Source: Acidobacteriota bacterium (GTDB lineage: Bacteria; Acidobacteriota; UBA4820; DSQY01). Taken from it: DNA of 48,767 nt. This document shows, one piece after another, positions 1 to 48,767 of the stretch (its first letter is position 1; every line of letters starts with the position of its first letter). A program made the translations under genes and the position numbers. The stretch is taken from positions 1 to 48,767 of the forward strand of contig JBFMHB010000015.1 of assembly GCA_040752915.1 (NCBI GenBank), read 5' to 3'. The notes beneath the pieces were generated by a model. It did not search any database. It was given only the letters and a program-made list of their open reading frames with translations, and had not been told where the DNA came from.

Positions 1-658
1 GGGTGGGCGGCGCCGCGGCGACCTCGCGGGTCCGGTCCGACGACTTGGCCGGGGCCTGTTCTTCGGCCGGAGTCTCGTAAGGGGTTGGTCCGCCCCCCTC
101 GTCGCGGGCCTCTCCTTTGCGGTGCACCTCAGCGAGGTCCGGCGAAATTTCGAGTCCCGTCACTCCCGCCGGACGAGGGGGAGGGGGAGGAAGGAGGTTG
201 TCTCCCTCACGGCTTTCCTTGCGACCGGGGCTCGTTTCCGGCTCGGGGGAGGGGCTCCGCTGGTCCATGGGCGCGGCGGTCTGGCTCCTCTCCACGGCGG
301 GCTGGGGCGCCATGACCGTGGGCCGGCGAAGACCCTCGTCCGAAGTGAAGGAGGAGCGGAAGGAGCGGACGAGGGTGACCCCCCCCAGGAGCGCGAGCAG
401 GAGAACGGCGGCCATCGGAGCCGCCCAGGCCGCGCGGCGCCAGAGTCGTCCGGCGGCGGGCCGCGCTGAAGCGGAGAGGATCCTGCCGTGGAGATCCCCG
501 GGAGGCTCGACGTCCCGGAAGGCGGCCAGGCCCCTGCGGGCGGCCTCCTCCCGATCCGCCGCCAGGGCGCAGGCGGGGCAGGCGGACCGGTGGGCCTCGG
601 CCTCCTCGGTGAAGGGGAGGTCCCCGTCCAGGAGGTCGAGGAACTCTTCGCACGTCAT
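1..658 (-). CDS. Anti-sigma factor with zinc-finger (ZAS-like) N-terminus, partial
   Basis: Seen: the frame begins with ATG at 658-656 and stays open to the left edge, so the C-terminus is missing. The protein starts MTCEEFLDLLDGDLPFTEE and has an H-x3-C-x2-C motif near residues 26-33 (HRSACPAC), a hydrophobic membrane segment at about residues 69-88, then a long Pro/Glu-rich region. Family knowledge: this is the layout of zinc-binding anti-sigma domains, which hold an ECF sigma factor at the inner membrane and release it on an envelope signal. The start codon overlaps the stop of the upstream ECF sigma gene by 4 bp (ATGA), which suggests translational coupling and equal stoichiometry. The extracytoplasmic part is low-complexity with no recognised sensor domain. 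The inducing signal is unknown. Confidence 0.8.
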   Translation of the reverse strand, partial: MTCEEFLDLLDGDLPFTEEAEAHRSACPACALAADREEAARRGLAAFRDVEPPGDLHGRILSASARPAAGRLWRRAAWAAPMAAVLLLALLGGVTLVRSFRSSFTSDEGLRRPTVMAPQPAVERSQTAAPMDQRSPSPEPETSPGRKESREGDNLLPPPPPRPAGVTGLEISPDLAEVHRKGEARDEGGGPTPYETPAEEQAPAKSSDRTREVAAAPPT

Positions 659-1299
659 GGCCAAACGCCCTCCAAGGTCTCGCGAAGGGCGCGTCGCGCC
701 CTTGCCAGACGGGATTTCACGGTCCCCTCCGGAACCCCCAGAAGGGAGGAGAGCTCGCCGTAGTCGAGCTGTTCAACCTCCCTGAGGACGAGGATCTCCC
801 GGTGTTCGGCGGAGATCTTCGATAGGGCCGCCTGAAGAGCCGCGTAGAGTTCGCCTCCCAAGACCCGCTCCGCGGGGTCGGGGGACGGGTCCTTGACGAT
901 CCGCAGGGGCCGCCCTTCGGCCTCATCGCCCGTCCGGTCGAGGCTCTCGGCGGGGCTTCTCCTTGCCGCGGCCGACCCGCGGGTTCTGCAGACGTTGAGG
1001 GCGATTCCGTACAGCCACGTCCGAAAAGCCGCCTCCCCCCGAAAGGAGCGAAGTCCCCTGAACGTCCGAATGAAGATTTCCTGGGTCGCATCCATGGCGT
1101 CCTCGGGGTGGCGGAGCATGCGGAGCGCGAGGCGGTACACCGTTCTCTCATGCCGCCGGACCAGGGACTCGAAGGCGGCTTCCTCGCCGGCCTGAAAACG
1201 GGCCACGTCGCATTCGTCCTCGCTTGCCCCGCAGGCCGCGCCCGCCAGGGAGGAATCCAATCCGTCCATGGGAAGAGGATAAACCCATTCGATGGACAC
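655..1299 (-). CDS. ECF-family (sigma-70 group 4) RNA polymerase sigma factor
   Basis: Directs RNA polymerase to stress or envelope promoters. Region 2 is visible at about residues 35-110 (DATQEIFIRTFRGLRSF, then FRTWLYGIALNVCR). Region 4, a helix-turn-helix, lies at about 150-205 (HREILVLREVEQLDYGELSSL, GVPEGTVKSRLARARRAL). About 214 residues, slightly longer than most ECF factors because of an N-terminal extension. Start choice: GTG at 1299 has GGAGG at 1310-1306 with a 6-base spacer. The GTG at 1305 abuts that Shine-Dalgarno, and the ATG at 1269 has none. The stop overlaps the anti-sigma start. A GGAAC-17-GTC element lies just upstream, so it probably transcribes its own gene. Confidence 0.92.
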   Translation of the reverse strand: MSIEWVYPLPMDGLDSSLAGAACGASEDECDVARFQAGEEAAFESLVRRHERTVYRLALRMLRHPEDAMDATQEIFIRTFRGLRSFRGEAAFRTWLYGIALNVCRTRGSAAARRSPAESLDRTGDEAEGRPLRIVKDPSPDPAERVLGGELYAALQAALSKISAEHREILVLREVEQLDYGELSSLLGVPEGTVKSRLARARRALRETLEGVWP

Positions 1300-1317
1300 G
1301 CGCACCCTCCAGGAGGA

Positions 1318-1345
1318 TGAGACCCCGGAGGTGGAGATTGGTTCC
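1318..1345 (-). promoter_or_regulatory. Candidate ECF-sigma autoregulatory promoter
   Basis: Read on the minus strand, GGAAC (1345-1341) is followed after 17 bases by GTCTCA (1323-1318). GGAAC with a downstream GTC/TCTGA-like element is the general form of RpoE/ECF promoters. The implied transcription start would be about 10 bases upstream of the GTG at 1299. It drives the sigma/anti-sigma pair; autoregulation is inference. Confidence 0.45.
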
Positions 1346-1410
1346 CCGTCACGGGGAGTTCTTTCCGGGCGGGGTAAACGTCCAGGCTCGGAGGCAAACG
1401 GGAGGGAAGG

Positions 1411-2823
1411 TCAGGTGAGGGCCATGGACACCCCGGGGCGCAGGGCGGTCACAGGGCGCACGCCCAGTCCGTCCAGGTGCCGGGCCAGAGCCGCCTGGGC
1501 CGATGGCTCGCCGTGGACCAGAAAGACTCCCTTCAGGCGGCTCAAGTCCTGGGCCAGAACCCATTCTCCGATTTCGCGATAGTCGGCGTGGGCGGAAAAG
1601 GCGTTGAGGATCTTCACGCGGGCGCGGACGGGATGGCGCTCTCCGAAGATCCTGACCTCCGGTTTCTTGTCGGCGAGCGCCCTTCCCAGTGTGTTCTGCG
1701 CCATGAATCCGACGATGAGCACAGTGTTCCTGGGGTCCGACAGGCCGTGAAGGAGGTGGTGGAGGATGCGCCCCGCCTCGCACATGCCGGAGGTGGCGAT
1801 AATGACGCACGGGCCCTTGCGGGAGTTGAGCGCCTTCGAGGCTTCCGCGTCGGCGATGTACTGCAAGGCGCTGAAGGAAAAGGGGCTCTCGTTTCGGTTC
1901 AGGAACTCGTCCACGGTCTCCCGGTCGTAGCACTCCGGATGGGCGCGGAAGATGGCCGTGGCGGAGACGGCCATGGGGCTGTCCACGAAGACCGGAACGG
2001 GCGGGATGCGCCCGGCGTCGTGGAGCCTGTGAAGGCAGTAAATGAGCTCCTGCGTGCGCTCCACGGCGAAGGCCGGAATCAGCACCCGCCCGCCGGCCTC
2101 CACCGTGTTCCGGACCACCTGGGCCAGCTCCTCCTCGGCGAACGCGATCTCGTCGTGGAGGCGGTCGCCGTAGGTACTCTCGCACACGAGGTAGTCGAGA
2201 GGGGGAAGGCCCTCCGGGTCCCGCAGAATGGGCAGGCCCTTTCGCCCCAGGTCACCCGTGAAGCCCACCGAAAGGCTCTTTCCGTCCGAATGAACCTCCA
2301 GGTGAACCAGAGAGGAGCCCAGGATGTGGCCGGCGTCGTACAGTGTGGCCATGATTCCGGGCGCGAGGGGGTAGGGTCGATGGTGCGCCACGGTCACGTA
2401 CTGTCTGAGGGCGGCCTTTACATCCTCCTCGTCGTACAGGGGGGGGAAAACCCTGCGCCACGGCTGGGGATTCCGGCTCTGCTGCTTGTCCAGGAATCGA
2501 GCGTCGTAGGCCTGAATGCGCGCCGAGTCCATCAGGACCAGGCTCGCGATGTCCCGGGTGGCGGGCGTCGAGAGAATGTCCCCCGAGAAGCCCTCCTTCA
2601 CGAGCAGTGGATACGTCCCGCAGTGGTCGAGATGCCCGTGGGTGTTGACGGACGCGGCCAGGGAGGAGGGCCGGAAAGGAAACCGGCGGTTCTTCTCGTA
2701 CGCCTCTTCCCGTCTGCCCTGAAAGAGCCCGCAGTCCACGAGCACCCTGACTTGCTCCGTTTCCAGGACGTGGCGGCTGCCGGTGACCTCTTCCGCGGCT
2801 CCGTACGACGTGAGCGTGACCAT
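1411..2823 (-). CDS. Metallo-beta-lactamase fold RNase, beta-CASP and RMMBL domains (CPSF73-like)
   Basis: A 470-residue hydrolase of the bacterial/archaeal CPSF73-like group, which cleaves RNA with a two-zinc centre (family knowledge). The metal motif HGHLDH is at residues 62-67, where HAHxDH is more common. Other core motifs are GDLGRKG, an ESTYGDR block that opens the beta-CASP region, the beta-CASP segment SGMCEAGRILHHL, and C-terminal RMMBL motifs with FSAHADYREI and FLVHGE. The start ATG at 2823 has GGGGAGG a few bases upstream. The frame stays open to 3510, but the extra N-terminal residues lie antisense to the divergent 5'-nucleotidase and carry no conserved sequence. TTGAAC-17-TACCCT at 2867-2839 is a plausible promoter. 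Probable cytoplasmic RNA processing or decay enzyme; the substrate is unknown. Confidence 0.93.
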   Translation of the reverse strand: MVTLTSYGAAEEVTGSRHVLETEQVRVLVDCGLFQGRREEAYEKNRRFPFRPSSLAASVNTHGHLDHCGTYPLLVKEGFSGDILSTPATRDIASLVLMDSARIQAYDARFLDKQQSRNPQPWRRVFPPLYDEEDVKAALRQYVTVAHHRPYPLAPGIMATLYDAGHILGSSLVHLEVHSDGKSLSVGFTGDLGRKGLPILRDPEGLPPLDYLVCESTYGDRLHDEIAFAEEELAQVVRNTVEAGGRVLIPAFAVERTQELIYCLHRLHDAGRIPPVPVFVDSPMAVSATAIFRAHPECYDRETVDEFLNRNESPFSFSALQYIADAEASKALNSRKGPCVIIATSGMCEAGRILHHLLHGLSDPRNTVLIVGFMAQNTLGRALADKKPEVRIFGERHPVRARVKILNAFSAHADYREIGEWVLAQDLSRLKGVFLVHGEPSAQAALARHLDGLGVRPVTALRPGVSMALT

Positions 2824-2838
2824 GGTGCCTCCCCGGCC

Positions 2839-2867
2839 AGGGTAGACCACGGGGGCCTGGCGTTCAA
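2839..2867 (-). promoter_or_regulatory. Candidate sigma70-type promoter for the beta-CASP RNase gene
   Basis: On the minus strand TTGAAC (2867-2862), a 17-base spacer, then TACCCT (2844-2839), ending 15 bases before the ATG at 2823. Spacing is ideal but the hexamers are only moderate matches. Confidence 0.35.
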
Positions 2868-2886
2868 ACCGGGGGCTCCGGAAGGC

Positions 2887-2900
2887 CCCCCGGCCGGGGG
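2887..2900. repeat. 14-bp perfect GC palindrome between divergent genes
   Basis: CCCCCGGCCGGGGG lies between the RNase gene and the 5'-nucleotidase gene. It has no adjacent T-tract, so it does not look like a terminator for either gene. It could be an operator or simply GC-rich noise. Confidence 0.3.
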
Positions 2901-2953
2901 AAAAGGGCTCCTGGACGGGGCCGGTGGTACCATGGGGCCAAGGGGGTAGGGAA

Positions 2954-4468
2954 ATGCGCCATCTCAAGAGCGGCATCGCCTTCGCCTGGGTCCTTCTCCT
3001 CTTCGGCGCTCTGGCCGGATTGGAGACCCGCGAGAGGCCCGCGCGGCTTCGCATCTTGCATTTCAACGACTTCCACGGGCAGGTGGAACCGGTCGTCTCC
3101 AGAACGGGAGAGGAGTCCGGGGGACTCGCGCGGCTCATCGGTCTGGCGGACGCCCGCCGCGAGGCGGCCCGGGCGGAGGGGGTCGAAACCCGCCTGGTGT
3201 GCGCCGGCGACCTCTTCACGGGAACGGCCTTCTCGACGCTCTTCCAGGGGGATCCCGAATTCCAGGTTCTGCAGAAGGCGGGGCTGTCCGCCCTCACCTC
3301 CGGGAACCACGAGTGGGACTTCGGGGTGGGCACGCTGATGCGGCGCATCACCGGCTCGGGCATCCCCCTGCTCCTGTGCAATGTTTCCGCGGCCGAACCC
3401 TCCCACACCTTCTGGAAACCGTGGATGGTGGCCCGGGTGGGAGGGTTCGCCGTGGGTTTCACCGGAGTGACGACGCCCGAGACGCCGACGACGACGGCCC
3501 CCGGCAACACGGAGGGATTCGCGTTTTCGGACCCCGTTCCGGCCCTCTCGGCTCTCTGTGGTGAGAATCCCGGGCATTGGGATTTCCTGGTGGTTCTCTC
3601 TCACTGCGGGTTCGAGCAGGACAAGCGGATCGCCAAGGAGGTCAAAGGCGTGGGCCTGATCGTGGGGGGACACGACCACAAGGTCCTCGAGACCCCTCAC
3701 GTGGAAAACGGGGTGCCCATCGTGCAGGCGGGGGACCGGGGACGGTTCCTCGGAGAGGTGGAAATCACCCTCTCGGGCGCGTCCGCGCCCGCCGTCACCG
3801 GCCGCCTTCTTCCGGTGACTTCCTCCACGGGGGAGAGCGGGGAGGCGGCGGCCCTCCTCCGGCCGTATCTCGAGAAGGAGGAGGCGGCCCTTGGGGCCGT
3901 CATCGGACGCCTGCCGGAGGCGCTCTCCGGGGACCGGGTCCTCCTGCGCACAGGGGAGGCGCCCCTCGGGGACTTCGTGGCGGACGCCATGAAGGAGGCG
4001 TCGAAAGCCGAGGCGGCCTTCATCAACGGAGGCGCCCTGCGGGCCGGGTTGCCCGCCGGCGGGGTGACCGGGCGGGACCTCTATGCGTGCCTGCCCTTCT
4101 TCGATTCGCTGACCACCGTTCTGCTCACGGGAGAGCAGATCCAGGCCCTTCTCGACCGGTGCGCGTCCATGCCCCGGGAAGACCCGCCGGGCGGTTTTCT
4201 CCAGGTCTCGGGCATCGAGGCCGTCTACGAGAAGGGCGGGGCGCGTTCCATCCGAATCGGAGGCGCGCCCCTTGACCCCGCAAGGGCGTACCGAGTGGCC
4301 TGCACCCAATTCCTCCTCTCCGGAGGGGACGGGCTCGCGGAGTTCAAGTCCGGCCTGGACGCGAGGGACTACGGCGTCAGCCTCCAGGAGATCCTTCGCA
4401 GGGAGCTGGCCCGCCCGGACCTCCGGATCCCGAAAGCGGGAGGGCGGATCGTCCGGGCAGGAGATTGA
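2954..4468 (+). CDS. 5'-nucleotidase / 2',3'-cyclic phosphodiesterase, secreted
   Basis: A 504-residue periplasmic two-metal phosphoesterase that dephosphorylates nucleotides for nucleoside and phosphate scavenging. An N-terminal signal (about residues 1-24, hydrophobic WVLLLFGALAG) precedes the metallophosphatase domain: HFNDFHG (36-42, with D39 and H41), GDLF, GNHEWDFG, LSHCGFEQD and GGHDH. The C-terminal 5'-nucleotidase domain shows INGGALRAG, PFFDSLTTVLLTG and VSGIEAVYE. The start ATG at 2954 follows GTAGGGA. An in-frame upstream start at 2924 adds only ten residues and has no ribosome site. An extended -10 (TGGTACCAT, 2925-2933) lies 20 bases upstream. No lipobox Cys is visible, so it is probably soluble in the periplasm. 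Transcription ends at the hairpin near 4643. Confidence 0.95.
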   Translation: MRHLKSGIAFAWVLLLFGALAGLETRERPARLRILHFNDFHGQVEPVVSRTGEESGGLARLIGLADARREAARAEGVETRLVCAGDLFTGTAFSTLFQGDPEFQVLQKAGLSALTSGNHEWDFGVGTLMRRITGSGIPLLLCNVSAAEPSHTFWKPWMVARVGGFAVGFTGVTTPETPTTTAPGNTEGFAFSDPVPALSALCGENPGHWDFLVVLSHCGFEQDKRIAKEVKGVGLIVGGHDHKVLETPHVENGVPIVQAGDRGRFLGEVEITLSGASAPAVTGRLLPVTSSTGESGEAAALLRPYLEKEEAALGAVIGRLPEALSGDRVLLRTGEAPLGDFVADAMKEASKAEAAFINGGALRAGLPAGGVTGRDLYACLPFFDSLTTVLLTGEQIQALLDRCASMPREDPPGGFLQVSGIEAVYEKGGARSIRIGGAPLDPARAYRVACTQFLLSGGDGLAEFKSGLDARDYGVSLQEILRRELARPDLRIPKAGGRIVRAGD

Positions 4469-4642
4469 ACGCAAAATAAAAGCTCGTCCGGAGATTCGTG
4501 CAGGCCCCCGAGCTGAATCGCCGTCCGCCGCAGGCGGATGGCGGCGTCCCGGCGCCTCTCCCGCCCAAAGCCAGGCGCACCCAGCGCTTGGGCGGCCTGC
4601 CCCGCCCTTCGAGACGCACAGATTCTCAAGGGGAGCCAAAAG

Positions 4643-4675
4643 AAAAGGGAGCGGGGATGCCCCCGCCCCTTTTTT
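4643..4675. terminator. Bidirectional rho-independent terminator
   Basis: AAAAGGG, a bulged A, then GCGGGG pairs with CCCCGCCCCTTTT across a short loop (about 13 bp). A T-run follows on the plus strand and another (TTTTCTTTT) on the minus strand. It sits between the 5'-nucleotidase stop at 4468 and the stop of the octaheme cytochrome at 4696, so it can end transcription from both sides. It is the only classical hairpin-plus-T-run I recognise in the window. Confidence 0.8.
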
Positions 4676-4695
4676 CCTTCGAGGCGGCGCGAGGG

Positions 4696-5976
4696 TTACT
4701 TTTTCGCGTTCCCCTCTGCGTGAGCCTTGCGGATCTGCGCGGCCTCGGCCTTGATTTCCGCAAGATCCCGCTTCATCTCGGCCCAGCCGTACCAGTGCTG
4801 GTAGTCGGGGTTCATGTGGAAGGCGCCCTGGAAGGTCCGCATGCGGTGCTCCATGAGCATGACGTAGAGCTTCTGCTCGATGGGATGCTCCACCTCGTAG
4901 AAGCGCAGAACGTCGACGCTGAAGGGACGGTCCTTGGGTTCGGGCAGAATCCCGTCCCGGTACAGGCCGTACACCTCCTGGATGGCCTGGGCCATGAGCC
5001 GGTCCGCGGCCTTGATGATCTCGTCTCCCTTTTGCAGTTCCTCCCTGGCGAAGGTGGGTCCGTGGCATTTGGAGCACTGTCCGATCATCTGGTCCCTGCG
5101 GGCCTGCCATTCCTCCTTGGTCAGCCGCGCCACGTCGCCGGCCTTCACGAGTTCGAGGCGGGCCGTGGGCTGGCCGTTCTTGTCCAGCACGCCGAGCGCC
5201 TGGAGGATGACGGCTCGGTCGGCCATCCACTCGGGGTCGTCTTCGGGCAGGCGGACGGCCAGAAAGCCCCAGCTCGTCTTCACACCGTGGTCTCCAGAGG
5301 GCATGTGGCAGAAGGCGCACGTGGGTGTCCGCGGCGAGTCTGGGTAGGCCGTGGCGGCCTCCTTGTACCAGTCCTTGATGGGGACCTCCCAGTTGGTCTT
5401 GTGGGCGGTCTGCATGTAGAGGGCGCCATGTTTGCTCGTGGAGTACATCTCCCACTGGGGATGGTCGAAGCCCATGTGGCAGGTGGCGCAGGCCTCGGGA
5501 CGGCGCGCCTCGGCCGCCGAGAACAAATGGCGGGTGTGGCAGGAGTCGCACTTGCCGCCGTCCAGGCCCACCCGGTGGCACCCCCCGCAGCCTTTCATGC
5601 CGTCCATGAGGGCGTGGGGCTGGTCCCCGGTCGTGGGCATGGCGTTCATGGCGACCCACGCCGCGGCGTGCTTGCTCTTCGCGAACTGCCCCGCCTGATC
5701 GGGATGGCACCGGGCGCAGGTCTTGGCGGAGACCGACCGGACGACGCCCTTCGCCTCGCAGGCGCCGGTCTTTGAGGCTGGATCTCCCGTCAGGTGGCAC
5801 TCGGCGCACGTGACCTCCCCCGCCGCATGCTTGGAGAGCTTCCAGTCGCGAAGGGCGCTTCCCGTGATGCCTTTGGCGGTGTGGCATCCCACGCAGTCGG
5901 GCCCATCGGCGGCGGCCGTGGAGAACGCCGCGAAAAGCCCCAGCAGGACGGTGAAACGAAGCCATTTCTTCTTCAT
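4696..5976 (-). CDS. Octaheme cytochrome c of the hydroxylamine oxidoreductase (HAO) family
   Basis: A 426-residue secreted cytochrome. A signal peptide (about 1-23) precedes eight CxxCH motifs at residues 28, 57, 87, 130, 143, 163, 220 and 301. The pattern WKLSKHA, then TRHLFSAAEARRPEACATCHMG and DHPQWEMYSTSKHG, then a late HMNPDYQHWYGW block matches HAO-family octahemes. Family knowledge: classical HAO oxidises hydroxylamine at a P460 heme cross-linked to Tyr, whereas HAO relatives lacking that Tyr in ammonifiers are thought to work reductively on hydroxylamine or nitrite. I cannot assign the cross-linking Tyr without an alignment. The start ATG at 5976 has GGGAGG just upstream. It is last in the nrf/nor cluster, 47 bp after nrfA, so a reductive role beside NrfHA is inferred. 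Confidence 0.85.
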   Translation of the reverse strand: MKKKWLRFTVLLGLFAAFSTAAADGPDCVGCHTAKGITGSALRDWKLSKHAAGEVTCAECHLTGDPASKTGACEAKGVVRSVSAKTCARCHPDQAGQFAKSKHAAAWVAMNAMPTTGDQPHALMDGMKGCGGCHRVGLDGGKCDSCHTRHLFSAAEARRPEACATCHMGFDHPQWEMYSTSKHGALYMQTAHKTNWEVPIKDWYKEAATAYPDSPRTPTCAFCHMPSGDHGVKTSWGFLAVRLPEDDPEWMADRAVILQALGVLDKNGQPTARLELVKAGDVARLTKEEWQARRDQMIGQCSKCHGPTFAREELQKGDEIIKAADRLMAQAIQEVYGLYRDGILPEPKDRPFSVDVLRFYEVEHPIEQKLYVMLMEHRMRTFQGAFHMNPDYQHWYGWAEMKRDLAEIKAEAAQIRKAHAEGNAKK

Positions 5977-6023
5977 CGAAGCCTCCCTATGAACCCCAGC
6001 GGACGCCCTCCGCGCCCGCTTTC

Positions 6024-7424
6024 TCACGGTCTCGACGCGGCCAGCTCGGCGGCCTTGGCCTGGCCTTGCCGCGCGTAATCGATGGCCTCCCCGAGGATCC
6101 TGGCGGCCTCCTGAGGCGCGTGGAACCCCATGGAATTCTCGGAGGACACAAAGTCGATGCGCCACTGGGCCTTTCGCTGTAGATCGAGGACCGGGGCGAG
6201 GTCGGCGGGGGTGGCGCCCCCGGCCTGGGCGGCGCGGACGGCGTCCAATTGGTCCATCAAAGCCGACGCGGCCCGCTGGAGAAGCGCGTGGTTCCTTTCC
6301 TGGATCAGGTCCACCCGGGCTCGGATTTCCGCCTCCGGGTAGCGGTGACAGGGTTGGCAGGCCCGCGATATGGACTCGTCGTTGACGAGGGGGCTGCGCA
6401 CCCAATGGTCCGAGATCTTGAGGGCCCCCTGACGGACGTAGGGCATGTGGCAGTCCGCGCAGGCGACGCCGGAGCGGGAGTGGATTCCCTGATTCCACAT
6501 TTCGAACTCCGGGTGCTGGGCCTTGAGGGCCGGGGCTCCCGTCTCCGCGTGGGTCCAGTCCTTGTATCCGGCCTCGTCGTAGTAGGCCTCGATCTCCTCG
6601 ACCCGGAGGCCCTTGTGCCAGGGGTAGGTGAGGGTCTTCCTCTCGCCCTTGAAGTAGTACTCCACATGGCACTGCCCGCAGACGTACGAGCGCATTTCCT
6701 GTCGTGTGGCATCCCGGTTGGGGTCGTAGTCCGCGATGCCCTGGGAGGCCTTCAGGGCCCGGATCCCGTTCAGGAACCCCGGGCGCGTGACGCGCAGTTC
6801 CATGCTCTTGGGGTCGTGACAGTCCACGCACGACACGGGGTGGCGAACCAGGGCCTTCCCCGATTCGTCCTTGAAATCGTGTGCTTGCTGGTAGGGCATG
6901 GCGCAGACCTCTTCGAAGCCCTTCATGACGTCCCCGTTCCCCACGTGGCGGTAGAGGGGGATGATGGAGGCATGGCAGTGGAGGCATGCTCCGGGCTGGG
7001 CCTTTTTGGTCACCCTCTCGGTGTGTTCCTGGTCGAAAAGCATGTAGGCGTGCCCTCTCCGATCGCGGTAGTCGATGGAGAAGGCGTATCCGTCGTACAT
7101 GCGCTTGAGCCAGGGGTCGCGCTCCAGCTTTTGGGCCGGCATGGCCTCGCTCCCGCCGAACTTCGTCCGCGTGGCGTCCGCCGTCCGTTTGTAGGCATCG
7201 AACTGCCGGGGCCAGTTCATCCCCCAGGTCTCCGGATCGGTCGTTTCCTCCGAGACCTGGACGAGTTTGAGATACGGGTCCTTCGCCTCCTGCTTCCTCT
7301 CGAATATGTTCACGAGAAGGGCCGTGACGACCGCGCTCGCGACGGCTGCCGCCACGGCGACCGCCGTGAAGAGGGCCCATCTCCCCCCGGACTCCTTCCA
7401 CCAACCCGTCCAACCCGGCGCCAT
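6024..7424 (-). CDS. nrfA: Cytochrome c nitrite reductase catalytic subunit, CxxCH type
   Basis: Periplasmic pentaheme enzyme reducing nitrite to ammonium with six electrons (EC 1.7.2.2), in complex with NrfH. 466 residues with an uncleaved N-terminal membrane helix (about 16-40). Heme motifs are at C147, C199, C249, C322 and C356. The active-site heme motif is CLHCH (147-151) rather than the classical CxxCK, so a His would be the proximal ligand. Catalytic features are kept: VEYYF (254-258, active-site Tyr), QHPEFE (His304) and the TYPWHKG...EAYYDE block. The start ATG at 7424 is preceded by GGAGGCGGAGG. It lies 117 bp downstream of nrfH. CxxCH NrfA variants are known in some lineages, so this is a natural subtype and not a defect. 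Confidence 0.95.
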
Positions 7425-7541
7425 CCTCCGCCTCCTTGGCCGGCCCCGGGCCTCTCCGGGACCTGGCGGCCCTTAGACTTTCCGAACGAGGCTGTCAACC
7501 GTTCTGGGTCTCCCGTTTCCCTCTTCCAGCGATCCCCCTCT

Positions 7542-8015
7542 TCAGCGTACCGGACCGTGGCCCACGTCGGCGTGGCAGTGGACACACCGCACGCCCCCCG
7601 CCCGGGCGGAAGCGCTCGCCACGAGATCGTGAACGAGTTCGCCGTGGCACCGCACGCAGTTCTCTTGAAGGATCCCGGCGTTCTTCTCCTTGATGCGGAT
7701 GGGCTCGTGGAAGTCCTGGAGGGTGAATCCGCGGGAATGGTGATACCCGTTCTCCGCCTTGGCGAGGTATTTTTCCACAAAGCCGTGGGGCAGGTGGCAA
7801 TCCACGCAGGCCGCCGCCCCGTGGTGTCCCGATTTCTGCCAGGAATCGAAGGAGTCGTTCATGATGTGGCAGTTCCGGCAGGCGGCCGGGTCCTGGCTGA
7901 AGTAGGAGAGGCCCTCGGCGTAGCCGAAGGTGAAGAATCCGACGCCCGCCGCGACGCCCACGAGCAGGGCCGCGACCCAGAGTGGGGACGGCAGGTTCGG
8001 AATGCCGCGGGTCAT
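7542..8015 (-). CDS. nrfH: Tetraheme quinol dehydrogenase of the NapC/NirT family (NrfH)
   Basis: Membrane-anchored electron donor that passes electrons from the quinol pool to NrfA. 157 residues: one N-terminal transmembrane helix (about 12-30), then four CxxCH motifs at residues 46, 70, 120 and 144 in a short periplasmic domain, as expected for Nrf[15 protein letters not shown] resembles the first-heme region of the family. It lies 15 bp downstream of the outer-membrane barrel gene and 117 bp upstream of nrfA, in the same direction, so co-expression with nrfA is very likely. Confidence 0.93.
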
Positions 8016-8030
8016 GGGGGCCTCCTTCGG

Positions 8031-9329
8031 CTAGTATGCGAGAGCCACCTGCACGTACGCCAGACGGCTGGGATCGGGCCCCCGGACGGCCTTCGCGAAC
8101 TCGCCGGGATCGTACTGGGAGACGCCGGCGAGCCATTTCACCGAGGGCCGCGTCTTGAAGCCTCCCGAAACCGCGAGGTCCACCTCTCGACCCACGCGGC
8201 CGCCGGAACCGCCCGAAGGATCGCGTCCCATCAGGGCCCCTCCCGCGGAGGTCCAGGAGGCGGTGGGGGAGTCGAGGCGGAAGTCGTGGACCTCCACCTC
8301 AAGGCGCACCTTCTCCCGGATCAGGACCGAACCGAAGATCTTGACCTCGCGAAGGTTGCTCCAGTTGTGGTAGTCCATGAGGCCGTACTTGTTGTGATTG
8401 GTGGGGAAGAGGTTGTCGAAGGAGCCGGATCGGCCGTCCAAGGGGTCCTCGTCGCCGGAGGCGCGGTTCCATTCGGCCCCCAGGGCGACGCCGGCGTCCG
8501 AGGGAAGGGTCCAGGTCACCCGGAGCGACTGGGCATCCGCCCGGTGCCGGTCGGGGCCCCGCTCTCCCGTCTGCCACGCGGATTCGAGTGCGAGCTCCAG
8601 GCCCGCCCCAGGCGCCCAGAGAAGCCGGCCCCCGTAGGTCGGGATGCGGCTCCTGAACTCCCCCCCGAGCTCGCCGGGCGTGCGTCCCCCGTCCCGCTTG
8701 AGAAGCAAGTAGGCCTCCGCCTTCAGGTCCTTGCGGTCCTGGAGGAACCCGGCGTAGAGACCGGAGAGCGTCTGGTCCGGCGTGTCCCCGAGAAGAGGCC
8801 TTCGCCTGGCCCGTGCGAGAAACGCATCCAGAAAGACGCCGCTCGATTCGAAACGGACCTTGGCGGCGTCGAAGGAGCGCCCGACGTTCGACCATCCGAA
8901 GGCTCCCACGAGACGTTCCTCGCCGTAGGAGAGTTCCTGGCGGCCCAACCTGGTGGACAGGCCTTTCACGCCTCCGAGACCCCGAACCTCCACATAAGCC
9001 TGACGGAGATCGGAGTGCCGGCCGGCGATCTTGGCAGGGACGGCGTCGGCGCCCCAGTGACGGCTGTCCTGTCCCTCCGCAAAAATCCTCAAGGACGTGC
9101 CGAACCGAAGGTCCAGGCCGGCCCGAAAGCGGTTTCCCACAAAGGCGTTGCGGTCCTCCGCTTCCTTCTGGAAGTCCGCGTCCTCTCGGATCTCCCAACG
9201 GGCCCTTTCCTCCAGGAGGAGGGAGAGGGACCCCTCTCCGCCTTCCCAGAGTGGAAGGCCCTGGGCCTTTGCCGTGAGCGCGACCCACAACCAGATGGCT
9301 CCGACCCATCCCCTCCGTACCCATCCCAT
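8031..9329 (-). CDS. Alginate-export-family outer membrane beta-barrel (porin-like)
   Basis: 432 residues with a signal peptide (about 1-22). The mature protein is rich in alternating beta-strand patterns, contains the LRQAYVEVRG and TRLGRQELSYGEERLVG type motifs of the Alginate_exp fold, and ends in an aromatic residue (VALAY), the usual outer-membrane insertion signature. The start ATG at 9329 has GGGAGGC seven bases upstream. No alginate synthesis gene is nearby. It sits inside the nitrite/NO reduction cluster, 52 bp after the cupin gene and 15 bp before nrfH, so I infer a role in letting small nitrogen solutes or another anion cross the outer membrane. The substrate cannot be read from the sequence. 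Confidence 0.8.
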   Translation of the reverse strand: MGWVRRGWVGAIWLWVALTAKAQGLPLWEGGEGSLSLLLEERARWEIREDADFQKEAEDRNAFVGNRFRAGLDLRFGTSLRIFAEGQDSRHWGADAVPAKIAGRHSDLRQAYVEVRGLGGVKGLSTRLGRQELSYGEERLVGAFGWSNVGRSFDAAKVRFESSGVFLDAFLARARRRPLLGDTPDQTLSGLYAGFLQDRKDLKAEAYLLLKRDGGRTPGELGGEFRSRIPTYGGRLLWAPGAGLELALESAWQTGERGPDRHRADAQSLRVTWTLPSDAGVALGAEWNRASGDEDPLDGRSGSFDNLFPTNHNKYGLMDYHNWSNLREVKIFGSVLIREKVRLEVEVHDFRLDSPTASWTSAGGALMGRDPSGGSGGRVGREVDLAVSGGFKTRPSVKWLAGVSQYDPGEFAKAVRGPDPSRLAYVQVALAY

Positions 9330-9381
9330 GGCATGCCTCCCTCGTCCAGCACGCCCGACCGGGGGCGGGCGCGATGCCGCC

Positions 9382-9729
9382 CTAGGATCGCAGGGTCGCC
9401 AGCGGCCTTTCCTTGACCAAGGTCAAAAGAAAGACGAACCGTCCGGCCGCCTGGACGGCGTGAACGAGCCCCTTGGGCATCACGTAGACCGAGCCGGGGG
9501 CCGCTTCGTGGTCTTCGTCACCGAGCCGCACGGTGGCCTTCCCCTCGACCACGTGGATCACCGCTTCGAAGGGGGCCGTGTGTTCCGAGAGGGTCTGTCC
9601 CTCCTCAAAACAAAAGAGCACCAGTTTGAGGGCCGGCGAGTCGTAGAGGGTCTTGCTGACGATCCCTCGCTCGGCGAACTGAATCTGCCGGGTCAGGTCC
9701 TGGGCGATGGGGGTCAGGGATTCGGTCAT
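9382..9729 (-). CDS. Small single-domain cupin protein
   Basis: 115 residues forming one cupin beta-barrel: LSEHTAPFEAVIHVVEGKATV is followed by PGSVYVMPKGLVHAVQA, the two cupin motifs. The first motif has only one clear His (SEHTAPFEA) and the second ends in GLVHAV, so a metal site is possible but reduced. Small cupins often accompany nitric oxide and nitrite genes, where their function is not settled. The start ATG at 9729 has GGAG nearby. It follows the NO reductase gene after 60 bp containing a GC hairpin, and precedes the barrel gene. Confidence 0.75.
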   Translation of the reverse strand: MTESLTPIAQDLTRQIQFAERGIVSKTLYDSPALKLVLFCFEEGQTLSEHTAPFEAVIHVVEGKATVRLGDEDHEAAPGSVYVMPKGLVHAVQAAGRFVFLLTLVKERPLATLRS

Positions 9730-9752
9730 GGGGTCTCCACAAGAAAGAAGCA

Positions 9753-9778
9753 GGCCGGGGTCAGGTGGGGCCCCGGCC
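9753..9778 (-). other. Intercistronic GC hairpin between the NO reductase and cupin genes
   Basis: GGCCGGGG and CCCCGGCC form a perfect 8-bp stem around a 10-base loop. On the minus strand it is followed by a pyrimidine-rich TTCTTTCTT but no true T-run. It could act as an attenuator, a partial terminator or an mRNA-stabilising 3' end that makes the reductase more abundant than the downstream genes. Confidence 0.5.
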
Positions 9779-9789
9779 CGCTTCGGGGT

Positions 9790-12096
9790 TCAGTGGGCAT
9801 GGACGGTCTTTTGGGCGTCTTCTGGGCGCTCCTTCAGGATTCCGGCCACGGCGAGGATCCCGCCGATGGCGAAGGGTACGGCGCCCGCGAGGAGCAGGGT
9901 CGCGTCTCCCGCGAGGCGGATCCACTCCGTGGTGTGAAAGAGCCCGGTCATCGTGAATTCCACGCTCCGGGCGTGGGCGTACCCGTTGAGCACCACGTCA
10001 TAAAGCTGCAGAACGCCGGCGGGGAAGAGGTTCAGGACGATCATGAGGCCCAGCCCCGCGTTGAGTCCCCAGAACCCGGCGCGGATGAACTTCTCGGCGC
10101 GCCCCCAAGCCCCGTCGGAGGCAAGGGCCCTCAGGCAGTAAGCGAGGACCGCGAGGGCGAGCATCCCGAAGACCCCGAACATGGCGGCGTGTCCGTGGTT
10201 CGGCGTCAGGGTCGTGCCCATTTCGAAGTAGGAGACGATGGGCAGGTTGATGAGGAAACCGAAAACCCCCGCGCCGAGGAAGTTCCAGAATCCCACGGCT
10301 ATGAGGAACATGACCGCCCATTTTTGCTTGAGAGCGAGGGGTTTCCCGCAGTCGGCGCAGGGCGCCTTTTGAAGTTTGAGGAAATCCCATGCGTCCAGCG
10401 TGAGGAGCGTGAGGGGTACCACCTCCAGGGCGGAAAAGCAGGCCCCGATGGCCATGGACGCGGCCTCCTGCCCCGTGAAGTACCAGTGGTGCGCCGTGCC
10501 CGCGATTCCGCCGGCGAGGTAGAGGATGGCGTCCAGGTAGATGACCCGGCTCGCCGTGACCGCTCGGACGAGTCCCATGTGGACGAACATGAGGGCGACG
10601 AGGACCGTGGCGAACAGCTCGAAGAAGCCCTCCACCCAGAGGTGGATGATCCAGAAACGCCAATTGTCGATCACCGCGAAGTTGGTTCGCGCGCCCCAAA
10701 GGAACGCCGGGAGGTAGAAGATCACCACGGCCACGGAAGCGAAGAGGAAAAGGCCCGCCAGCTCTCTTTTGCCCTCGTCGCGGAAGGCGGGAAGCAGCGC
10801 GCGGACCATGAGGAGGAGCCAGAAGACGAGCCCGGCGGCCAGGAGGATCTGCCAAAAGCGCCCCAGGTCCACGTACTCCGAGCCCTGGTGTCCGAACCAG
10901 AACCACACCTCCCCCAGCCGGTTGTTGATGCCCAGGTACTCCCCGAAGAGGCTTCCGAACACGACGACCGCCAGGGCGCCCAGGAGGGCGAGCGCTCCCC
11001 ATTTCTGTCCCTTCGGCTCCTGGCCGCCGAGTAGGGGGGCGAGAAAGAGGCCGCCGCCCACCCAGGCCGTGGCGATCCAGAACACCGCGAGCTGGAGGTG
11101 CCACGTTCGGGCGAGGTTATAGGGGAGGAGGTTCGCGAGGCTGTACCCGTAGAAGCCCTCGGGCTCGACACGGTAGTGGGCGAGGGCCCCCCCCAGAAAG
11201 ACCTGGAGGAGAAAGAGGAGAACGACCACGAGAAAGAAGAGGGCGGTGATCCGCTGGCTCGGCGTGAGGGCCGTCGCCTTGGGCAGGCTCAGGTGGGCGG
11301 GCCGTTCCCCCGCGTCGCCCTTCCACCCCAGGAAGTCGAACTTCCCGAAGACGAAGAGGACGGCTCCCAGGCCGCACAGGAGGAAAACGAGGCTCACGGC
11401 GCTCCAGAGGATGGCCTGGGGGGTTGGGGTGTTTCCGGCCAGGGGATCGTAGGGCCAGTTGTTCGTGTAGGAATAGGTACGCCCCGGCCGGCTGGCTCGT
11501 GTGGCCCAGGAGGACCAGGCCAGGAAGGCCGTGAGCGCTCTGGCCTCGTCGGCGCCCTTGAGGTAGGAGGCGGGCAGGCCCGGAGCGCCCTTGGCGAGGT
11601 AGTCCGCCCACTCGGACTGCTGGACGGCGAAGCTCCGTGCCTCCCCTGCGGTGTACAGAAGGACGCCCGTCGCGGCGTCGTAGCGGTTGGTCTTGAGGAC
11701 GTCCTTTACCTCGGCGAGCACGGCACCTCTTTGGGTGTTATCCAGGGCCTTCGCGGCCATGTCGAACCGCGAGGCGGCCAGGGCGTCCCGGGTGATTTCC
11801 GCCTCGCGGCGGAGGTAGGCCGCCGAGTAGTCCGGTCCCAGGTAGGCTCCGTGACCCCAGAGCGATCCGTGTTCCATGAGGCCGTACTTGAAGAAGACCT
11901 CCTGGCCTTTCCCGACGTCTTCGGCCGTGTACAACACCGCGCCTTGTTCATCCACCACCCGGGAGGGGATCGGGGGGGCATTCCGATAGGTTTGAAACGT
12001 CAAGAATACGAGGATCGAGAAACCGAAAATCATGACGCCGAGGGCGGCTCTTCGCCACCAAGGCGACAGCCTGGCCGGGGTTCCGGGTTCGGACAT
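9790..12096 (-). CDS. norZ: Quinol-dependent nitric oxide reductase, single-subunit (qNOR/NorZ type)
   Basis: Inner-membrane heme-copper-superfamily enzyme reducing 2 NO to N2O with electrons from quinol. 768 residues. The N-terminal helix and periplasmic domain resemble the fused NorC-like part but have no CxxCH heme motif, which marks the quinol type. The catalytic core has about 13 helices with ligands in WHLQLAVFW (heme b His), HLWVEGFFE, HHWYFTG (FeB His pair) and TPNHGHAAMFGVFG. An unusual CADCGKP (C-x2-C) occurs in a polar loop between core helices. The start ATG at 12096 has GGGAGG upstream. A 13-bp palindrome lies 46 bases before the start. Likely role: NO detoxification or respiration alongside NrfHA. 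Confidence 0.95.
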   Translation of the reverse strand: MSEPGTPARLSPWWRRAALGVMIFGFSILVFLTFQTYRNAPPIPSRVVDEQGAVLYTAEDVGKGQEVFFKYGLMEHGSLWGHGAYLGPDYSAAYLRREAEITRDALAASRFDMAAKALDNTQRGAVLAEVKDVLKTNRYDAATGVLLYTAGEARSFAVQQSEWADYLAKGAPGLPASYLKGADEARALTAFLAWSSWATRASRPGRTYSYTNNWPYDPLAGNTPTPQAILWSAVSLVFLLCGLGAVLFVFGKFDFLGWKGDAGERPAHLSLPKATALTPSQRITALFFLVVVLLFLLQVFLGGALAHYRVEPEGFYGYSLANLLPYNLARTWHLQLAVFWIATAWVGGGLFLAPLLGGQEPKGQKWGALALLGALAVVVFGSLFGEYLGINNRLGEVWFWFGHQGSEYVDLGRFWQILLAAGLVFWLLLMVRALLPAFRDEGKRELAGLFLFASVAVVIFYLPAFLWGARTNFAVIDNWRFWIIHLWVEGFFELFATVLVALMFVHMGLVRAVTASRVIYLDAILYLAGGIAGTAHHWYFTGQEAASMAIGACFSALEVVPLTLLTLDAWDFLKLQKAPCADCGKPLALKQKWAVMFLIAVGFWNFLGAGVFGFLINLPIVSYFEMGTTLTPNHGHAAMFGVFGMLALAVLAYCLRALASDGAWGRAEKFIRAGFWGLNAGLGLMIVLNLFPAGVLQLYDVVLNGYAHARSVEFTMTGLFHTTEWIRLAGDATLLLAGAVPFAIGGILAVAGILKERPEDAQKTVHAH

Positions 12097-12141
12097 GGTC
12101 ACCTCCCAACGGAGTGGCTTGAAATCCGTGTCAGGTCTTTC

Positions 12142-12154
12142 TGAGTTGTACTCA
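12142..12154. promoter_or_regulatory. 13-bp palindrome upstream of the NO reductase gene
   Basis: TGAGT-TGT-ACTCA is a perfect 5+3+5 inverted repeat in the 70-bp gap between the hemerythrin and NO reductase genes. It resembles an FNR/DNR-family dyad (TTGA...TCA) but is one base too wide for the usual FNR spacing. Candidate internal operator. Confidence 0.35.
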
Positions 12155-12166
12155 AGGCGGTACGCC

Positions 12167-12778
12167 TCACGCCCGGCCTGGACAGCCGAAGCAGGAGGAT
12201 GCTTCCGATGCCCGTGCGGGGTCGGGAGGGTACAAGGAGCCGAGCCTGTCCGCCAGGGCAAGGAGGCGTTGGTGCTCGCCCTCTGCCACGGCTTCACGCT
12301 CGAAAGTCCTGTAGGACTCGGCGAGCGAGTTGAGTTCGTGGAGGGGGAGGGCCTGGAGCGCCATGGGGTAGAGGATGTTGTCTTCCTTGAGGATGTGTGC
12401 CCGGAGGAGGGAGACGTACCGGCCCACGGCCTCCGCGACATCGCTCCGTTCCTCCTCCGCCAAGGGGCCCGAGCCATCTCCGGCGCGAACGAATGCGGCC
12501 ACGCATGCGCGTCCCTCCACGTGTTCGGAAAGCATCACCGCGATGGGGCCGACTTCCGTGGGGAACCCTCCCTCGGCCATCTTCGCGAAAAGCCGATCCT
12601 CCTCCTTTCCGTGATGGCAGCGGTCCGCAAAGAGGCGAAAGAATTCCCCGAACCCTCGGACGGCCTCCCGCTCCTTCGGAGACGGGGAGCCAAGGGCCAG
12701 AGCGAAGGTCTCGAGGGATCCGAGGACCTTTTCGATGATTCGGTGTTCCTCCATCAATTCAGCGATGGCACGGTGCAT
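12167..12778 (-). CDS. Hemerythrin-like domain protein (NO/Fe-S repair type)
   Basis: 203 residues forming one HHE/hemerythrin four-helix bundle that should bind a di-iron centre: EEHRIIEKVL near residue 10, then HHGKEEDRLF, SEHVEGRACV and HILKEDNILYP supply the His/Glu ligands. Proteins of this type (YtfE/DnrN relatives) protect or repair iron-sulfur centres under nitric oxide or carry O2/NO. The C-terminus ends in a CFGC pair close to the last residue, which may bind metal or be redox active. The start ATG at 12778 has AGGAGG 5 bases upstream; the upstream in-frame start adds ten residues and has no ribosome site. It lies between the Rrf2 regulator and the NO reductase gene, which fits an NO response. 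Confidence 0.88.
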   Translation of the reverse strand: MHRAIAELMEEHRIIEKVLGSLETFALALGSPSPKEREAVRGFGEFFRLFADRCHHGKEEDRLFAKMAEGGFPTEVGPIAVMLSEHVEGRACVAAFVRAGDGSGPLAEEERSDVAEAVGRYVSLLRAHILKEDNILYPMALQALPLHELNSLAESYRTFEREAVAEGEHQRLLALADRLGSLYPPDPARASEASSCFGCPGRA

Positions 12779-12791
12779 GGGGACCTCCTGG

Positions 12792-12806
12792 GGTCCTGAC
12801 AGGACC
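12792..12806. promoter_or_regulatory. 15-bp inverted repeat before the hemerythrin gene
   Basis: GGTCCT-GAC-AGGACC (6+3+6, perfect) starts 14 bases upstream of the hemerythrin start and partly borders its ribosome site. It could be a regulator operator or a small hairpin affecting translation. Confidence 0.35.
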
Positions 12807-12865
12807 AATGGATGCGCGTATGCGTTGATGAGGAAAAAAAAGAGGGGGGGGAGGAAGGCGGGTGT

Positions 12866-13303
12866 TCATGGGCGGTTTGGATCGATGGATCCGGTCTGGG
12901 CGGCCTGGGCCGGACCATGGAGATCCGCGATCCTGGTGGCCTGCATCATGGCCAAGTAGGTGGATTGGATGCTCTCCCAGTAGGTATGCAATGGGCAGGG
13001 ATTGTCCTTGTCGCATCGGGCCAGTCCGAACAGGCACTGGCCTTCGGCGCGGGGCCCGTCAAAGACCTCCAGCACCTCGAGGATGGGATGCCCTTCCGCG
13101 CCGGGGGCGAGGCGAAATCCGCCGCCCCACCCTTTCTGGGAGAGCACGAAGCCGCGCTTTCGCAGCTGATTGAGAATTTTCGAGAGGTAGTTGGCGGGGA
13201 TGCCCGTATCCTGTGCAATGTGAACGCCTTGAACCCAGTCCCCCGGACGGGAGGCCAGGTGTCCGAGAATGCGCAATGCGTAGCGGGACGTCTGAGAGAG
13301 CAT
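12866..13303 (-). CDS. Rrf2-family regulator with Fe-S cysteine triad (NsrR/IscR-like)
   Basis: 145-residue winged-helix repressor or activator. The N-terminal MLSQTSRYALRILGHLA and the HTH IAQDTGIPANYLSKILNQLR (29-48) are typical Rrf2 DNA-binding features. Three Cys at 90, 97 and 103 (C-x6-C-x5-C) match the cluster-binding loop of NsrR/IscR, one residue wider than the common C-x5-C-x5-C. Family knowledge: the cluster reacts with NO in NsrR, releasing DNA. Heading the nitrogen-oxide cluster, it most likely controls those genes and itself. The start ATG at 13303 has GAGGTGGTGAG upstream. A near-consensus promoter with an overlapping inverted repeat precedes it. Confidence 0.9.
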   Translation of the reverse strand: MLSQTSRYALRILGHLASRPGDWVQGVHIAQDTGIPANYLSKILNQLRKRGFVLSQKGWGGGFRLAPGAEGHPILEVLEVFDGPRAEGQCLFGLARCDKDNPCPLHTYWESIQSTYLAMMQATRIADLHGPAQAAQTGSIDPNRP

Positions 13304-13317
13304 CTCACCACCTCACA

Positions 13318-13331
13318 GCATGAGTATATGC
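13318..13331. promoter_or_regulatory. Candidate Rrf2 operator overlapping the -10 element
   Basis: GCAT-N6-ATGC forms an inverted repeat covering the -10 box of the Rrf2 gene promoter. A repressor bound here would block polymerase, so autorepression is a reasonable inference. Its GCAT/ATGC arms loosely resemble NsrR-type half sites. Confidence 0.4.
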
Positions 13332-13351
13332 GGTGATGCCGAGAAAGTCAA
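13323..13351 (-). promoter_or_regulatory. Sigma70-type promoter of the Rrf2/nitrogen-oxide cluster
   Basis: TTGACT (13351-13346), a 17-base spacer and TATACT (13328-13323): 5/6 matches in both hexamers at ideal spacing. The predicted start point lies about 12 bases before the ATG at 13303. It could drive all eight genes down to 4696. Confidence 0.7.
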
Positions 13352-13380
13352 GGGAGACTCGATCGTCCCTCGCGTGGAGT

Positions 13381-13393
13381 GGTCGTGACGACC
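13381..13393. repeat. 13-bp perfect palindrome
   Basis: GGTCGT-G-ACGACC between the batB-batC stop and the Rrf2 promoter. It has no T-run, so it is not a clear terminator. It may be an operator or an mRNA 3'-end structure. Confidence 0.3.
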
Positions 13394-13415
13394 GCCGCCA
13401 TTCCGACGGACTCCT

Positions 13416-15041
13416 TCACCAGGGCTTCATTCCCGGCGGAGGGTCCTCGGGGGGACGGATCTGGTCCTGCATCTCCTTCGGCGGCGGCATGGGGAGCTGC
13501 TCGAGCAGGTCGGGAGGCTTGACGTGGGGCGGGGGGGGTTGGGGCGGCTCGTCGGGAGGAGGGGGCTCGTCGGGCCGGTTCCTCAAGATCCACTCGTAGA
13601 GGATCTTGGCCGGCTGGTGGCCTGGCTCGAGGGTGAGCAGGCCGCGCAAGGAGGCCAGGGCCCGGTCAGGAGAGCCCGAATCGCACAAGGCGAGGGCCAG
13701 GTTGTAGAGGGTCGGGACCTTGACCTCGGGATCCTCCGTCACCAGGGCCAGGGTCAGCGCGTCCGCGGCGCGTTGGGGATCCTTCTTGGCCAGAAGGCAG
13801 GTCCCCACGTTGAAGTTCAAGCGCGCCTTTTCGATGGGATCGTCGGAGGCCGCCAGCGCCTGCTGATACAGCTGGAGGGCCCGGTCTGGAGCGCCGGCGC
13901 GGTAAGCGGCCAGGGCTTCGGCCGCGGCGCTCCGGGGTGATTTCGACCAGGCGGGCGGGGCCGCCGTCAAGAGGCCCGCCCAGACAAGGAGCCCGATGGC
14001 CGGGGCGCGCCGAGAGGCGGTCTTCGCCGCCGAAGGAGCGCCGGGGGAAGGGAGACGCCTCCGCCCGGGGAGAACCAGCGCGGCCAGAAGGAGAACCAGC
14101 GCGGGCGCCGCGAACCACCGGTATTGCTCCTGACGGGTGGCCCGGCTCTTGGAAGCGTACTCCCGGCGCTTGAGGCGGCCCAGTTCCTCGAGGAGGGACG
14201 GGACGGCGCTCCCCCCGCTTCCGAGGGACCAATAGCGCCCGTCGGCCAGGGCCGCCATCTGCCGGAGTTCCCCTTCCTCGAGTCGGGAGACCGCGGCGTG
14301 GCCCGTGGCCGGATCCATCAGGGGCTCCCCGCGGGGTCCGGGCACGGGTCCGCCGGCCGGGGTCCCCACCCCGATACAGAAAAGCCGGATGCCGTTCCGA
14401 GCCAGATTGCGCGCCGCGTCGGCGGCGGCGGAACCCATGTCTTCGCCGTCGGAGAGCAAGAGCACCACGGCGTCGCGGTCCCGCTGGGCGGGAAAGAGCT
14501 TTTGAGCGGTGAGCAAGGCCCGCCCGACGTCGGTTCCCTGCGGGGGGATGAGCTGGGTGTCGGCGATGTCCAGGAGGAGGGCGACGGCCGCCGTGTCCTC
14601 CGTGATGGGGGAGAGGACGAGAGGCACCCCTCCGAAGGCCACCAGCCCCATCCGGTCCCCTTCGGTGGAGGAAAGAAAGGAGCGGACCTCCATGCGGGCC
14701 CGCTCGAGCCGGTTCGGCGCCACGTCCGATACGGCCATGCTGCGGCTGACGTCGAGCACGATGGCCACGTCGAGGCCGACCCTTCGGACGTTTTCGGCCA
14801 CCTCCCCCCATTGGGGACGGGCGAAGGTGAGGAAGGTGAGTCCGATGGCCAGCCAGATCGCCGAACTCCGAACCGTGTCCCACTCCCCCGCCGGAAGCAG
14901 GGAGAGCCTGCGAACGTTGGCCGTTCCTCCCCACCGGGCGGCGCGGGAGGCTCGCCTCCACCGCGACAGGGCCGCCCCCAAGACCAGGAGGGGAAAGGCG
15001 GCCAGGAGGACCGCGCCCGCGGGATGGGCAAAGGGCGTCAC
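13416..15041 (-). CDS. BatB-BatC fusion: VWA domain plus TPR
   Basis: 541 residues. Two N-terminal helices precede a von Willebrand A domain whose MIDAS motif is DVSRSM, with the downstream GTD and LSDGED metal positions. A third helix (about 305-325) and a fourth (about 350-365) follow, then TPR repeats (LQLYQQALAASDDPIEKARLNFNVGTCLL and similar) and a Pro-rich tail of PPPP/DEPP repeats. In Bacteroides aerotolerance-type operons BatB (VWA) and BatC (TPR) are usually separate, so here they are joined. The GTG start overlaps the batA stop by 4 bp. Role in the family: a membrane chaperone-like or envelope stress complex with MoxR; the exact function is not established. Confidence 0.88.
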   Translation of the reverse strand: MTPFAHPAGAVLLAAFPLLVLGAALSRWRRASRAARWGGTANVRRLSLLPAGEWDTVRSSAIWLAIGLTFLTFARPQWGEVAENVRRVGLDVAIVLDVSRSMAVSDVAPNRLERARMEVRSFLSSTEGDRMGLVAFGGVPLVLSPITEDTAAVALLLDIADTQLIPPQGTDVGRALLTAQKLFPAQRDRDAVVLLLSDGEDMGSAAADAARNLARNGIRLFCIGVGTPAGGPVPGPRGEPLMDPATGHAAVSRLEEGELRQMAALADGRYWSLGSGGSAVPSLLEELGRLKRREYASKSRATRQEQYRWFAAPALVLLLAALVLPGRRRLPSPGAPSAAKTASRRAPAIGLLVWAGLLTAAPPAWSKSPRSAAAEALAAYRAGAPDRALQLYQQALAASDDPIEKARLNFNVGTCLLAKKDPQRAADALTLALVTEDPEVKVPTLYNLALALCDSGSPDRALASLRGLLTLEPGHQPAKILYEWILRNRPDEPPPPDEPPQPPPPHVKPPDLLEQLPMPPPKEMQDQIRPPEDPPPGMKPW

Positions 15042-16039
15042 GGCAGGCTCCTCCCCAGGGTCATCTCCCAGAGGGCGTAGGCCGCCAGGCAGAGCAGGGC
15101 GGCTCCCGCAGGGTAGAGAAAGAGGTCCTGGTAGGCGACGTACCCGGAGGATTGGGCCTTGGTGCGCTCGAGCCGGTCGATGGCCTCAAAGACCCTTTCC
15201 AGGGCCCGGCCGTCCGAGGCGTTGAAGTAGACGCCGTCGGTGGACTTGGCCAGGGCCTTCAGGACCTCCTCGTTAAACCCGATCCTCACGTATTGGTAGG
15301 ACTTTTTCCCGCTTTCGCCGATCACCGGGTAGGGAACCACCCCCGAACTTCCGATTCCCACGGCGTACACCCGGATCCGATGGGAAGCCAGCATCTGGGC
15401 CGCCTGCAAGGGGTCGAATTGGCCGCGGTTGTTCTCTCCGTCGGTCAGCAGGATCACCACGCGGCTCTTCTCCGGGGCGTCCAGGAGCCGCTTGCCGGAA
15501 GCCACGAGGGCGTCCCCGATGGCCGTTCCGTCGATCTCGGTGCGGGTCACGGCGCGCAGCTCCTGAACGAGCGTCAGAAGGGTCTTGTGGTCGAGGGTGA
15601 GGGGGCATCGTAGGAAGGGCATGGCGGCGAAGGAGACCAACCCCATGCGGTCCTCGCGCCTGCGCCGGACGAAATCGGCGACGACCGTCCGGGCCACGTC
15701 GATCCGGTTGTTGGGCTGGAAGTCCTCCGCGACCATGCTGCCCGAAACGTCGATGCAGAGAAGGATGGCCACCCCCTCCGTGGACACCGTCGTGCGGGAG
15801 GACTTGAGGGAGGGCCTGGACAGCGCCAGGGACAAGAAGGCGAAGCCCGCCAGGAGCAGTCCGATGGAAATCCACGGGAACGCCGTTCCCCGTCCCGCCA
15901 GGGCTTCGATCTGGAGGGCGGGCGGAAACGGGAGGGCCCTGCGAAACCGGCGGAGGAGGAAGCCCCGGTAAGCGACCAATGGGGGCACGAGCAGGAGGGC
16001 CCAGAGCCAGGCGGGATCCCGGAAGACGATCTGGCTCAT
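15038..16039 (-). CDS. BatA-like VWA domain membrane protein
   Basis: 333 residues. Two N-terminal helices (about 10-28 and 55-75) frame a BatA-type leader. The VWA domain starts about residue 85 with the MIDAS DVSGSM and contains DGTAIGDAL and LTDGENNRG. A C-terminal helix (about 305-325, LYPAGAALLCLAAYALW) closes the protein. The start ATG at 16039 overlaps the upstream BatD-like stop (ATGA), and the stop overlaps the batB-batC start. The frame is open upstream to 16255 but that part is antisense-type sequence. It probably pairs with the BatB-BatC protein in the membrane and is remodelled by the MoxR ATPase encoded upstream. Confidence 0.92.
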   Translation of the reverse strand: MSQIVFRDPAWLWALLLVPPLVAYRGFLLRRFRRALPFPPALQIEALAGRGTAFPWISIGLLLAGFAFLSLALSRPSLKSSRTTVSTEGVAILLCIDVSGSMVAEDFQPNNRIDVARTVVADFVRRRREDRMGLVSFAAMPFLRCPLTLDHKTLLTLVQELRAVTRTEIDGTAIGDALVASGKRLLDAPEKSRVVILLTDGENNRGQFDPLQAAQMLASHRIRVYAVGIGSSGVVPYPVIGESGKKSYQYVRIGFNEEVLKALAKSTDGVYFNASDGRALERVFEAIDRLERTKAQSSGYVAYQDLFLYPAGAALLCLAAYALWEMTLGRSLP

Positions 16040-16986
16040 GCGGCCTCCCGGGTCCCCGGCGGGGCCTTCGGGGGAGTCTGGGCGAGCGCCTGCAGGGCGG
16101 TTCTTCTCGCCGCGTCTTCCTCCGCGCCGCCCGGAAGATGGCGCGCGAAGAGGACCAGGTCGCAAAGTTCCAGAACCGACGCGTAGGCGCGTCCCGCATC
16201 GGGAGGGAGTTCGGCGAGATCGGCCAGCCCTTTCCGAACCTCGATTCCGGTCCATTCGAGGAAGGGCCTATCGAAACGCCACTCCAGAAGGGCCCGGAGG
16301 ATCATGGAGAGGGTTTCGTAACGGAGGCCCGGATCGAGGCACTCGGCGAACACGCGCTCCACTTCCCTGCGCGCCCAGAGCGGGGGGTCCGTTTCCCGTA
16401 ACGTCGGCTTCGGCGGGGGGGAGGCCGAGCGGGTCCTGGCCTTCCGCAGGCCCAGGGCGAGGGCCGGGATCCCCAGGACGAGCGCCGCGGCGAGGAGAAT
16501 CCACCCCCAGGGAAGGCCACGGGGCAGGGGGAGCGGCCCCAGCTGGGGAGGGCGCGGAGCGTCCCCGGAGGGCAGGAGCGGCTCCAGGTGGAGAGGAGGA
16601 GGGGCAAGGACCCGATCGTGAAGGCCCGCGCGGTCGCGCACGGCGATGCGCGCGGCCGGAAAACCCACGTCGCCGGTGGCGAAAACCTGCACCGTCACGG
16701 CGAGCCGGAGTTCCCCTGGAAAAGAAGGCGGCGGCGTCTTGGCCAGGGAGACCACCCTTCCGGGTCCCCAGTCGGCCCCGGGAACGAGGTCGCCTTCGAT
16801 GAAGAAGTCGGGGGAGGTCACGGGAAGGGCCGCCTCCAGCACGAGGAGATCGCCCAGGCGCGCCGGATCTTGGAGGATCCAGCGTCCCTTGAGGGATGAG
16901 GGGGCGGCGGTACCCGGCGGTGGCGCCCCCAGAACGGACAGGGAAAAGGAAAACAGGATGGTCAGAAGGCCGCCAACTCGCTTCAC
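16036..16986 (-). CDS. BatD-like membrane protein of the moxR/bat operon
   Basis: 316 residues from a GTG start at 16986 that overlaps the DUF58 stop by 4 bp. A signal peptide (about 1-20) is followed by a beta-rich extracytoplasmic domain (about 30-165), one transmembrane helix (about 178-200, WILLAAALVLGIPALALGL) and a cytoplasmic helical domain (about 220-316). This matches the general layout of BatD or the shorter DUF4381-type proteins found at this position. Sequence similarity is weak by eye, so the name rests mainly on topology and operon position between DUF58 and BatA. Confidence 0.7.
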   Translation of the reverse strand: MKRVGGLLTILFSFSLSVLGAPPPGTAAPSSLKGRWILQDPARLGDLLVLEAALPVTSPDFFIEGDLVPGADWGPGRVVSLAKTPPPSFPGELRLAVTVQVFATGDVGFPAARIAVRDRAGLHDRVLAPPPLHLEPLLPSGDAPRPPQLGPLPLPRGLPWGWILLAAALVLGIPALALGLRKARTRSASPPPKPTLRETDPPLWARREVERVFAECLDPGLRYETLSMILRALLEWRFDRPFLEWTGIEVRKGLADLAELPPDAGRAYASVLELCDLVLFARHLPGGAEEDAARRTALQALAQTPPKAPPGTREAA

Positions 16987-17864
16987 GCCGCGCGCCTCCT
17001 GGCCCTCTGCCTCAGGAGGGCGACGAGGGGAGGGACGACGTCCGCGGCCGTACTGAAGGTGACGGCGTCCACCCCGGCCCGGTAAAAGGCCTCCGCGAGC
17101 TGGCGCCGCTGCCTGAGCCGAGCGGCATGAAAGCGCTTCCTGAGCGCGGCGGAGTCCGTCCGGACCCACCCGTGGCGTCCGGTTTCGGGGTCCGCCCATT
17201 CCAACCACCCCGAGGCGGGCAGCTTGATTTCGGCGGGGTCCTCCACGCAGAGCGCGATGAGGTCGTGACGGCGCGCCATGACGGACAGGCCCCGACCCAG
17301 CGCGCCCAAGAAATCCGAGCAGAGGAACACCGTGGCCCGTCTGGGAAGCAGTCGGTTCAGGGCGGAGAGGGCCTCTCCGAAATCCGTGCCCCGGCCGGCG
17401 GGGTCGAAGTACATGATCTCGCGGACGAGCCGGAGCACGTGCTCGACTCCCTTTCGGGGTGGGAGGAAGAGTTCCACCCGGTCCGAAAAGAGGAGGAGCC
17501 CCACGCGGTCCTGGCTCCGGATGGCCGAGAAGGCAAGCAGGGCGCAGACCTCGGCCAACACCTCGCTCTTGAGCCGGCCCGCCGTGCCGAACCGGAGGCT
17601 CGGGCTCACGTCCACCGCAAAGACCAGGGTCCGCTGGCGCTCTTCGTGGAATTCCTTCACGTGGAGTTCGCCGGTACGTGAGGTCACGTTCCAGTCGATG
17701 GTCCGGAAGTCGTCGCCCGGTTGATAGAGGCGAACGTCCCTGAACTCCACCCCCTGGCCCTTGAACAAGGAGTGGTACTCGCCCGCCAGGACCTCGTTCA
17801 CGGCCTTGCGGGTCCGGATCTCGATGAGGCGGACCTTCTTGAGGATCTCCTGGATGTCTAGCAT
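16983..17864 (-). CDS. DUF58 domain protein of the moxR operon
   Basis: 293 residues. The DUF58 signature is clear: GEYHSLFKGQGVEF, then RLYQPGDDFRTIDWNVTSR (about 46-64), then the VWA-like core VFAVDVSPSLRFG with a degenerate MIDAS (D-x-S-x-S). These proteins accompany MoxR ATPases and BatA/BatB in nearly all such operons and are thought to be partners of the ATPase. Cytoplasmic, with no membrane helix. It lies 22 bp downstream of moxR, and its stop overlaps the BatD-like start. Confidence 0.93.
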   Translation of the reverse strand: MLDIQEILKKVRLIEIRTRKAVNEVLAGEYHSLFKGQGVEFRDVRLYQPGDDFRTIDWNVTSRTGELHVKEFHEERQRTLVFAVDVSPSLRFGTAGRLKSEVLAEVCALLAFSAIRSQDRVGLLLFSDRVELFLPPRKGVEHVLRLVREIMYFDPAGRGTDFGEALSALNRLLPRRATVFLCSDFLGALGRGLSVMARRHDLIALCVEDPAEIKLPASGWLEWADPETGRHGWVRTDSAALRKRFHAARLRQRRQLAEAFYRAGVDAVTFSTAADVVPPLVALLRQRARRRAA

Positions 17865-17886
17865 GGCGGGAGACCCCGGAGCGCCC

Positions 17887-18873
17887 TCATGGCACCTCCA
17901 CGCCCTCGAAGATGCGGGACAGGAGGCTCTCCGGCGTGACGGATTCGGCCTCGGCCTCGTAGGTGAGGATCAGGCGGTGCCTCAGGACGTCCATCCCGAC
18001 GGCCTTGACGTCCTCGGGCGTCACGTAGGCCCTTCCGCGGAGAAAGGCGTGGACCTTGGCGGCGAGCGTGAGAAAGAGGGCCGCTCTGGGAGACGCGCCG
18101 TACCGGACGTACCCTTCGGCGGAGATGCGGAAGCGGCTGGGAGTGCGGGTAGCCTGGACGAGGCGCACCACGTAATCCTTGATGCGCCCGTCCACGTACA
18201 GGGAATCGGCCACCTGCCGGGCGCGAAGGACATCCTCCACGGATAGGACCGGCTTGACGGCCGGGGGCTCGGCGGTGGCCATCCGGTCGATGATCTGGCG
18301 CTCCTCCTCGGGCGAGGGATAGGTGAGGACGACCTTCATGAGGAAGCGATCCACCTGCGCTTCGGGAAGGGGATAGGTGCCTTCCTGTTCGATGGGGTTC
18401 TGGGTGGCCATGACAAAGAACGGTTCGGGCAGGACGTGGGTGGTCCCGCCGAGCGTGACCTGCCTCTCCTGCATGCATTCCAGCAGGGCCGACTGGACCT
18501 TGGCGGGAGCGCGGTTGATCTCGTCGGCCAGGAGGATCTGCGTGAAAATGGGCCCTTTCTTGGGCTCGAACACCCCCTCCTTGGGATTGTACACGAGGGT
18601 GCCGACGAGGTCGGCGGGTAGGAGGTCGGGGGTGAACTGGACCCGCTGGAAGGACGCCGAGACGGCGCCGGCCAGGCTCTTGACGGCCAGGGTCTTGGCG
18701 AGGCCGGGGACCCCCTCCACGAGGACGTGGCCCCGGGCCAGGAGGGCGATCACGAGGCGATCCAGAAGGGCCTGTTGCCCCACGATGACGTTGCGAACCT
18801 CGCTGATGAGGCGCGCCACGGTGGGCGCTTCGCTGTCGACCCTTCTCTGCACCTCCTTGACCTGAGCGTCCAT
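17887..18873 (-). CDS. moxR: MoxR-family AAA+ ATPase
   Basis: 328 residues. Walker A is GVPGLAKT (about residue 53), Walker B is LLADEINRAP (about 117), sensor 1 is FFVMATQNPIEQEGTYPLPEAQ with the arginine finger in DRFLMK, and a C-terminal lid domain follows. MoxR ATPases act as chaperones that mature or remodel VWA-domain complexes (family knowledge). The start ATG at 18873 follows GGGGGAGG; in-frame codons upstream lie beyond the promoter. A TTGCGT-18-TACAAT promoter ends 17 bases before the start. First gene of the five-gene bat operon down to 13416. Confidence 0.95.
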   Translation of the reverse strand: MDAQVKEVQRRVDSEAPTVARLISEVRNVIVGQQALLDRLVIALLARGHVLVEGVPGLAKTLAVKSLAGAVSASFQRVQFTPDLLPADLVGTLVYNPKEGVFEPKKGPIFTQILLADEINRAPAKVQSALLECMQERQVTLGGTTHVLPEPFFVMATQNPIEQEGTYPLPEAQVDRFLMKVVLTYPSPEEERQIIDRMATAEPPAVKPVLSVEDVLRARQVADSLYVDGRIKDYVVRLVQATRTPSRFRISAEGYVRYGASPRAALFLTLAAKVHAFLRGRAYVTPEDVKAVGMDVLRHRLILTYEAEAESVTPESLLSRIFEGVEVP

Positions 18874-18890
18874 TCTTGACCTCCCCCGGG

Positions 18891-18920
18891 ATTGTAGGCG
18901 GGACGGACCGGGAGACGCAA
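18891..18920 (-). promoter_or_regulatory. Promoter of the moxR/bat operon
   Basis: On the minus strand TTGCGT (18920-18915), an 18-base spacer and TACAAT (18896-18891). The -10 matches 5/6 and ends 17 bases before the moxR ATG. Confidence 0.55.
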
Positions 18921-19160
18921 GGCGCCGAAGGGGCGGAACGAAACCACGTGCGGTGCGGCGGGCCCCGGGCGCGGGTCCCGCAGGCGACCCGGCGGGTTCG
19001 CACAAACGCGAGGGTCACCGCGGGGGTCTCTCGACCGCAGGCTGGCGGATGCCCTTGGTGAATCGGAAGGCGGTGCCCGATCCACGTTCCCCTGGCTCGC
19101 TGTCGTCGTGCGGCTCCTCCTCCCGCATTGAAAGTGAGTACGCGGTTCCCAGTTCTTTCG

Positions 19161-19176
19161 TGTGATATAGGTCACT
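19161..19176. promoter_or_regulatory. CRP-like binding site
   Basis: TGTGA-TATAGG-TCACT matches the CRP consensus TGTGA-N6-TCACA at nine of ten defined positions. Its right edge overlaps a candidate -35 (CTGGCA, 19175-19180) that is followed after 18 bases by TAAATT (19199-19204). The site centre would lie near -42 from the implied start point, the geometry of a class II CRP-activated promoter. The half-site match is visible; function is inference. Confidence 0.5.
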
Positions 19177-19204
19177 GGCAGGTACCGTGTTCAAGGACTA
19201 AATT
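19175..19204 (+). promoter_or_regulatory. Weak promoter for the giant secreted protein gene
   Basis: CTGGCA, an 18-base spacer, then TAAATT (each 4/6 matches). A poor promoter alone, as expected if it depends on an activator at the adjoining CRP-like site. The leader would be about 70 bases and would include the stem-loop at 19222-19238. Confidence 0.35.
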
Positions 19205-19221
19205 GAATGGTAGTTTCCGCC

Positions 19222-19238
19222 TTCTCGGAAGCCGAGAA
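19222..19238 (+). other. Stem-loop in the leader of the giant secreted protein gene
   Basis: TTCTCGG-AAG-CCGAGAA, a perfect 7-bp stem with a three-base loop, 42 bases before the ATG. There is no T-run after it, so it is more likely an mRNA-stability or translation element than a terminator. Confidence 0.4.
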
Positions 19239-19280
19239 TTCTGAAAGGCTTCGTTGAAAGAAGGGGGAGGGGTGAAAGAC

Positions 19281-22200
19281 ATGAACGCGGTTGCCGGTGT
19301 TCGCCGCACCATTGCGGTTCTGGGCGCAGCCTTTGCCTTATGCGCGGCCTCCCGAGCCCAGGTGCCCGGGGAGGCTTGGGAACGCATCGCCGTATTGGGC
19401 CACGACGTGAAGTGCCTGGCCTTCAGCCCCGATTACGCCAACGATCGGACGATCTTCGCCGGCACGGGCGGAATGGGGGTCTGGCGCTCCCAGGACGGGG
19501 GAGACACGTGGGTGAGGAACGGAACCGTGTACCTCGCCACGTCCATCGTGACCGATTTGGCGATTTCCCCAAACTACCCTAACGACCCCACCCTTTACGC
19601 CATCACGGAATCAGGCAATGTCTTCGTCAGCACGAACGCCGACCTGTCGACATGGTCCTTCACCATCTCCCTTCCAGCCCCTGGGCTGGACGCCCGGGGA
19701 ACCAGCCTCGGCATCAGCCCCGATTATGCCTCCGACGGCACGGTCTTCGCCGGGTACGACGGGGACGGACTGTATATCACGAGAAACCGAGGATCCAGCT
19801 GGACCCAGGACACAGGGAGCCTCTCCCGCCTGATTCGATTGCTCGACATCGCCGTGGACCCCAATTTCGCCACCACCGACGAGGTGATCCTGGGCGGGGT
19901 CAGCCAGGACGGGTGCCTCTACCGTTGGGCCTCGGGGGTCTGGACCAAGATCAATGGAAGTCTGGGTGACGGGGACGGGGACACGATCACGACCGTTCGC
20001 TATGAGGGCAACGGGCGGATCTGGGTCGGCACCAAGAACAACGGGGCGTGGCATCGGCTGGGTTGGAGTTCGGGGTGGGCGGCCTGCTGGGACGGGGTCA
20101 ATACAAACGACAAGCCGGCGGTCCTCAGCCTGGACCGGGTCGGCGGTTCGGCCCCAAAGTTCATGGAGGGCAGGGGCGACTCCCTATTTCAATCCTCGGA
20201 TGCGAGCGGGTACGGGACCTCCTGCTCGCTCTACGATTCGGCCCATCCGGTTCAGGTCTGCCGCTTCGAGCCCGGATGGAACGGGACCACCTCGTGCACC
20301 GTCTTCATCGGCACGCCCCATGGTCTGCTTCGCAAATCCTGCGCCTCGAGCCCCGTCAAGACCACGACGGACCGCATCGACGGATGGGCGGTGGCCAGAG
20401 CACCGGGGGGCACGGCCCATTTCATGGGCTCCAAGGGCCAGGGGCTCTTCAAGCACGTGGCCGGAACCAACATGGTCCGCTACAACAACTTTCCCAACAA
20501 GCAGATCCCCGAGATCACCGCCATCTGCCTGGATCCCCTCTACGACGAGGTGGAGGGGTACTCGGACGGAGACTGCGTGCAGGACCGCTCGGTCCTCTTC
20601 GTGGCGGCCAATTTCACGCGGGCGCCCTGGGACAACGGGGTGTACAAATCCTCCGATTTCGGAAACACGTGGACGAAATTGGCAACGGGTTGGCCCACCT
20701 CGGCGATCACGCTCTATGATCTCGCCATCTCCCCGAATTACAGGGAAGGAGGACCCGATACCACGCTCTATGCCGCCACCTCCATCGGAGTCTACCGGTG
20801 GAACGGGCCAAGCACGGGATGGAGCTACCAATGGCGCCCTCTCACGGTCACGCCCGTCTATCGGGTCGCGGTGCCGCCCCTGTATAACCGCTACGGGGCT
20901 TCGGGTTACGCCTACCACGGCGTCTTCGCCAGCACCGACAACGGCGCGGGAGACAACGAGATCTGGTTCTCCGACGACGACGGAGTGACCTGGGAACAGG
21001 TCGGCTATCCCGGCACGACCCGCGGCCGGGTGACGGGCTTCGCCTTCGACGGGAACTTCGGGGGATCGGGTTCTCCGTCCACTCTGGTGGTGTCGGCCGT
21101 CCCCACGGACCCCGTGCATATGGGGGGGGTCTTCACGTCGAACCGATCCGGCGGCGGTTGGGGGGTATGGTCCTCCATCACGCCGGGCTCCGGCAGCTCC
21201 AGCGTCGTCTGGGATGTTTCCACGGAGCCGACCTACCTTCCCACGGACCTGAGCCGCCGCCATCTGGGCTGCGCCACCAACGGCGGTGTCTACTTCTCCG
21301 ATGACGCCGGCGCCTCCTGGAGCCGAAGAATCTCCTCGGGAGGTTTTTCGGTCCAGTACGATCGGTCCGACTCGGCGGGCCAGAACGTGGTGGTCGGCCT
21401 CCAAACCCTCGGGGCGCGCCTGACCGATGACGGCGCGTCCAGCTTCACGGCCTTCACGGGCTACCACTACCTCCCCGACGACGTGTGGGCTACGGTGGCC
21501 CATGACCGGGACCCCAACGTCCTCTTCTCCTCCTCCCCCTCCATGGGCGTCTTCGTGAGCGAGGACAAGGGCATCTCCTACCGGCCCTGGAACCGGCGGC
21601 CTCCGGGGACCACCGCGGGGCCCTGCGTCCTGCGTTCTGGGCTGGGACTGGCCATGCTCACGGACCGGCGCAACGGGACGGGTCTCGACATCGTCTGGGC
21701 GGGGACCGTATCAGAGGGCATCAAGGCCCGGTACATCTACTACGACAGCACGACGGGAAAGATCGACCTGGAGACGGAGAACGGCACGGCGCCCAACGGT
21801 TGGCGTCACAACACGTGGTACAGCGACAGCAGCCAGATCACGGGGAGGTGGGAGCGCATCGAGGTGGTTCCCGGAACGGCGGACGAGTATCCCGTTTGGG
21901 CCTCCAGCCAGACGGGCGCCTCGGCGGCCCAGGGCATGGCGGCCCTCCCCGCGGGCCCGTGGTGGAGCCAGTGGCGGGCCCAGAACACGGGCCTGCCCTC
22001 CCTCGAGACCCGCGGCATGCGCCAGGGATACGGCGAACCCGACCCCATCCCCCTTCTCGACGGACAGACGGTGGGAGGGGAGGTGGCCTACACCCGGTGG
22101 GACTACTACTCCATCAATGTCCCTTCGGGCGCGGACGACCTTGGCATCTTTCTCAACGATCTGGACGACGGGGGGCCCCAGGACCCGGACCTCTACGTGC

Positions 22201-24392
22201 GGTTCGGAGGCCTGCCCACCACCAACACCTGGGACTTCCGGCCGTACGTCAACGGCGACGAGAGCGTCTGCGTGACCGATTTCACCCTCGTGGATGAAGA
22301 CTTCAATGGAGCGTGGGGCACCTACGGGAGCAATCCGCCCCCGGGATGGACCATCCTCGACGGAGGTGACGAGGCGACGCCGACCTGGAATGCCAACGAC
22401 TGGCACAAGTACTACAGGGCGGACGGGTACGGATACGCGGCCCGCGTCTACTGGAGTCCCCTGGAGCACCAGGACGAGGAACTCATTACGCCTCCGTTCG
22501 ACATCCCCTCGACCGCGGGGGCCGTGAATCTGGAATTCGACCATTTCTTCAACCACTGGGACACGGCGTCGTACGAAACCTGCACCGTGAGGTACCGCTC
22601 GGACCAGCACCCCTCCTGGATCACCCTGGCCACGTACACCAACGACACGCCCGACATGGATCACGTAACCCTCTCCCTCCTGGCCTACAAGGGAGACACG
22701 AGCGCCCAGATCGGCTTTCGCTACTACGCATACGACGGGTACTTCTGGCAGGTGGACAACGTTCGCGTCAGCGGGACCCACCTGAAGACGGGTACCTGGT
22801 ACCTGGGCGTGCGGGGCTACTCTTCGGGCACGAGCCCCTACGAACTCACGGCCACCCTGAACGCCGGGTGCACGGCGGCGCCCGAAGGGGCGGCGCCACA
22901 GGGGGTGGGGAAGGCCCCATCTCAGGCCGTTTCCCCGGAAGGAGGCGTGGATCCCAAGGCGCCGACGGGCAGAGTCATCTGGGGGACAGTCAATGGCCCC
23001 TCAGGCGGAGTGTACGTGGGCACGGGCGACCCCTCCGGCACCGTCACCTGGGAGGCCCGGAACGGGGTGCCCCCCAACAATCTGACCAACCTGTCCGCCC
23101 AGACCGTCTACCAGCTCACGGACCTGACCCTCATCGCGGGGTGCGCCGGCGACGTTTTCTACTCCCCCTCGCCCGACGAGGGCCTCACCACATGGGTCAA
23201 CGCCACCTCCCAGATGGCCTCCCCGGGCTCCAACGACTTCCGGGATCTCCTGGAGGCCTCCAACGGCGATGCCCTCGTGGCGGCCCACGGCGTGGGCACG
23301 GGCACCAGCGCGGGAGGAGTCTGGCTCAGCGGGGACAAGGGGGCCCACTGGATGCGGCTGAGCCAGGGCTTCGACGCCGACAAACAGCTCCTGACGGACC
23401 TCATGGCCGATTCGGGGACTCCGCCCCAGTATTACAGCTCCACAGACGGGACGGGGGTGTACTCCCGCACCATCACGGCCCAGCCCTATCCCACCCTAAC
23501 CGACGTCACTCCCGCCTCGGGAAGCCCCGACGGGGGGACGGAGGTCACGATCACAGGAACCGGCTTCTCCACCGAGTGTCCGACGGGCACGGCCTCGGAC
23601 TGCCCCGATTCCACGCCGGTGGTCCTCTTCGGGGATACGGAGGTCTCGGCCACTTACGTGAGCGCCACGGAACTGCGGGCCGTGGCACCCGCCCACGCCG
23701 CGGGCGCCGTGACGGTCCGGGTGCGGAACCCCGACACGCGCCGCTCGGTGTCCGGCAGGGCCTTCACTTACGCCTGTGAGGCGCCTTCCGGAATGGCCAA
23801 CAACACGGCGGTGGACGTAAACGCCTACGCCGACACGGGTGTGCGCGTCTCCTGGACCGATCCGGCGGCCTGGAACGACGGCGGATCGGGAACCCGGAGC
23901 TTCGCTGTGTACCGGAACGGGGCCCTCCTCCAGGGAGGGCTTTCGTCGGGCACCCATGAATGCACGGACCTGACGGGGATGAACGGGGTATCCTACAGTT
24001 ACACCGTTCGAGCTTCCAACGGATGCGGACTCTCGATCGCCACCGCCGGGGCCGCTGCGGCGGACCAGTTCCTGGTCCCCGAGGAGGTCCCGGACACCTC
24101 CTTCCTGTGGGCCGCGGGAACTTCAGACACCCTGACTTGGAGCGCCGCCACGGGGGCGACCTCCTACCGGGTTTACCGGGGCGACGGGGCCGACGTGGGG
24201 GACCTTCCCACCGGCGCCTCGGCCTGCCTCGCTTACGAAGGGACGGAGACCACCACCGGCGCGCTCATTCTCGCCGAACCTCCCGCCGGGCAGTTCTACT
24301 GGTACCTCGTCGTCGGCGTCAACGGAGCGGGGGAGGGAAGCGCAGGCATGTCGAGGACGATCGTCTCGTCGGGGGCCTGTGCCTCACCGTGA
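19281..24392 (+). CDS. Giant secreted protein: beta-propeller repeats, split PPC domain, IPT/TIG and FN3 domains
   Basis: 1703 residues. A signal peptide (about 1-32, cut near ASRA-Q). Residues about 35-900 hold sortilin/BNR-like propeller repeats of the form SPxYxxDxTxFAG followed by a Ser/Asp-rich GVYxSxDGGxTW strand. About 925-1000 is the first half of a bacterial pre-peptidase C-terminal (PPC) domain, about 1003-1160 an inserted jelly-roll like the cleaved-adhesin/MAM type (DFNGAWGTY, PPGWTILDGG), and about 1160-1193 the second PPC half (GTWYLGVRGYSSG). A second short propeller region follows, then IPT/TIG (about 1401-1497) and two FN3 domains to the end. The start ATG at 19281 has GGGGAGGGG upstream. 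No protease catalytic domain, lipobox or sorting tail is seen. Probable cell-surface or secreted adhesin/binding protein. Confidence 0.85.
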   Translation: MNAVAGVRRTIAVLGAAFALCAASRAQVPGEAWERIAVLGHDVKCLAFSPDYANDRTIFAGTGGMGVWRSQDGGDTWVRNGTVYLATSIVTDLAISPNYPNDPTLYAITESGNVFVSTNADLSTWSFTISLPAPGLDARGTSLGISPDYASDGTVFAGYDGDGLYITRNRGSSWTQDTGSLSRLIRLLDIAVDPNFATTDEVILGGVSQDGCLYRWASGVWTKINGSLGDGDGDTITTVRYEGNGRIWVGTKNNGAWHRLGWSSGWAACWDGVNTNDKPAVLSLDRVGGSAPKFMEGRGDSLFQSSDASGYGTSCSLYDSAHPVQVCRFEPGWNGTTSCTVFIGTPHGLLRKSCASSPVKTTTDRIDGWAVARAPGGTAHFMGSKGQGLFKHVAGTNMVRYNNFPNKQIPEITAICLDPLYDEVEGYSDGDCVQDRSVLFVAANFTRAPWDNGVYKSSDFGNTWTKLATGWPTSAITLYDLAISPNYREGGPDTTLYAATSIGVYRWNGPSTGWSYQWRPLTVTPVYRVAVPPLYNRYGASGYAYHGVFASTDNGAGDNEIWFSDDDGVTWEQVGYPGTTRGRVTGFAFDGNFGGSGSPSTLVVSAVPTDPVHMGGVFTSNRSGGGWGVWSSITPGSGSSSVVWDVSTEPTYLPTDLSRRHLGCATNGGVYFSDDAGASWSRRISSGGFSVQYDRSDSAGQNVVVGLQTLGARLTDDGASSFTAFTGYHYLPDDVWATVAHDRDPNVLFSSSPSMGVFVSEDKGISYRPWNRRPPGTTAGPCVLRSGLGLAMLTDRRNGTGLDIVWAGTVSEGIKARYIYYDSTTGKIDLETENGTAPNGWRHNTWYSDSSQITGRWERIEVVPGTADEYPVWASSQTGASAAQGMAALPAGPWWSQWRAQNTGLPSLETRGMRQGYGEPDPIPLLDGQTVGGEVAYTRWDYYSINVPSGADDLGIFLNDLDDGGPQDPDLYVRFGGLPTTNTWDFRPYVNGDESVCVTDFTLVDEDFNGAWGTYGSNPPPGWTILDGGDEATPTWNANDWHKYYRADGYGYAARVYWSPLEHQDEELITPPFDIPSTAGAVNLEFDHFFNHWDTASYETCTVRYRSDQHPSWITLATYTNDTPDMDHVTLSLLAYKGDTSAQIGFRYYAYDGYFWQVDNVRVSGTHLKTGTWYLGVRGYSSGTSPYELTATLNAGCTAAPEGAAPQGVGKAPSQAVSPEGGVDPKAPTGRVIWGTVNGPSGGVYVGTGDPSGTVTWEARNGVPPNNLTNLSAQTVYQLTDLTLIAGCAGDVFYSPSPDEGLTTWVNATSQMASPGSNDFRDLLEASNGDALVAAHGVGTGTSAGGVWLSGDKGAHWMRLSQGFDADKQLLTDLMADSGTPPQYYSSTDGTGVYSRTITAQPYPTLTDVTPASGSPDGGTEVTITGTGFSTECPTGTASDCPDSTPVVLFGDTEVSATYVSATELRAVAPAHAAGAVTVRVRNPDTRRSVSGRAFTYACEAPSGMANNTAVDVNAYADTGVRVSWTDPAAWNDGGSGTRSFAVYRNGALLQGGLSSGTHECTDLTGMNGVSYSYTVRASNGCGLSIATAGAAAADQFLVPEEVPDTSFLWAAGTSDTLTWSAATGATSYRVYRGDGADVGDLPTGASACLAYEGTETTTGALILAEPPAGQFYWYLVVGVNGAGEGSAGMSRTIVSSGACASP

Positions 24393-24428
24393 GGTGATCG
24401 GCCCTCCAGAAGGCTATCGGAATCGGCT

Positions 24429-27400
24429 TCAGCGGGGATCCTCGATCCCCAAGCGCGCCGCCATAGTCTTCACCTCTGGAAACCGAAGAAGGGCCTCCCA
24501 AGCCCAGGTCGGGTTGCGGTCGCGGAAGAAGGCGAGCCTCTGGCGGACAAGCCGCTCCCAATATGGGCGAGGAGCCAATGATCCTTCGGCGAAGAGAAGG
24601 CCCAGCAGGCGCAGTCCGTGGACGCCCCCCGCGCAGCGCCAAAGCTTGTTGCCTAAATGCTTCTTCTCGCGTTGCTTCCACCTGCTTCCGCCGACCTTTC
24701 GGAGAAGAAGCGAGGCCATCTCCCCCTCAAAGTGGTGCCAGGGGTGGAGGCGAATCAACGTGCGTTGAAGACAGGGACGGCCGGGGTATGCCTCGAGGTG
24801 CTCCAAGCAGCTTTCGGCCAAGAAGAGAACCGATTCAAGGGAATCGGTTCCTGGAGGGAAAGCAGCGAAAAGATCATCGGGACTGCCCTCCTCCTTCGAA
24901 GCCCAAGACTGGAGTGCGGAGAAGAGCCTAGCCCAAGATTCGTCACAGGAGGCGATCTGGGGGAGATGGTCGTGGGGAAGACCGTCCACGAAGGTCCCCC
25001 AAAGTTCGGGACTCCGGAGCTGCCTGCAGTATCGCGCATAGGACCATGCGGAGGATGCGGCATCCCTCAATTGGGACAGCTCACAGAAAAGCGCAACCGC
25101 CTCCCGCGAGGAGACCGCGAGGCGGTTTCCGTCTCCATCCAGAAGGGCCAGGTACGCCCTTCGCTGAAGGGCGTGCGCCAAGTCGATCCTTTGCCCTTGG
25201 GCCTGGGCCAGAGCGGAACAAGTCTCGATGTGGGCACTGGCCTGGCGCGTTTCCCCCATGGCCAAAAGGCTGGATACGAGGTTCAACCGTGCGCCCATTT
25301 GGTGGGCCCTTTGGGCGAAAAGGTCCGCCCGGTTGATTGCCCTGCGTGCCCACCAGGCGCCTTTTACGAACTCGCCGGTCTCCCCGAGGAGAGCCGAGAG
25401 GTTGTTGGCTGCCTGGGTCTCTCGGTGAGCGAAGCCCGTGCGCCGGAGAAGGTTCGCAGCCTTTCTCAGCTGTGTTTCTCCCTTTTTCGGATCTCCTCCA
25501 AACCAAAGTGCGTTTCCCAGATTCATGAGCGAAATCCCCTTGAGAAGGACCATGCCGGGGACGTCGGGAGATGCGAGGACGGAATGTAGTTCTCTGGTGG
25601 CCTCGTCGATTCTTCCCGTTGGCCCGTAAACCCTGCCCACGAGGTTGAGCCGTGCCTTGGCCTCCAGGAGGACATTGCCGCATGCCTGGGCCAGGCGAAT
25701 CCCTTCGAGAAGGTGGGCTTCCGCCTCGTCGGGGTCCTGGATGGCCATGTAGTTGCGGAGGCGCGCCCGGTGGGGGAGGGGGAGTTTCGGATCGAGGCGC
25801 TCCAGCGCAGCGAGAACGGGTCGAGCATCGGCCCACCGTCCGAGGCTTTCGCAGGCGTCCATGAAGCGGAAGGCGTCCTCGACGTCTTCGGGCTCGGGGC
25901 TCAGAGAGGCACAGACTCGTTCGAGGTGCTGGAAGGCGCTGACGTTGTCGGCCCGTTCGTAGGCGTCGCGGCCGGCGAGGCGGTCGTAGCGGCGGGCCTG
26001 GGCCTCCTCTCCGGCGGCCCGGAAGTGGCGGGCGAGGACGGGCCAGAGCTTGGGGGTTGTGTTCCCCTCGGCCTCGAGCGTGTGGGCGAGGCGGGCGTGG
26101 ATTTCTCGCTTGACCTCGAAGGGAGCCGCTTCATAGACGGCGTCGCGGAGCATGGTATCGGCGAAGCGGACGTAGGGCCTTTCGCCCCACGTGTCGGTCA
26201 GGAGCAACCGGGAGCCCTGGAGGGCATCGAGGAGACCGGCGAGTGTCGAAGAGTCCAACCCCGCGGCCTCCTTGAGGAGGTTCACGGAAACCGAATCCCC
26301 CAAGACGGAGGCCTGCTGGAGAAGCTTCTTCTCCTCGGGCCTCAAGAGGTCAACGGGGGCGAGGTAGAGGCCCTCCAGGGTGTCGGGGAAGCGCGTCTTG
26401 AAGAGGCGGTCGCCGTCGATCCGGGCACCGTAGTCGCCGCGCTGGACGAGACCCTCCGCCTCCAGGGCGGTGAGGAGAGCGCCGACCACCGCAGGGTTGC
26501 CGCGGGAGCGGGCGACGAACCACCGGGCCACCGGCTTCTCCGGCGGGATCAGTCCGTGGAGGTCGGTGAGGAGCCTCAGGATCCCCCTTTCCGACAGGGG
26601 AGGAAGGTCCAGCACCTCGGCCCCCGGAAGGGCGTTTTCCGCCTCCGGAAAGCCCGGACGCAGCGAGGCGGCCACCCGGAAAAGGGAATGGGCTCCGGCA
26701 TCGCTGAGCGAGGCCAGCAGGTCCCGGGAGAGGGGGTCGGCGAAGTGGAGGTTGTCGAGGAGAACAGCCCATCCGCGACAGCGCTCGAAGATCGCCTTGA
26801 TGAGGGCGGCGGTCAGTTCCTTGCGCTCGCCGGGTCCCAGGGGCTCCGTGGCGGAACTTTCCACGGCAGAAAGGTCCAGGAGGGGGCGCAGGAGGGGAGC
26901 GAAGGGACGAAGGGTCGGCGGCAGGGCGTGGGCCAGCGCAATCTCGATCTCGGCGGGGGCGCTGCCGTGCCTCACCCCCAGGGCGGCCCGGAGGGGACCG
27001 CGCCAGGCGGCGTAGGCCTTTCCCCGACTGTGGGGCCCGAGGGGCACCCGGACGCAGGTCCGCCCCTTCTCTTTCACGAGCGCGAGGGCCCATTCGAGCA
27101 GCGCCGTCTTGCCGAGACCGGCATCGGCGCGGAGAAGGAGGGGAGGGCCCTCGCCCTTAAGGAGGTGGCGGAGGAGCTTTTTCTGGATCTCGCCCCGCTC
27201 CAGTAGCCGGCCGCCTTCGAGGAGGGTCTCTTCCCGTTCTCCTTCGGGCTCGAAGACGGGAACGGGGTCCTTGAGGCCCTTCAGGCGGACCGGCGGGAGG
27301 GGACGGAAGTCGAAGGATCGGACAGCCCGGGCCGTCGCCTCGTCGCAGCGAATCTGCCCCGGCCCGGCCTGCTGCATCAGCCGGGCGGCAAGGTTGATGC

Positions 27401-28502
27401 CGTTGCCCATGGCCGTGTACTCTCTGCGGTGCGGGGCTCCAAGGGGCCCGGCGAAGAGGGGGGCGGAGGTGAGGCCGATGCGCAGGATGACGCCGGGGGG
27501 CAGTCGGGAGGAGTGCATGAGGTGCAGCGCCGCCCGGACGGCCATTTCTTCCTTGTTTTCGAGCGCCCGCGGGCTCCCGAAGAGGAGGAGGGCCTTGGCG
27601 CCCTTGTCCCCCATGTCCATCTTGTTCAAGTACCCGCCGTGTTGCAGGGCGGCAACGGCAAAGGTCCCGTAGAGCGCATCGAGGGCGCAGTGGAGGCTTG
27701 GGACGCGGGGTCCGCCACCTTCCTCCACGGCCTGGTAAGGCAGTCCGTCGAAGCGCACGAAGAGGACGGCCGTTCCCCTGTGCTCCCCGAGAACCGTTTC
27801 GTCTGCGAATTCGTGCAGCACGCGGGGAACCACCTTCTCGAGCACGGTGCCCGGGGGGGGAGGGGCGTGGCCTGCGCGCCGAGGCGGTTTTGTTGGGCTT
27901 CCGAAGAGAAGCCTCCGGTCCCCCCGAGCGAGAACCCGAAGACCAGCAGGAGAAGCGCCCTTCACTGACGCGTCGAGGACGATCTGCCCAGGAAGCGCCT
28001 GGTGCTCGGCTGCGGTGGCACCGTCCAGCGGAGGCCCCGCGGCGTAGAAGTCGAACCCGGCGGCTTCTCCGCCCACGATTCCGAGGAGCACCGGCCCCGC
28101 CGCGGCGCCGATTTTCATGGACAGCGAATAGACGCCGGCGCGCGTGGGCACCTGCTTGAAGGCGCTCATGGCCTCCATCATCCGGGAGGCGGCGCGGAGG
28201 GCCGGCCCGGGGGCCTCTCCCGGGAAAAGGAGCGTCATGGAGTCCCCGCCGAAACGAAGGACATCGCCGCCCTCTTCGTCCGCGATGGCGATCATGCGCG
28301 TGAAGTAGGCGTTCAGGATCCGGGTAAGTTCCTCGGCGCCCTCCCGGCCGAGGACCGAAAGGGCCTCCGTCAGGGGCGTGAAACCCGCCACGTCCGTGAA
28401 AAGGACCGTTCCCCGTTGGATGCGATACCGGGGCCCGCCGCCAGATAGGCCCGCGGCAAGGCCGTTGAAACTCCAGGGAAGGAATACAGATAGGTCCGCC
28501 AT
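24429..28502 (-). CDS. Soluble adenylyl cyclase-like protein: two class III cyclase domains, AAA/STAND ATPase and TPR region
   Basis: 1357 residues. Cyclase domain 1 (about 28-200) has FTDVAGFT with metal Asp37 and GGDVLRFGGDS with Asp87. Cyclase domain 2 (about 250-430) has YLNKMDMGDKGAK and HRREYTAMGNGINLAARLM. An ATPase follows (Walker A ADAGLGKT near 475, then LLDNLHFADPL), with TPR-like repeats to the C-terminus. The order C1-C2-ATPase-TPR and the motif wording match mammalian soluble adenylyl cyclase ADCY10 and its bacterial relatives. The Lys of the KFxGD motif (K95 in human sAC, part of the bicarbonate site) is Arg83 here; the Lys of the LNK motif in domain 2 is kept. Start ATG 28502 is preferred because an extended -10 ends 17 bases upstream; GTG 28529 lies before it. 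Likely cAMP producer; activity is unproven. Confidence 0.88.
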   Translation of the reverse strand: MADLSVFLPWSFNGLAAGLSGGGPRYRIQRGTVLFTDVAGFTPLTEALSVLGREGAEELTRILNAYFTRMIAIADEEGGDVLRFGGDSMTLLFPGEAPGPALRAASRMMEAMSAFKQVPTRAGVYSLSMKIGAAAGPVLLGIVGGEAAGFDFYAAGPPLDGATAAEHQALPGQIVLDASVKGASPAGLRVLARGDRRLLFGSPTKPPRRAGHAPPPPGTVLEKVVPRVLHEFADETVLGEHRGTAVLFVRFDGLPYQAVEEGGGPRVPSLHCALDALYGTFAVAALQHGGYLNKMDMGDKGAKALLLFGSPRALENKEEMAVRAALHLMHSSRLPPGVILRIGLTSAPLFAGPLGAPHRREYTAMGNGINLAARLMQQAGPGQIRCDEATARAVRSFDFRPLPPVRLKGLKDPVPVFEPEGEREETLLEGGRLLERGEIQKKLLRHLLKGEGPPLLLRADAGLGKTALLEWALALVKEKGRTCVRVPLGPHSRGKAYAAWRGPLRAALGVRHGSAPAEIEIALAHALPPTLRPFAPLLRPLLDLSAVESSATEPLGPGERKELTAALIKAIFERCRGWAVLLDNLHFADPLSRDLLASLSDAGAHSLFRVAASLRPGFPEAENALPGAEVLDLPPLSERGILRLLTDLHGLIPPEKPVARWFVARSRGNPAVVGALLTALEAEGLVQRGDYGARIDGDRLFKTRFPDTLEGLYLAPVDLLRPEEKKLLQQASVLGDSVSVNLLKEAAGLDSSTLAGLLDALQGSRLLLTDTWGERPYVRFADTMLRDAVYEAAPFEVKREIHARLAHTLEAEGNTTPKLWPVLARHFRAAGEEAQARRYDRLAGRDAYERADNVSAFQHLERVCASLSPEPEDVEDAFRFMDACESLGRWADARPVLAALERLDPKLPLPHRARLRNYMAIQDPDEAEAHLLEGIRLAQACGNVLLEAKARLNLVGRVYGPTGRIDEATRELHSVLASPDVPGMVLLKGISLMNLGNALWFGGDPKKGETQLRKAANLLRRTGFAHRETQAANNLSALLGETGEFVKGAWWARRAINRADLFAQRAHQMGARLNLVSSLLAMGETRQASAHIETCSALAQAQGQRIDLAHALQRRAYLALLDGDGNRLAVSSREAVALFCELSQLRDAASSAWSYARYCRQLRSPELWGTFVDGLPHDHLPQIASCDESWARLFSALQSWASKEEGSPDDLFAAFPPGTDSLESVLFLAESCLEHLEAYPGRPCLQRTLIRLHPWHHFEGEMASLLLRKVGGSRWKQREKKHLGNKLWRCAGGVHGLRLLGLLFAEGSLAPRPYWERLVRQRLAFFRDRNPTWAWEALLRFPEVKTMAARLGIEDPR

Positions 28503-28519
28503 ACTCGTGCGCCCGGCCC

Positions 28520-28528
28520 ATGATAGCA
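28520..28528 (-). promoter_or_regulatory. Extended -10 promoter of the cyclase gene
   Basis: TGCTATCAT on the minus strand (TG-n-TATCAT, 5/6 match to TATAAT), ending 17 bases before the ATG. No convincing -35. The identical nine bases occur upstream of the LpxH-like gene at 44348-44356. Confidence 0.5.
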
Positions 28529-28559
28529 CCGGCGGTTTTTCCTACGGACCGGCAGGGTG

Positions 28560-28565
28560 TACACT
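28560..28565 (+). promoter_or_regulatory. -10-like element of scpA
   Basis: TACACT within the palindrome GTGTACAC (28557-28564), 16 bases before the GTG start. No good -35 is seen. Confidence 0.35.
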
Positions 28566-28581
28566 CTCGCGGGAGGAGAAC

Positions 28582-29352
28582 GTGGACATCCCGATCCAGG
28601 TCCCGCTGGCGGCGCAGGCCCAGGAGCCGCCCGCGGATACCGAAAAGGCGCCCCGCTTCCGCATCCCGGTCTTCGAGGGGCCCCTGGACCTGCTCCTGTA
28701 CCTCATTCACAAGAACGAGATCGACATTTACGACATCCCCATCGTGGAGATCACCGCGCAGTACGAGGACTACTTGAGCGCCATGAGGGAGCTGGACCTC
28801 GACGTGGCGGCCGACTTCATCCTCATGGCGGCCACCCTCATCCACATCAAGAGCCGGATGCTGCTTCCCGCGCCGAAGGAGGAGGGGGGCGAACCGGCCG
28901 AGGACCCGCGGCTTCCCCTCGTGGAACAACTCCTCGAATACCAGCGCTTCAAGGAGGTGGCCCGCCTTCTCACCGAGCGGGAGGAGGTCGCCACGGCGCA
29001 GTATGTTCGGGCCGCTGGCCTGGGAGAGGCGGGCGACGGGACCGAGACGGGGCTGGAGGTGGACCTCTACGACCTCGTGGAGGCCCTGCAGTCCGTTCTC
29101 AAGCGCGTGGCGGACCGCAGGGAGCGAATCGTCTTCGTGCCCGAGATCAGCCTCGCCAGCCGCATCAACGAGGTCTTGGAGCGGCTGGAGGCTCACGGCT
29201 CCCTTCTCTTCGTGGAACTCTTCGACGAGGGGATGACCCGCGCCCACGTTGTCGTGACCTTCCTGGCCATCCTCGAGCTGGCCAAGCAGCGCGTCGTCCG
29301 CCTCTTTCAGGAAGGGCCCTTCCACCCCATCCGGGTGGTTCTCAACGCATAG
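28582..29352 (+). CDS. scpA: Segregation and condensation protein A
   Basis: 256-residue kleisin subunit of the bacterial SMC-ScpAB condensin, which compacts and segregates the chromosome. The N-terminal kleisin motif FEGPLDLLLYLIHKNEIDIYD (about 30-50) with IVEITAQYEDYL and AATLIHIKSRMLLP is diagnostic. The C-terminal winged helix (about 200-256) contains VTFLAILELAKQRVVRLFQE. Start GTG at 28582 has GGGAGGAG immediately upstream; the open frame extends further but has no ribosome site. scpB is not adjacent here, unlike in many genomes. It is divergent from the cyclase gene and its stop is 5 bp from that of the convergent kinase. Confidence 0.95.
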   Translation: MDIPIQVPLAAQAQEPPADTEKAPRFRIPVFEGPLDLLLYLIHKNEIDIYDIPIVEITAQYEDYLSAMRELDLDVAADFILMAATLIHIKSRMLLPAPKEEGGEPAEDPRLPLVEQLLEYQRFKEVARLLTEREEVATAQYVRAAGLGEAGDGTETGLEVDLYDLVEALQSVLKRVADRRERIVFVPEISLASRINEVLERLEAHGSLLFVELFDEGMTRAHVVVTFLAILELAKQRVVRLFQEGPFHPIRVVLNA

Positions 29353-29357
29353 GCCGC

Positions 29358-30497
29358 TCAGGCCTTGGGCAGCGTGAGGGTCAGGGTCAGTGCTGGGCCC
29401 TCTCCGGCGTCGGCTCGAAGGTCTCCTCCGGCTGAGACGGCCACGTACAGCGCGGCGGCGAGCCCCAAGCCCCGCTGTTCGAGCTGAGGTTGGCAAAGGG
29501 CCCCCGGTTCCGGGTAGAAACGGTCGAGGATCTTGGTGAGGGGCGGCGCATCCTCCTTGAGAGAAGGGAGGGTGAGCCGGAGGGCGGCAAACTTTCCGGT
29601 TTCGAGGGTGTCCCAGGCAATTGAAACCGAGGGAGCCGCCAGATCCAGGGCGTTTTCGAAGAGGCTGTCGAGAAGATAAGCAAGAGCGGGGCCCGGCACG
29701 GCGACCAAGAGTTCCTTGGATTCCGCGGCCTCTCGAGTGAAGCGCCGGCCATTCCGATCCGCGCCTCCTTCCGAGTCCGAGAGGGTGCGCTTCCAGGCGT
29801 CCGACAGAGAAAGGACCTCCGGGGGCTCACGCTGGAGGGTGCGGATCAGGCGCGTAAAGGTGAGGAGGCGCTCCACCATCTCCGACAGGAGGGCGAGGTT
29901 TCGCTGGATCGTGCGCAGGGGCTTCTCCTGCTCGGCGGCCAGCGGCCCATAGCGGCCCTTCAGAAGAAGCTCCGAGAAGCCCTGCATCACCACCGGCGGA
30001 GTCACGAGGTCGTGAGCCAGGGAGGAGAGGAGCCGGTCCTGGAGAAGGGACATCTTCCTGAGGCGCTCGTTGGCTTGGCGCACCTCGCCGAGCAGACCGG
30101 CCTGGCCGCGGTAGAGGCGGGCTTCCTCGGTCACGTCTCGGAAGACGCCCTCGTAGCCCGCGAACCGTCCCTCCGCGTCGTCCAGGCGGCGAATGCTCGA
30201 TTGGACCACGATTTCCGACCCGTCGGCCTTGCGGGCCGTTGTGGAAAAGGAGGCGAAGCCCTCGGATTCCACCTGGCGCCGGATTTGCTCGTGGTCGTAA
30301 TGGACCGAATCGAAGTCCCGGGTCCGGAACTCGGCCTGGATGGCCTCGGGCGTGACTCCGAAGCAGGCGGCGCCGCAGGCGTTGATGCAATGGATCCGCC
30401 CCTCGAGGTCGCTTCGGTAGAACCCGATTCCCAACAGGTCCAGGATCTCCAGAAGCGTCTCGGGGGGAGGCGGAGGAAAGAAGCGGCTCTGGCCCAT
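29358..30497 (-). CDS. PAS-domain sensor histidine kinase
   Basis: 379 residues, no membrane segment. One PAS domain (about 15-140: IGFYRSDLEGRIHCINACG, then GYEGVFRDVTEEAR), then a HisKA dimerisation domain with the phospho-acceptor in SSLAHDLVTPPVV (about 165) and an ATPase region with an N-box-like SLFENALDLA and a G-box QRGLGLAAALYVA. The ATPase part is shorter and less canonical than usual: no clear DxGxG box, only DRFYPEPG in its place. No response regulator is adjacent. The start ATG at 30497 has GGGAGGG about 11 bases upstream. Probable cytoplasmic sensor; partner and ligand unknown. Confidence 0.85.
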   Translation of the reverse strand: MGQSRFFPPPPPETLLEILDLLGIGFYRSDLEGRIHCINACGAACFGVTPEAIQAEFRTRDFDSVHYDHEQIRRQVESEGFASFSTTARKADGSEIVVQSSIRRLDDAEGRFAGYEGVFRDVTEEARLYRGQAGLLGEVRQANERLRKMSLLQDRLLSSLAHDLVTPPVVMQGFSELLLKGRYGPLAAEQEKPLRTIQRNLALLSEMVERLLTFTRLIRTLQREPPEVLSLSDAWKRTLSDSEGGADRNGRRFTREAAESKELLVAVPGPALAYLLDSLFENALDLAAPSVSIAWDTLETGKFAALRLTLPSLKEDAPPLTKILDRFYPEPGALCQPQLEQRGLGLAAALYVAVSAGGDLRADAGEGPALTLTLTLPKA

Positions 30498-30521
30498 GGA
30501 GCGTCTCGCCCTCCCTTTGGC

Positions 30522-30527
30522 AGTGTA
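30522..30527 (-). promoter_or_regulatory. -10-like element of the histidine kinase gene
   Basis: TACACT on the minus strand inside the palindrome GTGTACAC (30523-30530), 24 bases before the ATG. The same octamer surrounds the scpA -10 element. Confidence 0.3.
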
Positions 30528-30568
30528 CACCCGCCCGGGGCGGGGATGAACCCCTGGTCCGCTCAACC

Positions 30569-30598
30569 TTGACGGCGCTTGTTTTCAAAGGCTATCCT
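30569..30598 (+). promoter_or_regulatory. Promoter of the mla operon
   Basis: TTGACG (30569-30574), an 18-base spacer and TATCCT (30593-30598). The implied start point is within a base or two of the mlaE ATG at 30606, where no Shine-Dalgarno is visible, so the message may be leaderless. Confidence 0.45.
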
Positions 30599-30605
30599 TC
30601 AGCTT

Positions 30606-31382
30606 ATGAGGTTCGGGCGAGACTGGCAGGATTGGAGGCTTTGGAGGGGGCTCGAGTACGTCGGGGGCCTCTCGAAGCTCGCCAAGGACGCGGCCCACTC
30701 CCTGGCCACCCAGAGGTGGGAAGGCGCCCAGATCGTGTATCAGATGGACGTCCTCGGGGTCCAGTCCTTTTCCATCGTGCTCATCACCGCCACGTTCATG
30801 GGGATGGTCCTGGCGATCCAGACCGCCTACGCCCTCGACGCCTTTGGAGCCAAGCTCTACGTCGGCGAGGTCGTGGCCATTTCCATGACCCGGGAACTCG
30901 CGCCCGTCATCATTTCCCTCATGGTGGGCGGTCGGGTGGGAGCCGGGATCACGGCGGAAATCGGCGCCATGAAGGTGACCGAGCAGATCGATGCGCTGAG
31001 GGCCATGGGTGCGAATCCCGTCCGCAAACTCGTCGTCCCCCGGCTGGTGGCCGTGGTGTTCTTCCTCCCCCTGCTCGTTCTGCTGGCGGACGCCCTGGGG
31101 ATCCTCGGGGGGTACATCATTTCCACCTTTGAATTGCAGATCTCCGGGCGGTTCTACTTTTCCCACGCCTTCCGCATGCTCAAATTCACGGACGTGCTGT
31201 CGGGGTTGGGGAAAACGGTTTTCTTCGCCACGGCGATCACACTCATCGGATGCCACAACGGGATGACGGCGGGCGGGGGCGCGGACGGCGTCGGGCGGGC
31301 GACGACATTTACTGTGGTCCTCTCCTCCATCGTGATCCTGATTTCGAACTTCTTCCTCACCAAGCTCTTCCTGGCGCTCTGA
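30606..31382 (+). CDS. mlaE: MlaE-family ABC transporter permease
   Basis: 258-residue inner-membrane permease of the MlaFEDB-type phospholipid transporter that maintains outer-membrane lipid asymmetry. Typical MlaE motifs: ITATFMGMVLAIQTAYAL, MTRELAPVIISLMVGGRVGAGITAEIGAMKVTEQIDALRAMG and a run of about five helices. Start: ATG at 30606 is preferred over the in-frame 30579 codon, because family length fits and a -10 box lies between them. One base separates its stop from the mlaF start. Confidence 0.93.
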   Translation: MRFGRDWQDWRLWRGLEYVGGLSKLAKDAAHSLATQRWEGAQIVYQMDVLGVQSFSIVLITATFMGMVLAIQTAYALDAFGAKLYVGEVVAISMTRELAPVIISLMVGGRVGAGITAEIGAMKVTEQIDALRAMGANPVRKLVVPRLVAVVFFLPLLVLLADALGILGGYIISTFELQISGRFYFSHAFRMLKFTDVLSGLGKTVFFATAITLIGCHNGMTAGGGADGVGRATTFTVVLSSIVILISNFFLTKLFLAL

Positions 31383-31383
31383 C

Positions 31384-32136
31384 ATGGAACCCTTCCTGGA
31401 GTTCAGGAACGTGGAGAAGGCCTTCGGAGAGAACCGGGTTCTCCGCGGCCTGGACCTGACCGTGGGGAAAGGGGAATCCCTGGTGATCCTGGGAGGCAGC
31501 GGAACCGGCAAGTCGGTCCTGCTGAAGATCGCCATCGGTCTGCTTCCAGCGGATTCGGGCCGCGTGTTCGTGGAGGGGGAGGACGTCACGGACTTGAGCG
31601 AATCCGAGTGGATGAGCGTGCGCCGGAAGGTGTCCTACATGTTCCAGTGGGGAGCCCTGTTCGATTCCATGAACGTCTTCGACAACGTCGCCTTCCCGCT
31701 TCGGGAAGCGCGGATTTACGACGAAGGCGAGGTCCGCAGGAGGGTATCGGAAAAGCTCGGCCTCGTCGGGCTTTCGCGGGTGGAGGACGTGTTCCCGTCG
31801 GACCTGTCGGGCGGGATGCGCAAGCGCGTCGCGCTGGCGAGGTCCATCGTCACAGAGCCGGCCTGCATCCTCTACGACGAACCCACCTCGGGCCTGGATC
31901 CCATCACCGCCGACACCATCAACAAGTTGATCCGGAGGATGCAGGAGGTCCTCGGCGTCACCTCCGTGATCGTCACCCACGATATCGCGAGCATGTTCAA
32001 GGTGGCCGACCGCGTGGCCTTCCTCTACGAGGGCGTCATGGCCTACGTGGGACGTCCCGAGGACGCCAAGTCCTTCGGACACCCTGTCCTAACGGGCTTT
32101 ATCGAGGGGAGGAGCCCCGATGAATCCGAAACCTGA
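31384..32136 (+). CDS. mlaF: MlaF-family ABC transporter ATP-binding protein
   Basis: 250-residue ATPase of the Mla lipid transporter. Walker A GGSGTGKS (about 37-44), Q-loop FQWGALFDSMNVFDNVAFPL (the extended Q-loop typical of MlaF), signature DLSGGMRKRVALARS, Walker B ILYDEPTSGLDP and switch His in VIVTHD. It overlaps the mlaD start by 17 bp in a different frame, so the two are probably translated in coupled fashion. Confidence 0.95.
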   Translation: MEPFLEFRNVEKAFGENRVLRGLDLTVGKGESLVILGGSGTGKSVLLKIAIGLLPADSGRVFVEGEDVTDLSESEWMSVRRKVSYMFQWGALFDSMNVFDNVAFPLREARIYDEGEVRRRVSEKLGLVGLSRVEDVFPSDLSGGMRKRVALARSIVTEPACILYDEPTSGLDPITADTINKLIRRMQEVLGVTSVIVTHDIASMFKVADRVAFLYEGVMAYVGRPEDAKSFGHPVLTGFIEGRSPDESET

Positions 32137-33268
32137 GTGGCGCGCCGTCCGAATCGGCCTGCTGGTGGCCCTCGGCTTGCTGGTGGCGGCCGTGGGGATC
32201 GTGGGCATCACGAGCAAGAACAGGCTGTTCGAGCGAAAGGTCGAGTACTACAGCATCTTCCCGGACGCGGCGGGCTTGAAGGAAGGGAACGGCGTTTGGT
32301 ACCAGGGGGTAGAGGTGGGCTTCATCACGGGGATCCGCTTCACGGCCGATCCGGACGTCCAGCAGGTGGAGGTCCGGTACAAGGTCACGGCCGCCCTCAT
32401 GCCTCGGATCCGCACCGGAACGAGGGCCTCCATCAAGACCCTCGGCCTGTTGGGAGACAAATACCTGGCGCTGGAAACGCCTTCCCACAACGAAAACGAG
32501 CCCATCATCCTTCCAGGCCAGCAAATCGCCGCGAACCGCCAGATCAATCTGGCGACGCTGGGCCGGGACGCCCAGGACCTGATGGAGAACACCCTGGAGC
32601 TTTCCAAGAACGTCAATCAATTGGTGGGCCTTCTGGTGATGGGGGAGGGGGCTCTCCCTCGGCTTCTGAACGACAAGGAGGTGGGGGAGAAACTCGTCCA
32701 GAACCTCGTGGACATGAGCCGGAACCTGGAAAGGGTGTCGGGAGACCTGGCCCGGGGAGAGAACCTCGCCGGCAAAATCCTAGCCGACGAAGCCTACGGA
32801 AAGCAGGTCTCCGAGGACATGGCGCAAGCGGTACGCCGAACCAACGAGATTCTGAAGGGCATTCAGGACGGGAAGGGGGCGGCGGGCGCGCTCTTGGGCG
32901 GGAGCGGGGACGGCGAGCGGATGGTGGCGGATCTCGCAGCCGCCTCCTCCACGCTCGCACGGATCGCGGCCGCCGTGGAGACGCCCGGCACCGTGGGGAA
33001 CAAGATCCTCCTGGACGAAGCGTACGGGAGGGAGCTTGCCGAGAACCTGCTTTCCATCAGTCGGTCCGTGGATTCCATCCTCAAGAAGGTGGACCGGGGG
33101 GAGGGCACCCTGGGGGCGCTCATCAACGACCGCCAGGTCTACGATTCCATGGTCGTTCTCGCGGAGGGCATGAAGAGGAGCACGCTCGTGAGCTGGTATT
33201 TGAGGAAGACGGGGGAGCAGGGAGTCAAGGACCTGGAGAAGAAACGGGCCGAGGGCAAGAAGCCATGA
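32120..33268 (+). CDS. mlaD: MlaD-family (MCE domain) periplasmic substrate-binding protein
   Basis: 382 residues. An N-terminal anchor helix (about 10-30), then one MCE domain (about 40-120: YSIFPDAAGLKEGNGVWYQGVEVGFI, IKTLGLLGDKYLAL), then a long helical and amphipathic tail (about 140-382) with repeated LLxDExYGxxL units (ILADEAYGKQ, ILLDEAYGREL) resembling the extended MCE proteins that span the periplasm. Longer than E. coli MlaD (183 residues). Start ATG at 32120 has GGGGAGGAG upstream. The stop overlaps the epimerase start (ATGA). Confidence 0.92.
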   Translation: MNPKPEWRAVRIGLLVALGLLVAAVGIVGITSKNRLFERKVEYYSIFPDAAGLKEGNGVWYQGVEVGFITGIRFTADPDVQQVEVRYKVTAALMPRIRTGTRASIKTLGLLGDKYLALETPSHNENEPIILPGQQIAANRQINLATLGRDAQDLMENTLELSKNVNQLVGLLVMGEGALPRLLNDKEVGEKLVQNLVDMSRNLERVSGDLARGENLAGKILADEAYGKQVSEDMAQAVRRTNEILKGIQDGKGAAGALLGGSGDGERMVADLAAASSTLARIAAAVETPGTVGNKILLDEAYGRELAENLLSISRSVDSILKKVDRGEGTLGALINDRQVYDSMVVLAEGMKRSTLVSWYLRKTGEQGVKDLEKKRAEGKKP

Positions 33269-34215
33269 ACGTTCTGGTCACGGGCGCCGCTGGGTTCATC
33301 GGCTCCCACCTCTCCGAGGCCCTTCTCGCGGCCGGCCATGCGGTTACGGGCGTGGACAATTTTGACCCGTATTACGACAGGGCCGTCAAGGAGAGAAACC
33401 TGAAGGGGAGCCTCCTCCAGCCGGGCTTCCGCTTCGTCGAACTGGACCTGAAGGACGCCCCCGCCGTCCGGGCCCTCATGGCCCAGGGCTGGGACCGCGT
33501 GGTTCACCTCGCCGGAAGGGGGGGGGTGCGGCGGTCGATCCTGGAACCACAGGCCTACCTCGAGAACAACCTCGTGGCCACGGGCAACATCCTGGAGGCC
33601 ATGCGGGAAACGGGGCTGGACCGCCTCGTTTTCGCCTCCACCTCGAGCGTGTACGGCAACCGAAGCCCGATCCCTTTCCGGGAGGACGCTCGGGCCGACT
33701 GGCCCATCTCGCCCTACTCCGCATCGAAGAAGGCCTGCGAAGTCCTGGCCTACGCCTACCACCACCTGCACGCCCTCCACGTCTACGTCCTCAGGTTCTT
33801 CACCGTGTACGGCCCGCGCCAGCGGCCCGACATGGCCATCCACAAGTTCGTGAGGGCCGTCACCCGCGGGGAGGCCATCGAGCGTTTCGGGGACGGCTCC
33901 ACGGAGAGGGACTATACTTACGTCGACGACATCGTGGCCGCGGTGGTCAGAGCGGTCGAGCGGGTCGAAGGGTATGAGATCATCAACATCGGGGGTGCCC
34001 AGACGACGTCTCTTTCCCGCCTGATTGAACTGATCGAGGACGGTACGGGAGAGACGGCCCGCATCGTCGAAAAACCCCTGCCGCCTGGAGACGTGGTGCG
34101 CACCTATGCCGACACGTCCAAGGCCGGGCGGCTCTTGGACTTCAAGGCGGAGGTCCCCGTCGAAGAGGGGCTCCGCCGCTTCATCCGCTGGTACCGCGAG
34201 GAGCCATTGCCATGA
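33265..34215 (+). CDS. NAD-dependent nucleotide-sugar epimerase (UDP-glucuronate 4-epimerase-like)
   Basis: 316-residue extended short-chain dehydrogenase/epimerase. Rossmann motif GAAGFIGSH (7-15), catalytic Ser in STSSVYG, YSASK (Tyr/Lys pair) and the substrate motif RFFTVYGPRQRPDMAIHKF, which is typical of UDP-glucuronate 4-epimerases. It should convert UDP-glucuronate to UDP-galacturonate. The next gene makes UDP-glucuronate, so the two form a logical two-step pathway toward galacturonate in envelope polysaccharide or lipopolysaccharide. Start and stop both overlap neighbours by 4 bp. Other 4-epimerases of this family cannot be fully excluded. Confidence 0.85.
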   Translation: MNVLVTGAAGFIGSHLSEALLAAGHAVTGVDNFDPYYDRAVKERNLKGSLLQPGFRFVELDLKDAPAVRALMAQGWDRVVHLAGRGGVRRSILEPQAYLENNLVATGNILEAMRETGLDRLVFASTSSVYGNRSPIPFREDARADWPISPYSASKKACEVLAYAYHHLHALHVYVLRFFTVYGPRQRPDMAIHKFVRAVTRGEAIERFGDGSTERDYTYVDDIVAAVVRAVERVEGYEIINIGGAQTTSLSRLIELIEDGTGETARIVEKPLPPGDVVRTYADTSKAGRLLDFKAEVPVEEGLRRFIRWYREEPLP

Positions 34216-35510
34216 ATGTAACGGTCATCGGTACGGGCTACGTGGGGCTCGTGACGGGCGCTTGCCTGGCCCACTTCGGATTGGACGTGACCTGCGCCGA
34301 CCTCGACGCCGGGAAGATCCAGAAGCTCCGCCAGGGACTGATCCCCATCTATGAGCCGGGTCTGGAGGAAGTGGTCTCGCGCAACGTCCAGGCGGGCCGC
34401 CTCCGCTTCACGGAGGATGTGGCCGCGGCGATTCCCGACGCGGAAGTTGTGTTCCTCGCCGTGGGCACGCCGCCGCTGCCGGACGGGAGCGCCGACATGC
34501 GGTATGTCTTCGGCGCCGTACAGACCATTTCGGAGGGCCACCGGCGCTACCAGGTCATTGTCACAAAGAGCACCGTTCCCGTGGGCACGGGCGCGAAGAT
34601 CGAAGCGCTGATGGCGGAGCGCCACCCGAGGGACAGCTTCTCGGTGGTCTCGAACCCCGAGTTCCTCCGGGAGGGCTCCGCGGTGGCCGACTTCATGAGG
34701 CCCGAGCGCATCGTCGTGGGATGCGACGATCCCAAGGCGCTCGAAATCATGCGCCGGCTGTACAAGCCCCAGACGGACCAGAGCATCCAGATGCTCACGA
34801 CGAACCGGGTCACGGCCGAACTCATCAAGTATGCCAGCAACGCTTTCCTGGCCGTGAAAATCTCCTTCATCAACGAGGTCTCGCGGCTCTGCGAGGAGGT
34901 GGGGGCCGACGTGATGGACGTGGCCCGGGGAATGGGGATGGATTCCCGCATCGGTCCGCGCTTTCTCCACCCGGGGCCCGGCTACGGCGGCTCCTGCTTC
35001 CCGAAAGACACGAGGGCGCTTCTCGACGTGGCCCGGGCGAGAAAGGTGGGACTGCGGGTCGTGGATGCGGCCGTGGCCGCCAACGAGGACCAGATCCAGC
35101 GCGCCCTGAACAAGATTCAAAAGGCTTTCGGCATCATAGCGGGGGCGCGCGTGGCGCTCCTCGGCCTCGCGTTCAAGAGCGACACCGACGACATCCGCGA
35201 ATCTCCCGCCATGAAGATCGCCGGGGCCCTGCTCGATGCCGGGGCCGTCGTTCGAGCCTTTGATCCGGCGGCCGCCGAGAACGCCGCCGCCGTCCTTCCG
35301 GCGCTGGCTTTCGCCAAGGACCCCTACGACGCCGCCGCAGGATCGGACGGCGTCGTGGTCGCCACCGAGTGGAACGAATTCAAGAGGCTCGATCTGCAAC
35401 GGTTAAAGGCGAGTCTGAAAACGCCGCTCATCGTGGACCTGCGGAACCTCTACGATCCAAGGGAAATTCGTGAAGCCGGGTTCACCTACGTCTCCGTGGG
35501 CCGCCCCTGA
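34212..35510 (+). CDS. ugd: UDP-glucose 6-dehydrogenase
   Basis: 432 residues. Oxidises UDP-glucose twice with NAD to UDP-glucuronate. N-terminal NAD motif GTGYVGL (7-13), central ITKSTVPVGTG-like VTKSTVPVGTG, substrate-binding NPEFLREGSAV, catalytic Cys in GYGGSCFPKDT (about 259) and C-terminal LGLAFKSDTDDIRESPA. It supplies the substrate for the epimerase encoded immediately upstream (4-bp overlap). A gap of about 120-136 bp without a clear hairpin separates it from trmB. Confidence 0.96.
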   Translation: MNVTVIGTGYVGLVTGACLAHFGLDVTCADLDAGKIQKLRQGLIPIYEPGLEEVVSRNVQAGRLRFTEDVAAAIPDAEVVFLAVGTPPLPDGSADMRYVFGAVQTISEGHRRYQVIVTKSTVPVGTGAKIEALMAERHPRDSFSVVSNPEFLREGSAVADFMRPERIVVGCDDPKALEIMRRLYKPQTDQSIQMLTTNRVTAELIKYASNAFLAVKISFINEVSRLCEEVGADVMDVARGMGMDSRIGPRFLHPGPGYGGSCFPKDTRALLDVARARKVGLRVVDAAVAANEDQIQRALNKIQKAFGIIAGARVALLGLAFKSDTDDIRESPAMKIAGALLDAGAVVRAFDPAAAENAAAVLPALAFAKDPYDAAAGSDGVVVATEWNEFKRLDLQRLKASLKTPLIVDLRNLYDPREIREAGFTYVSVGRP

Positions 35511-35645
35511 GCCGGTCTCCCGCCGGTCCGGGTGTGACCTCCACGGCCGGCTGCCCGTGGCGTTCCGCCGGGAGCGGCGCCCGGGGTCCGCGTCGCCTTC
35601 GGGGAAGGTCGTCGGTCGCTCCCCCCGCCGGTGCGGGGTAGACCC

Positions 35646-36320
35646 TTGAGCGGGAAGATCACGCGAGGCTCCTCGGAACTCTGGAGGATCCCTAGCCCCC
35701 TGTGGAAGCGCATCGATCCGGCGCGGCTTCTTTTGGGGGATTGGTGGAAGGAGGTGGATCACCCCGTCGCATGGGATGAACTCCTGCCCGGGGGGGCCAT
35801 GCACCTGGACGTGGGGTTCGGGGGAGGGGAGTTCCTGCTTGGCATGGCAAGACTCCACCCGGATCGCCGGTTCGTGGGAGTGGAGCGTTTCGCGGAGGGC
35901 CACAGGAACCTGGTGAAAAACGTCCTCCGAATGGGTCTGGAAAACGTCGTGTCCGCCGTGGGCGATGCCCACGTGGTCGTTGGGATCTGCTTCGCCGACG
36001 GAAGCCTGGATGGGGTGACGCTCAACTTTTCCGACCCGTGGCCCAAGGCCCGCCACGCTTCGAGGCGCTTGTTCACGGAAGAGTTCCTGGGGCTTGCGGC
36101 CCGTAAACTCCGGCCGGGTGGACGTCTTTGCCTTGCCACCGACGACGCCGCCTACGCGGAGCAGGCGCTCGGGGATCTTGCCAAAGTCCCCCTCCTGGCC
36201 TCTACCCATCCGGAAGTGCGCTGGATGGATGTCTCGCCCTATCCCCTGCGAACCCGCTATGAAGAGAAGTGGATTCGAGAGGGCCGCCCGTTGCACTATT
36301 TTGTTTATGGGAGAAGGTGA
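35646..36320 (+). CDS. trmB: tRNA (guanine-N7-)-methyltransferase
   Basis: About 224 residues. It methylates G46 in the tRNA variable loop with S-adenosylmethionine. SAM site LDVGFGGGEFLLGMA, GVERF in place of GxEi, and the family signature FSDPWPKARHASRRL are all present. The C-terminus ends YEEKW.REGRPLHYF, typical of TrmB. The start is uncertain: TTG at 35646 has GGGG-TAGACCC upstream, while GTG at 35631 adds five residues without a ribosome site. It is followed 3 bp later by a small unknown gene in the same direction. Confidence 0.9.
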   Translation: MSGKITRGSSELWRIPSPLWKRIDPARLLLGDWWKEVDHPVAWDELLPGGAMHLDVGFGGGEFLLGMARLHPDRRFVGVERFAEGHRNLVKNVLRMGLENVVSAVGDAHVVVGICFADGSLDGVTLNFSDPWPKARHASRRLFTEEFLGLAARKLRPGGRLCLATDDAAYAEQALGDLAKVPLLASTHPEVRWMDVSPYPLRTRYEEKWIREGRPLHYFVYGRR

Positions 36321-36323
36321 TCC

Positions 36324-36722
36324 ATGCCCCACGCCAAGTTCGTTGGGGAAATCCGGCTGCCTGACGTTTGGAAGAGCCCGCCCTCCCTGTGTTTTTCCGT
36401 TCCCGAAGAGGACCTCCACGTCAAGTTTGTGGAGGCGTTTCTGGGAGGTGGGGAAAGGAGTCTCCTCCTTCGGTACGTGGTGGCGGAGGGTCGCCTGACC
36501 CAGACCGTCGGGTACCTCCTCGCCGTCGCCGACGACGGGTGGATCCTGAAGTTGGACACAGCGTGTCCGACCCTTCGGTCCCCAGGCGTCAAGCTTCTTC
36601 TCGCGACGGTGGCGGCCTGGCTGGAGCGGAGGGGTCTGGACGTCCAGTCCACCACCGTGGAGGCCTTCCGGGTCCGGGGGGCCTTCTACGCGGAGCACTC
36701 GGAGGAAGGCGGAACGATCTAG
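36324..36722 (+). CDS. Small protein of unknown function after trmB
   Basis: 132 residues, not recognised. No signal peptide, membrane segment or known motif. It has an alternating strand/helix look (LLLRYVVAEGRLTQTVGYLLAV, then KLLLATVAAWLERRGL) and one Cys pair far apart. The start ATG at 36324 has GGAGAAGGTG upstream and lies 3 bp after the trmB stop, so it is translated from the same message. It overlaps no convincing reading frame on the other strand. It is convergent with the GGDEF gene, 25 bp away. Confidence 0.65.
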   Translation: MPHAKFVGEIRLPDVWKSPPSLCFSVPEEDLHVKFVEAFLGGGERSLLLRYVVAEGRLTQTVGYLLAVADDGWILKLDTACPTLRSPGVKLLLATVAAWLERRGLDVQSTTVEAFRVRGAFYAEHSEEGGTI

Positions 36723-36747
36723 CCTCCTTGCCCCGGGAAAGGGTGGA

Positions 36748-38499
36748 TCAGAGCGCCGTGTCCTCGACGGTATGGCGCCGGATCTTGGCCCGGTAGAGGC
36801 AGGCGTCGATCTTCCGGATCACGTCCTCCACGTGGACGCCCTCGGTCTCCCCGGAAGACCATAGAGCCCCGATGCTGACGGACGTGCGGATCTGACTCCC
36901 CGATTCGAAGAGAACCAGGCGGTCCACGGCCTCCAGGATCCGCTCCGCCACGGAGCGGGTCACGGCGCGGTCCGCGCCCTTGAGGAGGATCGCGAACTCG
37001 TCTCCGCCGTAGCGGCACGGGATGTCACCGGCTCGGCACTGGTGCTGGATATTCGTGCCCAAGACCTGGAGGTACCGGTCCCCCGTGATGTGGCCGTACC
37101 GGTCGTTGACGGACTTGAAATCGTCGCAGTCCAGAAACAGGAGCCCGAACGGCTCCCGCCTGGCCAGGCACGCGGCGAGGCTCTCCTCGAAAAAGCTCTT
37201 GTTGAAGAGGCGGGTCAGGCCATCCTGGGTGGCCCTCTTGTACAGTCTGGCTCCTACGACGGCGGCGGACAATTGCTGGACAAAGGCCAGGAACAGCTCC
37301 CGGTGAAAGGGCTTGTACACGCGCGGAGCGTCGCGCTGAACCGAGAAAACGCCGATGCACCGGGCGTTGTCCAGCAGGGGCGCCATGAACACGCTTCGAA
37401 TCCGCTGGGTTTGGGAACCTTCCCTGTGGGTGATGCGCATCCACTGCTTCTCGCCGAGAAGGTCATCGATGAATAGGGGTTCGGCGGTCTGGATGACGCG
37501 GCCGGTCAGCCCTCGATCCAGGTCCGCGTCGCCCAGGGACAACTCGCGCCCGTGGTCCACGGCTCGCGCGAACTGGACGCGCCCGCTCCGTTCGTCCAGA
37601 AGCGCCAGAAAAAAAGTGTCCGCGCCGAACAGCTCCAGACACACGCGCTTGACCACCTCCATCACCTGCGGGAGGTTCAGGGTCGTGTGGAGATCGGCGG
37701 TGTACGTGTTGAGCCTGCGGACGAGATCGAACTGGGTCAGCAGGTTCTTGGTCTGGACCGAGAGCCTGTTGAGCACGACGACCAGAACCACGAGCACGGG
37801 GAGCAAGAGGAGAACCACCTCGGAGGCGTCGGCCTGGGAGAGGAGGGCGAATCCGGCCCCGGAAAGGACCGAAATGGCGTGGATGGCCCCGTCCAGGAAC
37901 GCCTCCCTGGGGAGCTGACGGAGGCTTCGGAGGCCCGCACGGGCGAAATCCATGGGGAGAAACAGGAGATTGTTGAGAAAGGTGAAGGCCAGCCAGAAGG
38001 CGCACAGGCCCAGCATCTGGTTCCGCCAGGTGGCCGCAAAAAACCCGTCCGCTCCGACGAACGCGTCCATGGCGATGCCGGCGCCCCAGAGGGATAGGCC
38101 GAGCACGAACGTGTTCGTCCACTTCCGAAAGGCCACGTCCAGTCTCACGGGCTCCTCGGACGAAGCCATGGCGTGCACGATCAGGATGCACGAGGCGATG
38201 AGGATGCTCAGAAGCGCGGTGGGGAAGCCGTAGCACAAGAGGGCGTACAGGTAGATCGAAAGCTCGAGGGAAAGGGTGTAGTTCTCGAAGATCCGCAGGC
38301 CCAGCGTGCTCGCACCCCCGGCGAGGGCTCCGAGAAGCAGGAGCGGGCCCCAAGGCAGGGTGGAGGCCTCGTGAACGGCGATGGCCCCGGAGAGGAGCAG
38401 GGCGGCCCACCCGTACAGAAAATACAGCCGGCGGACGCCGGGCGGCCCCTGGGACGCCTGGGTGAATTCCTTCCACGCGGAGACCAATCTCTCGGTCAT
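36748..38499 (-). CDS. Membrane GAF-GGDEF diguanylate cyclase
   Basis: 583 residues. About seven hydrophobic segments (25-245) form an N-terminal membrane sensor, a linker leads to a GAF domain (about 260-400) and a GGDEF domain ends the protein (about 415-575). The active-site motif is RYGGDEF. The RxxD inhibitory site (RAGD) lies exactly five residues before it, so product inhibition by c-di-GMP is expected. It synthesises c-di-GMP from GTP. Its start overlaps the HD-GYP stop by 4 bp, so a synthase and a putative degradation protein are translated together. It is convergent with the small gene after trmB. Confidence 0.93.
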   Translation of the reverse strand: MTERLVSAWKEFTQASQGPPGVRRLYFLYGWAALLLSGAIAVHEASTLPWGPLLLLGALAGGASTLGLRIFENYTLSLELSIYLYALLCYGFPTALLSILIASCILIVHAMASSEEPVRLDVAFRKWTNTFVLGLSLWGAGIAMDAFVGADGFFAATWRNQMLGLCAFWLAFTFLNNLLFLPMDFARAGLRSLRQLPREAFLDGAIHAISVLSGAGFALLSQADASEVVLLLLPVLVVLVVVLNRLSVQTKNLLTQFDLVRRLNTYTADLHTTLNLPQVMEVVKRVCLELFGADTFFLALLDERSGRVQFARAVDHGRELSLGDADLDRGLTGRVIQTAEPLFIDDLLGEKQWMRITHREGSQTQRIRSVFMAPLLDNARCIGVFSVQRDAPRVYKPFHRELFLAFVQQLSAAVVGARLYKRATQDGLTRLFNKSFFEESLAACLARREPFGLLFLDCDDFKSVNDRYGHITGDRYLQVLGTNIQHQCRAGDIPCRYGGDEFAILLKGADRAVTRSVAERILEAVDRLVLFESGSQIRTSVSIGALWSSGETEGVHVEDVIRKIDACLYRAKIRRHTVEDTAL

Positions 38500-40088
38500 C
38501 GGGAGTCCGCCTGCACGACCTGGATCAACGCGTCAACTACGTCCCGATGATAGATCCTTCCGGCGCCGCTGACCAGTTCCGCCAGGGCGGTGACCTTTGC
38601 CTTGGGCTCCTTGTAGCGGCGGTTGGGGGTCACGGAGGCCTCGTAGGCGTCGCAGACCGCGATGACGGCGGCCATGTCCGAGGGAGGCCGGCCCTCTGGG
38701 TATCCCGACCCGTCCATGGCCTCGTGATGCTGTTCCACGACCTCGGCCACGTCAGGCATTCCGATGGCCCGCAAGAGGTCTCCCCCGTGGCGGGCATGTT
38801 CTCGAAGAATGTCCATTTCCTTTGGCGTGAGGGGGGCGATCTTGTTCAGGAGGGACCAGGGAATCCGCAGCTTCCCGATGTCGTGGAGAAGACCGGCCTC
38901 CTGAAGTACGTCCATCGGGACGCTCCACCCTCCCCCGTTGCAGAGCCGCTCGGCCAATCTCCCCGCGAGGAGGCTCACGCCCCTCGCGTGGGACCTCCCC
39001 GTGTACCAGTCCTTCTCCTCGAGAAGCCGAACGAGATCGCGGATCAGGTCCTCCCGCGTGGAGGCGCCCGCGCCGTGGAGGCCGCGGAGGACAAGGAGGG
39101 CCTGCTCCAGGACGAACTGCTCCTCCGCGGGGTAACACTGGCCGACGCTTTCGCGCACGGCCTTGCGGATCCAGTGGTACGCCCCATCCCAATCCCCCTC
39201 CCGGCTGAACGCGACGGACATGAGCCGGCTTTGGGAGGCCTGAAGAGAAAAGCGGTAGGGACCCGAGGCCTGAGGATCGAAGTAGAGCTGGGTCAAGATC
39301 TCGCGGGCCTGCGCGAACCTGTCCTCGAGGATCGCCAGCTCCGCCGTGTCCTGGAGGTAAAGCTGCCGGAAACCGAGGTCCAGGGGATAGGTCTCCATTT
39401 CCTCCAGGGCGGAGCGGGCGGCGGCGACGACGGAGGCCTTTTCCCGGCCCTCCGATGCGAACCCCCTTCGGAGCAGGACATCGATCCGATTGAGGCGCTC
39501 CTGGCCGAGAAAGTCGGATCGCCCCAGCCCGGCCCACTTCTGGAGTTCCTCCTCCGGAAGGGTCTGGGCCATGGCTTCGGCATCGAGGAACGAAGCCTGG
39601 GCGGAGTCGAAATCGCCCGCGCAGGTGTGGATGATCCCCTCGGTGTTGATGAGGTTCGCGAGGGCGGCGGAGGGGCGTCCGCGGGCCGCGGCGCGGCCCT
39701 CCCGGCAGTACTCCAGGGCCTCGTCGAAATGGTAGAAATTGCGGGCCGAAGCGGCCACGGCGGTTGTGGACCGCAGGTACCGATCCGTCTCGCCCGCCTC
39801 GAACAGGACGGGGCGCCACTGTTTGGCGAGGCTGTAACGGTCGATGTCGGCCCCCTTCGCGAAGAGAAGCCTCCAGAGGGGCCCCAGCACCTCGTCCCAC
39901 TGGTCCGCGGGGGGGCGCTGGGAGGCCGGCAGGGTGGCGACGAGGCCCAGGATATTCTGAAGGTGGGCGATGATCCGGGCGTGCTCGTCCAGGGACTCGG
40001 CCGATGCCTGGGGGAGCGGCGGGCGTCTGCGAATCTCGCGGACGGCCTCGGAGATCATCTGGAATTCGGCCCCCCAGGTCTTCGCCAA
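38496..40088 (-). CDS. HD-GYP domain protein with long TPR-like N-terminus
   Basis: 530 residues. Residues about 1-350 are helical with TPR-like repeats (ALEYCREGRAAA, FDSAQASFLDAEAM). The C-terminal HD-GYP domain (about 370-520) has LLHDIGKLRIPWSLLNK, HARHGGDLL and HHEAMDGSGYPEG, the metal and GYP motifs of c-di-GMP phosphodiesterases. No receiver domain is present, unlike many HD-GYP response regulators. Start: TTG at 40088 has GGAGG six bases upstream, better than the ATG at 40058. A TACAAT -10-like element lies 26 bases upstream (40115-40120). Its stop overlaps the start of the GGDEF gene. Confidence 0.9.
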   Translation of the reverse strand: MAKTWGAEFQMISEAVREIRRRPPLPQASAESLDEHARIIAHLQNILGLVATLPASQRPPADQWDEVLGPLWRLLFAKGADIDRYSLAKQWRPVLFEAGETDRYLRSTTAVAASARNFYHFDEALEYCREGRAAARGRPSAALANLINTEGIIHTCAGDFDSAQASFLDAEAMAQTLPEEELQKWAGLGRSDFLGQERLNRIDVLLRRGFASEGREKASVVAAARSALEEMETYPLDLGFRQLYLQDTAELAILEDRFAQAREILTQLYFDPQASGPYRFSLQASQSRLMSVAFSREGDWDGAYHWIRKAVRESVGQCYPAEEQFVLEQALLVLRGLHGAGASTREDLIRDLVRLLEEKDWYTGRSHARGVSLLAGRLAERLCNGGGWSVPMDVLQEAGLLHDIGKLRIPWSLLNKIAPLTPKEMDILREHARHGGDLLRAIGMPDVAEVVEQHHEAMDGSGYPEGRPPSDMAAVIAVCDAYEASVTPNRRYKEPKAKVTALAELVSGAGRIYHRDVVDALIQVVQADSR

Positions 40089-40112
40089 CGGCGACCTCCG
40101 CCAACGGTTCCG

Positions 40113-41060
40113 CTATTGTACGGCTCGCGGCGATCCCGCGCCACGGGCGGGCGCTCCTCCTCCCCCGTCGAGGCCCGGCGCGGGGAGGCGGTGGTCCAGC
40201 CCGTAGGCCAGTTCGGCCCCCAGCAGGACGATGCACCAGGTGTAGTAGATCCATAGAAGGCCGATGGGGACGAACGCCAGGGATCCGTAAAGCCGCCCCA
40301 CCACCGAGCCCTTGAAGACGTGGATGGCGTAGAGGCTGAGTCCCACCTTCGCCGCCTCCCACAGAAGACCGGCGATGGCCGAGGCCACGAGGGCGGGTAT
40401 CCCGCCCACGGGGGCCCGTGGAAGTACGGCGTAGAGGAAGAAGAGGCCCGACACCGTGACGAGGTAGGGCAGGGCGAGGCGCGTGAAACCCGAAAGGGGA
40501 TCTCCGAGGCGGCCGAAAAGGGAGAAGGACAGTCCGGCGGCGGCGGAGAGTACGAGGAGCCCGATCCAGAGGAGGAGTATCTTGACGAGGGAGGCGCGGG
40601 ACCGGCTCGGCGCGTGCAGAATGAACCTCAGGTTTCTCTGGACGGTTGCCATCAGCGAGGTCCCCGCCAGGAGGAGCAGGGCAAGGGCCACGATTCCCGA
40701 AGCCCCGCTGCCCAGCGCGCCGAGGTTGGCCCTCAAGGACGAGACGATTTCGAGGGCCACGCCCTGGGCAGAGGGCGTGACCAGCTGCTCCACGAGGACT
40801 CTCTCCATCCGGTCCAGTTCCCCCGAAAGGAGGGAGGTGCGGCTCGCGATGTACAGAAACAGGCCGGCGACCGGGAAGAGGCTAATGAGCGTGAAGAAGG
40901 AAAGCGCCGCGCTGCGCGACAGGACCTGGTCCTCCCGGGCTTTCCGCGCCACGAATCCGGCGAGGGCGACGGAGCCCGCCGCGGCGGATCGAAGGGCTCC
41001 CCAGGTTTGAGCCCGTCGTTCGTGCAGTCTTTGTAAAAGGCCCTTCCAGGTATGCCTCAC
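40113..41060 (-). CDS. YihY/BrkB family inner membrane protein
   Basis: 315 residues with about six transmembrane helices. Family motifs DQVLSRSAALSFFTLISLFP (about 40-60), GTSLMATVQRNLRFI and the C-terminal GLLWIYYTWCIVLLGAEL are diagnostic of the YihY (UPF0761/BrkB) family, whose biochemical role is not settled. The GTG start at 41060 overlaps the kinase stop (GTGA), indicating coupling to the Ser/Thr kinase; the open frame upstream of it has no support. It ends 24 bp before the HD-GYP start. Confidence 0.88.
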   Translation of the reverse strand: MRHTWKGLLQRLHERRAQTWGALRSAAAGSVALAGFVARKAREDQVLSRSAALSFFTLISLFPVAGLFLYIASRTSLLSGELDRMERVLVEQLVTPSAQGVALEIVSSLRANLGALGSGASGIVALALLLLAGTSLMATVQRNLRFILHAPSRSRASLVKILLLWIGLLVLSAAAGLSFSLFGRLGDPLSGFTRLALPYLVTVSGLFFLYAVLPRAPVGGIPALVASAIAGLLWEAAKVGLSLYAIHVFKGSVVGRLYGSLAFVPIGLLWIYYTWCIVLLGAELAYGLDHRLPAPGLDGGGGAPARGAGSPRAVQ

Positions 41061-42001
41061 TGCCTCTGACCGCAAAAGGGGCACTGGACGGCCCTGCGGG
41101 GGAGGGGCCGCCGGCAGTGAAAGCAAAAAGCCTCGCGGGGCGCATCGCGGGCCGCGATCCGCTCGCGGATCTCCTTCAGCTCTCTCTCTTTTCGGGGAGA
41201 CAGGCGAAGGTGCTTGAGATCCGTCAGGAGGTCGTCCGCGGAACGGTACCTCTGGGAGAGGTCCCTGGCCATGGCCCGCGCCACGACATCGGAAAAGGCC
41301 TTGCTGACCTGGCGGTTCTTGAGATTAGGCGGCGTGAACCGACCCGCGGCCACGAGTTCCTCGATCTTCGCCGGGTTGATATCGAAAAAGGGCAGGACGC
41401 CGGTGACCATCTCGTAGAGCATGACCCCGATGGAGTAGACGTCGGAGGCAAAGGTGGCGCGTCCCTGGAAGTGCTCGGGCGCCATGTACGGCGGAGACCC
41501 GATTCGGGTGGACGCGTAGGGATCCCGCTCCAACAGGCGGGAGATGGAGAAGTCCACCACCTTGGCCGTGCCGTCCCGGGTGAGGAGAACGTTGGAGGGA
41601 CGCAGGTCTCGGTGGAGGAGGTTCCTCGAGTGGGCGTAGCGGACGGCATCCGTGATCTGGATGGCCCAGGTGAGGGCCTGGGGCTCCTCGATGCGGGCCT
41701 CGCGGGTCAGCTTCTCGGCGAGGGATTCGCCCTCCACGTACTCCATCACGATGTAAAAGACGCTGGTTTCCGGGTCGCGGTCCGCCGTCAGGACGGAGAC
41801 AATGTGGGGATGACTCAAGGGCGCCATGAGGCGCGCCTCGGCGGCGATCTCCTCCTCGGCCAGGTTCTGCCGGTGGGGGATCTTGAGGGCGACCATTTTT
41901 CCGATGACCGTGTCTTCGGCCAGGTAAACGGCGCCGAAGCCCCCGTTTCCCAGGGGCTTTTCTACCCGGTACTTCCCCACGCGCTGGTCTTTTAGGAACA
42001 T
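41057..42001 (-). CDS. Hanks-type Ser/Thr protein kinase with C-terminal zinc ribbon
   Basis: 314 residues, no transmembrane segment. Gly loop GNGGFG (18-23), Lys40 in ALKI, catalytic HRDLRPSN (130-137), DFS (150-152) and APE (174-176). The loop has Arg134 where HRDLK is usual, and DFS replaces DFG. These are unusual but metal and catalytic Asp132 and Asp150 remain, so activity is plausible. The C-terminal CFHC...CPFC pair (C293, C296, C307, C310) is a zinc ribbon. Start ATG at 42001 with GGGGAGGG close by and a TATACT -10 box at 42025-42020. The stop overlaps the YihY start. Confidence 0.9.
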   Translation of the reverse strand: MFLKDQRVGKYRVEKPLGNGGFGAVYLAEDTVIGKMVALKIPHRQNLAEEEIAAEARLMAPLSHPHIVSVLTADRDPETSVFYIVMEYVEGESLAEKLTREARIEEPQALTWAIQITDAVRYAHSRNLLHRDLRPSNVLLTRDGTAKVVDFSISRLLERDPYASTRIGSPPYMAPEHFQGRATFASDVYSIGVMLYEMVTGVLPFFDINPAKIEELVAAGRFTPPNLKNRQVSKAFSDVVARAMARDLSQRYRSADDLLTDLKHLRLSPRKERELKEIRERIAARDAPREAFCFHCRRPLPRRAVQCPFCGQRQ

Positions 42002-42019
42002 GCCCTCCCCGCTGAAGCC

Positions 42020-42027
42020 AGTATACT
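42020..42027. promoter_or_regulatory. Palindromic -10 element between divergent kinase and secreted-protein genes
   Basis: AGTATACT reads as TATACT on both strands. On the minus strand it ends 18 bases before the kinase ATG at 42001. On the plus strand it lies 93 bases before the ATG of the secreted protein gene at 42121. No good -35 boxes are visible on either strand. Confidence 0.4.
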
Positions 42028-42120
42028 ACGCCGGCCCGCACGGCGGACCAGGGGGGCGGGGGACTTGCACGAGGGTGGCGTCCGGTTCAAAATCTCTTCT
42101 TTCGGCTTCCGGAGGTGTGC

Positions 42121-43530
42121 ATGCCAATCGTCCGTACCGCCGCCGCGGTTCTCCTCCTCAGCGTTTTACTCGGCGCCCACGCGCAGGTTCCTCCTCCTCT
42201 GGTCAGGGCCATTCCGCAGGTGCGGGATGCGGGCGCCGGAGCCGCGGGGGATTCGGCTATCTGGCCCGGATTCTCTTTCACGCAGGTCTGCATACTCGTC
42301 TTTGACCCCGCTTCCAAGTCGGCGCTTCTGTTCCACGTGGATCCCCTGCCGCAGGAATTCCAGCCGGCGGACCCGTCGGCTCCTGGCGTGGGATTCGGTC
42401 CCATCCCCTCGGGTGAGCCTCCGAGGGAGGGCACGGGTCCGGTGGCGGGCCGCCTGGGCCAATGGGTCTCCGCCGACCGCCTCCCCCCGGCGCCAGGACC
42501 GGCCGCGACGGAGTTTTTATACTCCCGGGCGTTCCAGGTCTTCGAGGCCTACCGGGGCTTCCCCCAGCCCGTGGGCATACCCGAAACGGAGTTCCCTCTG
42601 TACGACGCCGAATTCAACGCCCTGTCCAGGGCCGAGGGCGCCATTCTGCTGCGGGCGCTCGGCGCTCAAAAGATCGACCTTCCCGGGCTGGTGGCCGCCT
42701 TTCTCTCCCTGCGCGAGCGCCGCCAGTCGGTCCTTTCCGAAGCCGCCCGCGCCTACGAGTGGCGCACCGAGGCGGACGAGGGCCTCGCCGCCTATGCGGG
42801 CTATGTGGCCAGGAGCCGGACGGACGCGGCCGGGGCGGCCGCGGACCTGGGCAGGCGGCTCGGGGACGGAGGCCGGGAGGGAGCCGGAATCACGGGTGCC
42901 CGCTTCGCCGCGACGGGTTGCGCTCTGGCTCTGATCCTCGACCGGATCGGGGTGAACTGGAAGGCGGAATTCGAAAAGACCTCCCGCGAATCCCTGCGCC
43001 CGACCCTGGCCATGGTCTCCGCTGCGGCGACGCCCGCCGACTTGGGCTTTGCGAACCTCGCCGACCTCCGCCGGGAGGAGGGGGAGGCGTTGGCGCGGTC
43101 CCAGGCCGAGCGCGAGGCCAGGGAGCGGGCCGTCACTCAGGCGGATGGGCTCGTGGTGCGGATCAACCTCGAGGCGGCCCTCGCGAATCCCCAGGTCCGA
43201 TGGAGCAACCGATACGCGCCGAACGGGATCCTGAAGTTGGACCGCACGCGGGAGATCCGCGAAAAGTATTACAGCCTGGTGGGAGAGGGACACTTCGAGT
43301 TCGCCTCCTCCCGCCCCATCCTGATCGAGACCCGAAAGGGCATGACGGCGGGGTTCGCCGCCGGCGAGGTCCCCTACATGACCCTCGACGGCCAGCCTCT
43401 TTCGCTGTCGGCGGGGCAGGTCCTGGAAGGATCGTTGGAGATCCGGGGCAACCAGCTGACCCTCAAGGTGGACAGGGCGCGCCTGACCTACTCCCCCAAG
43501 ACCCTCGTCGTGGAGCCCCTCCTCCCCTGA
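42121..43530 (+). CDS. Secreted protein of unknown function
   Basis: 469 residues. A signal peptide (about 1-21, LLLSVLLGAHA-QV) is visible; the rest has no recognised domain. Middle region (about 60-300) is helical and Ala/Arg/Glu-rich (RSQAEREARERAV); the C-terminal third is beta-rich with repeated LTLKV and GSLEIRG strands. The start ATG at 42121 has GGAGG five bases upstream. It is divergent from the kinase operon and convergent with the LpxH-like gene (17 bp apart). Likely periplasmic or outer membrane-associated; no function assigned. Confidence 0.7.
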   Translation: MPIVRTAAAVLLLSVLLGAHAQVPPPLVRAIPQVRDAGAGAAGDSAIWPGFSFTQVCILVFDPASKSALLFHVDPLPQEFQPADPSAPGVGFGPIPSGEPPREGTGPVAGRLGQWVSADRLPPAPGPAATEFLYSRAFQVFEAYRGFPQPVGIPETEFPLYDAEFNALSRAEGAILLRALGAQKIDLPGLVAAFLSLRERRQSVLSEAARAYEWRTEADEGLAAYAGYVARSRTDAAGAAADLGRRLGDGGREGAGITGARFAATGCALALILDRIGVNWKAEFEKTSRESLRPTLAMVSAAATPADLGFANLADLRREEGEALARSQAEREARERAVTQADGLVVRINLEAALANPQVRWSNRYAPNGILKLDRTREIREKYYSLVGEGHFEFASSRPILIETRKGMTAGFAAGEVPYMTLDGQPLSLSAGQVLEGSLEIRGNQLTLKVDRARLTYSPKTLVVEPLLP

Positions 43531-43547
43531 GGAATCCGCTGGAGGGG

Positions 43548-44318
43548 TTAATCGAGACCTTCGCACGTCCCGGGCCCTCGGTCCGGGACGCGCCGTTTGG
43601 AGAGGGAAGTCCGGGCAAGGGCGCGCTTCAAAAGGGAGGGCCGCACGGCTCGAACCGTGATGAGGCGTGGCGCCGGCTCGTCTTCGTCGAAGAGCGCATA
43701 GGCGGGAGTAGAGGTGAGCCAGGAGGACGGATTCAGGAAGAGGACGCCCTCTGTCCGTTCCACCTCTCTTCGGTGGGTGTGTCCCGCGACCACAAAGGAA
43801 GCACCCAGCTCGATCCCCCGGGCCACGGCGGCCTCCTTGACCCTCCGGGCCGCCCGTTCGAAGACGTAGCTCGAGCGCTGGACCCACTGGATCGCGGTCT
43901 TCCGAGGCACGTCGAACCAGATGGCGAACCCGTAGAAGAGGTCGCGAAGGCTCCGGACCTTCCGCGCGGATTTCTGGAAGGTATCGAATTGATCCCCGTG
44001 GACGACGTACACCTTTCCCCCTTTGTAATCGAAGAGGAACTCCTCGTAAACCCGGACCCCGAGCAGGTGCCCCAGAAGCCCAGCCGACCCGTCGTGGTTT
44101 CCCCGGATCCAGACGACCTCCCGGTCCTTTCCCAGGTCGCGGAGGAGTTCCAGGATTTTCCAGTGGTTCCTGTTGAGCCTCCGGAAGTTGAGGTCGTCGA
44201 AGATGTCCCCGTTGAGAACCAGCCGGTCCCACCGGGCCGATGCGAGAACGCGGAGAAGACAGCCGCAGCGGCAGAGCTTGGAGCCCAGATGCACGTCGCC
44301 CAGAACGATCGTCCGCAT
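43548..44318 (-). CDS. LpxH-like metallophosphoesterase
   Basis: 256 residues. Calcineurin-like two-metal motifs in order: GDVHLG (D8, H10), GDIFDD, GNHD, HGD and AGHTHR. The arrangement fits UDP-2,3-diacylglucosamine diphosphatase (LpxH), which makes lipid X in lipid A synthesis, though a helical insert of the LpxH kind is only partly visible, so the general phosphoesterase call is safer. Start ATG at 44318 with AGGAG upstream. An extended -10 (TGCTATCAT) lies at 44356-44348. Divergent from osmC. Confidence 0.82.
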   Translation of the reverse strand: MRTIVLGDVHLGSKLCRCGCLLRVLASARWDRLVLNGDIFDDLNFRRLNRNHWKILELLRDLGKDREVVWIRGNHDGSAGLLGHLLGVRVYEEFLFDYKGGKVYVVHGDQFDTFQKSARKVRSLRDLFYGFAIWFDVPRKTAIQWVQRSSYVFERAARRVKEAAVARGIELGASFVVAGHTHRREVERTEGVLFLNPSSWLTSTPAYALFDEDEPAPRLITVRAVRPSLLKRALARTSLSKRRVPDRGPGTCEGLD

Positions 44319-44347
44319 GGATGGCGCTCCTGAGGGATCCCGGAGCG

Positions 44348-44356
44348 ATGATAGCA
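44348..44356 (-). promoter_or_regulatory. Extended -10 promoter of the LpxH-like gene
   Basis: TGCTATCAT on the minus strand, 29 bases before the ATG. Identical to the extended -10 of the cyclase gene. No strong -35. Confidence 0.45.
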
Positions 44357-44387
44357 CCTGCCGCACGCAGGGCGACTCCTTCCGGGG

Positions 44388-44416
44388 TTGCCAAGTGGGT
44401 AACGCCGTCCAATAAT
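44388..44416 (+). promoter_or_regulatory. Promoter of osmC
   Basis: TTGCCA (44388-44393), a 17-base spacer, then AATAAT (44411-44416): 5/6 matches in both hexamers. It ends 23 bases before the ATG at 44440, with GGAGGAGGGGAG between. Confidence 0.6.
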
Positions 44417-44439
44417 GGCTCCTTCCGGAGGAGGGGAGC

Positions 44440-44856
44440 ATGCCGGTGAAAGTGACCTGGGTCGAAAAGAGCGCCTTTGCGGCGCGGTCCGAGTCGAACC
44501 ACTGGATCATGATGGACAGCACCTTCAACGGTGGGGACGGAGCCGCGCCGTCACCCATCGAATACGTCCTCATGGGGCTCGGTGGGTGCTCTGGAATCGA
44601 CCTCGTGTCCATTCTCCAGAAGATGCGGCAGGACGTCCGCGGAATCGAGATGGAAATCTCCGGCGAGCGGGCGGCCGAGAACCCGAGGGTCTACGTGAAA
44701 GTCCACGCCAAGTACACGGTCAGAGGGAAGAACCTCAACCCCGCCCGCGTCAAGGCCGCCGTCGAACTGTCGGACGAAGAATACTGCTCCATCGGGGCCA
44801 TGCTGCGGAAAACGGCCGAGTACACCTACGAGGTGGAGGTCATCGAGGAGACCTGA
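44440..44856 (+). CDS. OsmC/Ohr family peroxiredoxin-like protein
   Basis: 138 residues, OsmC fold. The two redox Cys are in GLGGCSGIDLV (Cys50) and EEYCSIGAML (Cys116). Family members reduce organic or other hydroperoxides using thiols. No signal peptide. A near-consensus promoter precedes it. It is followed by the aminotransferase gene after 42 bp with a GC hairpin. Confidence 0.9.
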   Translation: MPVKVTWVEKSAFAARSESNHWIMMDSTFNGGDGAAPSPIEYVLMGLGGCSGIDLVSILQKMRQDVRGIEMEISGERAAENPRVYVKVHAKYTVRGKNLNPARVKAAVELSDEEYCSIGAMLRKTAEYTYEVEVIEET

Positions 44857-44863
44857 TCCCGGG

Positions 44864-44888
44864 CGCCCCCGCCGATCGGCAGGGGGCG
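44864..44888 (+). other. GC-rich hairpin between osmC and the aminotransferase gene
   Basis: About 10 bp: CGCCCCC-GCC pairs with GGC-A-GGGGGCG around GATC with one bulged A. There is no T-run. It abuts the Shine-Dalgarno GGGAGG of the aminotransferase gene, so it could tune translation or partly stop transcription. Confidence 0.45.
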
Positions 44889-44898
44889 GGAGGTGTTC

Positions 44899-46128
44899 AT
44901 GAACCTGTCCAGGCGCGCGCTGACCGTCCAGGAATCTCCCATCCGAAAGCTCGCCCCGCTCATGCTCGAGGCTAAGCGGCGAGGCGTGAGGATCCATCAC
45001 CTCAACATCGGCCAGCCCGACATCGCCACCCCGGAAGCCTATTTGGAAGCGGTGGCGGACTTTCGCAACCGAGAGAAGGTGCTGAGTTACGGGCCCAGCG
45101 ACGGGCTTCCGGAACTGCGTCAGGCCATCGCCGACTACTTCCGACGGTTTTCCATCGAACTCGAGGCCAGGGACGTCATGATCACCACCGGGGGAAGCGA
45201 GGCGGCCCTGTTCGCCCTGAACCTGGTGGGAGACTTCGGCGATGAGGTTATCCTGCCCCAACCCTTCTATACCAACTACAACGGTTTCGCCGCCATGGCC
45301 GGGATCCGGCTCGTGCCGGTTACGGCGCGGGCGGAGGATGGTTTCCGGCTCCCGCCGCGGGAGATCATAGAACGCGCCATCACCCCCCGAACCCGGGCCA
45401 TCCTCGTCTGCTCGCCCAACAATCCGACGGGGACGATACTCACCCGCGAGGAGCTGGAGATCCTGGCCGAGGTCGCCGTACGCCACGACCTGTTCCTCAT
45501 CGGGGACGAAGTGTACAAGGAGTTCACCTACGAGGGGGCGGTCCATCACAGCCTTCTCGAACTGCCCTCCGTGAGAGAGCGAGTCATCGTGATCGATTCG
45601 GTGTCCAAGCGCTTTTCGGCCTGCGGCGCCCGGGTGGGGGCGCTCATCAGCCGCAACCGGAAGATCATGGAATCGGCCCTCAAGTTCGGGCAGGCCCGGC
45701 TCTGCCCTCCCACTATCGAGCAGGTGGGCTCCATCGCCGCGTATCGCATGAACCCGTCCTATTTCGACCCCATCCGGGCCGAATACCAAACCCGCAGGGA
45801 CGTGCTTCTCAAGGGCCTGACGATGCACCCGGACGTCATCCTCCGGAAGCCGCAGGGGGCCTTTTACATGATCGTGAAACTGCCCCTGAACGACACGGAC
45901 CACTTCGCGCGGTGGCTTCTCTCGGACTGGCAGATCGACGGGGAAACTGTTATGGTGGCGCCCGGCGACGGGTTCTACGCCACCCCCGGACTCGGGCAAA
46001 ACGAGATCCGGGTGGCCTACGTGCTCGAAGCGGCCAAGTTGGAGCGCGCGGCCCGCATCCTCGTGGAAGGGATGGAGCGGTTCCGGACGATGAAGGGAAA
46101 CGGCGAGGCCTCCGCCGCGGGGGCCTGA
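44899..46128 (+). CDS. Class I/II pyridoxal-phosphate aminotransferase
   Basis: 409 residues, fold type I. Motifs: GGSEAALFAL (about 98-107), CSPNNPTGT (171-179), GDEVYKEFTY (202-211), SVSKRFSACGAR with PLP Lys237 and a C-terminal RVAY Arg region. Best fit is the aspartate/alanine-type aminotransferase family; the amino donor is not readable from motifs. Start ATG 44899 has GGGAGG five bases upstream. The stop (TGA) shares one base with the next ATG. Confidence 0.92.
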   Translation: MNLSRRALTVQESPIRKLAPLMLEAKRRGVRIHHLNIGQPDIATPEAYLEAVADFRNREKVLSYGPSDGLPELRQAIADYFRRFSIELEARDVMITTGGSEAALFALNLVGDFGDEVILPQPFYTNYNGFAAMAGIRLVPVTARAEDGFRLPPREIIERAITPRTRAILVCSPNNPTGTILTREELEILAEVAVRHDLFLIGDEVYKEFTYEGAVHHSLLELPSVRERVIVIDSVSKRFSACGARVGALISRNRKIMESALKFGQARLCPPTIEQVGSIAAYRMNPSYFDPIRAEYQTRRDVLLKGLTMHPDVILRKPQGAFYMIVKLPLNDTDHFARWLLSDWQIDGETVMVAPGDGFYATPGLGQNEIRVAYVLEAAKLERAARILVEGMERFRTMKGNGEASAAGA

Positions 46129-47114
46129 TGGCGCGCGGATTGGGTTGGCCCGGGCCTCCCGGGGCGCCCATCCGGGTATCCGCGCAGGTGCCGCGCGGAG
46201 GGCCAGAAGGCGCCGCATGGGCGGTCGTGCGGCGCCGGGCCGAATGGGCGATTCCCGGGCTCCAGATCCATGAAGAGCCCTGCGATCCGCCTTGCCGTTT
46301 CAATCTGAGCGTGGTAAGGCCTTCGGCGGGCGCCATCGTTTGGGACATGATCCCGGATCAGAACGCCGAGGCCCCATTTCTCGGGCTGCTGGAAAGCCTG
46401 GCGCGGGGGTCGCGCCCCGTGGGTCCGGACACCCTTTCGGCCCTTGAAAACCTGGTCGAGTTGCCCGCCGTGACGGTCTATGGGGCGCGATGGTGCAGTG
46501 CGAGCGCAGGCGTGATGGCGCTCGCCTGTTCCCTGGCCGCGGCGGACCCGCGTCTCTCTCTTCACCTCGTGGATGCGGAAGCGGTTCCGGAAGAAGCCTT
46601 GCCGCCTGCTCTGTCCGCGGTCCCCTGGACGGTCATCGGATCCGGCGAGACGCGCCTCTTCGGTAGCTTGAAGGAGGAGGAAGCGCTGGCGGCCATACGA
46701 GCCGCAGCGGAGGGAAATGGGGGGCGCCACACCCTGGCCCATCTGCTCCGCCGCAAGAAAAGGGAGGAGGCGGGGCTGCTCTTGGCGGCCGGGATTCTCT
46801 CGCCAAGGGACGCCGGGTGGCTCGCCTCCCGCGCTCCCGATCTGGGCGTGCGGCTGGCGGCCACTCTCCTCCTCTCGGAACTGGCGAGCCGCGACCGGGC
46901 CCTCGCCGGGGAGTCGGTTCCTCCGTTGTTGGAGGGCCTCAGGTCGACGGAGGCCAGGATCCGAGGTGACTCGGCCTTTGCCCTGGGGGAGGTGGGCGAC
47001 CCGGAGGCTCTGCACGCCCTCGAAGAGGCCCTGGGCGACGGGGACGAGGAGGTCCGGGAGGCGGCCTCCGAGGCCCTCCAGAAAATCAGGGAACGTCTGG
47101 CCCTTGGAGGCTGA
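46128..47114 (+). CDS. Thioredoxin-like domain joined to HEAT-repeat domain
   Basis: 328 residues. An N-terminal region (about 1-100) contains PCDPPC and no known fold. A thioredoxin/glutaredoxin-like segment (about 110-195) has VTVYGARWCSASAG and VPWTVIGSG; only one of the two redox Cys is kept where CxxC would be. The C-terminal part (about 200-328) carries HEAT-type helices (IRGDSAFALGEVGDPEALHAL, EVREAASEALQKI). No signal peptide. The start shares one base with the aminotransferase stop, so coupled. HEAT part suggests protein binding; function unknown. Confidence 0.7.
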   Translation: MARGLGWPGPPGAPIRVSAQVPRGGPEGAAWAVVRRRAEWAIPGLQIHEEPCDPPCRFNLSVVRPSAGAIVWDMIPDQNAEAPFLGLLESLARGSRPVGPDTLSALENLVELPAVTVYGARWCSASAGVMALACSLAAADPRLSLHLVDAEAVPEEALPPALSAVPWTVIGSGETRLFGSLKEEEALAAIRAAAEGNGGRHTLAHLLRRKKREEAGLLLAAGILSPRDAGWLASRAPDLGVRLAATLLLSELASRDRALAGESVPPLLEGLRSTEARIRGDSAFALGEVGDPEALHALEEALGDGDEEVREAASEALQKIRERLALGG

Positions 47115-47123
47115 GCGGCCTCC

Positions 47124-48590
47124 TCACCGGGTAAAGGCGAAGGGCTCGGAAGTCCCTCCGTCCGGGTTCACTACCAGAATGGAGACGGACCGTCCCTTGG
47201 GCAGTAGGGCCTTGAGGTCCTTCCCTCCCGTCAAGATCAATTTCTCGGCGCTCTTGAAGTTCGTTCCCGGTGAGGGGACACCGTCGAGGAGGACCGAGGC
47301 GCCCGTTTGGAAGTCCCTGCCGGCAAGCCGTAGCCTGAACGGATTCGTGAGGATCTTGGCGGATTCAATGACAGGGGGTATGGGAACGCCGACGTAGACC
47401 GGGGCGGAGGCGATCGCCGTGCGGGCCTGGGCGTCGGTCACCGTCACCAGGCAGTCGAAGGCGCCGCTCTGAACGAAGGTGTGGACCGGGTCTTCGAGGG
47501 TTGAAGTGGACCCGTCGCCGAAGTCCCAGGAGAAGACGTAGGGGGCCGTCCCTCCCTTGGGCGTGGAGGCGAACTGAACCGTCAGGGGTTCGGGGCCCTG
47601 GCGGGGATTGGGGGAGGCCGTTACGCTCAGGGCGGCGGTGACCCTCACCTGTCCGGTCTTGGCACAGGTGATTCCCGCGGCATCGGTGACCGTCAGCCGC
47701 CAGGTGAAGTTCCCGCCGCTCTTGTAGGTGTGGGTCGGGTTTCGGAGGGTCGACCGCGCTCCGTCTCCGAAGGACCAGTTCCAGGCGTACCCAGGGGATC
47801 CGCCCGAGGCTTCCGCCGTGAAGGCGACGGCAAGGGGCGCGGTCCCGCTCGAGTGGGACGCGGTGGCGGCGCAGGTCAGGACCGGGGGAACCTGGGCGTC
47901 CCAGTCGATGGCGAAGTCCCCCCCCGTGGAGACCTGAAAGAGCGTGAAGGCCCCCTGGGAAAGGTTCTTGATGGGGAAGGACGGATTCACGGGGCTGCAG
48001 CAGTTCGGATCGGCGCAGGTGTCCACGGAGGCGTTGCCCAGCGCCTGTGCGTCGCTGGCCACGTAGAAGTCGAGGTCGCCGCTTCGGACGGGCGTGGTGG
48101 AGAGGAAGGCCGTCACGTCCACCCTGGGGTCCGGGCCTCCGCGGGTTTCGGCGTGGACGTTCAGAAGCTTGTTGGTGCGCAGCATGACTGGGCCGTTCCC
48201 GCCGGTACCGCAGACCGCCGAGGGGGGCCGGTTGAGCACCGTGCCGCCGAAGGCAACCTGCAGGGCGGCTCCCTGGAAATAGAGGGTGAAGGGCGGCTGG
48301 GTCGTGAACAGGAGGAGATGGCCCGCGCTCAGGTAAAAGTCCGCGCCGGAGACATGGCCGGCGCCGTCCGTCATGATCGCGGCGCCTTGACCGGCCACCA
48401 CCTTGATCCAGAGACCGTCGGGAGCGGGGTTCGCCCCGGCCTCAAAGGTCACGGAATCGCCTCCGTACAATATTCCGCCCCCTCCGGACCGGCCGCCGTG
48501 ATAGGTCGCCGCCTCGGCGTTCGGGCCCGGCATGGCGGACAGGAGCATGACAAGACCGATCCAGACGATGCCTCGCGGGGAGGGTTTCAT
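47124..48590 (-). CDS. Secreted PKD-domain protein
   Basis: 488 residues. A signal peptide (about 1-27) precedes a beta-rich N-terminal domain with several Cys (about 30-225). Two PKD domains (about 230-320 and 325-410) carry the WSFGDG and WDFGDG motifs with NPTHTYKSGG and DPVHTFVQSG. A final IPT/TIG-like beta-sandwich (about 410-488) follows. Likely extracellular or surface-bound; PKD domains usually mediate protein or carbohydrate contacts. Start ATG at 48590 has AGGAGG upstream; TATAAT lies 17 bases before it. It is convergent with the HEAT gene, stops 9 bp apart. Confidence 0.88.
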   Translation of the reverse strand: MKPSPRGIVWIGLVMLLSAMPGPNAEAATYHGGRSGGGGILYGGDSVTFEAGANPAPDGLWIKVVAGQGAAIMTDGAGHVSGADFYLSAGHLLLFTTQPPFTLYFQGAALQVAFGGTVLNRPPSAVCGTGGNGPVMLRTNKLLNVHAETRGGPDPRVDVTAFLSTTPVRSGDLDFYVASDAQALGNASVDTCADPNCCSPVNPSFPIKNLSQGAFTLFQVSTGGDFAIDWDAQVPPVLTCAATASHSSGTAPLAVAFTAEASGGSPGYAWNWSFGDGARSTLRNPTHTYKSGGNFTWRLTVTDAAGITCAKTGQVRVTAALSVTASPNPRQGPEPLTVQFASTPKGGTAPYVFSWDFGDGSTSTLEDPVHTFVQSGAFDCLVTVTDAQARTAIASAPVYVGVPIPPVIESAKILTNPFRLRLAGRDFQTGASVLLDGVPSPGTNFKSAEKLILTGGKDLKALLPKGRSVSILVVNPDGGTSEPFAFTR

Positions 48591-48607
48591 GGGAACCTCC
48601 TGCCGAC

Positions 48608-48613
48608 ATTATA
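48608..48613 (-). promoter_or_regulatory. Consensus -10 of the PKD protein gene
   Basis: TATAAT on the minus strand, ending 17 bases before the ATG. It is preceded by a run of G; I see no matching -35, so an activator or weak -35 use is possible. Confidence 0.5.
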
Positions 48614-48756
48614 GCGGCCCCCCCCGCCAGGGGAATCCCCCGACTTGCCTCAGCTAATTTCTTTCCGAAATGGATTCGTTGCCTCACCTAAGAATCTTGC
48701 CGAAAGGAAGTAAACAAGTGGAGGGGCGCCGCCCCCGCAAGGAGGGGTGCTCCAGG

Positions 48757-48767
48757 ATGAGGCTGAC
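48757..48767 (+). CDS. Possible start of a plus-strand gene at the right edge
   Basis: ATGAGGCTGAC at the very end follows GGAGGGG about ten bases upstream. Only three codons are visible, so this is a hint and not an established gene. The preceding leader holds a small GGGGC-GCC-GCCCC hairpin at 48723-48735. Confidence 0.2.

Follow-up and report, generated by a model that had tools for sequence, protein, structure and literature searches.

The window analysed here, a 48,767-nucleotide stretch of an Acidobacteriota genome, carries at positions 13303-4696 eight minus-strand genes (Rrf2, hemerythrin, qNOR, cupin, porin, NrfH, NrfA and an octaheme relative of HAO) that are best explained as an Rrf2-controlled nitrosative-stress operon, one transcription unit for nitrogen-oxide defence and possibly respiration. 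On sequence evidence, we give this reading a probability of roughly 0.68, and the operon would probably sense and destroy nitric oxide and nitrite. The support comes from the gene families, the active-site residues, the front part and flanks shared with relatives, a conserved operator that is unique in the genome, and a deletion scar in one relative (G006). Judged by gene order, the first half has been conserved as an operon, and the second half is a cassette of reductases that can be exchanged.

In the mechanism that we propose, Rrf2, with a predicted iron-sulfur cluster, would sit on a palindrome over its own -10 box and keep the operon repressed, and damage to the cluster by NO or nitrite may lead to derepression. 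NorZ at the inner membrane would convert NO to N2O with quinol, the hemerythrin might serve in the repair or buffering of iron or NO, and the cupin may have some helper role. The porin would allow the entry of nitrite or similar small molecules. Quinol electrons would pass via NrfH to NrfA, taking nitrite, NO and hydroxylamine to ammonium, and the octaheme (octaheme A), presumably periplasmic and HAOr-like, would remove nitrite, or else NO or hydroxylamine as a reactive intermediate.

Operon layout and control region

An earlier note on this DNA had described eight genes on one strand, drawn from nitrogen-oxide families and lying between a near-consensus promoter and a bidirectional terminator. 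Coordinates and profile matches bear out this description, with gaps of 15-117 bp (87, 70, 60, 52, 15, 117 and 47 bp in gene order from rrf2 to the octaheme):

13323-13351, minus strand: sigma-70-like promoter TTGACT-N17-TATACT, 10/12 consensus matches
13312-13336, minus strand: predicted operator of Rrf2, TCACCGCATATACTCATGCTGTGAG; an imperfect inverted repeat that overlaps the -10 box
12866-13303, minus strand: rrf2; PF02082 96 bits, TIGR00738 above cut-off
12167-12778, minus strand: hhe, hemerythrin-like di-iron protein; PF01814 67 bits
9790-12096, minus strand: norZ, quinol-dependent NO reductase; PF00115 (COX1) 185 bits, PF22085 (NorB cytochrome-c-like) 184 bits
9382-9729, minus strand: small single-domain cupin; PF07883 (Cupin_2) 41 bits
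8031-9329, minus strand: porin, outer-membrane channel of the Alginate_exp family; PF13372 177 bits
7542-8015, minus strand: nrfH, tetraheme quinol dehydrogenase of NrfA; TIGR03153 172 bits (cut-off 134)
6024-7424, minus strand: nrfA, ammonia-forming nitrite reductase with five hemes (CXXCH type); PF02335 (Cytochrom_C552) 431 bits
4696-5976, minus strand: octaheme cytochrome c, HAO superfamily subclade A; 8 CXXCH, Multi-haem_cyto 129 bits
4648-4669, minus strand: intrinsic terminator, 9-pair stem with 8 G-C, then CTTTTCTTTT

The promoter is the sole match between positions 3000 and 15000 (0.5 expected in shuffles), and its TTGAC and TATA boxes are kept before rrf2 in family relatives. At the other end, the terminator stem (4669-4648) has the highest G-C pair count of the stretch, and a weaker stem is formed on the plus strand at 4651-4666. 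Internal promoters are possible, since nrfA is preceded by a 117-bp gap and rrf2 is followed by a second, degenerate stretch resembling the operator.

The palindrome TCANNNCATATACTCATGNNKTGAG overlapping the -10 box is likely the Rrf2 operator, a sequence-based assignment that is new here. It is kept upstream of rrf2 within the family and beyond (G001 and G003-G008, plus G084, G184 and G206 of other families), it forms an exact palindrome in G008, and it has a single match in this genome at ≤3 mismatches, with none for the reversed control. It differs from the published NsrR operator, gATGyAT-N5-ATrCATc (PMC1274295). In G003 it occurs a second time, ahead of a degraded rrf2, a c-type cytochrome and a nosZ of the Sec type, which ties the operator to nitrogen-oxide genes. 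With this link to nosZ already made in one relative, it offers a handle for finding further members.

The Rrf2 protein has the three cluster Cys (CLFGLARCDKDNPC) in the spacing CX6CX5C, which is also seen in Rrf2 genes near octahemes elsewhere, and a His two residues after the third Cys-X2. The protein does not pass the curated NsrR model NF008240 (33 bits against a cut-off of 182) and falls far below the cut-off of the IscR equivalog model. Given the NsrR model result, the X6/X5 spacing and the absence of the NsrR Asp, NO is no more than a possible signal for this protein, which is predicted to be a local autorepressor.

As to the other proteins of the front half, the hemerythrin has a RIC-like set of ligands (H12, H56xxxE60, H86 and H128xxxE132, that is, four His and two HxxxE) at positions conserved in 8 aligned proteins, and by analogy these residues may form its iron site. 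It does not pass the RIC/YtfE model TIGR03652 (22 bits against 205), and in the profile search only PF01814 was matched, with no ScdA N-terminal domain. NorZ consists of a COX1 fold fused to an N-terminal cytochrome-c-like domain without CXXCH; its nearest solved structures are qNORs (E 3e-167), and its FeB His/Glu ligand motifs WVEG, HH and FSALE align with those of a solved qNOR. A cupin also follows norZ directly in G001, G004, G005, G008, G084 and G184.

Gene order in relatives

The comparison of gene neighbourhoods covered 100 relatives and 80 GTDB octaheme loci, among which there is no second example of the exact eight-gene set, and the set as a conserved module was therefore rejected. 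Neither was it found in targeted searches of an open-access subset of the literature. The earlier note named a lack of conserved gene order in relatives as grounds for refuting its reading, and this applies to half of the operon: the order is conserved for Rrf2-Hhe-NorZ-cupin, which is kept at one chromosomal site across several genera, and not for porin-NrfH-NrfA-octaheme, which occupies that slot in this genome only; relatives have OCC2 or porin-OCC2 there. Five family relatives carry Rrf2-Hhe-NorZ-cupin followed by this different octaheme (OCC2), with upstream neighbours equal to those of the window in four of the five, and both flanks of the window operon match those of the orthologous operon in relatives. 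In G003, a porin 55% identical to that of the window lies in the corresponding place, preceding OCC2. In G006, octaheme A follows NorZ and lies just after the 3′ scar of a deleted OCC2 (131/149 bp identical to the OCC2 3′ end). The 3′ contents seen at one site are OCC2, porin-OCC2, octaheme A and porin-NrfHA-octaheme A. Since the 3′ part varies in this way between relatives, the reductases appear to be alternatives under one switch, and OCC2 would have come first and been replaced later in this lineage.

Operon partners also recur in unrelated phyla, as porin-NrfA-NrfH-Rrf2...two octahemes-Hhe (L072), porin...Rrf2...Hhe-octaheme (L069) and NrfH-NrfA-octaheme (L095/L098). A recent foreign origin of nrfHA-octaheme was considered and rejected, there being no compositional sign of it: GC3 (0.85-0.88) and tetranucleotide use equal those of the flanks.

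The reductases and rival readings

NrfH has four CXXCH and passes the curated NrfH model. NrfA has five CXXCH and a KAQH motif, and its catalytic Arg, Tyr and His align with those of Wolinella NrfA; it lacks a CXXCK catalytic heme and has CLHCH at that place. CXXCH instead of CXXCK is found in all 14 NrfA examined from phylum relatives, and CXXCH-type NrfA also occurs in Campylobacter. The operon copy is the only NrfA of this genome, and none was found in the other family members examined. In a tree meant to trace the donor of nrfHA, the NrfA of the window falls among Acidobacteriota sequences, without a firm place among them.

Octaheme A (426 aa, 8 CXXCH, Multi-haem_cyto domain) matches HAO-family structures, and by both profile and fold the closest solved one is Kuenenia HAOr (6h5l; for background on HAOr see PMC12758564, PMC8940962). 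Its catalytic Asp171-His172 after the catalytic heme is invariant in 45 homologs, and in the tree it is sister to the G006 octaheme. The position of the cross-linking Tyr (P460) depends on the alignment: two place it on His394 or Trp395, and one on Tyr396. On balance, this residue is more likely absent than present. Octaheme A is predicted to be of the reductive type. Its family stands mostly outside nitrogen-oxide operons in GTDB genomes, so the genomic context gives no firm pointer to its substrate, which would be of the kind named above. Environmental genomes often encode HAO-like octahemes to which no role has been assigned, and there is debate about the direction in which they catalyse and the task that they serve; two octahemes and NrfHA sharing one slot of an NO-linked operon with a defined operator make that role testable.

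The earlier idea of a self-contained module stands in part. There are indeed eight genes of nitrogen-oxide families behind one conserved promoter, but the full set was seen in no other genome of the comparison, and the apparent lack of Hcp and of Nar/Nap in this genome limits how self-contained it can be. In the family search, Hcp was not detected in this genome, nor was a molybdopterin-type nitrate reductase; the only Molybdopterin-domain match is NuoG, so that nitrite apparently cannot be made from nitrate by Nar/Nap. The multicopper oxidases on G000:C8, considered as candidates for NirK, look by their sequence like other multicopper oxidases and are probably not NirK. A tentative and rather doubtful proposal is that octaheme A is an ammonium-forming nitrite/NO/hydroxylamine reductase that replaces Hcp and has been mobilised between quinol-linked partners (NrfHA; Rieske/cytochrome b). 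Its partner here would be NrfH-NrfA under an NO-responsive Rrf2, and in Sedimenticola-type/deltaproteobacterial genomes a dedicated Rieske/cytochrome b pair that adjoins GlnK-AmtB. If true, the 3′ end of the operon would be a slot exchanging HAO-superfamily reductases under one conserved operator.

It is unlikely that the locus serves mainly energy-conserving nitrite ammonification, in which nitrite supplied by neighbours would be respired through NrfHA and the octaheme, and the task of NorZ, Hhe and Rrf2 would only be to clear leaked NO. Such a role would suit NrfHA as a standard respiratory pair, the porin as a route of uptake, the restriction of NrfA to this operon and the apparent need for nitrite from outside; against it, what has been conserved is the NO-related portion, which relatives keep without NrfHA, and local Rrf2 control of a single site resembles that of stress operons more than respiratory control. 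An oxidative octaheme, producing NO from hydroxylamine (like HAO/HOX) for consumption by NorZ, is very improbable. Membership of the HAO superfamily, the conserved Asp-His and the invariant Tyr396, which adjoins the cross-linking position and is matched to the cross-linking Tyr in a single alignment (4n4j), would be compatible with it, but the gap-free alignment to HAOr puts Trp at that position and the N. europaea alignment a variable His394. Moreover, the nearest structure is the reducing HAO, most non-anammox HAO-like proteins are predicted to be reductive in a recent phylogeny (PMC12758564), and the locus has no AMO as a source of hydroxylamine.

Hardly to be credited is a chance adjacency or a mis-assembly of this metagenome-type genome, with only Rrf2-Hhe-NorZ-cupin being a unit: even though the exact set was found once and the other family members have no NrfA, the genes share one strand, tight spacing and, for nrfHA and the octaheme, the base composition of the flanks. 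These flanks agree on either side with those of the orthologous operon; in addition, G003 already has a porin behind its cupin, and in G006 octaheme A comes after NorZ.

Comparison with known systems

The nitrosative-stress reading has several counterparts. The nic cluster of Thermus thermophilus contains NsrR-NsrS-NsrT (Rrf2, RIC fragment, cupin) beside norCB/nir (PMC5748679), and has in common with the window the grouping of Rrf2, a RIC-type iron protein and a Cupin_2 with an NO reductase. However, Thermus has a ScdA fragment in place of the hemerythrin and cNOR with NirS-type denitrification, and is without NrfHA, porin and octaheme. In D. desulfuricans, a cupin gene and a neighbouring-numbered hcp are strongly induced by NO (PMC5701242). 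The NsrR/NorR-controlled nor-ytfE genes (norA, dnrN; Rodionov et al. 2005, PMC1274295) combine, as here, an NO regulator, an NO reductase and hemerythrin-like repair, whereas the window has a regulator outside the NsrR equivalog and adds NrfHA and the octaheme.

With regard to the 3′ part, the nrfHA operons of other Acidobacteriota (G009, G020, G026 and others) have the NrfH-NrfA order and a CXXCH-type NrfA 55-65% identical to that of the window, but unlike the window no adjoining Rrf2, NorZ or octaheme. The HAOr of the Kuenenia complex kustc0457/0458 (6h5l) has the same length of the cross-linking-Tyr loop as octaheme A; it shares ~24% identity with it over the fold match and belongs to a different operon, and the window has no kustc0457-type partner gene. 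The reverse-HURM pathway of ammonification in Campylobacterota (haoCA, Nautilia; PMC3701875) pairs an octaheme relative of HAO and an NrfH/NapC-type protein that oxidises quinol, for a proposed reduction of nitrite, as here, and proceeds without NrfA and with Hcp, whereas the window has NrfA and Hcp was not found. With its exchanged 3′ reductase set, the operon is a variant of an already known type of system, not a new type.

Operon layout and gene families

The eight genes lie on the minus strand, from rrf2 at the 5′ end to the octaheme gene at the 3′ end:

13303-4696, minus strand: rrf2, hhe, norZ, cupin, porin, nrfH, nrfA, octaheme A

The layout described in an earlier note on this DNA holds in strand, spacing (15-117 bp) and position, as do its bounding elements: the eight genes lie between a promoter that agrees with the consensus at 10 of 12 bases and a terminator rich in G+C. 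Family assignment is secure for Rrf2, the hemerythrin, NorZ, the cupin, the porin, NrfH, NrfA and the HAO-superfamily octaheme. Quinol NO reductases of solved structure match NorZ over its full length, and in the same alignment the FeB ligands are present and a heme c motif was not found. NrfA retains the catalytic Arg and Tyr and the KAQH His, and its first heme is bound by CXXCH, as it is in all 14 aligned relatives from the phylum. This phylum is Acidobacteriota, as shown by a contig of a same-phylum relative that matches an Acidobacteria contig in GenBank identically.

In octaheme A, the eight CXXCH motifs, Asp171-His172 and the loop NPDYxxWYG vary little or not at all among 45 homologs. 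The top match of its family profile is 6h5l, a Kuenenia complex that resembles HAO but acts as a reductase, which again ranks first in a fold search with the octaheme model (mean pLDDT 79). At the place of the cross-linking Tyr of N. europaea HAO, octaheme A carries a variable residue; a gap-free alignment with HAOr puts a Trp there, and in the alignment with Kuenenia HOX the invariant Tyr396 of octaheme A falls on that position. Taken together, these alignments lean towards the absence of the cross-linking Tyr of oxidative HAO.

A common chromosomal site with different 3′ reductases

Conservation was surveyed in 100 relatives, and loci were read for their gene content. In this sample, the window's octaheme subclade occurs within the family only in G006, at 75% identity, and NrfA was found in no family member besides the window genome. 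The operons of six family members carry instead OCC2, another HAO-superfamily octaheme, whose clade is separate from octaheme A in the tree. Among solved structures, OCC2 is best matched by 4qo5, which is described as a "hypothetical multiheme protein".

Gene content of the operon in relatives (G001 and G003-G008, same family as the window genome)
G001, G004, G005, G008: Rrf2-Hhe-NorZ-cupin-OCC2
G007: Rrf2-Hhe-NorZ-cupin-OCC2, split over two contigs
G003: Rrf2-Hhe-(DUF6448 protein)-cupin-porin-OCC2, without NorZ
G006: Rrf2-Hhe-NorZ-octaheme A
G184 (other family): Rrf2-Hhe-NorZ-cupin
G355 (other family): Rrf2-Hhe-NorZ
G084 (other family): DUF438-hemerythrin-Rrf2-NorZ-cupin
G206 (other family): Rrf2-NorZ

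Conservation of gene order, which had been proposed as a check on the cluster, thus extends to Rrf2-Hhe-NorZ-cupin, but not to the 3′ end. Solitary NorZ genes are frequent among close NorZ homologs. In the G003 operon, the place of norZ between hemerythrin and cupin is taken by a secreted DUF6448 protein (L160:8413-9048).

The MoxR/VWA genes 5′ of the window operon are also found upstream of rrf2 in G001, G004, G005 and G007, the metallo-beta-lactamase-fold gene downstream of it comes after OCC2 in G001 and G005, and a 5′-nucleotidase remnant is present downstream in G001 and G004. Because these flanking genes match, the window and its relatives hold one chromosomal operon whose 3′ ends differ. 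Within the family, OCC2 is found in six genomes and octaheme A in two, and from this spread we infer that OCC2 came first. In G006, the 149 bp preceding octaheme A share 88% identity with the equally long 3′ terminus of OCC2 in G008, a remnant that, read from its sequence, is a deletion scar:

L111:7180-7364 (G006): cupin-like start codons fused to the last 47 OCC2 codons, with octaheme A next

Elsewhere in the window, tetranucleotide use lies farthest from the window mean at 19501-24000 (L1 distance 0.27-0.28, against 0.13-0.20 in the remainder).

The predicted Rrf2 operator

Alignment of the upstream regions reveals a single motif before rrf2, TTGAC-N17 followed by a TATA box that lies inside the palindrome TCANNNSATATNHTCATGNYKTGAG, which is exact in G008 (TCAAGACAT-ATACTC-ATGTCTTGA). 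The window genome contains one match at up to 3 mismatches, and the reversed control none. Matches in the family, at 0-2 mismatches, fall before rrf2, in the rrf2-hhe interval of genus g4 and at one extra place in G003. The conserved palindrome is the best candidate for the Rrf2 operator, as predicted from sequence. The copies in genus g4 are as follows:

L111:4136-4160: second operator copy, 2 mismatches, rrf2-hhe interval, 3′ of a T run
L157:4508-4532: second operator copy, 2 mismatches, rrf2-hhe interval, 3′ of a T run

The counterpart of this second copy in the window, at about 12800-12845, is degenerate. The extra G003 copy of the motif (L219, region of G003:C51:2030-2054) lies upstream of a second rrf2 whose frame is broken, together with a monoheme cytochrome gene and a Sec-type nosZ.

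Functional reading and relation to known systems

NrfA is known to reduce hydroxylamine. A family search did not find Hcp in the window genome, so that hydroxylamine removal would fall to NrfA or the octaheme. NuoG is the sole Molybdopterin-domain protein matched in this genome, and nitrite would therefore have an outside source. The idea of a self-contained nitrite module is accordingly restricted by a substrate that would be supplied externally. Tandem multicopper-oxidase-like genes are present at G000:C8:48432-51502, in the window's own genome.

The operon could serve dedicated respiration or the response to nitrosative stress. We favour the latter, because the genes for NO handling are the conserved ones, the regulator is encoded locally and there is a precedent in Thermus, where an Rrf2-RIC-cupin set lies beside nor genes (PMC5748679).

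In other phyla, the octaheme family often adjoins Rrf2, hemerythrin, Alginate_exp porins, NrfHA or a second octaheme (L069, L072, L095, L098, L105). Loci of the window's own octaheme subclade (L039-L046), hosted by Gammaproteobacteria/Sedimenticola and Deltaproteobacteria, adjoin GlnK-AmtB-Rieske-cytochrome b, possibly a quinol-linked system that forms (or uses) ammonium:

L044:6814-11206 and L039:4778-5116 (examples): GlnK, AmtB ammonium transporter, Rieske and cytochrome b directly 5′ of the octaheme

Every part of the operon is already known and every pairing has precedents. A search of open-access literature found no published set joining all the parts, in agreement with the earlier note, which knew of no described locus with this exact set. 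What the present analysis adds to these known systems is the conserved predicted operator, the location of the operons at a common chromosomal site, and a reductase end that has been exchanged and has left a scar.
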